Shown one piece after another: positions 1-45,137 of a stretch of 45,137 bases of DNA. How positions within the stretch are numbered: the stretch's first letter is position 1; the number at the start of each line of letters is the position of its first letter. Under the pieces are notes generated by a model. The model saw nothing but the letters and a program-made list of their open reading frames with translations, was not told where the DNA came from and searched no databases. This stretch comes from a virus, in IMG/VR virus record IMGVR_UViG_3300046804_003816, positions 1 through 45,137 of that record; one strand, 5' to 3'. The position numbers and the translations under genes are program-made.

Positions 1-3000
1 GGATCAGTTAGGTAGAAACGTCCGTAGTTAATTGGGCTGTATAAATGCCAAGCACCGGGAGCAAATGTTCCTGCATTTTCAAATGGATAAATTACAGATA
101 AGTTAGCTACATTACCGCTAACACTATCAATAACTGCTCGTCCTGGATTAGTGTTACTGCCAGGATTATTATCCTCGAGCACCTTTCCAATCCAACTACT
201 TGGGACTTGTCCAGATGTTAGTGTAAATGTAATTTTGTTACTAGTACCACTTAGTATAATAGTTCCGCTAGCATAATCAGTATTTCTATCTAAGATACCA
301 ACTAGCATAGCATCAATAACGGCATCTCTATAGAAGAATACTTTCCTCCACGGACTTTGACTTATACGATTTTTAGGACGTATAATTGTTCTACGGAATT
401 CATCTCCTTTAATAGATACGTTAGTAGGTAATTTGATTGGGTAGTCTTCGTAGTAAATACCTGCTTCGACAAAAATAACAATTTGTAAATCAGTTACACT
501 TTCACCAAATTCTAATTGTTCTCCTACTTGGAAGAAGCCTGGCCTTGTTAATCGATAAGTTACTGTATCTAAAGGTCCGCTAACGCCAGGGTTGTAACTT
601 ACAATACTGGCAAAGGCACTACTTGTAATTCCTGTTAAAATTTTAGCTGGAATAATATCAACGTTTCCTGGACTTCCTTGATCAACGTATCCATTGCCAC
701 CGTTATCAAATTTAAGTGTCCAGATCCCAGTGCCATACGAAGGTGTAGGTGCCGCACCAAAACCGTACTGGATAATATTAATCATAATATCCATGTTTGT
801 GCCAAATTTATTAATAGCACTTACACTAGGATTTTTTCCTGCAGGGGTCGATTGTGTAACTAAATTTTGATATCTAGTTCCAGTTGTTTTAGTTAATACT
901 TGTAGTCCTAAATCTTTGGCAAATAAAATACCATCTAAAGTTTCAGCATATTGACTACCAATAGCAATGGCTTTAGCACTTGCATTTTTGTAATAGCTCT
1001 TACCAGCAAACACACTTTGCCAAGTACCGTCAGTAATTAAATCGATGCTCATAGCATCAATAATTAATCCTACGTCTCTGAAACAGATTGCTTCATCATA
1101 ATTAAAACCGCCTGCAAAAGTCTTATCGATAAAATCAGTAGTTGCATAACCAATAGCTGTTTTATTGTTAAGGATAATAGTTCTTGTTGTAACTAGGTCT
1201 GCATCATAAATTGCAGGTGTAATTGTTGGTTCTGTTAAAGTTAATGTTGGTGTTGGTAATATTTGCGGGTTATCTTGTGCAACTTCCCTTACAGCATTCC
1301 AAGATGCAGTAATTGCAGCGTTTGCAGCAGCTCCGCCTGTTAGGGCAGGATTGATAACTTGTGATGTAACAGAATACAATATGCCTGGTGCCGTGTTGGT
1401 GCTTACTAGTAGTGTTAATGCTTGAGCAAAATTAAATGCGGCATAAGTTGCAGTTTGCTCAGCTAAAGCAATTTGACTGTTATTTCCAATCCAATATTGA
1501 TAACCTGCAAATACACCGGCACTGTTTCCTCCGTATGTAATATCATAACATACTGCTTCTAAAATGTATTGTAAATCTCGCTTACATGTATCTTGGTTGT
1601 ACACAAGCCCCGGATAGTTAGCAGTGAGCCAGCCAATAGTTTCATCTTTAATAAATCCAAAGTTTGCCTCAATTAACAACCTTGCATTTTCTATACCTTG
1701 TAGTAATCCTGTTGGAGAATTGTTAACCGGTAATGCTCGTGTTGCAAGACCGTCTTGTAACAGATCTATAATTACTTGAAATTTGTTTGAAATAGTTGAA
1801 AGAATAACCGGATCGTTAATAACGGGATAATTTGCAGAAATATAATTTACCGCAGTTGTTTCTAACGCACTTGTCTGTCCTAGAATTGCTGTCCTTGCAG
1901 TTTTTAATACAGTTGGTGCAAGTGTTACGTTAGGATCAACAACAGCAGGTGCGTTATTATAATCATTAATAATTGCTGCAATGTATCCGATGTTTGCAGA
2001 GATCGATGGGTTAGCAGCAGCGCCGCCTTGTAATGTATCGTTTCGGTATTGCTTTACACTAGTTTGATACAATATATTAGGAGTACCATTAGCTGTAACA
2101 ATTTGGGCCAGTGTGCCTAAGTAATTAACTGCGGCAATAGTTGCTGTAACCTCAGTGCTTGCAATACGTCTTTGATTTCCTAACCAATATCTTAAACCAG
2201 CATAAACGCTCTGCTGATTGCCCCCATACAAGAAATCATATACTAGGCTCCACACCATGTATTTGACATCTCTCTTACAAGTAGTTTTACTATAACTTAC
2301 TGTTGGATATTCAGCTGTTAAGAATGCAATAACTTCTGATTGTAAGAAAGATATATTATTCAACAATAATAATTTTGCGGAATTAATTCCATTGGAGGTT
2401 GAAGATAAATTAGTAAACTTTAATGTAGGCACAGTGCTGTTAGCAATAGCACCAATAATAACATTAATGTTTGAGGTAATAGATGACGATGCTAAACTAA
2501 CAGAAGTAACTTCAGGCAATAAAAGAATGTCATCTTTGATAGCATTTAACACACCAGAAATTTCGTCTACAGATAGGTCTGTTTCTGCATCTGCAAATGC
2601 TAAACCAATTTGTAAACTTTGGTAGTTTGACTGAAATACTAAATCGTAACATAATGCAATAATAACATTATCTATATAAGTTTCTAAATTTGTAGGGTCG
2701 TAGCTATATCCTAGTATTGAATCTCTAGCAAACTTAATACCTTCAATAGTTTGCAACAACTGGCCCGAAATAACTGCTTCAGAATTTTGTAGATAATAAA
2801 GTGTAGCAGCTCTTGTAACATTGAATGTTGAATCTAACACAAGGTCGTTAGCAACTGCTTCTAAAATTAATCTAACATCACGCTGGCATTTAGCCTTGTC
2901 ATAGGTAAATGCATTTACATATTTGTTGTTAATGTATGCAATAGTTTCTGTTTGTATGAATAATTTGTTAGATTGTAGTAAATCAAAAGCATCAGTATAT

Positions 3001-4049
3001 CCTAAATCGGCACTTTTGCCCCCTGTCAGCTTTGCACCACCGACTGTAAATCCTGTTCCAGACGGCGTTTGTATTGTACTAAAAGACTGATCTGGACCAA
3101 CGGTATAGCTGATACGTTGACGATATGGGCCAGGCTCGGTTGATGCTAACGATACTAAACTGTCGGCAGCTAGTGCTGCTGCACCAACAGATTTGTATGC
3201 ATAATTCCAAAAACGCCCTTCTTTGCCCGGCGGAGTTTTTGCCTGCAAATCATCACCGCTGTTTGCACTAACATATAAATTAATGTTACTAGAGAATGTG
3301 CTGTTATCGACATAAAACTTTGTAGCAGCTTGTAAATCACTTGTTCCGTTAGGAGTACCAAGTCCTGCCATCTCTGGAGGATGGTCGTTTAATGTTAACG
3401 GACCAGTCATTGTATCGCCACCGCGATATACAGCATACTGACGCTGCATAGCTTCTGTAGGCAAATAATTACTGCTTAATAATGGATCATAGTCTACATC
3501 TTCAACTTCTGGTAATACTGGTTCTGGGCGAACTCGAAATGGATCTAGTAACCCACCTGTTGCACTGGCCTTAACAAAGTTAGCTTCTGCATACCCTTTA
3601 GATATAGGTAAATCGTCAACTGTAATTGTAAAAGGTGCATGTGCAGCATTCCATTGATCGGCTAACAATGTAGTAGGGGTAGGAATTGGACCTACTGGCT
3701 GGTCGTTAGTATTTAAAGGGTGTGTAAGTTTGGGTTGGACCTCGTCCTTTAATTCGCCCGCCTGACTAATAATTGTGAGCTTTGTGTCGTCGGTGGTGTC
3801 AAAACCAATACCAACACCAATAAGACTTCTTGCGGTTAATTGTGTGCCGTCACCGCTGGCCATAATGACTTGGTTTGCAGCATACGATTCTGGTGCATCT
3901 CCTAATTTTGTAAAAGGAATAGTTCCGCCTGCTCCAAAAACAGCATACAGTTCTGTAAAGTTTTCGTTAACTTTTCTAAACGATTCGCGGATACTATCAC
4001 CAGTACCGTCGTTACCTTGTACACCAATATCAATTACTTGTAAGCCCAT
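1..4049 (-). CDS. Giant repeat-containing phage tail/fibre structural protein (C-terminus outside window)
   Basis: Open reading frame from ATG at 4049 to the left edge without a stop; 1349 codons are visible and the protein continues outside. The N-terminus carries NDGTGDSIRESFRKVNENF (about residues 13-31), which I associate with fibres and baseplate-attached proteins of marine T4-like phages. Five degenerate repeats built around C-x-RD-[VL]-x-x-I/M...D-[LFI] occur near residues 380-403, 467-483, 588-625, 816-853 and 983-1020; copies 3-5 also share a GN/GTxQSVxAG-type tail followed by aromatic residues. Around residues 1180-1250 (IYYEDYPIKLPTNVSIKG) it looks like the start of a pectate-lyase-type beta-helix, common in receptor-binding or depolymerase tail parts. 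It starts 2 nt after the IscA gene with GGAG upstream, so the two are co-transcribed from a late promoter. Exact virion position is unknown. Confidence 0.85.
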   Translation of the reverse strand, partial: MGLQVIDIGVQGNDGTGDSIRESFRKVNENFTELYAVFGAGGTIPFTKLGDAPESYAANQVIMASGDGTQLTARSLIGVGIGFDTTDDTKLTIISQAGELKDEVQPKLTHPLNTNDQPVGPIPTPTTLLADQWNAAHAPFTITVDDLPISKGYAEANFVKASATGGLLDPFRVRPEPVLPEVEDVDYDPLLSSNYLPTEAMQRQYAVYRGGDTMTGPLTLNDHPPEMAGLGTPNGTSDLQAATKFYVDNSTFSSNINLYVSANSGDDLQAKTPPGKEGRFWNYAYKSVGAAALAADSLVSLASTEPGPYRQRISYTVGPDQSFSTIQTPSGTGFTVGGAKLTGGKSADLGYTDAFDLLQSNKLFIQTETIAYINNKYVNAFTYDKAKCQRDVRLILEAVANDLVLDSTFNVTRAATLYYLQNSEAVISGQLLQTIEGIKFARDSILGYSYDPTNLETYIDNVIIALCYDLVFQSNYQSLQIGLAFADAETDLSVDEISGVLNAIKDDILLLPEVTSVSLASSSITSNINVIIGAIANSTVPTLKFTNLSSTSNGINSAKLLLLNNISFLQSEVIAFLTAEYPTVSYSKTTCKRDVKYMVWSLVYDFLYGGNQQSVYAGLRYWLGNQRRIASTEVTATIAAVNYLGTLAQIVTANGTPNILYQTSVKQYRNDTLQGGAAANPSISANIGYIAAIINDYNNAPAVVDPNVTLAPTVLKTARTAILGQTSALETTAVNYISANYPVINDPVILSTISNKFQVIIDLLQDGLATRALPVNNSPTGLLQGIENARLLIEANFGFIKDETIGWLTANYPGLVYNQDTCKRDLQYILEAVCYDITYGGNSAGVFAGYQYWIGNNSQIALAEQTATYAAFNFAQALTLLVSTNTAPGILYSVTSQVINPALTGGAAANAAITASWNAVREVAQDNPQILPTPTLTLTEPTITPAIYDADLVTTRTIILNNKTAIGYATTDFIDKTFAGGFNYDEAICFRDVGLIIDAMSIDLITDGTWQSVFAGKSYYKNASAKAIAIGSQYAETLDGILFAKDLGLQVLTKTTGTRYQNLVTQSTPAGKNPSVSAINKFGTNMDIMINIIQYGFGAAPTPSYGTGIWTLKFDNGGNGYVDQGSPGNVDIIPAKILTGITSSAFASIVSYNPGVSGPLDTVTYRLTRPGFFQVGEQLEFGESVTDLQIVIFVEAGIYYEDYPIKLPTNVSIKGDEFRRTIIRPKNRISQSPWRKVFFYRDAVIDAMLVGILDRNTDYASGTIILSGTSNKITFTLTSGQVPSSWIGKVLEDNNPGSNTNPGRAVIDSVSGNVANLSVIYPFENAGTFAPGAWHLYSPINYGRFYLTD

Positions 4050-4051
4050 TA

Positions 4052-4375
4052 TTAAACTCCAAAACTAGACCCGCATCCGCAGGTAGTTGTTGCATTAGGA
4101 TTTTTGATGGTAAAGTTGCTACCCATCAATTCCTCTTTATAATCAATTTCTGCTCCTTGTAGATATTGCATACTCATGCTGTCTACAAGCACCTTAAACT
4201 CATCTAAAGGTATTTCAAAATCATCTTCGTTTACTTCTTCATCAAAAGTAAAACCATAGCTAAAACCAGCACACCCACCACCTTGAATGAATGTTCTTAA
4301 CGCTAGATTAGGATTACCCTCTTCATAAAGAAGGTCTTTGATTTTTGTTTTTGCAGATTCTGAAATTGTTATCAT
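4052..4375 (-). CDS. iscA: A-type iron-sulfur cluster carrier (IscA/ErpA/HesB family)
   Basis: 107-residue protein of the usual family length. The three Fe-S-binding cysteines are present at C35 ([10 protein letters not shown]) and C99/C101 (CGCGSSF), the same numbers as in E. coli IscA. Family role: holds and delivers [2Fe-2S] or [4Fe-4S] clusters to apo-proteins. I chose ATG 4375 rather than an upstream in-frame TTG at 4390, because homology begins there and because a late-promoter octamer (GGTAAATA, 4388-4381) ends exactly 5 nt before this ATG. There is no Shine-Dalgarno. The stop is 2 nt before the giant tail gene, so carrier and tail protein are made together. That agrees with proposals that some phage tails contain Fe-S proteins; the link here is inference. 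Confidence 0.93.
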
Positions 4376-4380
4376 ATCAA

Positions 4381-4388
4381 TATTTACC
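4381..4388 (-). promoter_or_regulatory. Late-type promoter octamer GGTAAATA for iscA and tail gene
   Basis: Reads GGTAAATA on the minus strand, 5 nt before ATG 4375. It matches the core (TAAATA) of the T4 late promoter TATAAATA. In T4 the octamer covers about -13 to -6, which would place +1 on the A of the ATG. Confidence 0.55.
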
Positions 4389-4408
4389 AAATATTTTTAT
4401 AATCTTAA

Positions 4409-4416
4409 TGTAAATA
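4409..4416 (+). promoter_or_regulatory. Late-type promoter octamer TGTAAATA for zinc-ribbon gene
   Basis: Reads TGTAAATA on the plus strand, followed by CAAAC and the ATG at 4422. Same octamer-N5-ATG geometry as the divergent iscA promoter 20 bp away, and again no Shine-Dalgarno. Confidence 0.5.
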
Positions 4417-4421
4417 CAAAC

Positions 4422-4709
4422 ATGTATATTGGGCAAGAGCAAGAACAGCACAGTCATTACCGTAAAAGTAAGTCAGGCAAAGTACATGCTTACTTGCGTA
4501 AAAAAACTATGGTTATTTTTAGATGTGATAATTGTCAGGGTATCTTTAAACGAGATAAAGGAAAAATGGATCCTAAGCGCCTGAACAATAATTATTATCA
4601 TGTTTGTGGGTGTTGCGATTCCAAACGCTTTGCACAAGAAAAAGGCGTGGAAAGTAGAAAAGTTTGGGACATGCCAGTTAGTAGTCTTAAGACGTTAGGC
4701 CAATTCTAG
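4422..4709 (+). CDS. Small zinc-ribbon-like protein, function unknown
   Basis: 95-residue basic protein. A CDNC pair (C35/C38) and a CGCC cluster (C62, C64, C65) are spaced like a four-cysteine zinc ribbon, with a lysine/arginine-rich N-terminal part (RKSKSGKVHAYLRKK), so nucleic-acid binding is possible. I do not recognise a named family. ATG 4422 is preferred over frame extensions upstream, because the extension overlaps divergent iscA and the late octamer sits 5 nt before 4422. The last 23 nt overlap the 3' end of the convergent SodB gene. It is one of only three plus-strand genes in the window. Confidence 0.75.
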   Translation: MYIGQEQEQHSHYRKSKSGKVHAYLRKKTMVIFRCDNCQGIFKRDKGKMDPKRLNNNYYHVCGCCDSKRFAQEKGVESRKVWDMPVSSLKTLGQF

Positions 4710-5250
4710 CACCAATTACATTCCAGTTTATTATTGACCACTGGCTTTCAAGATACTTTTTCTTATCCCATTTGTAATCCAATGCCCAAGCATGTTCCCA
4801 CCAATCAACTAACAGTACAATGTCTTGTCTTGTTTGGTGATTTTCAATTACTTTAATGTCACCGTCACGTGCCAAATAAACCCAGCCGCTACCTTGGATG
4901 CCCATAGCAGTTTCTTTAAATTTTTTCTTAAAATTATCAAAACTTTTATAATGCTTGATAATAAATTCTAAGGCATGCCCGTTAGGTTCGTTAGACGTAG
5001 AATGTGCTTGAAACTGTGGAAAATACAAGTTGTGTAAAAATGCACCTGCTTCATTAAAATCTGGATCACCTTCACCTGAATTGTATCGATCAACATATCC
5101 TTGTGCTAGTTTGTTATAATGGTAAAATAGTGCTTCACTAGTAAACACCGGGTCTAAATCATCCTTACTATAAGGTAAAGGCAATAATTCTAAGTCCTTA
5201 GTAGGGACATTTTCATCTAAAATGATGTTTTTAATGAATTTAAAGGGCAT
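4687..5250 (-). CDS. sodB: Fe/Mn superoxide dismutase
   Basis: 187 residues, near the usual 190-200. Converts superoxide to oxygen and hydrogen peroxide. The four metal ligands of the family are visible: H44 (FYHYNK), H73 (FLHNLY), D149 and H153 (VDWWEHAWALDY); the C-terminal GSGWVYLA and WWEHAW blocks are typical. Odd point: the family motif HYGKHHxxYV reads HYNKLAQGYV, so the second-sphere histidine (His30 of E. coli SodB) is leucine while the gateway tyrosine (Y52 here) is kept. It is transcribed from an ACTAAATA octamer ending 5 nt before ATG, with no Shine-Dalgarno. No signal peptide, so cytoplasmic. Likely protects infected cells from oxidative stress. Confidence 0.93.
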   Translation of the reverse strand: MPFKFIKNIILDENVPTKDLELLPLPYSKDDLDPVFTSEALFYHYNKLAQGYVDRYNSGEGDPDFNEAGAFLHNLYFPQFQAHSTSNEPNGHALEFIIKHYKSFDNFKKKFKETAMGIQGSGWVYLARDGDIKVIENHQTRQDIVLLVDWWEHAWALDYKWDKKKYLESQWSIINWNVIGARIGLTS

Positions 5251-5255
5251 GATAA

Positions 5256-5263
5256 TATTTAGT
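5256..5263 (-). promoter_or_regulatory. Late-type promoter octamer ACTAAATA for sodB
   Basis: Minus-strand ACTAAATA, followed by TTATC and the sodB ATG at 5250. It directly abuts the plus-strand octamer at 5264-5271, giving a back-to-back pair with no base between. Confidence 0.5.
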
Positions 5264-5271
5264 TATAAATA
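5264..5271 (+). promoter_or_regulatory. Consensus T4-type late promoter TATAAATA
   Basis: Exact TATAAATA on the plus strand. The predicted +1 is 6 nt downstream, just ahead of AAGGAG (5278-5283) and the ATG at 5291, so unlike the divergent sodB this gene has a conventional short leader with a strong ribosome-binding site. Confidence 0.8.
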
Positions 5272-5290
5272 ATCTACAAGGAGACTCTCT

Positions 5291-5695
5291 ATGGAAATTT
5301 TAATTATGGTATTAATTGCTGCTGGTATTGGTTACTGGATGTACAGAAATGTATCCAAAATGCCAGATGACAACAAAGGAAGCACAATGCCTGTAGCAGC
5401 AGGTGAACCGCCTGCTTCTTCGGTTGCGGTTGAAGGCGCTGGCGCAGTATCTTGGCATACCGCTCCTCCTGCAGGCTCAAAGCTAGCAGAAAACACGCTT
5501 GATGTAAATCACGACGGAAAAGTTGATTTACAAGATGTAAAAGAAGCTGTTAAGAAAGTTAGAGCTAAAGCTAAAAAAGCCGCTGATGTCGACGGTGACG
5601 GCAAAGTTACTAAGGCAGATGCAAAGGCAGCAGTGAAAAAAGTATCGGCAACTGCTAAAAAGGCAGCAGGCAGGAAGCCAAAAGCCAGCAAGTAA
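5291..5695 (+). CDS. Membrane-anchored lysine-rich protein with two EF-hand/dockerin-type calcium loops
   Basis: 134 residues. Residues 3-18 form one hydrophobic segment (membrane anchor or uncleaved signal), then a Pro/Ala/Gly-rich linker to about residue 65, then two 12-residue calcium loops. Loop 1 is D71-V-N73-H-D75-G-K-V-D79-L-Q-D82; loop 2 is D99-V-D101-G-D103-G-K-V-T107-K-A-D110. Each loop is followed by a very similar lysine/alanine-rich helix (AVKKV), so the C-terminal half is an internal duplication. All EF-hand ligand positions 1, 3, 5, 9 and 12 carry oxygen side chains. The gene is a single-gene unit with a perfect late promoter, AAGGAG and a strong terminator. Its function is unknown; a secreted or virion-associated role is possible. 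Confidence 0.85.
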   Translation: MEILIMVLIAAGIGYWMYRNVSKMPDDNKGSTMPVAAGEPPASSVAVEGAGAVSWHTAPPAGSKLAENTLDVNHDGKVDLQDVKEAVKKVRAKAKKAADVDGDGKVTKADAKAAVKKVSATAKKAAGRKPKASK

Positions 5696-5711
5696 TTGCT
5701 TTTTTAAAATA

Positions 5712-5740
5712 ATAAAAGGGCCCGCAGGCCCTTTTATTTT
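5712..5740. terminator. Bidirectional intrinsic terminator
   Basis: Inverted repeat ATAAAAGGGCC - CGCA - GGCCCTTTTAT with A/T tracts on both sides. It closes the plus-strand EF-hand gene (stop 5693-5695) and the minus-strand YdcH-like gene, whose stop codon lies inside the repeat. Confidence 0.88.
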
Positions 5741-5925
5741 ATTGAATCGATTCTTTTATATAACTTTTCAATTTCATCTTTTAGTTTTAATTTTTGTTTT
5801 TTTAGATTTTCTACTTTCAGGTCATCGGCATGATGCTCAAATAATTTAGTAATTTCTTTATCTAAATCATCGTGACGTTCTCGTAGTGTCTCGGCATGGT
5901 GAATCAGTTTTTCTCTTGTGATCAT
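5734..5925 (-). CDS. YdcH-like (DUF465) small coiled-coil protein
   Basis: 63 residues, nearly all helical: LDKEITKLFEHHADDL followed by ENLKKQKLKLKDEIEKL, the lysine-rich KKQKLxLKDEI pattern typical of DUF465/YdcH. The molecular role of the family is not established. The start is fixed at ATG 5925 by a 4-nt ATGA overlap with the uvdE stop; an in-frame upstream extension would run inside uvdE. It is the last gene of its unit; the stop falls inside the terminator. Confidence 0.82.
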   Translation of the reverse strand: MITREKLIHHAETLRERHDDLDKEITKLFEHHADDLKVENLKKQKLKLKDEIEKLYKRIDSIK

Positions 5926-6941
5926 ACTATTCCCTTCCACTGTTTGAAAAGTTCCGTACTGGCGAGGTTCTTGCCTTTGCTTTCGCACATTATGTCGAAC
6001 TGGTTTAGAAAACTTATTGCCCAATTATTAACTTCCTTATTCCAATAAAAGTCAGAGTGTGCTCTGAGCTTTTGTTTTTTGTGTCCTGACTCTAGTAAAG
6101 TCCGATAATCCGGAAGAGTGTTTGGACAATGCCCGGCCAAGTAGTCTTCTCTTGATACGGAGTAATGCATAGCAGGACGACGATCGCGCCAGCTGTCAAC
6201 GACCCGTGCAACTCGGGCATCGCTAGGATCGATGTACTCGCCTTCGCGACACCAATGATGATGAATATCAAGTACAATAGGTAGCAAATCGCTAAGAGTG
6301 AGACAATCATTTAATCCCCAGGCGTTTTCTTCGTTTTCGATAGTGATAGTATTACGGGCTTCTGGACTGAGTTTCTTATAGGCTTGTCTAATACCTTCTG
6401 GACCTTTTCTACCCGCGATGTGGACGTTAATTTTGAAATCTTGAAATTCTTTGCCATATCCCATGTAACGGGCCATATCCGCATGATACTCAAACTCCTC
6501 TATACTTCGCTTAACAATATCATCACTGTCACTAGCCAACACGCAAAACTGACCAGGATGGAAACTAAGCCGTACCCCGTTAGCTTTTGCCACATTTCCC
6601 ACACGTATGAACTCACGTTCGAGCATTGCTCTAACATCAGACTGCTGGTAAAAATAACTATAACTTGGCTCAGTGTAAGCAGGTAAAATATCACTGCTAA
6701 TTCGGACCATACGGAGTTCATCGGGTAAGCCTCCCACACGCTCTACAAGTTTGTACGTAGATTCGATGTTACCTAGTGCAAGGTCGTATAGTTTTTGTTC
6801 AGCAACTTCCTTGTTCTGTCTATTTAACCAAGTTATGGTAGTTGTGCCCGTATTATATACTTTAGCAGGATCTTTTGGACGAATACCATCGACTTGTCGA
6901 GGTTCGTCAATCCATTTACATGCAAAACCAATTTTAGCCAT
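5922..6941 (-). CDS. uvdE: UV damage endonuclease UvdE (UVDE)
   Basis: 339-residue TIM-barrel nuclease that nicks DNA 5' of UV photoproducts and some other lesions, starting an alternative excision repair. Metal-site and barrel motifs of the family are present in order: LSFHPGQF, NVHIAGRKG, TIENEE, LDIHHHW, MHYS and AHSDFYW. It starts MAKIGFACKW, which matches the family N-terminus. The start overlaps by 8 nt the end of a 54-residue membrane protein, and the stop overlaps the YdcH-like start. A light-exposed aquatic phage would plausibly use it on its own genome. Confidence 0.93.
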   Translation of the reverse strand: MAKIGFACKWIDEPRQVDGIRPKDPAKVYNTGTTTITWLNRQNKEVAEQKLYDLALGNIESTYKLVERVGGLPDELRMVRISSDILPAYTEPSYSYFYQQSDVRAMLEREFIRVGNVAKANGVRLSFHPGQFCVLASDSDDIVKRSIEEFEYHADMARYMGYGKEFQDFKINVHIAGRKGPEGIRQAYKKLSPEARNTITIENEENAWGLNDCLTLSDLLPIVLDIHHHWCREGEYIDPSDARVARVVDSWRDRRPAMHYSVSREDYLAGHCPNTLPDYRTLLESGHKKQKLRAHSDFYWNKEVNNWAISFLNQFDIMCESKGKNLASTELFKQWKGIV

Positions 6942-7098
6942 TCCAATGCCTTATAACACCTGCGATTATGAATAAGTTCGTGATAATGTATGTTAACACA
7001 ATTAAAGTACGAATGCAAGCAATACGGTCGGCTTCATTGTCTGTAGTGCCTGCTTTTTCACCAAGAGCTTTAGCCCAAAGTCGCCAAAGTTTTTTCAT
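6934..7098 (-). CDS. 54-residue single-pass membrane protein conserved in T4-like phages
   Basis: Starts MKKLWRLWAKALGEKAG, then an acidic TDNEADRIACIRT, then one hydrophobic helix (about residues 32-49) and a C-terminal IRHWNG. I recognise the WRLWAKALGEKA...IRT...AGVIRHW pattern as a recurring small protein of marine T4-like phages without assigned function. It overlaps the end of the 2OG oxygenase gene by 29 nt and the uvdE start by 8 nt, typical of this compact genome. Confidence 0.82.
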   Translation of the reverse strand: MKKLWRLWAKALGEKAGTTDNEADRIACIRTLIVLTYIITNLFIIAGVIRHWNG

Positions 7099-7702
7099 GA
7101 AGTTTAAATGTAAAATTGACTACAAAACGAGACGAACTATTGATTGGGTTCGAACTAGCATGAAATCTGTTCGAATCAAAAATGACAGCTCGTCCTTTTT
7201 TGGGTGTTACTCTTTGTTTTAAAGACAATATAGAAACTTTGTTCGAATTTTGAAATTCATTAAACAAAAATGTGTCACCATCACTATCGTTTATATAGTA
7301 AACCATAGACAATAACCCTGGCCCTGGGACATCAACATGCGGAATATTGTAGTTGTCTTTGGTGAAAGTTGGACCATTGCGAGTCATGGAATTAATTTTA
7401 ATTCTACCGACATCCGAAATAACCCAGTTTAATCTTTTTTCTACAAAGTACAAAATAGGTTTAATTGTTTGAAGCGCAGGGCTACTTTGCCCGTTTAGTA
7501 GTACAAAGTGTGTGAATTGCGGGCTATCTATAGTATTATTATCTTGCACTACATCGTAGCCCTGGATAAAATTATTTGAATCTTTAGAGCCCATAGATGT
7601 TGCCTGCTCATACTGCCATGTTACTTGTGTTTTTATAGCAGTATAAACTTCGTCTTGAAACGATATTGGTATTATATCATCAAGAACAATTGGCTCTATC
7701 AT
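7070..7702 (-). CDS. 2-oxoglutarate/Fe(II)-dependent dioxygenase
   Basis: 210 residues from ATG 7702, which overlaps the QueD-like stop as ATGA; the longer frame upstream lies inside that gene. The double-stranded beta-helix signature is complete: H122-x-D124 (NIPHVDVPG), then H181 (SNRFHASSNP) and R192, which would bind 2-oxoglutarate. Such oxygenases are among the most frequent auxiliary genes of aquatic T4-like phages, but substrates (protein, nucleic acid base or metabolite) are not known. It is cytoplasmic, with no signal peptide. Its place between QueD-like and repair genes could suggest nucleic-acid chemistry; this is inference. Confidence 0.85.
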   Translation of the reverse strand: MIEPIVLDDIIPISFQDEVYTAIKTQVTWQYEQATSMGSKDSNNFIQGYDVVQDNNTIDSPQFTHFVLLNGQSSPALQTIKPILYFVEKRLNWVISDVGRIKINSMTRNGPTFTKDNYNIPHVDVPGPGLLSMVYYINDSDGDTFLFNEFQNSNKVSILSLKQRVTPKKGRAVIFDSNRFHASSNPINSSSRFVVNFTFKLHEKTLATLG

Positions 7703-8202
7703 GCAAATAGATCCTCGTTCCACTCGCGATGTCCTTCGCGAAACGCCATGTTGCTTTGTGTTTCTCGAACTTCTACACGATAACACCAAAGACGTTCAGC
7801 TTCACCTGAACCCCAGTAATCCGGAATGTAAACACCATTAACGTACTTGTACAGCATATCTGCTAAACCTTCGCAGCCTAAACGTGGAAGTATAGTTAAT
7901 TTTGCCATTTTCTTTTGTTCCAGTAACTTGTAAGTTTCCATTTCTGGATCATCTTGTGCTACAAGTAGTGTATGATCAAATTGATCTTCTAGAATTTTTT
8001 TGAGTTCCTTTAGTCCGCCGTAATCGGCGCACCAGTTTCGAACATCAAGGTCATCAGTTCCAAAATAGAATTTCATATTAAAACTATAACCATGAATTAG
8101 ATTACAATGACTGTCAGCACGCCATTGTCGATAAGCACACGGAAAAGCATCGTGGTACTCTTTAGTGCTAACGTATTTGTAATCAATGTGTTGTTTTGCC
8201 AT
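7699..8202 (-). CDS. QueD-like 6-carboxytetrahydropterin synthase family protein with altered zinc site
   Basis: 167 residues, longer than E. coli QueD (about 120). The T-fold landmarks are present: CAYRQWRADSHCNLIHGYSF (residues 22-41), D60-Y-G-G-L-K and FDHTLL (H77). Canonical QueD converts dihydroneopterin triphosphate in queuosine/deazaguanine synthesis using a zinc held by AAHRL and HGH. Here the aligned residues are Y24 and H37-G-Y39, so two of three zinc histidines are tyrosine, while the active-site cysteine (C33) remains. The start ATG 8202 has AAAGGAGAG upstream. It is first in a unit with the 2OG oxygenase and uvdE, behind a sigma70-like promoter. No clear QueC, QueE or QueF lies in the window. 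Confidence 0.8.
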   Translation of the reverse strand: MAKQHIDYKYVSTKEYHDAFPCAYRQWRADSHCNLIHGYSFNMKFYFGTDDLDVRNWCADYGGLKELKKILEDQFDHTLLVAQDDPEMETYKLLEQKKMAKLTILPRLGCEGLADMLYKYVNGVYIPDYWGSGEAERLWCYRVEVRETQSNMAFREGHREWNEDLFA

Positions 8203-8288
8203 CTCTTCTCTCCTTTATTAAAAGTAGCAAGTTTGATGACATGCAGAATATTTAAAGTGGGATGAATGCCAAAAAGACCACTGTATTA

Positions 8289-8316
8289 ATTATACAGGAT
8301 TTCTACTATAAGTCAC
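8289..8316 (-). promoter_or_regulatory. Sigma70-like promoter for the queD-like unit
   Basis: GTGACT (8316-8311), 16 bp, TATAAT (8294-8289). It gives a leader of about 80 nt containing an AGTGG/CCACT inverted repeat before AAAGGAGAG and ATG 8202. The -35 is weaker than in the other sigma70-like promoters of the window. Confidence 0.6.
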
Positions 8317-8318
8317 TC

Positions 8319-9803
8319 TTATTGGCTAGCAATATTACCAAAAGGTAACCATTGTCCAGGTTCGCCTGAGACTACACATACCCAGCCGATGTAGCTGTGA
8401 GGTTGCGGGTCATCATTCCAAACAATGTCTCCTTTTTTGTAGATTCCTGTTGTTGGGCTAGCTGATCCTGAGCTAAACATTCTTCCGGAAAACTCTGCAT
8501 TTCCGTTTACTGATAAATTTACTCTTGGATCTGCGTTATTAGAACCAACACGTAATGGTCCAAATACTTTTACTGGCCTTCTCGGTGTTGATACATTTCC
8601 TAGTGTGATCTCACCAGGATCAACGTAAATAGCATCTTGATTCCTTACACTGATTCTAAATTGATTTGATGTTTCTAATTTTTTAACATCTATACTTACT
8701 TGTTGAGAACCGTCATTAAACGCTAAAATTTTTGCCTTTACTAGACTATTTTCAGCATTAACTTCATCAAATAGTTGTGTCTTTCCAGATACTGAAAGTT
8801 GTTGTAATGTTCCAACTGTATTTAGGTTAGATTGAACAATACCTGTTCCTAAACTATTTTCAGTTAAAACAGGCCGTCCGCCAATGCTAAATTGTTTTTC
8901 ACTAGCAAGATCAATACTTTCAGAACTATAAATTCTATCAGGATTATCTTCTAAAATAAAATATTTGTTTGTACCTTCTGCCGACCAAACTAGTCCTAAA
9001 CCTTTTAACGGAGTTGCCCTTGTACCGTTAAAAACTAACGGGCTTACAGTTTCTGTTCTTGTATCTGTTGTTAGTTTTTCTACAAATAATTCTCCGTAGA
9101 TTCTTACAACACTATTTTTTGCATGTTCTTCGCCGATTATGATTTCACCGTTATGACGAGCAGTTATTCGTGCTTGGTTATCAGTTCCAATTACAAGATC
9201 GTGATTAGTATATGTTCCAATATAAGCCTTGCCGATTTGTTGGCTACCTAACACAATTTCGATATCGTTTTCAACAATGCTAAGTGTCCCGTTAGGATTT
9301 TCTGTGTTAAGCCCTAATCGACCAAAGTTACTACTAAAGACAGCAAAGTCTCCTAGTACAGTATCTCCGTGAACGTGTAACTGATTTAAGTTTCCTACTT
9401 CGCGTAATTTACTTTTTGTTATTTGTGCGCCGAGTGCGGTTTTTGATACAACTTCTGTACCGTCTATCATAAATGCGCTATTTGGACCAAGGTCAATATT
9501 TCCGTTAGTCCATAGTTTATTTCCAGTTCTATATTGAAGTACAGTATTACCTTCACCCCAGCCCCAACTGAAACCAAGTCCGTTTAGTTGGGCTTCTTGA
9601 TTAACAACCCAGCTTCCTACATTTTGCTCGGTAGCGCCTTCTCTAATTAAGTTTTTAACATTTAGGGTTTCAATAGATAGTGTTTTGCCAACCATGTCGT
9701 TGACAGTAATGAGCCCGGAAACAGATACCGGATCAGTAATTTCACTAACATTAAGTTTAGTTATGACTACTTTGTCGTCTTGAATATTGAATGGTGTGCT
9801 CAT
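8319..9803 (-). CDS. Phage tail fibre-like structural protein
   Basis: 494 residues, rich in beta-strand-forming short repeats. Two similar blocks recur: LNGLGFSWGWGEGNTVLQY...NIDLGPNSAFMIDGTEVVS near residues 73-122, and LKGLGLVWSAEGTNKYFIL...SIDLASEKQFSIGGRPVLT near 268-316, so the shaft is an internal duplication. The C-terminus (KGDIVWNDDPQP...GWVCVVSGEPGQW) resembles the tip of many phage fibres, where a short beta-domain follows KGDI. No enzyme motif is seen. It is transcribed alone from a GATAAATA late octamer inside a hairpin. Which fibre or baseplate part it forms is not determinable here. Confidence 0.8.
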   Translation of the reverse strand: MSTPFNIQDDKVVITKLNVSEITDPVSVSGLITVNDMVGKTLSIETLNVKNLIREGATEQNVGSWVVNQEAQLNGLGFSWGWGEGNTVLQYRTGNKLWTNGNIDLGPNSAFMIDGTEVVSKTALGAQITKSKLREVGNLNQLHVHGDTVLGDFAVFSSNFGRLGLNTENPNGTLSIVENDIEIVLGSQQIGKAYIGTYTNHDLVIGTDNQARITARHNGEIIIGEEHAKNSVVRIYGELFVEKLTTDTRTETVSPLVFNGTRATPLKGLGLVWSAEGTNKYFILEDNPDRIYSSESIDLASEKQFSIGGRPVLTENSLGTGIVQSNLNTVGTLQQLSVSGKTQLFDEVNAENSLVKAKILAFNDGSQQVSIDVKKLETSNQFRISVRNQDAIYVDPGEITLGNVSTPRRPVKVFGPLRVGSNNADPRVNLSVNGNAEFSGRMFSSGSASPTTGIYKKGDIVWNDDPQPHSYIGWVCVVSGEPGQWLPFGNIASQ

Positions 9804-9810
9804 AAGAAAT

Positions 9811-9840
9811 CTCTCGTCTAGTATTTATCTAGCACGAGAG
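9811..9840 (-). promoter_or_regulatory. Hairpin containing a late-promoter octamer (GATAAATA)
   Basis: Nearly perfect inverted repeat: CTCTCGT-CTAG, 7-nt centre, CTAG-C-ACGAGAG. The minus-strand octamer GATAAATA (9829-9822) lies in the centre. It separates the lysine-rich unknown gene (stop at 9861) from the fibre gene (ATG 9803). There is no U-run, so it may serve as an RNA processing or weak termination element for read-through RNA as well as a late promoter. Confidence 0.6.
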
Positions 9841-9860
9841 ATCCTTATAAAGTTGGTATA

Positions 9861-11039
9861 TTATGCTACTTTAAGTAGAATGATTTCTTCGTTAATACGA
9901 CCATTCATTTTAGTATCTGTAGCGTTGATATCATCCAAGAACTTACGCAACGCTACCTTACCAGCAGCCTTAAACTCTTTGAGTTTTTCTTCAGGCTTAC
10001 GCAGAGTTTTGCAAATGCTGTTAGTCTCGCTAAAACCTGTAATTGTAGTACCTTTGACACCCAAATCATGGAAATCTGCGGCAACATACTTGCCCAACTT
10101 CCGGTTCTTTGTATTGTAAACCCACAGTTCCTTAGAACCAATGATATCTGTAGGATTAATGCTAACCAGTTTAAGCGGCTCATCAGTTTTCTTGTATTTG
10201 AGCTTGCTAACAACTTTGTCCTTGCTAACGGCCTTAACCTTGCGAGGCTTCTTGTTAACTTTGGCTTCTTGCATCAACATATTGCAAGCTGATTCAATTT
10301 CCTGCAAGAAAGCAATAAAGTTCTTAATCTGCTTGCGGCTACGATGTTTATAACCTTCTCGCAACTGTTCGTCGGCATTGCCGCTAGCAAGTTCTAGCAG
10401 TTCTGCCAAATCGCGACCATAAAAGTCGCGGATAATACGTGCGTGAGCTGCCTTAGCACCTTTACCTTTGAGCAAGTTAAGAATTTTAAATTGCTTTGGG
10501 TCAAAGTTTTCTGGATCTGTTTGGAACGACTCAAATGCATCTTCGAGCTCTTCTGTCATACCAAACGCCGCATCGCGAACACGTTCTTGAATACTAGGAG
10601 TATAAACTGCTGGTTTTTCAACCTTTGGTGCATCTTCATCTTCTTCACGATCGCTAGCACCTTCATTCATAACCTTGTTGATTTCGTTACGCAACCATGT
10701 GCCAGTATCTTTACCGTTATTAAAGCCTTCGTGAACTTCAGGCATACCTCGAACCAAACAGGCTGCAACACCAACCATAGTACCTTGAAAGTATTTGTCT
10801 TTGGTTTTGCGGATAGCTTTAATGTCAACCTTGTCGTAGCCTTGGGTGTGCATCCACTCAACTACTTTAACCTTAAGATCCTTTACAGTAGATTCCATAC
10901 GGTAATGATCCATAGCCTTACGGAAGTTGGCTGTAAACTGTTCGCCAGTCCAATCTTGGGCGCCGTCCCAACTAGGGCTGTTATCGCGGTTAGCCTTTTG
11001 GCGAATTGCAATACTTGCTTTTTTGAGTTTAGTAGCCAA
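9861..11039 (-). CDS. Lysine-rich conserved phage protein, function unknown
   Basis: 392 residues. No catalytic motif recognised. There is a basic N-terminus (ATKLKKASIAIRQKANR), an acidic segment REEDEDAP near residues 131-138, a predicted helical middle, a strongly basic KVNKKPRKVKAVSKDKVV region near 260-277, and a C-terminal part with GYVAADFHDLG-like strands. The charge pattern would suit nucleic-acid or DNA-polymerase-accessory binding, but this is a guess. The likely start is TTG 11039, with GGAG 6 nt upstream; no suitable ATG is near. It has its own consensus sigma70 promoter, so it is probably an early gene expressed strongly, and is followed by the hairpin at 9811-9840. Confidence 0.8.
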   Translation of the reverse strand: MATKLKKASIAIRQKANRDNSPSWDGAQDWTGEQFTANFRKAMDHYRMESTVKDLKVKVVEWMHTQGYDKVDIKAIRKTKDKYFQGTMVGVAACLVRGMPEVHEGFNNGKDTGTWLRNEINKVMNEGASDREEDEDAPKVEKPAVYTPSIQERVRDAAFGMTEELEDAFESFQTDPENFDPKQFKILNLLKGKGAKAAHARIIRDFYGRDLAELLELASGNADEQLREGYKHRSRKQIKNFIAFLQEIESACNMLMQEAKVNKKPRKVKAVSKDKVVSKLKYKKTDEPLKLVSINPTDIIGSKELWVYNTKNRKLGKYVAADFHDLGVKGTTITGFSETNSICKTLRKPEEKLKEFKAAGKVALRKFLDDINATDTKMNGRINEEIILLKVA

Positions 11040-11071
11040 TTTCTGCTCCTGTTGTGTTAAACAATAAGCAT

Positions 11072-11100
11072 ATTATACAGCCAAATTTACAGATTGTCAA
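11072..11100 (-). promoter_or_regulatory. Consensus sigma70 promoter
   Basis: TTGACA (11100-11095), exactly 17 bp, TATAAT (11077-11072): a perfect match to the consensus. The -35 box is inside the last codons (V-D-N-L) of the SGNH-type gene upstream. It drives the TTG-started gene at 11039. Confidence 0.92.
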
Positions 11101-11953
11101 CACTTTTGAAACCAAATTTAATCAAGTTTTTATGTGCTAATCCAAAAATTGGGTTGTTCGCTATTTTCCAAGCCATTCCGTGCGCTGATCTGATATGATA
11201 TTGAGGCCCGAAATGAGCTACATCTCTAGCTAAATTTTCGGGTTGCCTTTCAATATCGGTTGGGTAGTAAGTATCTATTTGGTTATCGCTTTCCATAAAT
11301 TGATTCCATTCGCTATTCATAGACCAATTATAGACAGGGACCCCAGCTGCCTTCCATATTGCTTGTGTTGACATAAATGAAATATAATTATCAAATAGGT
11401 AAGATTGAGTTTTTACTGAATTTTGAAATTGCATATAAGCTTCTATAAAGTTTTGTTTACGATGCTCAATGTTTTGAGGTATCATATCCAACCATATGTT
11501 TAAATTTTTCCACATTTGTCTTCCAACAGCAGGCCATTGTAGTACAACAAATTTTGGTTTATAAGGGCTATTGTTTACAAACGATATCGAGTTTAAATGG
11601 ATACATTCGGCACCAGTTCCTCCTAGTCCGTAATTTAAATAATCCATTTCTAAATCATTGGCTAATGTGTGATACCATGTCTCGTCTTCAGCTAATCCAA
11701 CACCCTCTGTAAAGCTACAACCATAAACTACAAAAAAATTTGATGGATCAATTTCTGATATTTCTTTACTTCTGTAACCTAAGCTGTCTCGCCTGTATGT
11801 TACTTCTTTGGTTCTATAGTTCCAGTTAGCTGGCATTTTTCTAAGATTCGTCTCAAATAACTCTCTTGTATCAGTTCCTGCAAACAGATTAGGCTCGGGG
11901 TTATTATACCTTACTGGGCATGCAATTTTTTTAAATCTAAACCTATCATCCAT
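11087..11953 (-). CDS. SGNH/GDSL-type hydrolase-like protein
   Basis: 288 residues. SGNH block I-like motif YGCSFTEGVGL near residues 77-87 (nucleophile serine in GCS), block II-like NYGLGGTGAE near 107-116, and a late ARDVAHFGPQYH with the D..H arrangement of block V. SGNH enzymes remove acyl groups from sugars, peptidoglycan or lipids, or act as esterases. No signal peptide is seen. The start overlaps the end of the next SGNH-type gene by 8 nt. Together with the neighbouring SGNH-type and four radical SAM genes it forms an accessory island at the end of the ligase operon. Substrate unknown. Confidence 0.75.
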   Translation of the reverse strand: MDDRFRFKKIACPVRYNNPEPNLFAGTDTRELFETNLRKMPANWNYRTKEVTYRRDSLGYRSKEISEIDPSNFFVVYGCSFTEGVGLAEDETWYHTLANDLEMDYLNYGLGGTGAECIHLNSISFVNNSPYKPKFVVLQWPAVGRQMWKNLNIWLDMIPQNIEHRKQNFIEAYMQFQNSVKTQSYLFDNYISFMSTQAIWKAAGVPVYNWSMNSEWNQFMESDNQIDTYYPTDIERQPENLARDVAHFGPQYHIRSAHGMAWKIANNPIFGLAHKNLIKFGFKSVDNL

Positions 11954-12719
11954 AGAAATTTACCTTTTTAAACTCTTCTAACAACCATTTAGCATAAAAT
12001 TTATGAGCTTCTCCATCTAAGTGCCATTTTTTATTTGACTCGTCTTGATTTTTAAAACCTGCATCTTTACACATCCAATAGTAACTTTTGTCTCGTTGAT
12101 CGTGATAAGGAAAATATTTATTGTCTATAAGACATTTTAGTGTTTTATATGTTTGTGTAACACAATAGTCAGAATAAAATCCGTCTCCAAACCAGTAAGG
12201 AAGGTTAAATTGTTTCAAACATCCTTGCAAGGATACGATATTTTTAATTTTGTTATCTGACCATGTTTCAAATCCATTTAGAAATAATGTTTGGTATATT
12301 TTATAAATTTCTGCTTTGTTATTATTGGGTATTGGGTTTTGAGAAGTGATGCTTGCATAGCACGGATCTTCACAATAATCTGCAAATTTAACTTTTAGTA
12401 GGTCGGGTTCTCCAAAAGATTTATCATTAAATCTAAAATCAAATCTTTCAGCACTGGTCCAATGAATTAAAAAGATAACATCGATCTCTTTGTTTATAAT
12501 TTGTTCAATATGTTGGCCTACCCAAGCCATAGTAGTACGACATATACGCTCATTGCTTCCTCCAGGCACCGCCATATTAATAGGAGTTCTTCCTAGCATT
12601 CCTGCTAGTAAGTTTCCAAAAGACTTCTGACGACATTCAACACCGTCACCAATTCCTGCACCTGGAATTTCACTTCCGGCAGTATGACTACATCCGTTAA
12701 TTACTAATAATTTCTGCAT
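11946..12719 (-). CDS. Second SGNH/GDSL-type hydrolase-like protein
   Basis: 257 residues. It begins MQKLLVINGCSHTAGSEI, a block I motif at the very N-terminus, followed by NMAVPGGSNERI (block II, near residues 48-59) and HLDGEAHKFYAKWL near the C-terminus (D..H, block V). It differs clearly from the neighbouring SGNH-type protein, so this is not a simple recent duplication. It overlaps the end of the SPASM-like radical SAM gene by 23 nt, which implies coupled translation. A role in adding or removing a group made by the radical SAM enzymes is possible but unproven. Confidence 0.75.
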   Translation of the reverse strand: MQKLLVINGCSHTAGSEIPGAGIGDGVECRQKSFGNLLAGMLGRTPINMAVPGGSNERICRTTMAWVGQHIEQIINKEIDVIFLIHWTSAERFDFRFNDKSFGEPDLLKVKFADYCEDPCYASITSQNPIPNNNKAEIYKIYQTLFLNGFETWSDNKIKNIVSLQGCLKQFNLPYWFGDGFYSDYCVTQTYKTLKCLIDNKYFPYHDQRDKSYYWMCKDAGFKNQDESNKKWHLDGEAHKFYAKWLLEEFKKVNFYG

Positions 12720-13677
12720 TTTTAAATTTAGGTATAATAATATCTGTTCCGCAGGTACAGTGATGTTTACCGCAAATTATTTCCTTAGGACCTACACCTG
12801 ATATGTCATCTAGTATATGCCCTATTCGTTCTCCTTGACCACAACTGGCCATACTAACATATCCTCTAGGATTTATAAAAATACTATCACCAATTTTACA
12901 ATTCCAACCTTCAAAGAAATTTTGTCCTTTAACTATTATATCATTGGATATAAGGGGAGATTTAGTTCCGTCGTCCCATATACCTATACTAACTGCACCG
13001 TTATATTTGTAAGGCTTGGGTTTAGTAAATTTTGTTTCAATATTATGTTCGTTAATAAATTTTACTTTTGCAGGATCTTTATAATGCCAAGGCCCTGCAT
13101 TAGTGCTGATTTCATCAAATAAAGGTGTCCATTCTATAAAATAATTAGGTAAATTTTCTTTGAGGTAATTCCCATACTCAACAACTTCCCAAAACCTTTC
13201 ATCGTGCATAAGCATTTTACTGCTCAAGTAATTAATTTTGTCGCACAAAAATAATGTATTTTGAAAATACTTTTCTTGATCAGCGAACTCAATATGGAAA
13301 CTAGCAACTACATCATCAAATAATTTATAATGTTTTTCCCACCAGCCCAACGGCCTGCTTAAATTGGTGTTAACTGCTAGTGTACAATCTGGAAGTCGTT
13401 CTCTTAGCCACTCGCATATAGGAATAAAATTACGCCATGCTGTTGGTTCTCCGCCGCTGAAAAAGAATTTAAAAGATTTATAACCAACTGATTTGTATTT
13501 TTCTACAATAAGTTCTAAATTTTTTAGGTAAATTTCTAAATTATCGTCGTTACGTTGTGTACCACTCCAGTTACCTTCGTTGCAATAGCTACATCTAAAA
13601 TTACAATAATTATTAACTTGCCAAGTAACAGCAAGGTAAGGTTGTTTTGGTTCAACAGCAATTAACTTTGAGACCAT
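12697..13677 (-). CDS. Radical SAM protein with C-terminal cysteine-rich (SPASM-like) region
   Basis: 326 residues. The [4Fe-4S]-SAM motif CxxxCxxC is C25-NFR-C29-SY-C32, followed by the SAM-binding FFSGGEPTAW. The C-terminal quarter has further cysteines (NCKIGDSIFINPRG, ASCGQGERIGH, CGKHHCTCG) that could hold an auxiliary Fe-S cluster, as in SPASM enzymes that modify peptides or sugars. The start is ATG 13677, because an in-frame ATG five codons upstream itself forms part of the GGGAGG ribosome-binding site. It overlaps the end of the preceding radical SAM gene by 16 nt. Confidence 0.87.
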   Translation of the reverse strand: MVSKLIAVEPKQPYLAVTWQVNNYCNFRCSYCNEGNWSGTQRNDDNLEIYLKNLELIVEKYKSVGYKSFKFFFSGGEPTAWRNFIPICEWLRERLPDCTLAVNTNLSRPLGWWEKHYKLFDDVVASFHIEFADQEKYFQNTLFLCDKINYLSSKMLMHDERFWEVVEYGNYLKENLPNYFIEWTPLFDEISTNAGPWHYKDPAKVKFINEHNIETKFTKPKPYKYNGAVSIGIWDDGTKSPLISNDIIVKGQNFFEGWNCKIGDSIFINPRGYVSMASCGQGERIGHILDDISGVGPKEIICGKHHCTCGTDIIIPKFKNAEIISN

Positions 13678-14915
13678 AAATATACCTCCCAAAGCTCAGG
13701 TATTGCATCAAATATATCTTCTTTTCTATGTGCATCAAGTTTGTTGTTAAAGTGAAAAAATTCTTTCATTCCATCTTTATTTTCTTCGCCAGAACTTAAT
13801 GTGTTTAGAACAGCTTTGTAAGCATATCGTATTGTGTTTGAATATGAATAGTCGTTACGCACAGGCTCATATAATTTTGCCAAATAATCTTTATAAAATT
13901 TAGGAGCAATTAATATAGAGGCGTACCACGGATTAGTTAGTATGTTCAAACGTATTTCTTGTTTTTTACTTAGCAATCCCTTTTCAATCCAGTCTCGGTG
14001 AAACTCCGGGAATTGATGTGCGTTCCATAATGATATTGTAGGTGTTATTTCAAACAACACATGAGGAACCTCTTTCTTAATCATAAGTGCGTTAAGCTCT
14101 ATGTCATCCCATACTGTGCCCTTACGCATATATTCTGCTAAAGGACCACTTGCATCAAGACTAGCATATATTTCAACCTTTGGAAACTTTTTCCAATAAT
14201 CAATAACGTTTTTATCTTTATACCTAAACACACTAAAGTTAGTAGTGTACGTAATTTTTACGTCTGTTTTTCCTTTTGATAACCAATAATCTAAAATACG
14301 ATAATGTTCTGGTGTAATTAATGCTTCGCCGCCAGCAAAGTACACTTCTTCTACATCATCTAAGTACGGCTCGAGCTTATTCCAGAACTCGTCTCCTTCA
14401 TTGTTAGATACAACAATTTTGTTCAAACCAAATCTATTTTTTAAAGTAACTTCCCCGTGGCGGTCTTTATACTCTTGTGCCCACTGACTACTACAGCTAG
14501 GGCCGCAACTACGACACTTCATGTTGCAAATATTACTGAATCTAATGTCCATGTAACGAAGTTTGAATTCGTCAATAGTCCCGTCTTCTTTTGTCTGATT
14601 GACTAAGTGTAAATAGGCGTTGCCTCGAACTCGATTTTGACTTTGTCTTAGACTCCATGTTCCTAGTAGCTCGACATCGTAACATCTTTGGCATATTTCG
14701 CTAGGTTCGTTGTTTAACATCCTAAGCCTTAGTTGTTTATATTCTTCTGTATTCATCATTTTTATGATGCTTTCTTCTGTAGTATGTGCTACAGGTTTAG
14801 AAGAATCTGCCATGCAACAAGGAAATACTTTAGTGTCAGGCCAAGCATGAAAGTGTATCCACGGAAGGATACAAAAATGCTTTTTATAAAAAATGTTTTG
14901 ATCAAGTTCTTTCAT
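13662..14915 (-). CDS. Twitch-domain radical SAM protein (paralogue 1)
   Basis: 417 residues. An N-terminal twitch/SPASM-type half comes first: FCILPWIHFHAWPDTKVFPCC with C15, C33, C34, then CQRC (C75, C78). The radical SAM core follows: SNICNMKCRSC (C130, C134, C137), with FAGGEALIT for SAM binding and YASLDASG further on. Having the auxiliary-cluster region before the core is typical of the family I know as twitch-domain radical SAM proteins, seen in phage and bacterial surface-modification loci. It is strongly similar to the next gene, with every cluster cysteine at the same or an adjacent residue number, so they are tandem paralogues. Reaction unknown. Confidence 0.88.
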   Translation of the reverse strand: MKELDQNIFYKKHFCILPWIHFHAWPDTKVFPCCMADSSKPVAHTTEESIIKMMNTEEYKQLRLRMLNNEPSEICQRCYDVELLGTWSLRQSQNRVRGNAYLHLVNQTKEDGTIDEFKLRYMDIRFSNICNMKCRSCGPSCSSQWAQEYKDRHGEVTLKNRFGLNKIVVSNNEGDEFWNKLEPYLDDVEEVYFAGGEALITPEHYRILDYWLSKGKTDVKITYTTNFSVFRYKDKNVIDYWKKFPKVEIYASLDASGPLAEYMRKGTVWDDIELNALMIKKEVPHVLFEITPTISLWNAHQFPEFHRDWIEKGLLSKKQEIRLNILTNPWYASILIAPKFYKDYLAKLYEPVRNDYSYSNTIRYAYKAVLNTLSSGEENKDGMKEFFHFNNKLDAHRKEDIFDAIPELWEVYLWSQS

Positions 14916-14916
14916 C

Positions 14917-16137
14917 TTAGCTCATTAAATTCTTAAGTTCGGGAAAAGTTTTTACAAAATCTTCTTCTCGTAAATCGTCTCTTATTTTGATCTGATCTCG
15001 AAAATTATTTTTTTCTTGGTCCCATAAATCATCTGCACTTGCAAATGCTATTCCGTTTTTAATAGTTTGAATACTAAAATACTGCTCGGCTTTTAGTCTA
15101 TGATACAGAGTTTTTAACTTTGCTTCAGCCATACCTTTTAATCCTTTAGGCAATACTTGCGAGGAAAAATAAGGAGGGTCCATACACGGGAACAAAGAAA
15201 TTCTATCTGTTCTTCGATAGAAACCTTTATCTTTCATGTATGAATAAAAGTCTGCAAGGGTATAATAGTTAAAAATACTTAACACAGTGTTAAATTGGTA
15301 ATCTATAAAATCATAGTTGGTAACTTGTTTTAAGTTTGTTTCCATGACTCCCCAATCTGTACCGCTTCTAATATACTCGGCCCGCTCTCCGTAATGATCT
15401 ATACTTGCTGATAGCTCTATTTTCTTGAACTTTTTCCACATACTTATAACATCATAATCTTTAAATTTAAAATTACTGAGGTTAGTGTTATACCTTAATG
15501 TTATATTAGTCTTATTTCTTTTTATAAGTTCTTCTAGTACTAGATAATGTTCTTCTGTGATAAGGGGTTCGCCGCCAGCAAAATATGCTAGCTCAATATT
15601 ATCGATGTGTTCATTTAAAACTTCAGATAGTAAAGCTCCTTTATTATCGTCGGCGTGTATGATAATAGGACTAGTTTTATCGTAAACTCGATTTTCTGAA
15701 GCCCATGAGCTGCTGAACGCAGATCCGCATGTCCTACATTTAAAGTTACAAATATTACTAAAACGAATATCGTAGTAGTACATTTTAAAATCTTGTAAAC
15801 TACCATCATCGTTAGTTTTAGCAATAACGTCATCGATATGATGGTTAAAGCTCTCATTAGCGTATGTTCTAAAACTCCAAGGCTGTGTTTTTTCTGTTTT
15901 ATAACAAAAAGTGCATGACGGGTTAGTTTTTCCTGCTAGCATGTTTAGGCGCATTTGTTTAAAATGATCACTATACATAACAATGTTTTTTAACGATTCA
16001 TTTTTAACAGATCCAAACGGTAGTTTTCCGTCAGTAGTACAGCAGGGTAATACATTTCCTGAAGGTTCTACATATGCATGTATCCACGGTAACATGCAAA
16101 ATGTTTTATTATCGTCGTTAGGTTTATCAAAGGGCAT
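14917..16137 (-). CDS. Twitch-domain radical SAM protein (paralogue 2)
   Basis: 406 residues with the same layout as its downstream neighbour: FCMLPWIHAYVEPSGNVLPCC (C14, C32, C33), CTFC (C75, C78), core SNICNFKCRTC (C130, C134, C137), FAGGEPLIT and LSASIDHYG. The match of cysteine spacing to the neighbouring paralogue shows duplication followed by divergence, so they may act on different sites or substrates. The stop is 1 nt before the neighbour's start, and the start overlaps the third paralogue by 11 nt. Cytoplasmic. Confidence 0.88.
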   Translation of the reverse strand: MPFDKPNDDNKTFCMLPWIHAYVEPSGNVLPCCTTDGKLPFGSVKNESLKNIVMYSDHFKQMRLNMLAGKTNPSCTFCYKTEKTQPWSFRTYANESFNHHIDDVIAKTNDDGSLQDFKMYYYDIRFSNICNFKCRTCGSAFSSSWASENRVYDKTSPIIIHADDNKGALLSEVLNEHIDNIELAYFAGGEPLITEEHYLVLEELIKRNKTNITLRYNTNLSNFKFKDYDVISMWKKFKKIELSASIDHYGERAEYIRSGTDWGVMETNLKQVTNYDFIDYQFNTVLSIFNYYTLADFYSYMKDKGFYRRTDRISLFPCMDPPYFSSQVLPKGLKGMAEAKLKTLYHRLKAEQYFSIQTIKNGIAFASADDLWDQEKNNFRDQIKIRDDLREEDFVKTFPELKNLMS

Positions 16138-17497
16138 TTTGTTCTCTACATAAATTATAAAAATTTGTAAGTTCTGGGAAAGTTTCTAATAAATTAACAT
16201 TCCTTCTTCGGTCGTACTCGTTAAACCAATTAAAGAAATCTTTTCGACCCTCATTCAGCTTATCTTTGTCGTAATGAGTTGTTTCCATGTAAGTAACAAC
16301 TCTTCTAAATTTTTCATATTCCAGCTCGTTAAAATGTTGCCCGGAGTCGTTATTCAAGTTTTCCTTAATAAACTCCAAAGAATCATACATATATGGCATG
16401 AATTCTTCTTTAGGAAGTATATTCATGTCGTATTGTAACGGTTCTTTTAAATGTGGTGTGTCAAACCTAATTCGATGCTTATTTAAGTGCTCATACCAAC
16501 CGTAATGTTGTCTCCATTCTAATAGTTTAGCAAGCAATGATTTAAAATTACTGACTGTTAAAATGTTAAATGTAATCATAAATGTAACAGGATACTTAGT
16601 TTTTGACAAATAAGTATGAAAGTTTCTTTCCCACACTTCTATGTCTAACCCTGTGCGAATATATTCTGCTTTAGTACCCCATGTATCTAAACTAGTAAAT
16701 AGTTTAAACGATTTAATTTTATTTTCTAATCTTAATTTTTCAACTTTTTCAGCCAAGCGTTCTACTAGTATTGATTTAACTCCAAGGTTACTGTTAAGGT
16801 TTAGTTCTAAATTAGGCAACGGATTAGAATCTAAGTCTTCTAAAAGCCTCCAAGTACTACGTTGTAGTAATGGTTCGCCGCCGGTAATTCGTAAAATGTT
16901 TAAAGTTTTTCTAACTTCTGGCCACCACTTCCACCATGCTTCTACATAAGGATTGTTTTCTTCTTCGTATGTAGTAAACCAGTTAATATCGTTGCGGTGA
17001 TGCTTAACCATAGTATACGGGCCGTGGTCTTTGATTTCTTTGTAATATGCCGAACTATGTTTTGGATGGCAGTATCCGCATTTAAAATTACACTCACTAC
17101 CAAAACTGATTTCAATATATTCAGGATTTATATTAAAATCCCAATTATTATCTTTTATTTCCTGTAAACGCTCGGGACGATATATGCCAGCATTTCGTTC
17201 ATGCCTATCGCTAATATAATCTTCGCCTAGTGCTTCAATATTCCAACAGTATTGACAGCCGTTGGGTTGGTCACCGTCTAACATGGCTGCACGTTGTAAT
17301 TTCTTTTCTTGAGTATTATGTAGTGCGCTTGGATTATCTTTTAATTCATTCAACGGAATTTTATGAGGCGGCGGATGATAGCAACTATGTGTTTCGCCTG
17401 TTTGCAAATATATTGTAGTATGATGCCACTTGGCTAAACAAAATGTTGGGCTTATTTCGTTAGTAATATTTTTAATTTGTATAATTCGATCTTTCAA
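16127..17497 (-). CDS. Twitch-domain radical SAM protein (divergent paralogue 3)
   Basis: 456 residues. Same order but more divergent: FCLAKWHHTTIYLQTGETHSCY (C20, C39), CQYC (C81, C84), core SECNFKCGYCHPKHSSA (C136, C140, C143), ITGGEPLL and FTSLDTWG. The family CC dipeptide is replaced by a single cysteine followed by Y-H-P-P-P-H, so the auxiliary cluster may be ligated differently. It starts at TTG 17497, whose TTGA overlaps the stop of the upstream gene; AAAGG lies upstream. Three such enzymes in a row is unusual even for accessory-rich phages. Confidence 0.85.
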   Translation of the reverse strand: MKDRIIQIKNITNEISPTFCLAKWHHTTIYLQTGETHSCYHPPPHKIPLNELKDNPSALHNTQEKKLQRAAMLDGDQPNGCQYCWNIEALGEDYISDRHERNAGIYRPERLQEIKDNNWDFNINPEYIEISFGSECNFKCGYCHPKHSSAYYKEIKDHGPYTMVKHHRNDINWFTTYEEENNPYVEAWWKWWPEVRKTLNILRITGGEPLLQRSTWRLLEDLDSNPLPNLELNLNSNLGVKSILVERLAEKVEKLRLENKIKSFKLFTSLDTWGTKAEYIRTGLDIEVWERNFHTYLSKTKYPVTFMITFNILTVSNFKSLLAKLLEWRQHYGWYEHLNKHRIRFDTPHLKEPLQYDMNILPKEEFMPYMYDSLEFIKENLNNDSGQHFNELEYEKFRRVVTYMETTHYDKDKLNEGRKDFFNWFNEYDRRRNVNLLETFPELTNFYNLCREQNAL

Positions 17498-18321
17498 TTT
17501 AATTTTAAACCTTTGAAAGTTGAATAGTGTTGCGGGATTCCGCTAATAACTTTACCTATTGGCATATATTGCCATGCAGTATTATAACGATGTGCTTCTG
17601 TAAGATAAGTCTTAAACTCTTCTGATTTTAGAATTTTATTTCGTTCTCCCCATGTGTCCCAGTAAAAGAAATTGTAATATGAGCTCCACTGGGCAGTAAT
17701 ATCCCACTGACGTGCGTCATCGTCGTCTATATAAGATTGGAAAAAGTCTTTACCACAGATAGCCCAATTCATGAATATATCATACTCGCAGTCATAGTCT
17801 AGGTATTTCCAGTCACCTACTTTGTGCTGAAAGTAATCTTGGGTAGTTAGACTACGCAATTTAAAAAATTGATATGTTACATTTTTAGATAGTTGCTTTG
17901 CTCGGGTGTCGTAGTAATTTTCTAAAAAATGAACAGCATCATTGATGGCTGCTGCCTTTTCGTAAAAAACAGGATAGTCTTCGTTGTTAACAACGGGCCC
18001 TGTGTTTAGATTCCAACAACAGAAAGAAGTGCCTGTAGTGAACCATCGATGTATAATGTTTAGCTCGTGTCTAGTAAATTCGTGGTCAGATGGTGCAGAA
18101 AAGGGAAATTTTACTTTATTATTGTCATTAAAATCTTCCAATGCAAATAATAACTGTTTTCGATACTTCTCTTTCTCATCATCATTAATATAAACGCAAT
18201 TTGGGACTGTCCAGCAGTCCCAAGGTTCCTGTGTTTTTAACTGTGATATCCATTCATTAACAAGTGGATTATCAATTAGTTTAATAACAACTGGTTCATT
18301 AAATTCTAAAATTAAGTCCAT
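17494..18321 (-). CDS. Unknown protein opening the radical SAM island
   Basis: 275 residues, rich in aromatics (many W, Y, F) and without signal peptide or recognised motif. Segments such as EPWDCWTVPNCVYINDD, RHELNIIHRWFTTG and QWSSYYNFFYWDTWGERN suggest a folded globular domain, possibly a binding partner or substrate carrier for the three radical SAM proteins it precedes. It is coupled to them by a 4-nt overlap (TTGA) downstream and to the gene upstream by 10 nt. No function can be assigned. Confidence 0.75.
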   Translation of the reverse strand: MDLILEFNEPVVIKLIDNPLVNEWISQLKTQEPWDCWTVPNCVYINDDEKEKYRKQLLFALEDFNDNNKVKFPFSAPSDHEFTRHELNIIHRWFTTGTSFCCWNLNTGPVVNNEDYPVFYEKAAAINDAVHFLENYYDTRAKQLSKNVTYQFFKLRSLTTQDYFQHKVGDWKYLDYDCEYDIFMNWAICGKDFFQSYIDDDDARQWDITAQWSSYYNFFYWDTWGERNKILKSEEFKTYLTEAHRYNTAWQYMPIGKVISGIPQHYSTFKGLKLN

Positions 18322-19151
18322 AGTGATTGACGAGCTTTAATTAGACGAATCATCATAGCTTCGTCTTCAGCTTCGTATGCTTCTTCAATTTCACGACTCT
18401 TGTCAAGAGCCTTGCGACTCATTTCTGCTTCTTCTGGAGTGCGATCTTCAAAGTCAAGCATATGATCGCCTCGTTCACGACGCATGTTACAGTAGGCAGT
18501 CCAACCGCTGGCATCGTGTACATCTGGACGATTAGGATAAACTTCAGTCCACCATTTGTAAAGTTCTAGAATTTCTTCTGCTTTAACAGCTTGATAGGTG
18601 GGTTGCCCAATGTTTGGGCTACCCGGCTCACACTCATCTTCTGTCCAAACCAAGTTACGTTGCCACTCGAGGTTATCCAAACCAGCCTGCGGACAACGCC
18701 ATGTGCGCCAGCGGAACCATCCAGTCGCCCAGAAAGGAGCCTTATATTTGGCTTTTTCATCTTTGTCACTCCATGCAATGTGCCACCATGCGAGCTCTAT
18801 TTCAACAAAATCACGGAGCTCATTAAAAAGACAAGGCAAAAAACGATTACCCACATCACACCACTGACCGGGTTTAATGTCGGATGGGTGGGCAGTAAGA
18901 CAATGAGTCCTAGTAACGTAGCGATTATTAATATAATACTTGAGATCATAAATTTTATCCACAGGCCACCAGATAAAGTTCTGGATAGCATCTAGTGCCT
19001 CTTCGGCAATCCAATAACGAACGGGATGGAGTCGCTTACCTTCTGCTTCCCATTCACGCCAACCACGACCGGTTTTTGCACCACCTTTTTTGATGCCGCG
19101 AACCCAGTCTGCAAATTCGCTACAACTCCAATAATTTGCTCTTTGTGCCAT
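18312..19151 (-). CDS. Tryptophan-rich conserved phage protein, function unknown
   Basis: 279 residues with more than twenty tryptophans. The N-terminal MAQRANYWSCSEFADWVRG and the C-terminal acidic helices (MLDFEDRTPEEAEMSRKALDKSREIEEAYEAED) are of a type I have seen repeatedly in marine T4-like phages, always unannotated. Motifs such as HIAWSDKDEKAKYKAPFW and TGWFRWRTWRCP may form a compact core. The start is TAATG-coupled to the gene upstream. Codon use is more GC-rich than in the radical SAM genes beside it, fitting the phage core rather than the imported island. Confidence 0.78.
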   Translation of the reverse strand: MAQRANYWSCSEFADWVRGIKKGGAKTGRGWREWEAEGKRLHPVRYWIAEEALDAIQNFIWWPVDKIYDLKYYINNRYVTRTHCLTAHPSDIKPGQWCDVGNRFLPCLFNELRDFVEIELAWWHIAWSDKDEKAKYKAPFWATGWFRWRTWRCPQAGLDNLEWQRNLVWTEDECEPGSPNIGQPTYQAVKAEEILELYKWWTEVYPNRPDVHDASGWTAYCNMRRERGDHMLDFEDRTPEEAEMSRKALDKSREIEEAYEAEDEAMMIRLIKARQSLWT

Positions 19152-19909
19152 TATCTTTTCCAGTTAAAAGGACATTTACTCTTTTCTTGTTCTTGTTTAT
19201 CGATTATTTTCTTTTGTACTTTATATTTGTTTAAAAAGGACGAAGGAATTAATCTTTCTCGCATGTTGAAATATTCTTCATTACTTACCTTTTGTAAGTG
19301 GATTTTTAATTTTCTTTCCGAAACCGGTACAATATTAACTAATGGAGTGCCTTGCCTAATAAACAGTGGTTGTCCTGGATTGCTAAAATGCAAGAATAAG
19401 TTAATATCAGCGTTCGTGTTATACTTGTAACTTAGTGATGCTGGTGGAATAACTATTTCATGCGGGTTATGAAACGCCCAAGTGTTTCCAATCCAACTAA
19501 ACTGAACATTCTCTTTACAACTAATAAGCCATGGAGTGTGTAATTTTAAATGAATAAAATCTTTTTGATCAAGATATCCAGACATTTGTCTGAAATCGTG
19601 GCTCATTGCACCGCTTACTCCGTCACTGTACTGCCAGTTGAATGTTCCGCTTTGTCTATCAACTCCTACTAACAAATCGGACCACATCGGAATGGTCATT
19701 CCGTTTTTATAAAAATCTAAAAACCCCGCACAACTTTTCATAGTTGGAATCGGGGCCATGTTGCCTTCTTTGTTAAAACTTTTCGGAAGTGCTTTCCACC
19801 AATCCGGAAAAAATTTATGACTATAATCTATAGGATAAAGGTCATGCACATATTGTCTACTTGTGAAACAGTCTACGTGCAGGACCTTCTTTTTAAAGAA
19901 AAATAACAT
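19151..19909 (-). CDS. Conserved phage protein, function unknown
   Basis: 252 residues. It starts MLFFFKKKVLHVDCFTSRQYVHDLYPI and contains FFPDWWKALPKSF, CAGFLDFYKNG, WSDLLVG, PWLISCKENVQFSWIGNTWAFHN and a C-terminal RQGTPLVNIVPVSERKLKI. The run of strands ending in GTPLV-x-IVP resembles a jelly-roll or cupin-like fold, but I cannot prove it. It is conserved as a gene next to the tryptophan-rich protein in related phages as far as I recall. It overlaps both neighbours (TAATG). Confidence 0.75.
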   Translation of the reverse strand: MLFFFKKKVLHVDCFTSRQYVHDLYPIDYSHKFFPDWWKALPKSFNKEGNMAPIPTMKSCAGFLDFYKNGMTIPMWSDLLVGVDRQSGTFNWQYSDGVSGAMSHDFRQMSGYLDQKDFIHLKLHTPWLISCKENVQFSWIGNTWAFHNPHEIVIPPASLSYKYNTNADINLFLHFSNPGQPLFIRQGTPLVNIVPVSERKLKIHLQKVSNEEYFNMRERLIPSSFLNKYKVQKKIIDKQEQEKSKCPFNWKR

Positions 19910-20604
19910 TACTCTTTCTTATCACCAAAAAGTTGTAGTAGGTTCAAGAATAGATTAATAAAGTCCAAGTAAAGCGTCAAAGCACCGCGAATTTCTGCAA
20001 TGCCGTCGTTCTCCATACTGACTTCTTCTCTAATCTGCTGTGTATCGTAGGCAGTAAGTCCGAGAAAAATTAGGATAGCAATAGCACTAATAACCATTTG
20101 CATAACTGTACTACCAATAAAGATATTTACAATACTAGCAATGATGATAGCAATCAATCCGACAAACAACAAACTACCCAATCCACTAAGATCCTTTTTA
20201 GTAAAGTAACCGTAGCCACTCATAACACCAAACAGGATTGCACCTCCCATGAAGGCACTGACAATACTGCCCATGTTATAAATGACAAAAATTGTAGCAA
20301 AGCTCAAACCCATTAGTGCGGCAAATCCGTGTAGGCAAAGCTGAGCCATGCTCTTAGTAGGACTTGCATTAAGCAGGATTGTAACACCAAAAATAGCAAC
20401 TACTGGTGCAAAAATTACAATCCATTTCATAATTCCTGTAAAGAAGAATGCCATAAGACTGGCGCTTGTTCCTACAAGAAAACTCACAATCATACTGGTC
20501 AATACTGCTAGAGCCATATGTCCATAAACACGGCCCATTGCGCTGTTGATTTCGCTAGCAGAGCGATAGCTAACAGTATTATCCATGTAACTAGTTCCAA
20601 ACAT
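19909..20604 (-). CDS. Bax inhibitor-1 / YccA-family multi-pass membrane protein
   Basis: 231 residues with about seven hydrophobic segments from residue 28 onward. The family signature LTAYDTQQIREE lies near the C-terminus, and the N-terminal cytoplasmic tail MDNTVSYRSASEINSAMGRVYGHMALAV is typical of bacterial YbhL/YccA members. These proteins are transport or leak channels that protect cells; E. coli YccA restrains the FtsH protease. In a phage it could stabilise the inner membrane, delay lysis or inhibit a membrane protease. AAGGAG precedes ATG 20604. The stop overlaps the next gene. Confidence 0.9.
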   Translation of the reverse strand: MFGTSYMDNTVSYRSASEINSAMGRVYGHMALAVLTSMIVSFLVGTSASLMAFFFTGIMKWIVIFAPVVAIFGVTILLNASPTKSMAQLCLHGFAALMGLSFATIFVIYNMGSIVSAFMGGAILFGVMSGYGYFTKKDLSGLGSLLFVGLIAIIIASIVNIFIGSTVMQMVISAIAILIFLGLTAYDTQQIREEVSMENDGIAEIRGALTLYLDFINLFLNLLQLFGDKKE

Positions 20605-20607
20605 ATT

Positions 20608-20979
20608 TTACTCCTTGTTTAAAAATTGTTCTAAATTAGGCGGGGTCCATCCTTCGGGTTTGAGAACCTTACCATCTTCACGCTTACGAACTTTTCCTGT
20701 AACAGGATCAATTTTAGCAAAGTTAGTACGCATGACCTCGTTCCAAGCACCTTCTCCGTTGGCTCCCATGCTATTTATTGCACCAATAGTTACCACTAAA
20801 ATATCTATTAAAGCATCTAATTGTTCCGTAGAATCGTTTGCTTTTACGGCATCTTGAAATTCCCAAAATTCCTCAACAATAAGTTTTTGATACATGTTAT
20901 ACTGCATCTTGTTTAGCGAGCCTACAGTTTGATCGCAAGCGACCATAAATTTAGTTTGATCTGCAAATGGATTAGTCAT
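20608..20979 (-). CDS. MazG-like / phosphoribosyl-ATP-type nucleotide pyrophosphohydrolase
   Basis: 123 residues, all-helical. The metal-binding pattern of the superfamily is visible as KLIVEEFWEFQDAV (E-E-x-x-E) and EQLDALIDILVV (D-x-x-x-D), and the C-terminus VRKREDGKVLKPEGWTPPNL is characteristic of the short phage and bacterial branch. It hydrolyses nucleoside triphosphates to monophosphates plus pyrophosphate; in phages it is thought to trim unusual dNTPs or ppGpp-type alarmones. It sits three genes downstream of DNA ligase in the same unit. Confidence 0.88.
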   Translation of the reverse strand: MTNPFADQTKFMVACDQTVGSLNKMQYNMYQKLIVEEFWEFQDAVKANDSTEQLDALIDILVVTIGAINSMGANGEGAWNEVMRTNFAKIDPVTGKVRKREDGKVLKPEGWTPPNLEQFLNKE

Positions 20980-21193
20980 TTGTTAATTTTTCCCAAGTTA
21001 ATTCTTTTCCTTGAACATGGGCTACGCATTTAATGTAGCCATTTTCGTATGCCCATTGTACCTGTTCTCGGATACGCAATGGACAATCTGGTAGTATATG
21101 AAGCATAGCTCTAGGGTAGACAGCAATGCCATCAGTAAGGGTAAAGTTTGCATCGCCCTGTCTGATAGTTTTAATATCCTTGCAACTGATCAT
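20972..21193 (-). CDS. Small conserved phage protein, function unknown
   Basis: 73 residues: MISCKDIKTIRQGDANFTL..., then AVYPRAMLHILPDCPLRIREQVQWAYENGYIKCVAHV. Mixed alpha/beta with a WAYENGYIKCVAHVQGKELTWEKL end, seen in other T4-like phages without annotation. It has a 4-nt ATGA overlap with the gene upstream and an 8-nt overlap with the MazG-like gene downstream, so translation is coupled. Confidence 0.75.
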   Translation of the reverse strand: MISCKDIKTIRQGDANFTLTDGIAVYPRAMLHILPDCPLRIREQVQWAYENGYIKCVAHVQGKELTWEKLTND

Positions 21194-21438
21194 TTAAGTG
21201 CTTCCAGTGTTTGTCGTTTTGCTTCGTCTGCAATTTCTAGTTTGTGAATAGTTTGCAATCCTCGGAACATTTCTTCTACAACATGGATTATAGCTTCTTT
21301 GCCTTCTTCGGTCAAGTGACTATATTCCACGCTGACAGAACTTTCGTGCCAAACACGTTGATTTTGACTTAGCTCTAACAAAGCACCATAAATGATATCT
21401 TTGTTCATTGAGCGTCTTATATTAAATTTTCTCGCCAT
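21190..21438 (-). CDS. Small conserved phage protein after DNA ligase, possible winged-helix fold
   Basis: 82 residues from ATG 21438 (MARKFNIRRSMNKDII), with GAGG 8 nt upstream, overlapping the ligase stop by 17 nt. A shorter start at ATG 21408 (MNKDIIYGALLEL) has a weaker site. The alternation IIYGALLELSQNQRVW...YSHLTEEGKEAIIHVVEEMF looks like a small winged-helix or helical DNA-binding fold: IYGALLEL, then a wing, then LTEEGK, as in many HTH regulators. That is inference. A longer frame into ligase is unlikely. Confidence 0.72.
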   Translation of the reverse strand: MARKFNIRRSMNKDIIYGALLELSQNQRVWHESSVSVEYSHLTEEGKEAIIHVVEEMFRGLQTIHKLEIADEAKRQTLEALK

Positions 21439-22744
21439 CTTTAAAGCCTCTGAAACGGATAAACCTCGGAAAACGTAGCGAATAAGAACCATCTTGATTC
21501 TGAGTGACTGCGTCAGCTCGTACTTCCACGACTTTCCCAACCACTTCTTCACGAGCTGTCCAGTAATCATCGCGGTTAGCGTCACTGAAGCCGCTACCAA
21601 CATTAACTCGTATAGATTTTTCGTCATCTACACCCTCACAAACCAAGGCACCCAATTTACCTACATTACGACCAGTGCCTTCTTCTACAGCCGTAACAGT
21701 CAACGAAACTTCGATAAAGGGTTTGAGCTTGAGCCAAGCTACACTACGTTTACATTCATAACCAGCATCAGGGTCTTTAATCATAATGCCTTCGTAGCCG
21801 CCGTCGATTGCCTTTTGATTGATTTCTTTAAAACGCTTTTGACCCTCTTTGGAGTCAAGGTCGATCTTTTCAAAACTCAGTGCTTTAACATTAGGCAGGT
21901 CTGCTTGATGTGTGTTAACCCATGCTTGTACCATTTGACTTCGAATCAACTGACTACGGTCCCAACTGCCTGCCTCAAAGTTCTCTAACGGAAGGAAGTC
22001 AAACAAATTAAGAACTGCATCATTGGCCTTGACATCACTTTTACGATGCACCTGTGTCATCAAGTCTTGAAAACTAGACGACATGATCTCACCATCGAGT
22101 ACAATATCGTACGGTGGCGGAGTCTTTTTAACTACTGCGCTGATCTGTTCAACTACGTGGGGGAAGTTAACCAGTTCCTTACCATTACGACTAAACATAT
22201 CCACGCGACCATCAGTACGCACGATAGTGATAACACGTACCCCATCAAGTTTAACCTCGATAAGTTTTGTGCCTGCGACTTTATTTTCATGATTAGTGCT
22301 ATCATGGGCAAGCTGGCAACTAAACACAGGAATAGAATACTCTGCATAATCTTTCTCCACTACCTTGTTAATTGTTTTTTCGCTAACACCACAACGCAAA
22401 TCTTTAATAAGGATACGGCGATACCAACCGTTCCATTCAGCCTTAGTGGCTGATTTCATCATTTGTGAAACCATATCTCTGGCGGTATTGCCGGTGACAT
22501 TGCGAGTGACAAAGCCAGTAATAGCGAGAGTAAAACTATCCCAAGGTAGGCCAGGGCCGTCTTCATCTTTTTTCTCCGGTATTTGTTTAAGTCCAAAAGT
22601 AATCATCGGGTCAAGTGCAAGTCTTGCACCTTCAAAAAATTGGCTATTACCCCACTCTGCTTGAGCGAGAATAATGGCTTCTTTATCCAAACGACTATTA
22701 TGATCTTCTAAAGAACTAATAACATATTGGCAAGGATCGCTCAC
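21422..22744 (-). CDS. ATP-dependent DNA ligase
   Basis: 440 residues, similar in size to T4 gp30 (487). Seals nicks by the AMP-lysine mechanism: motif I E-V-K165-L-D-G-V-R with K165 as nucleophile, motif III-like VLDGEIM, motif IV GGYEGIMIKD, motif V WLKLKP, and a C-terminal OB fold ending FPRFIRFRGFKDGEKI. The start is GTG 22744 (MSDPCQ), because GGAG lies 8 nt upstream and no nearer ATG fits. It is the first gene of the long unit driven by the sigma70 promoter at 22801. Needed for phage DNA replication and repair. Confidence 0.93.
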   Translation of the reverse strand: MSDPCQYVISSLEDHNSRLDKEAIILAQAEWGNSQFFEGARLALDPMITFGLKQIPEKKDEDGPGLPWDSFTLAITGFVTRNVTGNTARDMVSQMMKSATKAEWNGWYRRILIKDLRCGVSEKTINKVVEKDYAEYSIPVFSCQLAHDSTNHENKVAGTKLIEVKLDGVRVITIVRTDGRVDMFSRNGKELVNFPHVVEQISAVVKKTPPPYDIVLDGEIMSSSFQDLMTQVHRKSDVKANDAVLNLFDFLPLENFEAGSWDRSQLIRSQMVQAWVNTHQADLPNVKALSFEKIDLDSKEGQKRFKEINQKAIDGGYEGIMIKDPDAGYECKRSVAWLKLKPFIEVSLTVTAVEEGTGRNVGKLGALVCEGVDDEKSIRVNVGSGFSDANRDDYWTAREEVVGKVVEVRADAVTQNQDGSYSLRFPRFIRFRGFKDGEKI

Positions 22745-22772
22745 AGTAAACTCCAGTAGTTAGTTTACCACT

Positions 22773-22801
22773 ATTATATACGATCTGTCTTAATAAGTCA
22801 A
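22773..22801 (-). promoter_or_regulatory. Sigma70 promoter for the ligase operon
   Basis: TTGACT (22801-22796), 17 bp, TATAAT (22778-22773). The -35 overlaps the last codons (L-T-Y) of the HExxH gene upstream. It precedes the GGAG and GTG start of ligase and is probably the only strong promoter for everything down to 11087. Confidence 0.88.
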
Positions 22802-23521
22802 GTAATTGTTTGTTCGAAATGGTTTGCCAAGATCTACATTTGGCATTTGGGAAATGGCTTTTCTTTTGACACGTTTAATAATTGGATGATTATGGTTGTG
22901 CCCAAAAGTCTCCATATACTTGTAAAAGGTACTTCTTTTATGCCGCTTATACTGATTTGAATCTAAGTATCTTGCAGCCTGATCGTAGTTATCACCAAAA
23001 CGATCGTAAAGATCGCAAGCAATATTAAATGAAAATGCACCTATTTCATCAGTATCACCATAGTATTGTTGAGCCCTACGATCTCGAGCATAGTAGGCTG
23101 TACTCTCATACCCTGGTATGGCTTTAAAGTTTCTACTACGATACTGCCTGCAATGGATTATCTCATGTAACATTGTATCTGCAAACAAAGTACATAACCT
23201 TAACCAACGATGTCTGCTTAGTTTAAAGTATTGTTGATTGCTGTTATAGCTAAAAATTATTTCAATATAGCGACCAGTATGTTGTTTGTCAGGTAAACTA
23301 TAGTAAGTTCCGCCAACATAGACATAACCCTTATCGTTTTTTGGATCTTTGTCCATTTTAACTTTAATGGGCATATGGCGCTTAACATGTTTGGCCATTA
23401 AATCGTGAAGTTTTTCTACGCTTAATCTTTTATCGACAACTTTGTTTTGTATGCCATTTAACATACAAAACAAAGCATCTCTTGTAAGCAAACTCCAGTT
23501 AAAGGGTTTACGGACTGCCAT
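22790..23521 (-). CDS. Putative zinc metallopeptidase-like protein (HExxH), paralogue A
   Basis: 243 residues from ATG 23521 (MAVRKPFNW). This start is set by GAGGAG just upstream and by a TATAAATA late promoter 20 bp upstream, so longer in-frame starts are excluded. The motif H119-E120-I-I-H123 in MLHEIIHCRQYRSRNF, followed about 35 residues later by DTDEIGAFSFNIA, fits a gluzincin-like site with two histidines and a distal glutamate (E159). The C-terminal part YKYMETFGHNHNHPIIKRVKRKA is basic. It is clearly homologous to the protein at 31815-32480. The substrate is unknown, and catalytic activity is not proven. Confidence 0.82.
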   Translation of the reverse strand: MAVRKPFNWSLLTRDALFCMLNGIQNKVVDKRLSVEKLHDLMAKHVKRHMPIKVKMDKDPKNDKGYVYVGGTYYSLPDKQHTGRYIEIIFSYNSNQQYFKLSRHRWLRLCTLFADTMLHEIIHCRQYRSRNFKAIPGYESTAYYARDRRAQQYYGDTDEIGAFSFNIACDLYDRFGDNYDQAARYLDSNQYKRHKRSTFYKYMETFGHNHNHPIIKRVKRKAISQMPNVDLGKPFRTNNYLTY

Positions 23522-23540
23522 TATCTGCTCCTCTACAAAG

Positions 23541-23548
23541 TATTTATA
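23541..23548 (-). promoter_or_regulatory. Consensus late promoter TATAAATA
   Basis: Minus-strand exact TATAAATA (23548-23541) between clpP and the HExxH gene. The predicted +1 lies before GAGGAG and ATG 23521. Confidence 0.8.
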
Positions 23549-23579
23549 GCTTATATGACAGCCCAATTAAATGCTACTA

Positions 23580-24170
23580 TTATGGACGTTTTTCTACAAT
23601 TTCGTCAATCAACCCATATTCTAGGGCTTCTTGGGCACTCATAAACTTGTCACGTTCCATATCTACGCTAAATTGGGCAAAAGTTTTACCCTTTGAATTG
23701 TGCTTGACGTAGATTTCTGTCAAAGATTTCTTCATTTTTAGGATCTCTTCGACTTGGATTTGCATGTCTGTAGCTTGTCCACGAGCACCGCCCGAGGGCT
23801 GGTGAATCATGTGTCTTGCGTTTGGGAGCATTTTTCGCTTGCCCGGAGCTCCTGCTGTAGCAAGTAGACTGCCCATACTGCAAGCCTGCCCCATTACAAT
23901 GGTAGACACATCGGGCTTGATAAATTGCATTGTATCGTAAATAGCCATACCAGCAGTAACCACGCCCCCAGGGCTATTAATAAAAAAGTGGATATCTTCA
24001 TTTCCTTGGCTCTCCAAAAATAATAGTTGTGCTACTATTAAACTGGCACTATGTTCATTAACATCAGTGTCTAGCATTACAATACGATCTTTAAGCAGTC
24101 GACTATAGATATCGTAACTGCGTTCTCCTCGAGCTTCTTGCTCAATAACCATTGGTACCAAATTAGGCAT
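23580..24170 (-). CDS. clpP: ATP-dependent Clp protease proteolytic subunit
   Basis: 196 residues, standard ClpP length. Catalytic triad in family motifs: S98 (GQACSMGS), H123 (HMIHQPSGG) and D170 ([10 protein letters not shown]). The N-terminal axial loop [25 protein letters not shown] matches bacterial ClpP, including the hydrophobic start for chaperone docking. It forms tetradecamers that degrade proteins fed by ClpX or ClpA; no chaperone gene is in the window, so it would use the host's or act as a mixed-ring modulator. The start is TAATG-coupled to the small gene upstream, with GAAGGA as ribosome-binding site. Confidence 0.95.
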
Positions 24171-24400
24171 TATTTTCCTTCAACAAAATCATAAGTTTTT
24201 TCAAAAATTGGACCATCGCAAATGTAAAGCTCACCGTCAATACCACGCATTAAATAGTCGCCTGCTTTACCTTGCTTGTAGTTACCTTCCAATGTGTTAA
24301 CACGAAATTCCTCGTCAATGCGTTTAGCATGTACGACAATTGGCTTTTTCATGCAACCTGCCATTCCTTCTACTTGTTCAAATGTATCAAATGTTTTCAT
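24170..24400 (-). CDS. Small conserved phage protein (GDYLMRGxxGELYxC family)
   Basis: 76 residues. The C-terminal [35 protein letters not shown] is a pattern I recognise in many phage and bacterial small proteins (a compact beta-sheet domain), function not established. The N-terminal half [24 protein letters not shown] fits the same fold. TAATG overlaps on both sides tie it to clpP and to the 237-residue gene upstream. Confidence 0.8.
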
Positions 24401-25113
24401 TATCTTATCATCCTAAAGTCAAACATTTTGTAGTAGTCAAACGGATAATCTACTTTAGTAATGTGTGTTTCAAATTTAGTAATAGGTTGTGTTAGCACCA
24501 TATCTTCAAAAAACTTTCTAAGCAGATTGCCCTCGTCTAGCTGTATATTATACACAAAACGATTATCGTCAGCAAACCAATAGAAAATAAATTTCTTTTT
24601 ATTAACCCAACGACTAGTTTGATGGATATAGACTAATTCTCTTTGAAACTTCTTTAGATTAGGTTTAACTAATGGACAATCAGTAACTAGATAATTTTTA
24701 ATAATTGAGTCTAATACTTGATCTTCTTGATAAAAGTAAGGCAAGGTTACAACCATACCTACTTCTTTTTTAGTTAAAGTTGATTTAACTTGTGACAAGA
24801 ATTGCACTAGATTGCTACGATAGTCACTTAGACGCGAGTCTCTTAAGTTAACCCACATCATTTTCTTGCTGTAATAGTCTTTAATAACTTCGGCATCGTT
24901 AAAGTCGTCACCTGTTAAGGCGCCTTTAACGTTTGGGTCATCAAGTCGATACCATTTAGATGGATCTTCGTCTCTTATCTTTTTAAGACGTACACTGAGT
25001 ACTAGTGGATTGACATCAAATTTGACCGGGCTTTCTCGATACGGTTGATCAAAGATAATCCCTGCTTCTGTGTTCTGACCAGAAAAAATTTGAGATATAA
25101 TACTAGTAGTCAT
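24400..25113 (-). CDS. Phage protein of unknown function
   Basis: 237 residues, no recognised motif. Notable segments: NPLVLSVRLKKIRDEDPSKWYRLDDPN near the N-terminus, RSNLVQFLSQVKSTLTKKEVGMVVTLPYFYQEDQVLDSII in the middle, and KKKFIFYWFADDNRFVYNIQLDEGNLLRKFFEDMVL. Mixed alpha/beta, cytoplasmic, length typical of phage accessory proteins. Coupled to the lipoprotein gene upstream (shared base at 25113) and to the small gene downstream (TAATG). Confidence 0.72.
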   Translation of the reverse strand: MTTSIISQIFSGQNTEAGIIFDQPYRESPVKFDVNPLVLSVRLKKIRDEDPSKWYRLDDPNVKGALTGDDFNDAEVIKDYYSKKMMWVNLRDSRLSDYRSNLVQFLSQVKSTLTKKEVGMVVTLPYFYQEDQVLDSIIKNYLVTDCPLVKPNLKKFQRELVYIHQTSRWVNKKKFIFYWFADDNRFVYNIQLDEGNLLRKFFEDMVLTQPITKFETHITKVDYPFDYYKMFDFRMIR

Positions 25114-25664
25114 TAGTCAAGCTCTTTAAGTGCCTGAGGAGCACGAGCTGCCGCTATCTCTCTTTGACGATTAGCTTCCTTGGCACGTTTTAAAATGTTA
25201 GCATCTCCGGTAGGCAATGCAACTAGAACATAAGTTCTATAACGGCCGCCTTCGTTGATGCGTTTAATTTCTTTAACTTCGACACCTGTCAAGTCAACTT
25301 CTTTACAACTAGAACGCAAAGCCATTTCACTGAACTCGGTACTGGTTACTTCGCTGTCGGTACGATAAATTTTTGTACGCTGGCTAGCAGTACCGCCAGC
25401 AGTCATGCAGATCTTGCCGTAAGCATCTGCTTTAGCCTTTTGGTCTGCCATGCTAAAATCCGCACTCACCGCAGTACCTGCTTCGTAGACTGCACTCTTG
25501 CTAACTGGTAGTTCAGTCATCCACTTAGGTGCTTTGTCAATAACACGTTCGGCAATTTTTTCTTTACGTTCGTATTCTTGCTCTGCACGTTTTTGATAAG
25601 GGTCACTAGTACCACAAGCTGTCAATGCCGCAATGATTGGCAATAGAATAAAAACCTTTTTCAT
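25113..25664 (-). CDS. Outer-membrane-type lipoprotein (LPP20-like)
   Basis: 183 residues. A lipoprotein signal peptide ends at the lipobox LTAC (C17), so the mature protein would be lipid-anchored. The mature part, from WMTELPVSKSAVYEAGTAVSADFSMADQKAKADAYGKICMTAGG to YRTYVLVALPTGDANILKRAKEANRQ, resembles the LPP20/LPP-like family found in many Proteobacteria. It may alter the envelope during infection, for example as superinfection exclusion or a spanin-like helper, but this is inference. The start is TAATG-coupled to the entericidin-like gene. Confidence 0.82.
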   Translation of the reverse strand: MKKVFILLPIIAALTACGTSDPYQKRAEQEYERKEKIAERVIDKAPKWMTELPVSKSAVYEAGTAVSADFSMADQKAKADAYGKICMTAGGTASQRTKIYRTDSEVTSTEFSEMALRSSCKEVDLTGVEVKEIKRINEGGRYRTYVLVALPTGDANILKRAKEANRQREIAAARAPQALKELD

Positions 25665-25786
25665 TATTTTCCACCCATCTTTTCTTTAGTCCACTCTGCT
25701 GTGGATTGAATATCCTTACCAACACCTGCTACAGTTGAGCAAGCAGTAAGGGCCAAAATTAGAAATGCTGATACAACGGTTTTCAT
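25664..25786 (-). CDS. Entericidin-like small lipoprotein
   Basis: 40 residues: MKTVVSAFLILALTACST, with lipobox cysteine C16, then VAGVGKDIQSTAEWTKEK. The TAC-STxxGVGKDI core is the hallmark of the entericidin EcnA/EcnB family, small lipoproteins described as a stationary-phase lysis toxin/antidote pair in enterobacteria. It overlaps by ATGA with the 42-residue membrane protein upstream and by TAATG with the larger lipoprotein downstream. It could disturb the host envelope; that role is inference. Confidence 0.82.
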   Translation of the reverse strand: MKTVVSAFLILALTACSTVAGVGKDIQSTAEWTKEKMGGK

Positions 25787-25911
25787 TTTGCCATCTCCTG
25801 TGACTGTGTTTTAACGGTATCAATACCACGGTCAAGAATTCGAGCAACACCCGAAAAACCGACAGTAGCAACTACCAAGCCTAGAATAAAGCCTATTGCA
25901 ATTTTAACCAT
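25783..25911 (-). CDS. 42-residue single-pass membrane protein
   Basis: MVKIAIGFILGLVVATVGFSG forms one N-terminal membrane helix, followed by a short polar tail ARILDRGIDTVKTQSQEMAK. AGAGG lies upstream of ATG 25911. It is first in the unit driven by the sigma70 promoter at 25970, ahead of two lipoprotein genes. The role is unknown; topology with a short cytoplasmic or periplasmic tail would suit a holin- or spanin-like helper, but there is no specific evidence. Confidence 0.75.
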   Translation of the reverse strand: MVKIAIGFILGLVVATVGFSGVARILDRGIDTVKTQSQEMAK

Positions 25912-25941
25912 AAATGCCTCTGTGTAAGTTGTGACGACTTT

Positions 25942-25970
25942 ATTGTATTATTCTTCCACAATAGAGTCAA
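25942..25970 (-). promoter_or_regulatory. Sigma70 promoter for the small-lipoprotein operon
   Basis: TTGACT (25970-25965), 17 bp, TACAAT (25947-25942). The -35 lies in the last codons of the HNH gene (I-D-S), and the -10 begins right after its stop codon. Confidence 0.8.
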
Positions 25971-26418
25971 TCTTTTTGGCAGAAAGGTAATCTTTTTCTT
26001 TATATGTTTTGATCATATGGCATCGGCAACATAATGTTTGGATATTTTCAGCAATATCCTTGCCGCCATCAGCTTGGCGCTCCAAGTGGTCGCCGTGCAT
26101 TACGCCACGCATACATCGAAGTTTGTGGAATGGATCTTCAATATCATCAAATTGGGGATCTTCTCTTGGATCGTATTTGCATTTAACGCAAACCCAACCG
26201 CGATAGAATGTGTATGGACGATCAGCCTTGCCCATTCCACCGTACTCGGCTAGCATTAGTTGATGCTCGCGACAGTAGCTATCACTACCCGGCCCTTCGT
26301 AATGGGTCAAAGGGTTGCAACAATCTTCAAGGGCACAAGTTATCCCCTTGCCGATTTGTTCTTTTAAAACCCCTCGACTTTTACGCTTGTCGTATTGCGG
26401 ATCACGCAACTTGCTCAT
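25948..26418 (-). CDS. HNH endonuclease
   Basis: 156 residues. HNH core: D110-H111 (MHGDHLERQADGG), N125 (AENIQTL) and H134 (CCRCHMIKT), with a structural zinc site from C77-x-x-C80 and C130/C133. An additional cysteine/histidine-rich N-terminal region (C28, C33, C34, C49, H52) may be a second zinc ribbon. It could be a homing or packaging-type nuclease or a host-DNA degrading enzyme. It overlaps the ParB-like gene by 17 nt and belongs to its transcription unit. No flanking intron signs are visible. Confidence 0.87.
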   Translation of the reverse strand: MSKLRDPQYDKRKSRGVLKEQIGKGITCALEDCCNPLTHYEGPGSDSYCREHQLMLAEYGGMGKADRPYTFYRGWVCVKCKYDPREDPQFDDIEDPFHKLRCMRGVMHGDHLERQADGGKDIAENIQTLCCRCHMIKTYKEKDYLSAKKIDSIVEE

Positions 26419-27580
26419 CTTTAATCACTTCCCAAAGCCATGCTTTTTTAACAGTAAAACCATTGTTAGCCTCGTACTTAGGTACAGCCAATTTGGTGCT
26501 AGCCTTAAGTTGGGCAATCAAAAACGGAATGCCGGTACGCATTTCTGTAGTGAACCCACGAACGATTAGTTCGCCTTTGGCGTTGTATTCCTTTTGGTCC
26601 GGAGGAGTAATAGACTCGTACCAGCTTGTGTACGCATCTTTAACTTTACTCCAGAAAGGACCATTGGGACTGAAGTCTGCGTCAAAATAGTCTTTGGTAA
26701 ATTGGGTAAACTTAATCAAGTATGCTCGGTCAACTTCAATTCCTTGTTCGTGACAAATATTAAAATACTCGTAAAGCTGTCTGGCCTCCTTGGGCTCGAC
26801 TGGACGTTCTTGACGTAGAAGTGACCAATATTCGGCAAACATCCGTGTAACGTCAATATCCTTAAGACTCTTTTCGCTGTCACTCATGATAGTGCCAGCC
26901 AGCAAAGTAAACGCACCATCTTGATCTTCGTCACCCATTTTTTCATGAGTGACAAATAGGCCTGCATTTTGCAGATACTCTTGTTTCTTTGCGGCCGCTT
27001 CCCAAACTGGATCGGAAGAACCGTCGATCAAAACACCGCAAACCATTTGTCGATATTTGTCGTAGAAGTCCAACGGTTTCTTTGCTTCGCCGTTGAGCAA
27101 AATAAAGTTACGACGGATCTCTGCTTTCATCTTGACAGGGTAAACTACAATTGGAACAGTAATATCTCCAGCACGTTCACCAAAAATCTTAGTTGCCAAA
27201 ATATATAATACTATAGCAGTATGTTGCCCGTCCCACGCAACATAATAGCCGGGCTTTTCTGGATCTTCGTACACCTGAATAGCCATAACCATTGTTTCTT
27301 TAAAATGGTCCAAGATACTTAGAACGTGCTCAAAATTTACTTGGCGTTGCATAGTGGTATCAATAAGGATCTTGTCCATAGTAGTGCTCAAACTTTGGCA
27401 CAAGTGCAAGTCAGCAAACTTTTTCCATTGCTTATTTCTACGTTTGAATTCGGCAATTGCGGCATCCATTTCGGCAGGAAAGGTACCAGTCAAACATTCG
27501 TTCAAACGTTCGCGCAAACTAATAAAATGACTACTTGTTTTTTTGAAAAAGTCATTCACTTTTTGAGCATAATTTTTCAT
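26402..27580 (-). CDS. ParB-like / DGQHR-type nuclease-domain protein
   Basis: 392 residues. Residues about 65-130 read like a ParB N-terminal domain: KILIDTTMQRQVNFEHVLSIL (cf. xQR), then AIQVYEDPEKPGYYVAWDGQHTAIVLYIL with D117-G-Q-H120-T, the nucleotide-binding/catalytic loop of ParB, DndB and DGQHR proteins. The C-terminal 250 residues are helical and unrecognised. Such proteins bind CTP or DNA and act in partition, restriction or transcription. It is the first gene of its unit, with AGGA and a perfect sigma70 promoter, hence probably early. Confidence 0.8.
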   Translation of the reverse strand: MKNYAQKVNDFFKKTSSHFISLRERLNECLTGTFPAEMDAAIAEFKRRNKQWKKFADLHLCQSLSTTMDKILIDTTMQRQVNFEHVLSILDHFKETMVMAIQVYEDPEKPGYYVAWDGQHTAIVLYILATKIFGERAGDITVPIVVYPVKMKAEIRRNFILLNGEAKKPLDFYDKYRQMVCGVLIDGSSDPVWEAAAKKQEYLQNAGLFVTHEKMGDEDQDGAFTLLAGTIMSDSEKSLKDIDVTRMFAEYWSLLRQERPVEPKEARQLYEYFNICHEQGIEVDRAYLIKFTQFTKDYFDADFSPNGPFWSKVKDAYTSWYESITPPDQKEYNAKGELIVRGFTTEMRTGIPFLIAQLKASTKLAVPKYEANNGFTVKKAWLWEVIKDEQVA

Positions 27581-27612
27581 CAGTTAAATCCTGTGTGTTA
27601 GTTGATGTATAT

Positions 27613-27641
27613 ATTATACAAGTTTTCTTACCATTTGTCAA
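27613..27641 (-). promoter_or_regulatory. Consensus sigma70 promoter
   Basis: TTGACA (27641-27636), exactly 17 bp, TATAAT (27618-27613). The -35 sits in the last codons (V-D-K) of the secreted-protein gene upstream, the same arrangement as at 11100. Confidence 0.92.
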
Positions 27642-28146
27642 CCACAATCCAATCATTGTCGTTAACTTGGCAAATAACTCCGTGATTTACACGCAACTTA
27701 TTATTTTGGACATACCGTTCTTTAAACAAACGGCATTTGGAATTATTATATTTGAAATATCCGGTTTGGCGTTCAGTACGAAGTAATTCGTTTTCCATAA
27801 CTACTTCGCCAACTTTGACAGGTTTGTCAAATAGTTCTCCGCCCTCTTTACAAGTGGTAACTACTTCGGTTCGATACTTACCGGCCAAAGTTACCAATAA
27901 TTCATTCTTACCACGCTCAATAGCCTCGGCGCAGTCTTTATGGGCAGAGTTTACCTTGTGTTCAACACTATTAACCAAAATGGAATAGCTAACTTGGCAA
28001 CTGTCACCTTTAACAGTTTTAACCAAATTGAGCACAGGACCAGTTTCTACTTCCTGTATCATTTGGCTAGCTTCTTTTACACGGCAATCAGCAAGAGCTT
28101 CTTTGAAAACAAAAAGTGCAACAACTGCTAATATGAAGTATTTCAT
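27628..28146 (-). CDS. Secreted/periplasmic protein of unknown function
   Basis: 172 residues from ATG 28146, which overlaps the lipoprotein gene stop as ATGA. Signal peptide MKYFILAVVALFVFKEALA ahead of DCRVKE, probable cleavage after ALA. The mature part has six or more cysteines (C21, SCQVSY, DCAEAI, TCKEGG, KCRLF, ICQVND), consistent with disulfides in the periplasm. No family recognised. It pairs with the preceding lipoprotein as an envelope-targeted pair. Confidence 0.78.
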   Translation of the reverse strand: MKYFILAVVALFVFKEALADCRVKEASQMIQEVETGPVLNLVKTVKGDSCQVSYSILVNSVEHKVNSAHKDCAEAIERGKNELLVTLAGKYRTEVVTTCKEGGELFDKPVKVGEVVMENELLRTERQTGYFKYNNSKCRLFKERYVQNNKLRVNHGVICQVNDNDWIVVDKW

Positions 28147-28394
28147 TCTACACCGCATTTCCAAGTGTACCACCAAATAGTAGCTTTGAGTCTACTATTG
28201 TAAGCACGATCTTCTTCGCTTAGATTATCCGGATCGGGGTCAAAGTTTTTACGAATTTGTACCTTACGCAACTGTGCCAATTGCTTTTCGGCTTTGGCAC
28301 ATTGCATAGGGTAATCTACCAATTGCTGATAAGTTAGATTAGTATCTTCGCATCCAACTAACAGACAAAATAGTAGTGGTATCATGTATTTCAT
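28143..28394 (-). CDS. Small lipoprotein
   Basis: 83 residues; signal peptide MKYMIPLLFCLLVGCEDT with lipobox LVGC (C15), then a helical stretch QQLVDYPMQCAKAEKQLAQLRKVQ and a C-terminal TIWWYTWKCGVE. The short mature chain with an early helix resembles outer-membrane spanin subunits (Rz1-type) only in size and lipid anchor; it lacks the proline richness, so I do not call it a spanin. ATGA-coupled to the genes on both sides. Confidence 0.78.
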   Translation of the reverse strand: MKYMIPLLFCLLVGCEDTNLTYQQLVDYPMQCAKAEKQLAQLRKVQIRKNFDPDPDNLSEEDRAYNSRLKATIWWYTWKCGVE

Positions 28395-28837
28395 TGTGCA
28401 GATTCATCTAAACGAACGTTAGACAAACCTGCAACTGTTTGGAATTTTTCCCAAGCAATTTTAGCAGACGGATTATTTTCCAGCTCATCGCTAGGTAGTA
28501 CAGTTTCCAGCCAGTAGTAGGGCATACGACGGGGGTGAGCACCAAACTGTCTGGGCTGGTGAAGTTTACCCGACTCCCAAAGTTCAATACTGACACTACG
28601 GAACAAGTCTTCATCCTCTTCGCCGTAGGCTCCCCATTCTGGATTTGAACCCGACAGCATTCTGATCATACTGCCGCGATTGCTACCGCCGGCATAACCT
28701 AGCCAAATTCCCTGCCACTGTTTATCATCTCGGGGATCAAAATCCGTACGAGTAATAATGACAAGAACATCGGCAATGTCTACTTTGCCTTCAACAATAT
28801 CTCTAACACAACGGCTATAACTGAGACCAATTTTCAT
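28391..28837 (-). CDS. Conserved phage protein, function unknown
   Basis: 148 residues. Starts MKIGLSYSRCVRDIVEGKVDIADVLVIITRTDFDPRDDKQWQGIWLGY. The combination RTDFDPRDDxQWxGIWxGY followed by NPEWGAY and a C-terminal tail is one I have seen in T4-like phages without function. No catalytic motif. ATGA overlap with the DUF2693-like gene upstream. Confidence 0.75.
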   Translation of the reverse strand: MKIGLSYSRCVRDIVEGKVDIADVLVIITRTDFDPRDDKQWQGIWLGYAGGSNRGSMIRMLSGSNPEWGAYGEEDEDLFRSVSIELWESGKLHQPRQFGAHPRRMPYYWLETVLPSDELENNPSAKIAWEKFQTVAGLSNVRLDESAQ

Positions 28838-29166
28838 AGTGTAAACTCGATTCGTTTAATGCTATCCCAACGGAAGCTACGCCATTCTTTAACTTCTAGG
28901 TCATAGACTGACATAACATCTTCGTTCTTTTTCTTTTCTTTTTTAGGAACTGCTACTTCTTCAGTAAGGACTGGAACTTGCGGAACAAGATCTGAACTGG
29001 TAGTACAGTTCATTATTCTTTCTGTCCCGTCCTTCTTAGTAAATGTAACAGTTACAGGGCCGAAATTCAAGTGGCCTTTTAGCCACTTTTTAAAAGCCTT
29101 AAACTCCTTCTCGGTTTTCAGTACTGTCTGAATTCCGAAGTTCGAGTTGTCGTTTGAGTTCTGCAT
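28834..29166 (-). CDS. DUF2693-like (SH3-fold) phage protein
   Basis: 110 residues from ATG 29166, with GGAGG 8 nt upstream; the longer in-frame start would lie inside the overlapping coiled-coil gene. The pattern ERIMNCTTSSDLVP ... SVYDLEVKEWRSFRWDSIKRIEF matches the small domain (first-strand MxCTLxxxxIP, last WRSFRxDSI) that I know as DUF2693 in T4-like phages. The middle EEVAVPKKEKKKNED is charged and probably a flexible loop. Function unknown; nucleic-acid binding is possible. Confidence 0.75.
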   Translation of the reverse strand: MQNSNDNSNFGIQTVLKTEKEFKAFKKWLKGHLNFGPVTVTFTKKDGTERIMNCTTSSDLVPQVPVLTEEVAVPKKEKKKNEDVMSVYDLEVKEWRSFRWDSIKRIEFTL

Positions 29167-29266
29167 TTTCAGCCTCCAATTTTTCGATATGGTTTGCAAT
29201 ATGTGTTACAAATTCGGCAAGATTCTTGCCAGTCTGTCTAGTCATTTCTACAATACTAATTTCCAT
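29099..29266 (-). CDS. 55-residue coiled-coil protein overlapping the next gene
   Basis: MEISIVEMTRQTGKNL, then VTHIANHIEKLEAENAELKR, with a leucine/isoleucine heptad (I, I, L, N, L, L) typical of a short leucine zipper. It starts one codon after the phosphoesterase stop (TAAATG) and overlaps the DUF2693-like gene by 68 nt in another frame, carrying that gene's GGAGG ribosome-binding site. The heptad pattern and exact junction with the upstream gene argue that it is translated. Confidence 0.6.
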   Translation of the reverse strand: MEISIVEMTRQTGKNLAEFVTHIANHIEKLEAENAELKRQLELRNSDSTENREGV

Positions 29267-30112
29267 TTATATCTCCAATACAATATTAGGGTTCCATCCT
29301 GTTTCTTCATAGCCTTCATAGCCACGAGGATTACAAACAACACGAGTCTCACCAATCATGTAGTCAAACGGATGATGAGTGTGACCATGTGTCCACAACT
29401 TAATCTGTGGGTGATCCAAAATGAACTCGCTCAAGTCACTATGATAGCCGCCATTCATTAACTTATCGTTAGCGTATTGCGGATGTACACTTTGGTGACT
29501 AGGGCTGTGGTGTCCTACAACAACAACCTTACGATCTTTAAGATCAGTAAGTACTGACTTAAAATAAGCCAGAGTCTGTTGATGTCTATGCATTATATGT
29601 GCAGGACGCAGTTTAGTATAACCGTGCCCGTCATGTCTAATGATACGGAAATCATTCATTAGATCAGTCAGTGCATGCAAGGTCAAAGGATCACCTTTGT
29701 TACAGTCAGTCCATAGTGTAGCACCGATAAAAACAACATCAGCAATTTCTTTAGTGTCTCTTTCTAAGAAATGAATGTTAGGATATTTGGCGCACTCTAC
29801 ACGGAGGTCCACTAAGCTCTGTACAAATTTACCATGGTAAAATTCGTGATTGCCGGCAACATAAACAACGTGCGGAAATTGAAAACTGCAACGCTTTAAG
29901 AAGTCACGAAATCGAAGAGCAGTAGCTTGCCTACGTCCGAGGTCAGCAAGATTAACATTGCTGTACATGCCGTAGTCCATTTCTGGATGGTCGTGCAGAT
30001 CCTGGGCGACCATAATATCGCCACTCAAAATCAGAACATCGCAACCTTCATCATTTTTAATGTTGATGTCGCTAAATTCTAGATGCAGGTCTGATACTAC
30101 CTTAATTTTCAT
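29267..30112 (-). CDS. Calcineurin-like metallophosphoesterase
   Basis: 281 residues from ATG 30112 (MKIKVVSDLHLEF). Dinuclear metal motifs in order: SDLHLE, SGDI, AGNHEFYH, VVGHHSPS and THGHTHHPFDY, the D-x-H, GD-x, GNHE, GH, GHxH series. It hydrolyses phosphomonoesters or diesters (nucleotides, nucleic acid ends or cyclic nucleotides). Its family also includes phage polynucleotide phosphatases, but I cannot assign a substrate. The start overlaps the preceding gene by 11 nt. Confidence 0.9.
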   Translation of the reverse strand: MKIKVVSDLHLEFSDINIKNDEGCDVLILSGDIMVAQDLHDHPEMDYGMYSNVNLADLGRRQATALRFRDFLKRCSFQFPHVVYVAGNHEFYHGKFVQSLVDLRVECAKYPNIHFLERDTKEIADVVFIGATLWTDCNKGDPLTLHALTDLMNDFRIIRHDGHGYTKLRPAHIMHRHQQTLAYFKSVLTDLKDRKVVVVGHHSPSHQSVHPQYANDKLMNGGYHSDLSEFILDHPQIKLWTHGHTHHPFDYMIGETRVVCNPRGYEGYEETGWNPNIVLEI

Positions 30113-30539
30113 CACTGTTTCTCTCGTTATATCTAGCTTGTCTTTCTGCTTCGTGTTTGTCACAAAGTGTCCTTACCCAACCACCACTACGGGTGGTTCC
30201 GGGATAGCCGCACTCTTCGCAGGTACGTGCCGCCCAGGACTCTGCTATACGAACCATACCATCAACAGTATCATCTCCACCATCGTAGTAAAAACGTAGC
30301 CCGCCAAATTTTTCTTTAATCTGTTTAACAACAACGTCCGGACAGCCTTCACCACGTTGATACTTTTCAAGTTGATTCTGTTTCCATTCTACATGATGGT
30401 GGATCTGATGGCAAAGTGTTTCAATAATTGGCCACCAACCGGTACCAATCGCAAATCCGCCGTAAGGCTCTGCAAACATCTTTGGGTAAGATGTTTCTAG
30501 CCTTTTAGAAAATTCGTCATATTGATCTTCATCGTACAT
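30102..30539 (-). CDS. Conserved phage protein with C-terminal zinc-binding site
   Basis: 145 residues from ATG 30539, joined as TAATG to the stop of the gene upstream. Conserved blocks: GFAIGTGWWPIIETLC, QIKEKFGGLRFYYDGGDDTVDGMVRIAE and TCEECGYPGTTRSGGWVRTLCDKHEAE; the last binds zinc through C-x-x-C and C-D-K-H. I know this family from many phages and a few bacteria; function unassigned, often placed next to nucleotide or repair genes. Confidence 0.82.
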   Translation of the reverse strand: MYDEDQYDEFSKRLETSYPKMFAEPYGGFAIGTGWWPIIETLCHQIHHHVEWKQNQLEKYQRGEGCPDVVVKQIKEKFGGLRFYYDGGDDTVDGMVRIAESWAARTCEECGYPGTTRSGGWVRTLCDKHEAERQARYNERNSDEN

Positions 30540-31078
30540 TAGTCTGCCCAAACCTTTGCTCGTTTTTTCACACCTTCTGGATCGCGCTTATATTCATCAA
30601 GATATTGACGCAGGGCTTCTTCAACAAATGCATTAAAGGTCATATCTCGCTCATGTGCGGCTAGCATAAACTTAAACAGTTCATCGTCAGGAATATCCAA
30701 CGGAACTTTTACACGGGTATCGTATTCTTCTCCAGCAACCATAGCAGTAATCTTTTCCAAAATATCGTCTTCTACTTCCAAATCAGTAAATTTGCGATCG
30801 CAAGCAGCCTCAAAATCTACATCTTTAAGTACGCATTCAGCCTTGTACTTTTCTACATACTCTGGGTTAATCCAACGATACTCGCGTTCATTTACGTAGT
30901 CCCACATTTCGCACATATACACTTCGAAAGTAGAACTATCGAAAATAATATTTGTGCTGTAGTGATCTACTTTATCACTATCTAAGTAACGTGCCTCTGG
31001 ACCAAATGTAGTCCAGCCAAACTGTTCACCACCAGTAATGCGATATTGTGTAGCTTTAAGAAAGTCTTCGATTCTCAT
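30539..31078 (-). CDS. Phage protein with C-terminal ribbon-helix-helix-like segment
   Basis: 179 residues. The N-terminal 100 residues (TGGEQFGWTTFGPEARYLDSDK, VDHYSTNIIFDSSTFEVYMCEMWDY) form an unrecognised domain. The C-terminal VKVPLDIPDDELFKFMLAAHERDMTFNAFVEEALRQYLDE resembles a ribbon-helix-helix DNA-binding fold with a short strand and two helices, in the style of small antitoxin or Arc-type regulators. DNA binding is inference. ATGA overlap with the gene upstream. Confidence 0.72.
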   Translation of the reverse strand: MRIEDFLKATQYRITGGEQFGWTTFGPEARYLDSDKVDHYSTNIIFDSSTFEVYMCEMWDYVNEREYRWINPEYVEKYKAECVLKDVDFEAACDRKFTDLEVEDDILEKITAMVAGEEYDTRVKVPLDIPDDELFKFMLAAHERDMTFNAFVEEALRQYLDEYKRDPEGVKKRAKVWAD

Positions 31079-31782
31079 TGTGCAACCTTTACATAGTTAA
31101 GTCTTGTTACGGTACCTTTAGTCTTCCAATGGAAGCCATGATCCTTAACTTTGGCCTTGATAACAACCGCAGGCCCCACAGTTACGTCTTTTTGGCTCAT
31201 CCAACTGACTAATTTATTTTCTATTATAGCATCAACATTAAAAGCTTCAAAGTTTTTTGACTTAATGCAGGATAGTACTTCGCAGTCCAAATCCAGCAAA
31301 GTTTTTCCAACTTCTCCCAACCACCCTTCTTCAAGAGTTTTGGTTTTCTTTTCAAATTGATGTTTACTAAGGTCTCTTTTGTAAACACTGGGCAGGCAAG
31401 CAATCCAACCAAATTTATTAACAGTTGTATTTTCTTTGGTAAGAATTGCATTTAGTTCAGTTTTGAACTCGTCTTCGCCTTGGATAGCATTAAACATTAG
31501 TCGACGATAAAACTTCATGATGTCTTCTGCCAATTGCTTATCGTCCATATTGGTAGTAATAAGCTGAGGTTTCATCAAGGGATCTATGCCGTTGTAATTG
31601 GTTTTGTCTTCGCCAAGTGCAGACAACATCAAAAGTTTGTTTGCTACTCGGTAGCCGATTATTTTATAGTCGTCGGCATAAATGGCTTCTGCCGTTTTAA
31701 TGTAATCTTTATTATACCGATAGGCCGCGCACGCCAATTCCAATACCGTTTGGACTGGGTACTCTTTTTCCGGCACCGACAT
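31075..31782 (-). CDS. Phage protein of unknown function
   Basis: 235 residues from ATG 31782 (MSVPEKEYPVQTVLEL). An in-frame ATG four codons upstream is itself part of the GGAG ribosome-binding site, so I exclude it. The N-terminal YPVQTVLELACAAYRYNKDYIKTAEAIY looks like a helical DNA-binding start. Cysteines lie near residues 160-180 (LDLDCEVLSCIKS). The C-terminus has SH3-like strands (TVGPAVVIKAKVKDHGFHWKTKGTVTRLNYVKV), often seen in nucleic-acid-binding phage proteins. It is first in the unit driven by the promoter at 31840, hence probably early. Confidence 0.75.
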   Translation of the reverse strand: MSVPEKEYPVQTVLELACAAYRYNKDYIKTAEAIYADDYKIIGYRVANKLLMLSALGEDKTNYNGIDPLMKPQLITTNMDDKQLAEDIMKFYRRLMFNAIQGEDEFKTELNAILTKENTTVNKFGWIACLPSVYKRDLSKHQFEKKTKTLEEGWLGEVGKTLLDLDCEVLSCIKSKNFEAFNVDAIIENKLVSWMSQKDVTVGPAVVIKAKVKDHGFHWKTKGTVTRLNYVKVAQ

Positions 31783-31811
31783 GATTTGCTCCATTAATTG
31801 ATAATAGCCTT

Positions 31812-31840
31812 ATTTTACATGAAAATTAAGTCTGTGTCAA
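31812..31840 (-). promoter_or_regulatory. Sigma70 promoter
   Basis: TTGACA (31840-31835), 17 bp, TAAAAT (31817-31812). Both boxes overlap the end of the HExxH paralogue B gene; its stop codon TAA forms the start of the -10. Confidence 0.85.
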
Positions 31841-32480
31841 CCTTTTGGAGCCTAGTATATACTTTTTTGGTTAACCGATTTATCACTGGATCGTTGTATT
31901 TTGGAAACTCTGTTTTATACATTCCCAAACTAGGAGCAACAAATTGTCCGTTTAATTTGAGCCTGCTTAGTGTATCGGTATTGTGTAAGTATCGTAAGGC
32001 TCTATGCTTGCCTAAATTTCTACAAAGCTCAAATGCTATACTGATGGAGTAAGCATCGATTTCATCTGGATCACTTAGGTATCTTCCGTGATTGTTGTCA
32101 TGCTCTCGACCGGATTTATAACTGCGTTTTCGATATTGTCCCTGGTGTCGATATTCGTGTATTAGCGAATCGTAAATTTGTATTAAAAGTTCTGTAGAGT
32201 TCTTTTCATGCCACGCACCGTTTTTATTAAAATTGTGCGTTATTATTAGTTCTATAGGGCATTCGTTATTTTTATCGTCTTCGGGATCGTAAAAACCGTT
32301 AACATAAAAAACATCTGTATTGAGGTTTTTATCTTTAACAGTCTTTATTTTTAAATCGATTTCGTGTAACTTTAATTCTTTACGAATCATAGCTAACAGC
32401 TTTTGGAAACTAACTCCTCCCTGAGTTCTACGTCTTATGCTAGTACATATTTCGCAGACAGTTTCCATTATGCCATTCAT
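31815..32480 (-). CDS. Putative zinc metallopeptidase-like protein (HExxH), paralogue B
   Basis: 221 residues from ATG 32480 with AGG 8 nt upstream; a GTG two codons earlier, overlapping the IF-1 stop, is the alternative. H108-E109-Y-R-H112 in SLIHEYRHQGQYRKRSYK and, about 30 residues on, DPDEIDAYSISIAFEL match paralogue A (HEIIHCRQYRSRNF, DTDEIGAFSFNIA). The C-terminal EFPKYNDPVINRLTKKVY parallels GHNHNHPIIKRVKRKA. So the phage carries two diverged copies 8 kb apart. Directly downstream of IF-1 in one operon. Confidence 0.8.
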   Translation of the reverse strand: MNGIMETVCEICTSIRRRTQGGVSFQKLLAMIRKELKLHEIDLKIKTVKDKNLNTDVFYVNGFYDPEDDKNNECPIELIITHNFNKNGAWHEKNSTELLIQIYDSLIHEYRHQGQYRKRSYKSGREHDNNHGRYLSDPDEIDAYSISIAFELCRNLGKHRALRYLHNTDTLSRLKLNGQFVAPSLGMYKTEFPKYNDPVINRLTKKVYTRLQKVDTDLIFM

Positions 32481-32482
32481 AG

Positions 32483-32701
32483 TCACAACCTATAAATTAC
32501 CCTACCTTTTGACAAGTCGTATGGGCTGACTTCTACTTTCACATTATCGCCTAAGATAATGCGAATCTTGTTTTGCTTTAACCTACCACCCATGTAACAG
32601 AGTAAAGGGTTGGGCATATTGTCCACTTTAACCCTAAACATGTTTCCTGGTAATACTTCGTCTACTTTGCCTGTGAGTTCAATAATATCGTCTTTAGCCA
32701 T
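32483..32701 (-). CDS. infA: Translation initiation factor IF-1
   Basis: 72 residues, the exact size of bacterial IF-1, and colinear with it: MAKDDIIELTGKVDEVLPGNMFRVKV (bacterial MAKEDxIExxGxVxExLPNxMFRVEL), then GRLKQNKIRIILGDNVKVEVSPYDLSKGRVIYRL (bacterial GKMRKNYIRILxGDKVxVELxPYDLxKGRI). A single OB fold that occupies the ribosomal A site and helps start-codon selection. A phage copy is unusual. It is TAATG-coupled to an AbrB-like gene with a leaderless-type late promoter. Confidence 0.93.
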   Translation of the reverse strand: MAKDDIIELTGKVDEVLPGNMFRVKVDNMPNPLLCYMGGRLKQNKIRIILGDNVKVEVSPYDLSKGRVIYRL

Positions 32702-32871
32702 TATTTCTTTTCTAGAATGATTGATCCTTCTTCAACTGTAACCGTAATTACATCGCCTTCTTTCCAGCCTAGCTTGTCACGAATTTCTTGGGGGATATTC
32801 ATAAGGACGTTTTCAGGGTCCCCGTCGATTTCTTCAAAAATTTCGCTTGCATCGTAAGTGTACTTTTCCAT
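32701..32871 (-). CDS. AbrB/MazE-type (SpoVT-AbrB fold) DNA-binding protein
   Basis: 56 residues: MEKYTYDASEIFEEIDG, then MNIPQEIRDKLGWKEGDVIT and IILEKK. The I-P-x-x-I-R-x-x-L-G-x-x-x-G-D-V-I-T core is the swapped-hairpin AbrB signature of transition-state regulators and MazE-like antitoxins. No toxin partner is adjacent; the downstream gene is IF-1. The late octamer AGTAAATA ends 5 nt before its ATG and there is no Shine-Dalgarno. It may regulate phage genes by DNA binding. Confidence 0.87.
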   Translation of the reverse strand: MEKYTYDASEIFEEIDGDPENVLMNIPQEIRDKLGWKEGDVITVTVEEGSIILEKK

Positions 32872-32876
32872 AGCAG

Positions 32877-32884
32877 TATTTACT
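32877..32884 (-). promoter_or_regulatory. Late-type promoter octamer AGTAAATA for abrB-like/infA
   Basis: Minus-strand AGTAAATA, then CTGCT and ATG 32871: the same octamer-N5-ATG spacing as iscA, sodB and the zinc-ribbon gene. Confidence 0.5.
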
Positions 32885-32890
32885 CTTAAT

Positions 32891-33439
32891 TTAATCTGAA
32901 TCAGAATCTTTTACAACTATCCAACCTAGTTTATATAAATCGTTTTCAATTTCTTCAGTAACTACACTTTCGGAAACGTAATCACGCTCGTCCCAAAGTT
33001 TATTTTCTTCTTCGTCGTGACTAACATCTCTGATACCCGAGCAATACCAATCAATATAATCGCCCTTTTGTTGCATATGAGCAATTATACCACCTGCATA
33101 ACGCCACGAACACGACCATCTTTGATCTTTGAGTAATGGCCACATTTCACGTTTAACAAATTCATTGTTACACATTGCGGCATACAAGTTCTGGGCATAA
33201 GCATCATCAGCTCGAACCTTCTCTAAAATCCAATCTGTGGTACGCAAGTCCCATTCGAGATTGTCTTTTTGCCAAGCAAGATCTGCTTCACGCTCTTCTT
33301 CTTTAATGTCCCAAGATTCGTAGTACTCTACCATAGCACGAGTATTCTCGTCATTTTCAGGAGTCTTGCCTTTTTCAGCTTGGCGCTTGAGGTAGTTTTC
33401 TTTTTGGAAAGAATTACGTTGTGGGCTTTTGCTAATCAT
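32891..33439 (-). CDS. Acidic conserved phage protein, function unknown
   Basis: 182 residues. A helical acidic N-terminal half (WDIKEEEREADLAWQKDNLEWDLRTTDWI) is followed by NLYAAMCNNEFVKREMWPLLKDQRWSCSWRYAGGIIA and GDYIDWYCSG. I have seen the RxWSCSWRYAGGIIA and DYIDWYCSG blocks in T4-like phages without function. The start overlaps by 8 nt the end of the secreted HExxH gene. A TTGACA about 40 bp upstream lacks a good -10. Confidence 0.75.
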   Translation of the reverse strand: MISKSPQRNSFQKENYLKRQAEKGKTPENDENTRAMVEYYESWDIKEEEREADLAWQKDNLEWDLRTTDWILEKVRADDAYAQNLYAAMCNNEFVKREMWPLLKDQRWSCSWRYAGGIIAHMQQKGDYIDWYCSGIRDVSHDEEENKLWDERDYVSESVVTEEIENDLYKLGWIVVKDSDSD

Positions 33440-33749
33440 GGAAGTTACCTTGCAAACAATGTAGCATCTCGTGACCTAGGTTGTCAATAGTGAACTTTTT
33501 CGGAATAATTATAGTACAAGTATCAGCTTCCCAAAATGAGCAAGCCTGCATTGCATAACCAAATCCGTTGCGTCCACGCTTACGACTTTCTGCCTCACAG
33601 ACTTTGTCGACGTTATCAACGGCTCGGATAGTAACGGTTGTTTTATTGGTAAAGTTGTTTTTGGCATCGTATTTGAAATTGGGGTTTTGCCAATCTGCCA
33701 AAACATTAGTAGAAACTAGTAATACTGCCAAAATTGTTGCCTTAAACAT
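33432..33749 (-). CDS. Small secreted protein with HExxH motif
   Basis: 105 residues. Signal peptide MFKATILAVLLVSTNVLA, then a mature domain with CEAESRKRGRNGFGYAMQACSFW and a C-terminal DNLGHEMLHCLQGNF, where H93-E94-M-L-H97 is a zinc-protease-type HExxH. Three cysteines in the mature part suggest a periplasmic oxidised protein. The chain ends 8 residues after the motif, so any third zinc ligand must come from elsewhere; it may be a minimal metalloprotein or a degraded relative. AGAGG precedes ATG 33749. It lies downstream of the tRNA-like gene in the same transcript. Confidence 0.8.
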   Translation of the reverse strand: MFKATILAVLLVSTNVLADWQNPNFKYDAKNNFTNKTTVTIRAVDNVDKVCEAESRKRGRNGFGYAMQACSFWEADTCTIIIPKKFTIDNLGHEMLHCLQGNFHD

Positions 33750-33775
33750 TTGCGCCTCTGTGTGTAGTTAAACGG

Positions 33776-33872
33776 TGTAGACGGTAGGATTCGAACCTAC
33801 AAAGCCACCACTATGGGCTAGGCCTGTGCCCTCCCCGAAGGGAGGAGGTCTACCAATTCCACTCACGTCTAC
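33776..33872 (-). tRNA. tRNA-like gene, leucine-type D arm, anomalous anticodon arm
   Basis: 97 nt on the minus strand. A 7-bp acceptor GTAGACG/CGTCTAC with discriminator A, a perfect T arm GTAGG-TTCGAAT-CCTAC, and a D arm containing GGAATTGGTAGAC, the hallmark of bacterial tRNA-Leu. The middle does not fold as a normal tRNA: the anticodon position is occupied by a very stable C/G stem closed by UUCG (or a 6-nt loop CTTCGG), with no standard 7-nt loop carrying U33. A long variable arm (AGGCC paired with GGCTT) follows. The next genome bases are CC then G, so CCA is not encoded. It may be a leucine tRNA with an insertion, a non-decoding tRNA-like RNA, or a sequencing artefact. Confidence 0.7.
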
Positions 33873-33878
33873 ATTTGT

Positions 33879-33907
33879 AGTATAGCACCAAATTGAATTA
33901 AAGTCAA
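33879..33907 (-). promoter_or_regulatory. Sigma70 promoter for the tRNA-like gene
   Basis: TTGACT (33907-33902), 17 bp, TATACT (33884-33879). The predicted start falls at about 33872, the first base of the tRNA-like RNA, so no 5' processing would be required. Confidence 0.82.
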
Positions 33908-33917
33908 AGTGTTTTGG

Positions 33918-34331
33918 TTACACAGTTATGATTTGGCCGTCAGCTTGTCGAATTGTTGTCGAATCCGGTGTAACGTTTGCGATGAGCCCGCGTTCTTCCA
34001 TTCCTTCAATTTGATACTCAACTAACAAGTTGTGACCTTTTGATTTGTAATACGCTGCACGATCAGAGGCAAAAGAAGGATCTAGTTGTTTTATCATTGT
34101 CATGAAATCTCGAAAAGATTCGACGTCTGGGTGTGTTATCTCTAAAGTCCAGGATAAACTATTTGGGTCGCTGACAAGTTCGTGATCTCGGGTAGAAGTT
34201 GATGTTACAACTCCTGGATGTTCTGTAACCATATCTAGAATAGCCTTTCTTCTAAGAATACCTTCTTCAGTTTGTTCGAAGAACGGCACAGAAGTGTCTG
34301 GGCGTGTTCCGGTGTAAAATGTTGTTACCAT
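33918..34331 (-). CDS. Phage protein of unknown function
   Basis: 137 residues. Starts MVTTFYTGTRPDTSVPFFEQT; the middle LSWTLEITHPDVESFRDFMTMIKQL and the end EYQIEGMEERGLIANVTPDS form alternating strand/helix segments. No motif recognised. The gene has CGGAG upstream and its own AATAAATA late octamer, so it is likely expressed late, perhaps as a virion or assembly protein; this is inferred from the promoter only. Confidence 0.72.
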   Translation of the reverse strand: MVTTFYTGTRPDTSVPFFEQTEEGILRRKAILDMVTEHPGVVTSTSTRDHELVSDPNSLSWTLEITHPDVESFRDFMTMIKQLDPSFASDRAAYYKSKGHNLLVEYQIEGMEERGLIANVTPDSTTIRQADGQIITV

Positions 34332-34352
34332 TATAAGTCTCCGCTATGTAGC

Positions 34353-34360
34353 TATTTATT
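34353..34360 (-). promoter_or_regulatory. Late-type promoter octamer AATAAATA
   Basis: Minus-strand AATAAATA, 22 bp before ATG 34331, followed by a leader with CGGAG. It forms a divergent pair with the identical octamer at 34380-34387 on the plus strand. Confidence 0.6.
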
Positions 34361-34379
34361 TAAGTAAAATTTTTACCAC

Positions 34380-34387
34380 AATAAATA
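34380..34387 (+). promoter_or_regulatory. Late-type promoter octamer AATAAATA
   Basis: Plus-strand AATAAATA, 23 bp before ATG 34411 of the B12-type radical SAM gene. The leader has no clear Shine-Dalgarno. Confidence 0.55.
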
Positions 34388-34410
34388 GTTGTTTATTAAC
34401 ATGCTACTTT

Positions 34411-35898
34411 ATGGACGTTGTTTTATTAACTACTGTTTTACCCTATGAACATTATACTTGGCAACTTAAACCAGGTTTTGTAAACAACTTGTTTAGAGGT
34501 ATGGGATCTTATCAAATAGCATGGTATCTTAGAGAACACGGATATTCCGTCCAAGTAATTGATTTTATTAAGTATCTGACAACAAAACAAATTTTAGAAT
34601 TACTAGATAAATTTGTCACGCAGGAAACTAAAATTGTTGGGTTAGGGGTACTTGGGCTATTAGAACAAGATGCATGGTTATTTGTAAAGTTTCAAGATGT
34701 AATGTTTCGTGCTCGTAGAAAATATCCGTGGGTTACTATTGTTGGCGGTGGCCCAACTGCTAATCGTTTTGAAGACGAATTTTCAAAAGGAACATTTGAT
34801 TGGCTAATTGTTGGTCACGCAGAAGATAGTATGTTGTCGCTAACAAATCACATAATTAGATTAGATAAGGCTCCGATGTATGAACGGACTCCTAAAGGTG
34901 CTCGACTAATACGAGAATCGTTTAGTGTTCCTGTTGAAAAGAAATTTGACATACAACATTCTCAACATAGATGGCATGATAGAGACTGCATACAACAAGG
35001 CGAAGCTTTACCTTTAGAAACAACACGCGGCTGTATTTTTAAATGTAAATTCTGCCAATATCCTCTAATCGGTAAAAACAAAAGAGATTTTTTACGAAAC
35101 ATGTCGGAGATCAGGGACGAGTTGCTTGATAACTACGAGCGTTTTAAAACTGTAAATTATTACATACTAGACGACACTTTTAATGCCGACAAAGATCGTG
35201 TAGAAGAGTTTTGGCAAATGACTAAAACATTGCCTTTTAAAATAAGATATAGTACATATCTTAGATTAGACTTAATAGAAGCGCACCCGCAAACCGCAGC
35301 TATGTTACAAGAAAGCGGACTAGTAGGAGCATTTTTTGGAATAGAAACTTTTAACCCCGAAGCTGCTCTTATGGTTGGAAAGGCATTTAGCGGAAAAAAA
35401 GCTAAAGAATATTTGCCTAAACTTATGAAAGAGATATGGGGTAATAAAGTTTCTGTGTATTGTGGACTGATAGCAGGATTTCCACAAGAAACATATGAAG
35501 ACTTACAAGCAACTAATCAATGGATGCGAGATCAAGGAATTCATTGCTGGGGATGGAATCCTTTATTCATTAATAAGGTTCATAATTTTATTTCTGAATA
35601 TCAAAGTGAGTTTGATAGAAACGCAGAGTCTTATGGTTTTAGGTTTCTCGATGATTCAAATAATTGGGTAACAGACACAACCTCTTTTGTTGAAGCACAG
35701 CATTGGGCTAGAGAGTTACAAATAAATCCTACACAAAAACCAGCATCTTGGGCAATACCAGAATTTTTAAATTATCCTGCTGTAAATATGGATCTTATTT
35801 TAAACGAAAGTGCAGTTAATATTTTTGCAAAAACTAATATGCATCAGCAACGAGTAGCATGGCTACGTCAATATGTTGATATGCTTAAAAATCTTTAA
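34411..35898 (+). CDS. B12-binding-type radical SAM protein
   Basis: 495 residues. The N-terminal 150 residues have a Rossmann-type cobalamin-binding layout (VVLLTTVLPYEH, WVTIVGGGPTANRF, FDWLIVGHAEDS) without an obvious DxHxxG, so cobalamin may be lost. The radical SAM core starts LETTRGCIFKCKFCQYP with C208, C212, C215, continues with NYYILDDTFN and ends with KVSVYCGLIAGFPQE, typical of class B/MiaB-like cores. Such enzymes methylate or rearrange unactivated carbons. The only plus-strand gene of the right-hand island; it converges with the desaturase gene (1 nt between the two stops). Confidence 0.87.
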   Translation: MDVVLLTTVLPYEHYTWQLKPGFVNNLFRGMGSYQIAWYLREHGYSVQVIDFIKYLTTKQILELLDKFVTQETKIVGLGVLGLLEQDAWLFVKFQDVMFRARRKYPWVTIVGGGPTANRFEDEFSKGTFDWLIVGHAEDSMLSLTNHIIRLDKAPMYERTPKGARLIRESFSVPVEKKFDIQHSQHRWHDRDCIQQGEALPLETTRGCIFKCKFCQYPLIGKNKRDFLRNMSEIRDELLDNYERFKTVNYYILDDTFNADKDRVEEFWQMTKTLPFKIRYSTYLRLDLIEAHPQTAAMLQESGLVGAFFGIETFNPEAALMVGKAFSGKKAKEYLPKLMKEIWGNKVSVYCGLIAGFPQETYEDLQATNQWMRDQGIHCWGWNPLFINKVHNFISEYQSEFDRNAESYGFRFLDDSNNWVTDTTSFVEAQHWARELQINPTQKPASWAIPEFLNYPAVNMDLILNESAVNIFAKTNMHQQRVAWLRQYVDMLKNL

Positions 35899-35899
35899 A

Positions 35900-36688
35900 T
35901 TATTTTTTAATTAATTTTATAATCCAATATGTGGGATCAAGTTCCCACCAATGCCTATGTCCGTAGTTTGGGTTCTTAGCATCACCATGATGATTGTTAT
36001 GCCATGTTTCTCCTAGTATCAACGGAAATAACCATACAACATTCACAGCATCATTGTCTTGCTCGTAATTTTTATATCCATAAGTTTTAGAGTGATTCAT
36101 GCTAGTTTGTATACTGTAGCTATGTAAGGTAATAAATGCCGGTAATGCTAATGTATAAAGCCAAACTTCTAAATTGATTAACGCTATTACTGCATGGCTT
36201 ATCCATAATATTTTTTGATAATGGTTGTGTAAGAACATTACATCTTTATCCCGCATTAAATCTATACAAGACCTAGGATTCAAATCTCCCTCTTTTAGTT
36301 TAAACATCCATAAAATGTAACTATGAGCAAAACCGTCTTTAGGGCTATGGGGATCGCCTTCTTTATCGGTATATCTATGATGATAGCCTCTATGTACAGT
36401 TACCCAAAATATTGGACTGCCTTGGCCGGCTACCGCAGCTGACCATAGCATAAACAGCTTAACGGGTTTAGAAACTTCAAAGCCTTTATGACTCAAGTAT
36501 CTGTGATAGCAAGCACTTATACCTAACATCATTAAGCAAATATAACCAGCTATAGTAGCTACCCACCACCAACTTGGTGCGGATCCATCAATTACATTCC
36601 AGATGGCCCAGACACCTATGAACTGCATAGGAACAACGCTGCCCCAAAGGTTCGGTTGTTTAAAAGTATTTTTTATAATATCTATCAT
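35900..36688 (-). CDS. Fatty-acid (delta-9 type) desaturase, integral membrane
   Basis: 262 residues with several hydrophobic segments. The three histidine boxes of the di-iron acyl desaturases are present: H62-RYLS-H67, H99-RGY-H103-H104 (DPHSP follows), and HNNHH in GETWHNNHHGDAKNPNYG. The WELDPTYWIIKLIKK end is also typical of bacterial delta-9 desaturases. It inserts a double bond into acyl chains in the inner membrane, needing reductant from the host. In a phage it could alter membrane fluidity or, given its neighbours, desaturate an acyl part of a made compound. ATGA overlap with the PP-loop gene upstream. Confidence 0.9.
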   Translation of the reverse strand: MIDIIKNTFKQPNLWGSVVPMQFIGVWAIWNVIDGSAPSWWWVATIAGYICLMMLGISACYHRYLSHKGFEVSKPVKLFMLWSAAVAGQGSPIFWVTVHRGYHHRYTDKEGDPHSPKDGFAHSYILWMFKLKEGDLNPRSCIDLMRDKDVMFLHNHYQKILWISHAVIALINLEVWLYTLALPAFITLHSYSIQTSMNHSKTYGYKNYEQDNDAVNVVWLFPLILGETWHNNHHGDAKNPNYGHRHWWELDPTYWIIKLIKK

Positions 36689-37968
36689 AAAATAATATCC
36701 GTAGATATGTTAGTTATCTTGTCAAGTTCGTAGTTAATGGTTGTTATTGGTAAAAACTTGTCTATGCTTCCAAGATTATAATATCTACGCCAAACTCTTA
36801 ATCCTGTTGCTTGTCCTTCCGCATTAAATGTCCAGAATCGTTTGTCGATAGTTTTTTGTAAATTTTGTAAGTCCGACGACATCATCTGATAAACTTCTGT
36901 TCCTTGGTGATGTTTATAGAACCAGAAGTCGTGATTGCCTAACAGCATTTTGTCAGGTTTTTGTGCTTGGAAACTTTGTTTTTTTATTGCCGGGTAAATT
37001 GCTGGAACTATACCCCTTTCATAAATTCCAGGGTTGCCGCCGTTAAACCACTGTACAAACTTTGAGTGTTCTGGCTTATACCAATACTGCTCTTTCGATA
37101 CAAGGTTAGTATAGTTTTCGTAATTTAAAGGCATATAGTTATAGATATTTTTATTCTCAGGTCTCAGTATAAATCTTGCAGTAACATGGGCCTGTTTAAT
37201 AATCATCTGAGGTAACTGCGGTGCATGATAAAAGAATACAGGGTTTGTGTTAGGATGATTGATAGAATCATATTTGTTATTATACACACAATCTGCAAAA
37301 GTAATTGCCATATAGGACTTATAGCGTATTAGCTGAGGTTTATCAATGCCTTGGACAACTGCAATCTTTTTACCTGATTCTGCTATTCTTTTTAAATGAG
37401 TATATCTATCAAGATTATAACGACCAGCCATAGTAGGGTGTATCCAATCCGTTCCTTTAAGCAACCAGTCATCTTGTTTATAATTTAACATGTCTTCAAA
37501 ATAATCATGAAGTGTGACCTTGATATTAGGATGTTCTACTTGTATTTTCTTTAAGAACGGTATTTGTGTTATAAATGTTTCGTCGATGGTATTTCTAACA
37601 TCTGTATTTGTTGGATCAGGAGCATGCCAATCGCGGAGACCAGAGACTGGTGCGCTAGCAACTATTTCGTCCACACGGATACCGTTATTTAAAAATGCGT
37701 ATAGCATATTAGTACTATCGGCGCCACCACTGCAAAACAATAATACATAGTCGTATTCTGATCTTATTTGTTGAGCTCTTATTTTATAAAACTCGTCTAG
37801 ACTTGTCTCCGGCTCTTCAGACCAGTTAAATGCTTGGAATGAAGAATCATTAAAAATCCACTTAACATCTTCTGGCTGCAAGTTTAACTGCTGTGCTCTT
37901 AAGATAGCTAAAATTTTATTATGGAATTTTTCTTGCCCAACAAGGTAGTATCCTAGATCGTCTGTCAT
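36685..37968 (-). CDS. PP-loop ATPase (asparagine-synthetase/ExsB-like), first of three
   Basis: 427 residues. The ATP-pyrophosphatase loop SGGADS lies at residues 80-85 in YVLLFCSGGADSTNMLYAF, followed by a Rossmann-type core (VDEIVASAPVSG, KIAVVQGIDKPQLIRYKSY). No zinc CxxCxxC as in QueC, and no glutaminase domain as in true asparagine synthetase, so it probably adenylates a carboxyl or carbonyl group and receives nitrogen from elsewhere. ATGA overlaps link it to the desaturase and to the ATP-grasp gene. Product unknown. Confidence 0.83.
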   Translation of the reverse strand: MTDDLGYYLVGQEKFHNKILAILRAQQLNLQPEDVKWIFNDSSFQAFNWSEEPETSLDEFYKIRAQQIRSEYDYVLLFCSGGADSTNMLYAFLNNGIRVDEIVASAPVSGLRDWHAPDPTNTDVRNTIDETFITQIPFLKKIQVEHPNIKVTLHDYFEDMLNYKQDDWLLKGTDWIHPTMAGRYNLDRYTHLKRIAESGKKIAVVQGIDKPQLIRYKSYMAITFADCVYNNKYDSINHPNTNPVFFYHAPQLPQMIIKQAHVTARFILRPENKNIYNYMPLNYENYTNLVSKEQYWYKPEHSKFVQWFNGGNPGIYERGIVPAIYPAIKKQSFQAQKPDKMLLGNHDFWFYKHHQGTEVYQMMSSDLQNLQKTIDKRFWTFNAEGQATGLRVWRRYYNLGSIDKFLPITTINYELDKITNISTDIIL

Positions 37969-39236
37969 TTTAAAAGTCCTATATCTTTACGATAGTAATA
38001 ATCACCTAACTCTTGCTGAGATAGAAAATTGTAAATTCGAGAACTGCATTCTTCAATAGTGTTGCCAACAGTTAAAAAAGAGTATGGGTATATTCGATAT
38101 CCAAATTCACTAAGCATGCGATAATAAGAAATGCCCTCTGGGATATTTGTTATGTTTGGAAAATTACAATTTTTCCCCACAGTAGGCCAATTTTTATTAG
38201 TTAATCGTATACAAACAGATTTTTTATCTGAAAAAGTTATTTCGGGTAATGGATTGTTATTAGCAATATCTATCATTAGATCTAAAAGGTTGTTTTCAAT
38301 TAAAGATAGTATTGTAAGACCTTCGGGCTCTCCTAACCTAGTATTGACTTCTAACAACAATGGATTATTATCCTTATCAACAATTATACCTAAAAACATA
38401 AATCCTTTGTAAACAATGTTTTTTGATTTAAAATAGTTATGAATTTTTTCTGCATAAGTGTATGCCACATCATTGACATCTGTAACAGAATAACATCCTA
38501 CACCATCGGTCATACATCCTTTATCATCCTCATACATTTGTTTGTAATCTCTTGCTGAACCAATGTACTTAATACCAGTGCTATTGCAAATTACATGATA
38601 CGAATATTCTTTAGATCCTTCTACAAACTCTTCGATTATAAAGTTTAAATTATTATAATCTGTTTTATAAAGCATATTAAGTATGGATTTAAAACCGTTG
38701 CCGTCTGTAAATCTTTTTAACTCCTCTTCCCAATTATCATCTGTAACAATAATTGTCTGCATACCTACTCTGTAATCTTGGTCGTATTTTAAGACAAATG
38801 GACGTTTAAAGGTCGGAAACTTTTCTATCAATTCACTGCCCTTGACAATTATATGGTCAGGCGTCGGGATACCTAATTCTTTAAACACACGTTTAGAGTA
38901 TACTTTTGACCATTCTAAAAATCCAATTTCTCGTTCGGGACAAATATACGGAACACCTCTGAGAGCTAGCTCGTCGTGAAACGAACGTGATAGCTGATAC
39001 CCTAACTGATTTGTAACAATTAGATCTAGTCCAGGAATTCTTATACTATCAGATAGCATTTTTTCTCGATCATCTTTTGCTATACTAGTAGTCGAAATGG
39101 GTGTATATCGATCAGTAGGAGTACTTACTGCTGGATGTGCATCGCAATGATACACATGACTTACTCGTGGGTCATTTAAGAATTTTTCTATAAAATAGTC
39201 ACTGTTTGATGTGTTCGACGCAACTAGTATTTTCAC
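37965..39236 (-). CDS. ATP-grasp ligase related to PurD (GAR synthetase)
   Basis: 423 residues, the length of PurD. Start GTG 39236, whose GTGA overlaps the upstream stop; MKILVASNTSNSDYFIEKFLNDPRVSHVY matches the PurD N-terminal fold. ATP-grasp blocks: FVLKYDQDYRVGMQTIIVTDD, FVEGSKEYSYHVICN, GSARDYKQMYEDDKG followed by TDGVGCYS (PurD: AQDHKR...DxGPNTGGMGAYS) and LLEVNTRLGEPEGLT (PurD ExNVRFGDPE). The PurD TGG is replaced by TDG, so the substrate may differ from phosphoribosylamine plus glycine. It forms an amide-type bond at the cost of ATP. A cluster of PP-loop and GNAT genes surrounds it. Confidence 0.87.
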   Translation of the reverse strand: MKILVASNTSNSDYFIEKFLNDPRVSHVYHCDAHPAVSTPTDRYTPISTTSIAKDDREKMLSDSIRIPGLDLIVTNQLGYQLSRSFHDELALRGVPYICPEREIGFLEWSKVYSKRVFKELGIPTPDHIIVKGSELIEKFPTFKRPFVLKYDQDYRVGMQTIIVTDDNWEEELKRFTDGNGFKSILNMLYKTDYNNLNFIIEEFVEGSKEYSYHVICNSTGIKYIGSARDYKQMYEDDKGCMTDGVGCYSVTDVNDVAYTYAEKIHNYFKSKNIVYKGFMFLGIIVDKDNNPLLLEVNTRLGEPEGLTILSLIENNLLDLMIDIANNNPLPEITFSDKKSVCIRLTNKNWPTVGKNCNFPNITNIPEGISYYRMLSEFGYRIYPYSFLTVGNTIEECSSRIYNFLSQQELGDYYYRKDIGLLK

Positions 39237-39781
39237 CGTCTTTTCCAATTCTCTAATATCTGTTGATTACCAGAATATATTATTTTCTGCCAGCATGTAT
39301 TGTCGCATTCGTTAGGGCAAGTTAGATACTTGTAATTATCTGTTTGGAATGTTACGCCGTAAACTTTTTTAAAATTACGTATGACCCATTCTTCCCAGTT
39401 GTCTGTTTGCCTGCTTATAAAATATAATTTGCAGTCAGTGTTATCCTTTAACCACAATATTTGACTCTTAGCACTTTCTGCAAAGCTAGGACTCATCACT
39501 CTAGGAAAAGGAATTTTATTACTGTGTTTCCACAAACGATTTAATATACGATATGCTCCACTCGGCCAGCAGTCTCTACTAGAAATACTACTGCACATTT
39601 CGGGAATACCATTATCGTCAAAGCAAATAGTGTATGCGATTATGCCTGCATAATCAAATGCGTTTTTGCTATAGTTTTCCCACAACCTATGAGATTGATC
39701 TTGATACTGTTGTTCTCGCAATTGATCAAATAATTGATCGAGGTATTCATTAGTGTTCGGTGCCCATGTTACTGTTTGCAT
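39233..39781 (-). CDS. Small protein of accessory island, acetyltransferase-like
   Basis: 182 residues. NEYLDQLFDQLREQQYQDQSHRLWENYSKNAFDYAGIIAYTICFDDNGIPEMCSSI has the order of an N-terminal GNAT-like helix followed by strands, and RDCWPSGAYRILNRLWKHS could take the place of the acetyl-CoA loop, but the consensus Q/RxxGxG/A is absent. Cysteines near the C-terminus (TCPNECDNTC) may bind metal. I recognise the type from aquatic phage genomes, unannotated. Coupled to the ATP-grasp gene by a 4-nt overlap and to the PP-loop gene by 13 nt. Confidence 0.68.
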   Translation of the reverse strand: MQTVTWAPNTNEYLDQLFDQLREQQYQDQSHRLWENYSKNAFDYAGIIAYTICFDDNGIPEMCSSISSRDCWPSGAYRILNRLWKHSNKIPFPRVMSPSFAESAKSQILWLKDNTDCKLYFISRQTDNWEEWVIRNFKKVYGVTFQTDNYKYLTCPNECDNTCWQKIIYSGNQQILENWKRR

Positions 39782-40641
39782 AGTAACCTTTCAACTAAGG
39801 GGTGGTAATCTTCATAGTAGATTCCTCCCCATTGTTTTTCTAGTTCAGAAAAAATTTTTAAATTTTCATGTTGAAATATATCACTTTTTTCTATGTTTTC
39901 ATAACCTGTGTATTTTGTTCTTTGTAGCATATTAAAGTCAGTTCCATTGTTATACACAAAAATTTTACTAGTGTTATTTCCTAGTTTACCTGGATGTTGA
40001 TTGTTGGCTAGTTCAAACATTCGCGGCTCTAGTAGGAACGACAAGAACTGCTCTGCTGTATAATTTAAAATAAAAGGACAACCATCAAGACTATATTTTT
40101 TAAAATAGGTTAATATAGAGTGAACTAGCTCGTGTTCAACTAACTGCCAAATATCATCTCTGGGTTTCAAGTACGGCGGCGCATCTCCAAGTACAACGAA
40201 TCCGTCAATCATACTTGATGCGTACATAGTAGCAGGAATCTGATAGCCGCCGCATTTGATAGATTGTGCTATGTCTAATATTTTTCCACTTTTTACAAAC
40301 TCGTCAAAATCTATGTCGATGACTATCGGCTTAATATTTTTACTTTCACAAAAATCAAACGCATATTTTAAATCGTGCTGATTATAGTTACTTAACTTTA
40401 TAATTACAGGAGTAAAATCAAAACCTAATTTTAGAAATACGTTGAAGACATATTCGCTATCTAAACCGCCGCTATACAATAGGTGTAGTCTTCCTGTCTT
40501 GTTTGCATATATGTATTCTGCAACTTCTAGAGTTTCTTCAAAGTAAGACTTTATTTTTTTGTTAGGCGGTTGTATGTTAACTTTCCACGACGGCCCATTG
40601 CCCGAGCTAGTCATGTAGTTGTCTTTAACCAACTCTATCAT
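39769..40641 (-). CDS. PP-loop ATPase, second of three
   Basis: 290 residues; SGGLDS at residues 57-62 in GRLHLLYSGGLDSEYVFNVFLKLG, with the following strand FTPVIIKLSNYNQHDLKYAFDFCESKNIKPIVIDIDFDEFV typical of the family. It is shorter than the other two and has only the ATPase half. The ATGA overlap with the GNAT gene upstream suggests a product pair: PP-loop activation plus acetyl transfer. It could act on a sugar or amino acid, as in N-acetyl-sugar amidotransferase-like enzymes; this is inference. Confidence 0.83.
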   Translation of the reverse strand: MIELVKDNYMTSSGNGPSWKVNIQPPNKKIKSYFEETLEVAEYIYANKTGRLHLLYSGGLDSEYVFNVFLKLGFDFTPVIIKLSNYNQHDLKYAFDFCESKNIKPIVIDIDFDEFVKSGKILDIAQSIKCGGYQIPATMYASSMIDGFVVLGDAPPYLKPRDDIWQLVEHELVHSILTYFKKYSLDGCPFILNYTAEQFLSFLLEPRMFELANNQHPGKLGNNTSKIFVYNNGTDFNMLQRTKYTGYENIEKSDIFQHENLKIFSELEKQWGGIYYEDYHPLVERLLCKQ

Positions 40642-41102
40642 TTAAGTTTTTTACCCATGTAATGGAAAACTTGCCCCATACCAACTTTTTCAGCAGACGC
40701 TAGACGCACTTTATTATTTTTGTGTACATGGCTACTTATTGCCCAGCAACCTTTTTCTTTAGCTACTTGTTCAAAATAAGGATGCATCATTGTGTATATT
40801 CCACGACCTCTAGAATCTTCGTCTACTGCACTAAGAACAATCCATAATGTTCCGCTTGTTTTAACAAATTCAGTACTATAAACTATGTGTCCTAAAATTT
40901 TATCATTGCTATCTACAGCATATACTCCACCACAGTTTCCGTCCTCCCAAGACGTAAACGGATATCCAAAACCGTTATCGATTAGATTAGCAATTTGTCT
41001 TAGAAAGAATGTGTAGAACGGACTCATAGCCAAAGTAGTTGAGTTGAAGATTCGAATTTCATTACCAAGTTTATCAGTTTCAGTTCCCATTAATGTAATC
41101 AT
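40638..41102 (-). CDS. GNAT-family acetyltransferase
   Basis: 154 residues. Acetyl-CoA loop R-G-R-G-I-Y in SAVDEDSRGRGIYTMMHPYFEQVAKEKGCWAISSHVHKNN, preceded by KILGHIVYSTEFVKTSGTLWIVLSAV and followed by the N-x-x-x-x-x-x-x-x-x-x-G motif KVRLASAEKVGMGQVFHYMGKKL. Transfers acetyl (or acyl) to an amine. The start has GGAGG and an exact TATAAATA late promoter. It is the first gene of the PP-loop/ATP-grasp/desaturase transcription unit, which runs from 41102 down to 35900. Confidence 0.87.
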   Translation of the reverse strand: MITLMGTETDKLGNEIRIFNSTTLAMSPFYTFFLRQIANLIDNGFGYPFTSWEDGNCGGVYAVDSNDKILGHIVYSTEFVKTSGTLWIVLSAVDEDSRGRGIYTMMHPYFEQVAKEKGCWAISSHVHKNNKVRLASAEKVGMGQVFHYMGKKLK

Positions 41103-41116
41103 AATTACCTCCGAGA

Positions 41117-41124
41117 TATTTATA
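41117..41124 (-). promoter_or_regulatory. Consensus late promoter TATAAATA
   Basis: Minus-strand exact TATAAATA (41124-41117), 14 bp before ATG 41102, leaving room for GGAGG in the short leader. It lies just after the intrinsic terminator of the DctP gene and drives the accessory unit below. Confidence 0.82.
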
Positions 41125-41141
41125 GAGCATAATGTATAGCC

Positions 41142-41167
41142 AAAAAAAAAGGCTCCGAAGAGCCTTT
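41142..41167 (-). terminator. Intrinsic terminator (UUCG tetraloop)
   Basis: On the minus strand AAAGGCTC - TTCG - GAGCCTTT followed by a run of T: a textbook rho-independent terminator, 16 nt after the DctP-like stop. Confidence 0.93.
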
Positions 41168-41183
41168 AAAGGTCAACTACAAA

Positions 41184-42128
41184 TTAATGTAGTTTAATCT
41201 TTTGTACCAACCCTGGTGTGAAGAAGTTTTCGAATTTCTCATAAACTACTTTTGTAGCTTCGGCAAAGCGAGACTGTTCTTCCTGACTCATCTTAACAAC
41301 TTCAATACCATCGGCTTCTGCGCGAGCTTGTACTAGAGCAATGTCTTCAATACTTAGTGTACGCTCATGACGAGCAGCAACTTTAGCACTTTCAGAAACA
41401 ACTGTTTGTAGATCTGGGCTTAGGCTGTTCCAGAAGTCTGTACCAATTAGAATAGTTGTTAGGAACAAGCTGTGTTCTGTGTGGTTAATGACTTTAGAAA
41501 CTTTATCATGTCCTAGTGCGTAAACACGAGGATATGTGCTTTCGCCAACTGTTACGTTAGCAGAACCTAAGTTCTCTGAAAGTTCTTCTAGTTCCATTGG
41601 AACTACATCAGCACCTAGTGTCTTGAATGTTTCAATAGCAACTGGGCTGAAACTTGTACGCATTTTCATACCGCGTAGATCTTCAATCTTAGCAACAGTT
41701 TCGTTACCAGGAATGATACGGAACCCACCGCTGTATGTAAATGCTAGGCCTTTAACTTTCTTAGAATTTTCTAAGCTGCTTAAAAGCTCAGCACCAACTT
41801 CACCTTCAAATACGCGACTAGCGTGGTCGTGGTCCTTAAACAAGAACGGTAGATCTAAAGCAAAGAAATCTTTATTGATCTTACCTAGTGTAATTGTGTA
41901 AGTTTGGCTCATTTGAATGTCGCCTGCATCTAGCAAATCTACTAGATCATGCTTACCAACTACAACACCGTTGTTATACTTTTCAGCATATTCGCTCATA
42001 GTCATAACTTCGATTTCTAGTTGTTCAGGAGCACGAGCATTTACTTCGTCTGCAAATACTTTTGCAGCACGGATAAACAACTCGATTGGCTCATGGGCTA
42101 GAACCCATTTTACTTGACGTTTTGTCAT
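41184..42128 (-). CDS. DctP-like TRAP substrate-binding protein without signal peptide
   Basis: 314 residues from ATG 42128 (MTKRQVKWVLAHEP), with GGAG 7 nt upstream; the ATG 12 nt earlier overlaps this ribosome-binding site. TRAP-type DctP features: FALDLPFLFKDHDHASRVF, LEDLRGMKMR-type IEDLRGMKMRTSFSPVAIETFKTLGADVVPM, and LTTILIGTDFWNSLSPDLQTVV. Normally DctP is periplasmic and brings carboxylates (or taurine and other substrates) to a DctQM permease. Here the mature domain begins within about 6 residues, there is no signal peptide and no permease gene, so the protein would stay in the cytoplasm. It has its own late promoter and terminator: a single-gene unit. Confidence 0.88.
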   Translation of the reverse strand: MTKRQVKWVLAHEPIELFIRAAKVFADEVNARAPEQLEIEVMTMSEYAEKYNNGVVVGKHDLVDLLDAGDIQMSQTYTITLGKINKDFFALDLPFLFKDHDHASRVFEGEVGAELLSSLENSKKVKGLAFTYSGGFRIIPGNETVAKIEDLRGMKMRTSFSPVAIETFKTLGADVVPMELEELSENLGSANVTVGESTYPRVYALGHDKVSKVINHTEHSLFLTTILIGTDFWNSLSPDLQTVVSESAKVAARHERTLSIEDIALVQARAEADGIEVVKMSQEEQSRFAEATKVVYEKFENFFTPGLVQKIKLH

Positions 42129-42152
42129 ATGTTTCTCCATTTAACGTTAAAT

Positions 42153-42176
42153 TAAGCAGGTCATGACTCCTGCTTA
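42153..42176 (-). other. 5' hairpin of the DctP transcript
   Basis: TAAGCAGG/CCTGCTTA inverted repeat around a TCATGA centre. It lies immediately after the predicted late +1 (about 42172), so the mRNA would begin with a hairpin, which could protect it from 5'-end-dependent decay. Confidence 0.5.
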
Positions 42177-42177
42177 G

Positions 42178-42185
42178 TATTTATG
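42178..42185 (-). promoter_or_regulatory. Late-type promoter CATAAATA for DctP-like gene
   Basis: Minus-strand CATAAATA (42185-42178), one base from consensus, about 50 bp ahead of ATG 42128. Confidence 0.65.
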
Positions 42186-42205
42186 TCTTTTGGATTTAGC
42201 TGTAG

Positions 42206-43105
42206 TTATCTGGTACTTTTTTGGCTATCTTCTATCTGTTTACGATACTTAGCTTGCAGTCTTTTAACTTGATCTACAGATTTCGTGTAAAATTCCTCAG
42301 TACTAACACCGTCAAATTGTGGCGGACGCATAGCAGACAATTTAAATATCTCTGCTTCCCCTACTTTATTTGTAGCATTGGTTAATATGATTCCTATGGC
42401 TTTGCGCCGGCCTTCAGGCATTTGTCGTTGTGCAACGGCTATATTAAAAATGTAAGGAGCATCAATGCCCATTTCTTTTAGAGTTTTAATCTTAGGTTCT
42501 TGAGGTAATCTAGCAGGACAGCTGGCAGCAACCATTTGCATCTTTAGGTTTTTGGTTTTTAATGATTCGTAACCTTCGTACTTGTCGATTACGAACTCAA
42601 CTCCGTTATTGCCCACCATATTAACTAGGGCATCATTGTTGCTTCTAAACACAATGTATCTAACATCAAACTTGTGTTTTTCTCCAAGGGCAAGGGCTGT
42701 TAGGTGTGCGGCATTACCAAACCCAACACCGCCTACGACAAATTCTTTTTGCCCTGTTAACGGTTTGTTTGTAACTACTGCCCAGCAAGCATCTCCAAAA
42801 GCATATACTGGAGTATAATCATTTTCTTGTAATCTGCCAGCTGCTAAATTTTCAACATATGCTGGAGCAATAATAGCAATACTGTTTTCATCTAAGCTCT
42901 TAACTGCAATAACTTGATTACCACCAGGCTTAAATTCTACCACAAATTTATAGATAGACTGCATAGCGTTAGCTTCGTCTACGACTTTGAATAGTGCAGG
43001 TGTTGCACTATGTCCAGGGCTATAAGGACTATAAATTTTAATTGTTTCTGTGGCATTAGTAATGCCTGCAAAACATAGTAAAATACTAACCAAAAAGTTT
43101 TTCAC
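42206..43105 (-). CDS. TctC/Bug-family periplasmic solute-binding protein
   Basis: 299 residues from GTG 43105, with GGAG 5 nt upstream; the in-frame TTG upstream would read through that site. Signal peptide MKNFLVSILLCFAGITNA then TETIKIYSPYSPGHSATP. Bug/TctC features: KPGGNQVIAVKSL, VGGVGFGNAAHLTALALG, a DVRYIVFRSNNDALVNMVGNNGVEF strand-helix, and TLKEMGIDAPYIFNIAVAQRQMPEGRRKAI. These proteins bind organic acids or amides for tripartite tricarboxylate transporters and are very abundant in Betaproteobacteria. No TctAB permease is present, so it would capture solute for a host transporter or act in sensing. Confidence 0.85.
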   Translation of the reverse strand: MKNFLVSILLCFAGITNATETIKIYSPYSPGHSATPALFKVVDEANAMQSIYKFVVEFKPGGNQVIAVKSLDENSIAIIAPAYVENLAAGRLQENDYTPVYAFGDACWAVVTNKPLTGQKEFVVGGVGFGNAAHLTALALGEKHKFDVRYIVFRSNNDALVNMVGNNGVEFVIDKYEGYESLKTKNLKMQMVAASCPARLPQEPKIKTLKEMGIDAPYIFNIAVAQRQMPEGRRKAIGIILTNATNKVGEAEIFKLSAMRPPQFDGVSTEEFYTKSVDQVKRLQAKYRKQIEDSQKSTR

Positions 43106-43106
43106 T

Positions 43107-44354
43107 TTATCTCCAATCAATTTTAAATTTTGTTAAGTTTTCTTTATAAAAGTTTTGCACACTAGGATCATCAATGTACATTACTTCATAGTTTTTAGTT
43201 AGTCCAATACGAGAAACTGGTCTTAGAGATTTTGGAATATTGCTTACATCCTGCCTGTGCCCTATTACCCACAATGACTCTAATTTAACTTTAAAGTTTT
43301 TATACCAGTCATTACGATCAAATTCCCAGATATAATCTTTAGCGGCTGTTTTATAACTTGCCGGCGTTGATTTAATTTTTAAACCATTGTTATTGTTTAC
43401 CATACTCCAACGTTGGTAGTCCGGGTAACTAAACCAATTGACAATTTTACGCATTACTGTTTCAACTTCCATGGTGTCATTAATATAAATGCTACCTCTA
43501 ACTGCACAGTTAAGATATTTGATATTAAAAATCATCCACCAGAAAAAATCATGTAGACTATTAACTGGTACTGTGGCAGTATCGATATTTCTAACTAGTT
43601 TTTCGTAAAGTAACTTTCCAAAATCAGGATCTGCTTGCACACTTAGATAACTTATTAACAAATCTTTATACCTACTATAATGTATTTCAGGATCTGAAAT
43701 CTTGTACTTAATGTTTGATAGTTCTACTCTAGACTCGTTACTTAATGTACCGGCCCATGCATCGTAGTTATTATAAAGAACTAATCCAAATAATGTTCCA
43801 AAAATACAATCGCCCTCATCAGCAGTTATAGGCGTATAACCTTGAGAAATAATATCGTCGTACTTGTTCTTGTCGCTGTCAATTATATCAAATTTGTCCT
43901 GGACATAGCTATTCCAAAAATGTGGGTTTTCTATTATAGTCTCGACGCTGGCACAAACTACTACACTTTTTAATTCTTCCACAGTTAAGTTTTTTATCAG
44001 GGCAGACATGACAACTGTGCTATCAATGCCTCCGGAAAACATCACAGCAAAACGTTCTCCTTGATTTATTCTTTGCTTTATCAACAAGGCTTGTTCATCT
44101 GAAATTTCTTCAAATGTCTTATTGAATGTCGGATTATAAACTGGCATTTCGTATCCAGGAATCAGATCCTGTTTCCAAGGTAATGACCATTCACCGTTTC
44201 TGCTTATGAACCGACAAGGGTTGACTCTTCGCGCCATATTAATGTAAAACTTTCCGCCGTCATCACATTCTGGATACATTGTATTCCAAAAATTATCATG
44301 GTAAAAGTTAAAACTTACATTTGAAAAGTAAATGGTATCATCTGGCCGGATCAT
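43107..44354 (-). CDS. PP-loop ATPase (asparagine-synthetase-like), third of three
   Basis: 415 residues. SGGIDS at 107-112 in RFAVMFSGGIDSTVVMSALIKNL; an N-terminal 70-residue domain (IYFSNVSFNFYHDNFWNT) precedes it, but without the N-terminal cysteine of a glutaminase. The C-terminal region contains RGSIYINDTMEVETVM and KSLRPVSRIGLTKNYEV, comparable to the C-terminal half of asparagine synthetase-like proteins used in natural-product amide formation. It follows the unknown gene at 44356 after 1 nt and precedes the Bug-type gene (stop at 43107, GTG 43105). Confidence 0.83.
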   Translation of the reverse strand: MIRPDDTIYFSNVSFNFYHDNFWNTMYPECDDGGKFYINMARRVNPCRFISRNGEWSLPWKQDLIPGYEMPVYNPTFNKTFEEISDEQALLIKQRINQGERFAVMFSGGIDSTVVMSALIKNLTVEELKSVVVCASVETIIENPHFWNSYVQDKFDIIDSDKNKYDDIISQGYTPITADEGDCIFGTLFGLVLYNNYDAWAGTLSNESRVELSNIKYKISDPEIHYSRYKDLLISYLSVQADPDFGKLLYEKLVRNIDTATVPVNSLHDFFWWMIFNIKYLNCAVRGSIYINDTMEVETVMRKIVNWFSYPDYQRWSMVNNNNGLKIKSTPASYKTAAKDYIWEFDRNDWYKNFKVKLESLWVIGHRQDVSNIPKSLRPVSRIGLTKNYEVMYIDDPSVQNFYKENLTKFKIDWR

Positions 44355-44355
44355 A

Positions 44356-45114
44356 TTAAAATAGCATTGTTGAAATATTTGTAAAGTTTATGCGTGTTAA
44401 CGGAATAAGAATCTCAGGTACAGGTTTATTTAAAATTTTATAGTAACCTTCCATTAGATAAACTTGATCGGTATAATTATTTTTCCAAAATTCAACAATT
44501 TTTTCCTCTGCTTCTTCTACACTATTTGAAAAGTATAAAATTTTTCTTAATTCAAAAAAGATACCTTTTTTAAGTTGAGATCTGTCTACCCTTGACGAAA
44601 CCTTCTCAGTCCACGAATCATCTAAGTATCTTTCTGCAAATCTGTTTGTATTTTCAAAATTGTAAAATGCATCTGTAATGTTTATAACATACACTTGCTG
44701 TTTAACAAAGTTAGCATACTCTGTTAACTTTGTTAGGATGCTGGTATTGTTTTTATAATCTTCCGGAATGCCCATTTCTATTATTTCATCTTTATCGTAT
44801 AAAAACTTGAGTAACGGGTGTTGTCTTCCTCCTACTAAAGGGCTAGGACCTACACGTTGTAATCTTTTATCCTGTATTGTATAATTGATACAATTATCAC
44901 TAGTAATATGTTTGGCGCTGGGCGGCATCATATATGCCACAGTAGGCAATTTAGAACTAAGGATCTCTGCTGTTTCAAAAGTCATCCAAAAGTCCATATC
45001 ATCGATTAATATAAATCGATCAAGACCCGGCGCAAAAATTCCGTGCCTGCGGTTATCTCCTTGAGAATTTACATAGAAGTGTTTGTAAAAATTATCATAT
45101 CGTTCTTGGATCAT
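44356..45114 (-). CDS. Unknown protein at the right edge of the island
   Basis: 252 residues. It includes FILIDDMDFWMTFETAEILSSKLPTVAYMMPPSAKHITSD, which reads like a nucleotide-binding or glycosyltransferase-like Rossmann segment, and QVYVINITDAFYNFENTNRFAERYLDD with a C-terminal amphipathic YYKILNKPVPEILIPLTRINF. No family recognised. It is immediately upstream of and coupled to a PP-loop ATPase gene, so it may be its partner, for example a substrate-binding or methyl/glycosyl-transfer subunit. That is inference. Confidence 0.7.
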   Translation of the reverse strand: MIQERYDNFYKHFYVNSQGDNRRHGIFAPGLDRFILIDDMDFWMTFETAEILSSKLPTVAYMMPPSAKHITSDNCINYTIQDKRLQRVGPSPLVGGRQHPLLKFLYDKDEIIEMGIPEDYKNNTSILTKLTEYANFVKQQVYVINITDAFYNFENTNRFAERYLDDSWTEKVSSRVDRSQLKKGIFFELRKILYFSNSVEEAEEKIVEFWKNNYTDQVYLMEGYYKILNKPVPEILIPLTRINFTNISTMLF

Positions 45115-45137
45115 AATAGCAACTCTCTTGCATCCTT
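45111..45137 (-). CDS. Possible C-terminal end of a gene continuing beyond the window
   Basis: The last bases read ...KDARELLL then TGA on the minus strand, with the TGA overlapping the ATG at 45114 (ATGA), the usual junction in this genome. Only eight codons are visible. Confidence 0.35.
   Translation of the reverse strand, partial: KDARELLL

What the first reader, a model, noticed from the sequence alone, without database searches (positions are those of the whole stretch)
34411..44354. Island combining three PP-loop ATPases, a PurD-like ATP-grasp ligase, GNAT, B12-type radical SAM and a desaturase
Carboxyl/carbonyl activation (PP-loop), amide ligation (ATP-grasp), acyl transfer (GNAT), radical chemistry and acyl desaturation are the parts of a natural-product or lipid/glycan modification pathway. 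The central genes (41102 to 35900) form one late transcript from a consensus TATAAATA. The PurD-like enzyme has TDG in place of the PurD TGG in its ligand loop, and none of the PP-loop proteins has the QueC zinc site or a glutaminase cysteine, so these are not simply purine or deazaguanine enzymes. The pathway is unidentified.
Basis: partly seen in the sequence, partly recalled or inferred. Interest (0 to 1): 0.8.

Follow-up and report, generated by a model that had tools for sequence, protein, structure and literature searches.

The report
Phage-borne acyl-amide biosynthesis island
A virus of aquatic bacteria carries a late-expressed enzyme cluster that most likely builds an unsaturated fatty-acyl amide; relatives of its core genes sit, in other viruses, inside small virus-encoded fatty-acid synthases, so lytic viruses may make their own specialised lipids.

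Summary
Ten ORFs lie where described; six (41102-35900, minus strand) overlap by 4-16 nt behind a TATAAATA 15 nt upstream of the first start.

The island is not a chance assembly. The GNAT-fold ORF, the DesC/SCD-like desaturase and a 290-aa PP-loop ATPase recur in aquatic phages: 29 of 32 desaturases of this clade have the GNAT-fold gene directly upstream. Three island proteins tested have no match in 50,697 phage records. In 7 of 39 related viral records the core genes sit in a phage-encoded mini type-II fatty-acid synthase (AcpS, KAS, FabZ, two ACPs). The window itself has none of these.

Best explanation: a reduced member of a phage-borne pathway that desaturates a carrier-bound acyl chain, transfers it to an amine (GNAT) and builds the amide head group with PP-loop and PurD-like ligases. 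Carrier-bound acyl chemistry in the family is well supported; substrates and product are inferred. The B12 radical SAM gene is not specifically linked. A widespread tRNA-like RNA without a recognisable anticodon loop was noticed at the island edge.

The parts
40638..41102 (-). GNAT acetyltransferase-family gene, first gene of the late operon
   Evidence: PF00583 3.6e-9; TATAAATA at 41124-41117 upstream, conserved in L006
39769..40641 (-). PP290: 290-aa PP-loop ATPase of a phage-specific family (SGGLDSE)
39233..39781 (-). u182: diverged GNAT-fold protein, directly upstream of the desaturase in most relatives; invariant R22, R78, R82, Q165
   Evidence: fold; linkage; conservation
37965..39248 (-). 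PurD-like ATP-grasp ligase with altered ATP and TGGMG loops
36685..37968 (-). PP427: second PP-loop family, usually encoded next to the ATP-grasp gene
35900..36688 (-). DesC/SCD-like acyl desaturase with three intact His boxes (HRYLSH, HRGYHH, HNNHH)
   Evidence: PF00487 3.6e-14; acyl-CoA desaturase structures 3e-24
41117..41124 (-). TATAAATA late-promoter element
41148..41167 (-). terminator-like hairpin after DctP, separating it from the operon
41184..42140 (-). DctP-type (TRAP) solute-binding protein without signal peptide
   Evidence: PF03480 1.1e-50; backbone-like divergence
42206..43120 (-). TctC-like solute-binding protein with a signal-peptide-like N-terminus
   Evidence: PF03401 4.5e-4; a related family lies in 11 loci
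43107..44354 (-). PP415: third PP-loop family (weak Asn-synthase and LarE similarity)
44356..45114 (-). 252-aa partner of PP415, also adjacent to it in L006 and L002
34411..35898 (+). B12-binding/radical SAM gene; adjacent here and in L006 but not specifically linked

Best explanation
The island is a late-expressed accessory biosynthetic module of a T4-like aquatic phage, and a reduced member of a widespread phage family of acyl-amide (lipid or natural-product) clusters. Proposed mechanism: a fatty-acyl chain on a carrier (ACP in the fuller relatives; probably host acyl-ACP or acyl-CoA in this phage) is desaturated by the DesC-like enzyme; the GNAT-fold protein u182, encoded directly upstream of it in most relatives, transfers the acyl group to an amine; the PP-loop proteins activate carboxylates as acyl-AMP and, with the PurD-like ATP-grasp ligase and the second GNAT, build or extend the amide head group. 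Shown: recurrent linkage of u182, desaturase and PP290; intact desaturase His boxes and PP-loops; predicted GNAT fold of u182; the late-promoter element; and, in relatives only, ACP, AcpS, KAS and FabZ around the same u182-desaturase pair. Inferred: that u182 uses the desaturase's carrier-bound chain, the amide chemistry, the product and its role in infection.
For: u182 directly upstream of 29/32 desaturases of this clade; PP290 loci enriched in desaturases, PP427, Rieske and TctC genes over control loci. ACP genes lie 14-25 nt from the u182-linked desaturase in L175, L187, L267, L269 and L272. Across 39 related records: ACP in 16, AcpS in 10, KAS in 9, FabZ in 7, all four in 7, all above Pfam cut-offs. 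L302 has tandem desaturases with ACP, AcpS and KAS. u182 fold includes the NRPS-linked acyltransferase NcdE among its best PDB matches. Desaturase matches acyl-CoA desaturases. Overlapping genes and late promoter.
Against: The window and its nearest relatives G005, G001 and G002 have no ACP, AcpS, KAS or FabZ. Only 15 of 29 strong PP290 loci have u182. In the window u182 and the desaturase are separated by ATP-grasp and PP427. PP290's reaction is unknown: solved relatives match only the core. No product or expression data.
Confidence: 0.5

Rival explanations
1. Membrane-lipid and nutrient auxiliary genes: the desaturase adjusts host membrane fluidity, DctP/TctC and, in L006, CoA ligase, SDR and BKACE feed host carbon metabolism; the PP-loop and ATP-grasp genes belong to separate tasks.
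For: Phage desaturases have been proposed to raise membrane fluidity (PMC7300359). L006 has AMP-binding ligase, SDR and BKACE; TctC-like genes are enriched near PP290.
Against: Does not explain the u182-desaturase pairing, dedicated phage ACPs, tandem arrays of up to 11 desaturases or the PP-loop arrays. DctP has no signal peptide.
Confidence: 0.2
2. Virion or fibre modification: the island modifies tail fibres or the capsid late in infection.
For: Late promoter; in Pelagibacter phage Mosig a desaturase lies in a tailoring-enzyme island beside tail fibres; island genes are far more diverged than the backbone, as for surface-determining loci.
Against: In the window the fibre genes are some 25 kb away; a membrane desaturase and ACP are not typical of protein modification.
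Confidence: 0.12
3. Unlinked mosaic: genes sit together only because the region is a hot spot for insertions.
For: Gene content is mosaic between relatives; ATP-grasp-PP427 and u182-desaturase behave as separate cassettes; the radical SAM gene is not enriched.
Against: u182-desaturase linkage in 29 of 32 loci and several-fold enrichment of the same few families around PP290; overlapping genes behind one promoter.
Confidence: 0.09
4. RNA or nucleotide modification, with the PP-loop proteins acting like TilS, TtuA or QueC on tRNA or on the tRNA-like RNA at the island edge.
For: Structure matches of PP290 include TtuA, TilS and LarE; the tRNA-like RNA follows the desaturase in L001 and L011.
Against: The RNA is common in phages without these genes: u182 in 2 and PP290 in 8 of 31 RNA-bearing contigs over 40 kb. 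Desaturase and ACP do not fit.
Confidence: 0.07

Closest known systems
Bacterial alkyne/polyyne clusters (jamABC; cepacin, caryoynencin, protegencin; PMC8406139)
   Same: Membrane desaturases encoded with an ACP, in relatives in tandem (L302, L015)
   Different: Window has one desaturase and no ACP, fatty acyl-AMP ligase, thioesterase or rubredoxin found; phage relatives add AcpS, KAS, FabZ, GNAT-fold and PP-loop genes
Phage-encoded fatty-acid genes (roseobacter prophages with fabG-acpP-fabF, PMC8224337; viral desaturases, PMC7300359)
   Same: Phages carrying acyl-carrier or desaturase genes
   Different: No PP-loop, PurD-like or u182 partner reported there; here linked cassettes recur across many viral records
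Pelagibacter phage Mosig EXVC030M desaturase island (MT647606)
   Same: Phage desaturase among oxygenases, GNAT, aminotransferase and radical SAM-type genes
   Different: 28% identical desaturase; no u182, PP290 or PP427 match in isolate phages
PurD (GAR synthetase)
   Same: Full-length homology, E 2e-42 by profile; conserved E.NTR.G[DE]PE motif
   Different: Gly-rich ATP loop and TGGMG loop altered; half the equivalog cut-off score
Class-B asparagine synthetase and beta-lactam synthetase C-domains; LarE/TtuA/NadE
   Same: PP-loop and HUP core fold
   Different: No glutaminase domain; N- and C-terminal parts unmatched in solved structures; full-length matches only among uncharacterised phage proteins

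Membership tests
Housekeeping PurD | Scores above the TIGR00877 equivalog cut-off (288 bits) | tested here: not met
   135.5 bits
Housekeeping PurD | Full-length ATP-grasp domain architecture | tested here: met
   Profile positions 2-421 of 425; PDB PurD matches over full length
QueC | Zinc-binding cysteine motif near the C-terminus | tested here: not met
   Motif absent in all three PP-loop proteins; Pfam QueC only 14.6 bits, below cut-off 22
AsnB (glutamine-hydrolysing) | N-terminal glutaminase domain with Cys2 | tested here: not met
   Residue 2 is I, T and I; no glutaminase match
PP-loop ATPase superfamily | SGGxDS motif in a HUP-type fold | tested here: met
   Motif in all three; fold tested for PP290 only
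GNAT fold (u182) | GNAT fold | tested here: met
   Predicted structure pLDDT 92, Foldseek probability 1.0 to many GNATs, although TM-scores are only about 0.5
GNAT fold (u182) | Acyl-CoA binding loop (Q/R-x-x-G-x-G/A) and acyltransferase activity | tested here: inconclusive
   Canonical loop motif not evident in the alignment; activity not testable here
Acyl-CoA/ACP delta-9-type desaturase (DesC/SCD) | Three His boxes | tested here: met
   All 54 clade sequences checked have them; structure homologues 3e-24
Bacterial polyyne cluster | Fatty acyl-AMP ligase, ACP and three desaturases plus thioesterase and rubredoxin | tested here: not met
   No ACP in the window, one desaturase; definition from PMC8406139
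TRAP solute-binding protein (DctP) | DctP domain | tested here: met
   PF03480 1.1e-50
TRAP solute-binding protein (DctP) | Periplasmic export signal | tested here: not met
   By eye the ORF starts MEKHMTKRQVKWVLAHEP, with no signal peptide; same in L001 and L002

The most novel reading that the evidence does not exclude
Lytic aquatic phages encode a dedicated, modular secondary-metabolite pathway: a phage-owned ACP/KAS/FabZ/AcpS line, desaturases, a novel GNAT-fold off-loading enzyme and a new PP-loop ligase family, producing acyl amides that act late in infection, for example as signals, membrane-active agents or inhibitors of competitors.
Probability: 0.35. Interest if true: 0.9.

Novelty: new variant of a known kind. 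Interest (0 to 1): 0.72.

Why it matters
Phage metabolic genes are usually read as borrowed host genes that top up host metabolism. Here a set of enzymes, several with no clear relative outside phages in the collections searched, recurs as linked cassettes, and in the fuller clusters includes its own acyl carrier and chain-building enzymes. If the reading is right, lytic phages make their own specialised lipids or natural products. It also gives concrete enzymes to test: a GNAT-fold family invisible to sequence search, and a large phage PP-loop family with up to seven copies per locus.

Tried and rejected
DNA-level search of isolate phages: no match. tblastn of u182, PP290 and PP427 in isolate phages: none. 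PDB profile search of u182, also with 32 diverse members: nothing; PP427: nothing meaningful. Pfam scan of all u182 members: nothing consistent. The only genome-collection hit for u182 is a 3.5-kb contig in an actinomycete MAG, probably a stray phage contig. PADLOC: only a weak radical SAM match, so a defence-system reading was dropped. Gp23 (PF07068) as a T4 marker: above cut-off in only one record, so 'T4-like' rests on baseplate and fibre families and the late promoter. The tRNA-like RNA as a donor for u182: attractive because it follows the desaturase in L001 and L011, rejected as a module part because it is widespread without u182. Literature searches found no description of this gene set in the open-access library; subscription papers and preprints were not searched.
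Full report
Source. The window is a complete 45,137-bp IMG/VR virus record, possibly a fragment of a larger genome. Tail-fibre and baseplate-connector families, a phage DNA ligase and a ClpP-like head-maturation-protease match PHROGs. It is collinear over its length with the 110-kb record G005 (locus L006), apart from a small rearrangement inside the island.

Observation. Six minus-strand genes from 41102 to 35900 overlap their neighbours by 4, 13, 16, 4 and 4 nt. A terminator-like hairpin follows DctP (41167-41148) and TATAAATA sits at 41124-41117, about 15 nt before the GNAT start. Counted blindly the octamer is not enriched in the window (3 against 6.4 expected), but over 16 related records 16 of 30 copies lie 10-30 nt upstream of a start codon, a zone of 2% of positions, and no other permutation of the same letters does as well. 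The copy before GNAT is conserved in L006. A T4-type late operon is therefore likely.

Corrections. ORF 39233-39781 (u182) has no significant, consistent sequence match in Pfam, PHROGs or the PDB, but its predicted structure (pLDDT 92) is a GNAT fold, with the NRPS-linked acyltransferase NcdE and aminoglycoside acetyltransferases among the best PDB matches (TM-scores about 0.5). R22, R78, R82 and Q165 are invariant across 32 aligned members down to about 20% identity. DctP (41184-42140) and a TctC-like protein (42206-43120) are in the island; DctP lacks a signal peptide. The PurD-like protein is a full-length PurD relative far below the equivalog cut-off, with altered ATP and TGGMG loops.

Synteny. 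In L006 the order is PP-loop paralogue, AMP ligase, SDR, BKACE, partner gene, PP415, TctC, DctP, GNAT, SGNH protein, PP290, u182, desaturase, ATP-grasp, PP427, then the radical SAM gene on the other strand; the window differs in having ATP-grasp and PP427 between u182 and the desaturase. L001 and L002 share most of the set. The ATP-grasp-PP427 pair and the u182-desaturase pair behave as two cassettes.

Tempo. Between window and G005 most backbone proteins are 80-99% identical, and DctP and TctC (94%, 90%) have backbone-like synonymous divergence (pS 0.39, 0.50). The other island genes are 36-76% identical with synonymous sites near saturation (pS 0.68-0.87). A second, milder zone of this kind covers the radical SAM and SGNH genes at 11087-18321. 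Gene content is kept while the sequences differ strongly; replacement by diverged alleles is the simplest reading, rapid divergence the alternative.

Generality. u182 occurs in 18 IMG/VR loci in a first scan, in none of 50,697 isolate-phage records, and its only hit in one genome for each of 84,980 species is a 3.5-kb MAG contig. All u182-bearing virus records of that scan show a PP290-type match, including weaker relatives. Independent scans with PP290 and with the desaturase gave 50 and 52 deduplicated loci. Of 32 desaturases of this clade, 29 have u182 directly upstream on the same strand; of 29 strong PP290 loci, 26 contain a desaturase and 15 u182. Against 50 control loci chosen by an unrelated RNA, PP290 loci are enriched in desaturases (6.8 vs 0.8 per 100 kb), PP427 (3.0 vs 0.4), Rieske oxygenases (2.6 vs 0) and TctC (2.3 vs 0.2), but not in B12 radical SAM genes (1.38 vs 1.43) or QueC-like genes. 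The control loci come from other phage contigs, so the comparison shows enrichment, not its cause.

The clue to function. Some relatives are larger. L302 has 11 desaturase matches, most in tandem, with an ACP (PF00550 3e-11), AcpS (PF01648 2.8e-14), KAS (PF00109 2e-20), a RimK-type ATP-grasp, PP290 and Rieske. ACP genes lie 14-25 nt from the u182-linked desaturase in L175, L187, L267, L269 and L272. In G038 the order ACP, desaturase, u182, AcpS, Rieske, PP290, FabZ, ACP, KAS spans about 6 kb. Across 39 records bearing these core genes, 16 have ACP, 10 AcpS, 9 KAS and 7 FabZ; seven have all four (G038, G063, G066, G067, G071, G081, G083). L001, L007, L011 and L015 add SAM-decarboxylase-like and Rieske genes beside the PP-loop paralogues. 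The natural reading is a carrier-bound acyl chain that is made or borrowed, desaturated, and passed by u182 to an amine, with PP-loop and ATP-grasp ligases completing the head group.

Limits. The window, G005, G001 and G002 have none of AcpS, ACP, KAS or FabZ; for them host carriers must be assumed. PP290 (pLDDT 92.5) matches solved PP-loop enzymes only over the core and over its full length only uncharacterised phage proteins, so its reaction is inferred from the superfamily. No product, host or expression data are available.

Verdict. Phage desaturases and phage acpP-fabF genes are known (PMC7300359; PMC8224337), and desaturase sets with ACP are known from bacterial polyyne clusters (PMC8406139); the combination with a new GNAT-fold family, new PP-loop families and PurD-like ligases on phages was not found in the library searched.

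Noticed in passing
window 33773-33872 (-); homologues L006:15901-15999, L001:17653-17752, L002:10755-10850, L011:11344-11440 and loci L055-L134: A structured tRNA-like RNA of 96-117 nt: acceptor stem with CCA-type end, D-arm- and T-arm-like parts, a hypervariable hairpin where the anticodon arm should be (in the window a C(UUCG)G tetraloop, no 7-nt loop) and a long second hairpin. In 64 distinct sequences 22 of 27 pairs show changes on both sides and 0 of 500 shuffles reach the covariation; the alignment was fitted to the model, so this leans in its favour. An exact pattern matches at least 119 viral contigs. Only the general Rfam tRNA model matches, barely (30.4 bits, cut-off 29).
   Followed up: partly
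window 11087-18321 (-): Two SGNH-like or unknown proteins and four radical-SAM-type genes in a row near the fibre genes; also more diverged from G005 than the backbone (pS about 0.75-0.87).
   Followed up: no
L302:1683-16635; L178:6551-20396; L177: Tandem arrays of 6-11 desaturase matches in one phage locus, in L302 with ACP, AcpS and KAS and in L178 with KAS.
   Followed up: partly
L006:1144-4087: AMP-binding ligase, SDR and BKACE (beta-keto acid cleavage enzyme) genes beside the island in the window's closest relative; the window ends just before this stretch.
   Followed up: no
L001:14184-14558; also L007, L011, L015: S-adenosylmethionine decarboxylase-family genes (PF02675 3.6e-16 in L001) next to PP-loop and Rieske genes, hinting at a polyamine building block.
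   Followed up: no
window 41184-42140 (-): DctP-type binding protein without a signal peptide, 84-94% identical between phages with dN/dS about 0.08-0.15: a cytoplasmic solute-binding fold under strong constraint.
   Followed up: partly
window 19909-20604 (-): Hydrophobic 231-aa protein resembling Bax-inhibitor-1 proteins by eye, 99% identical to G005 with pS only 0.15, low synonymous divergence for this pair.
   Followed up: no
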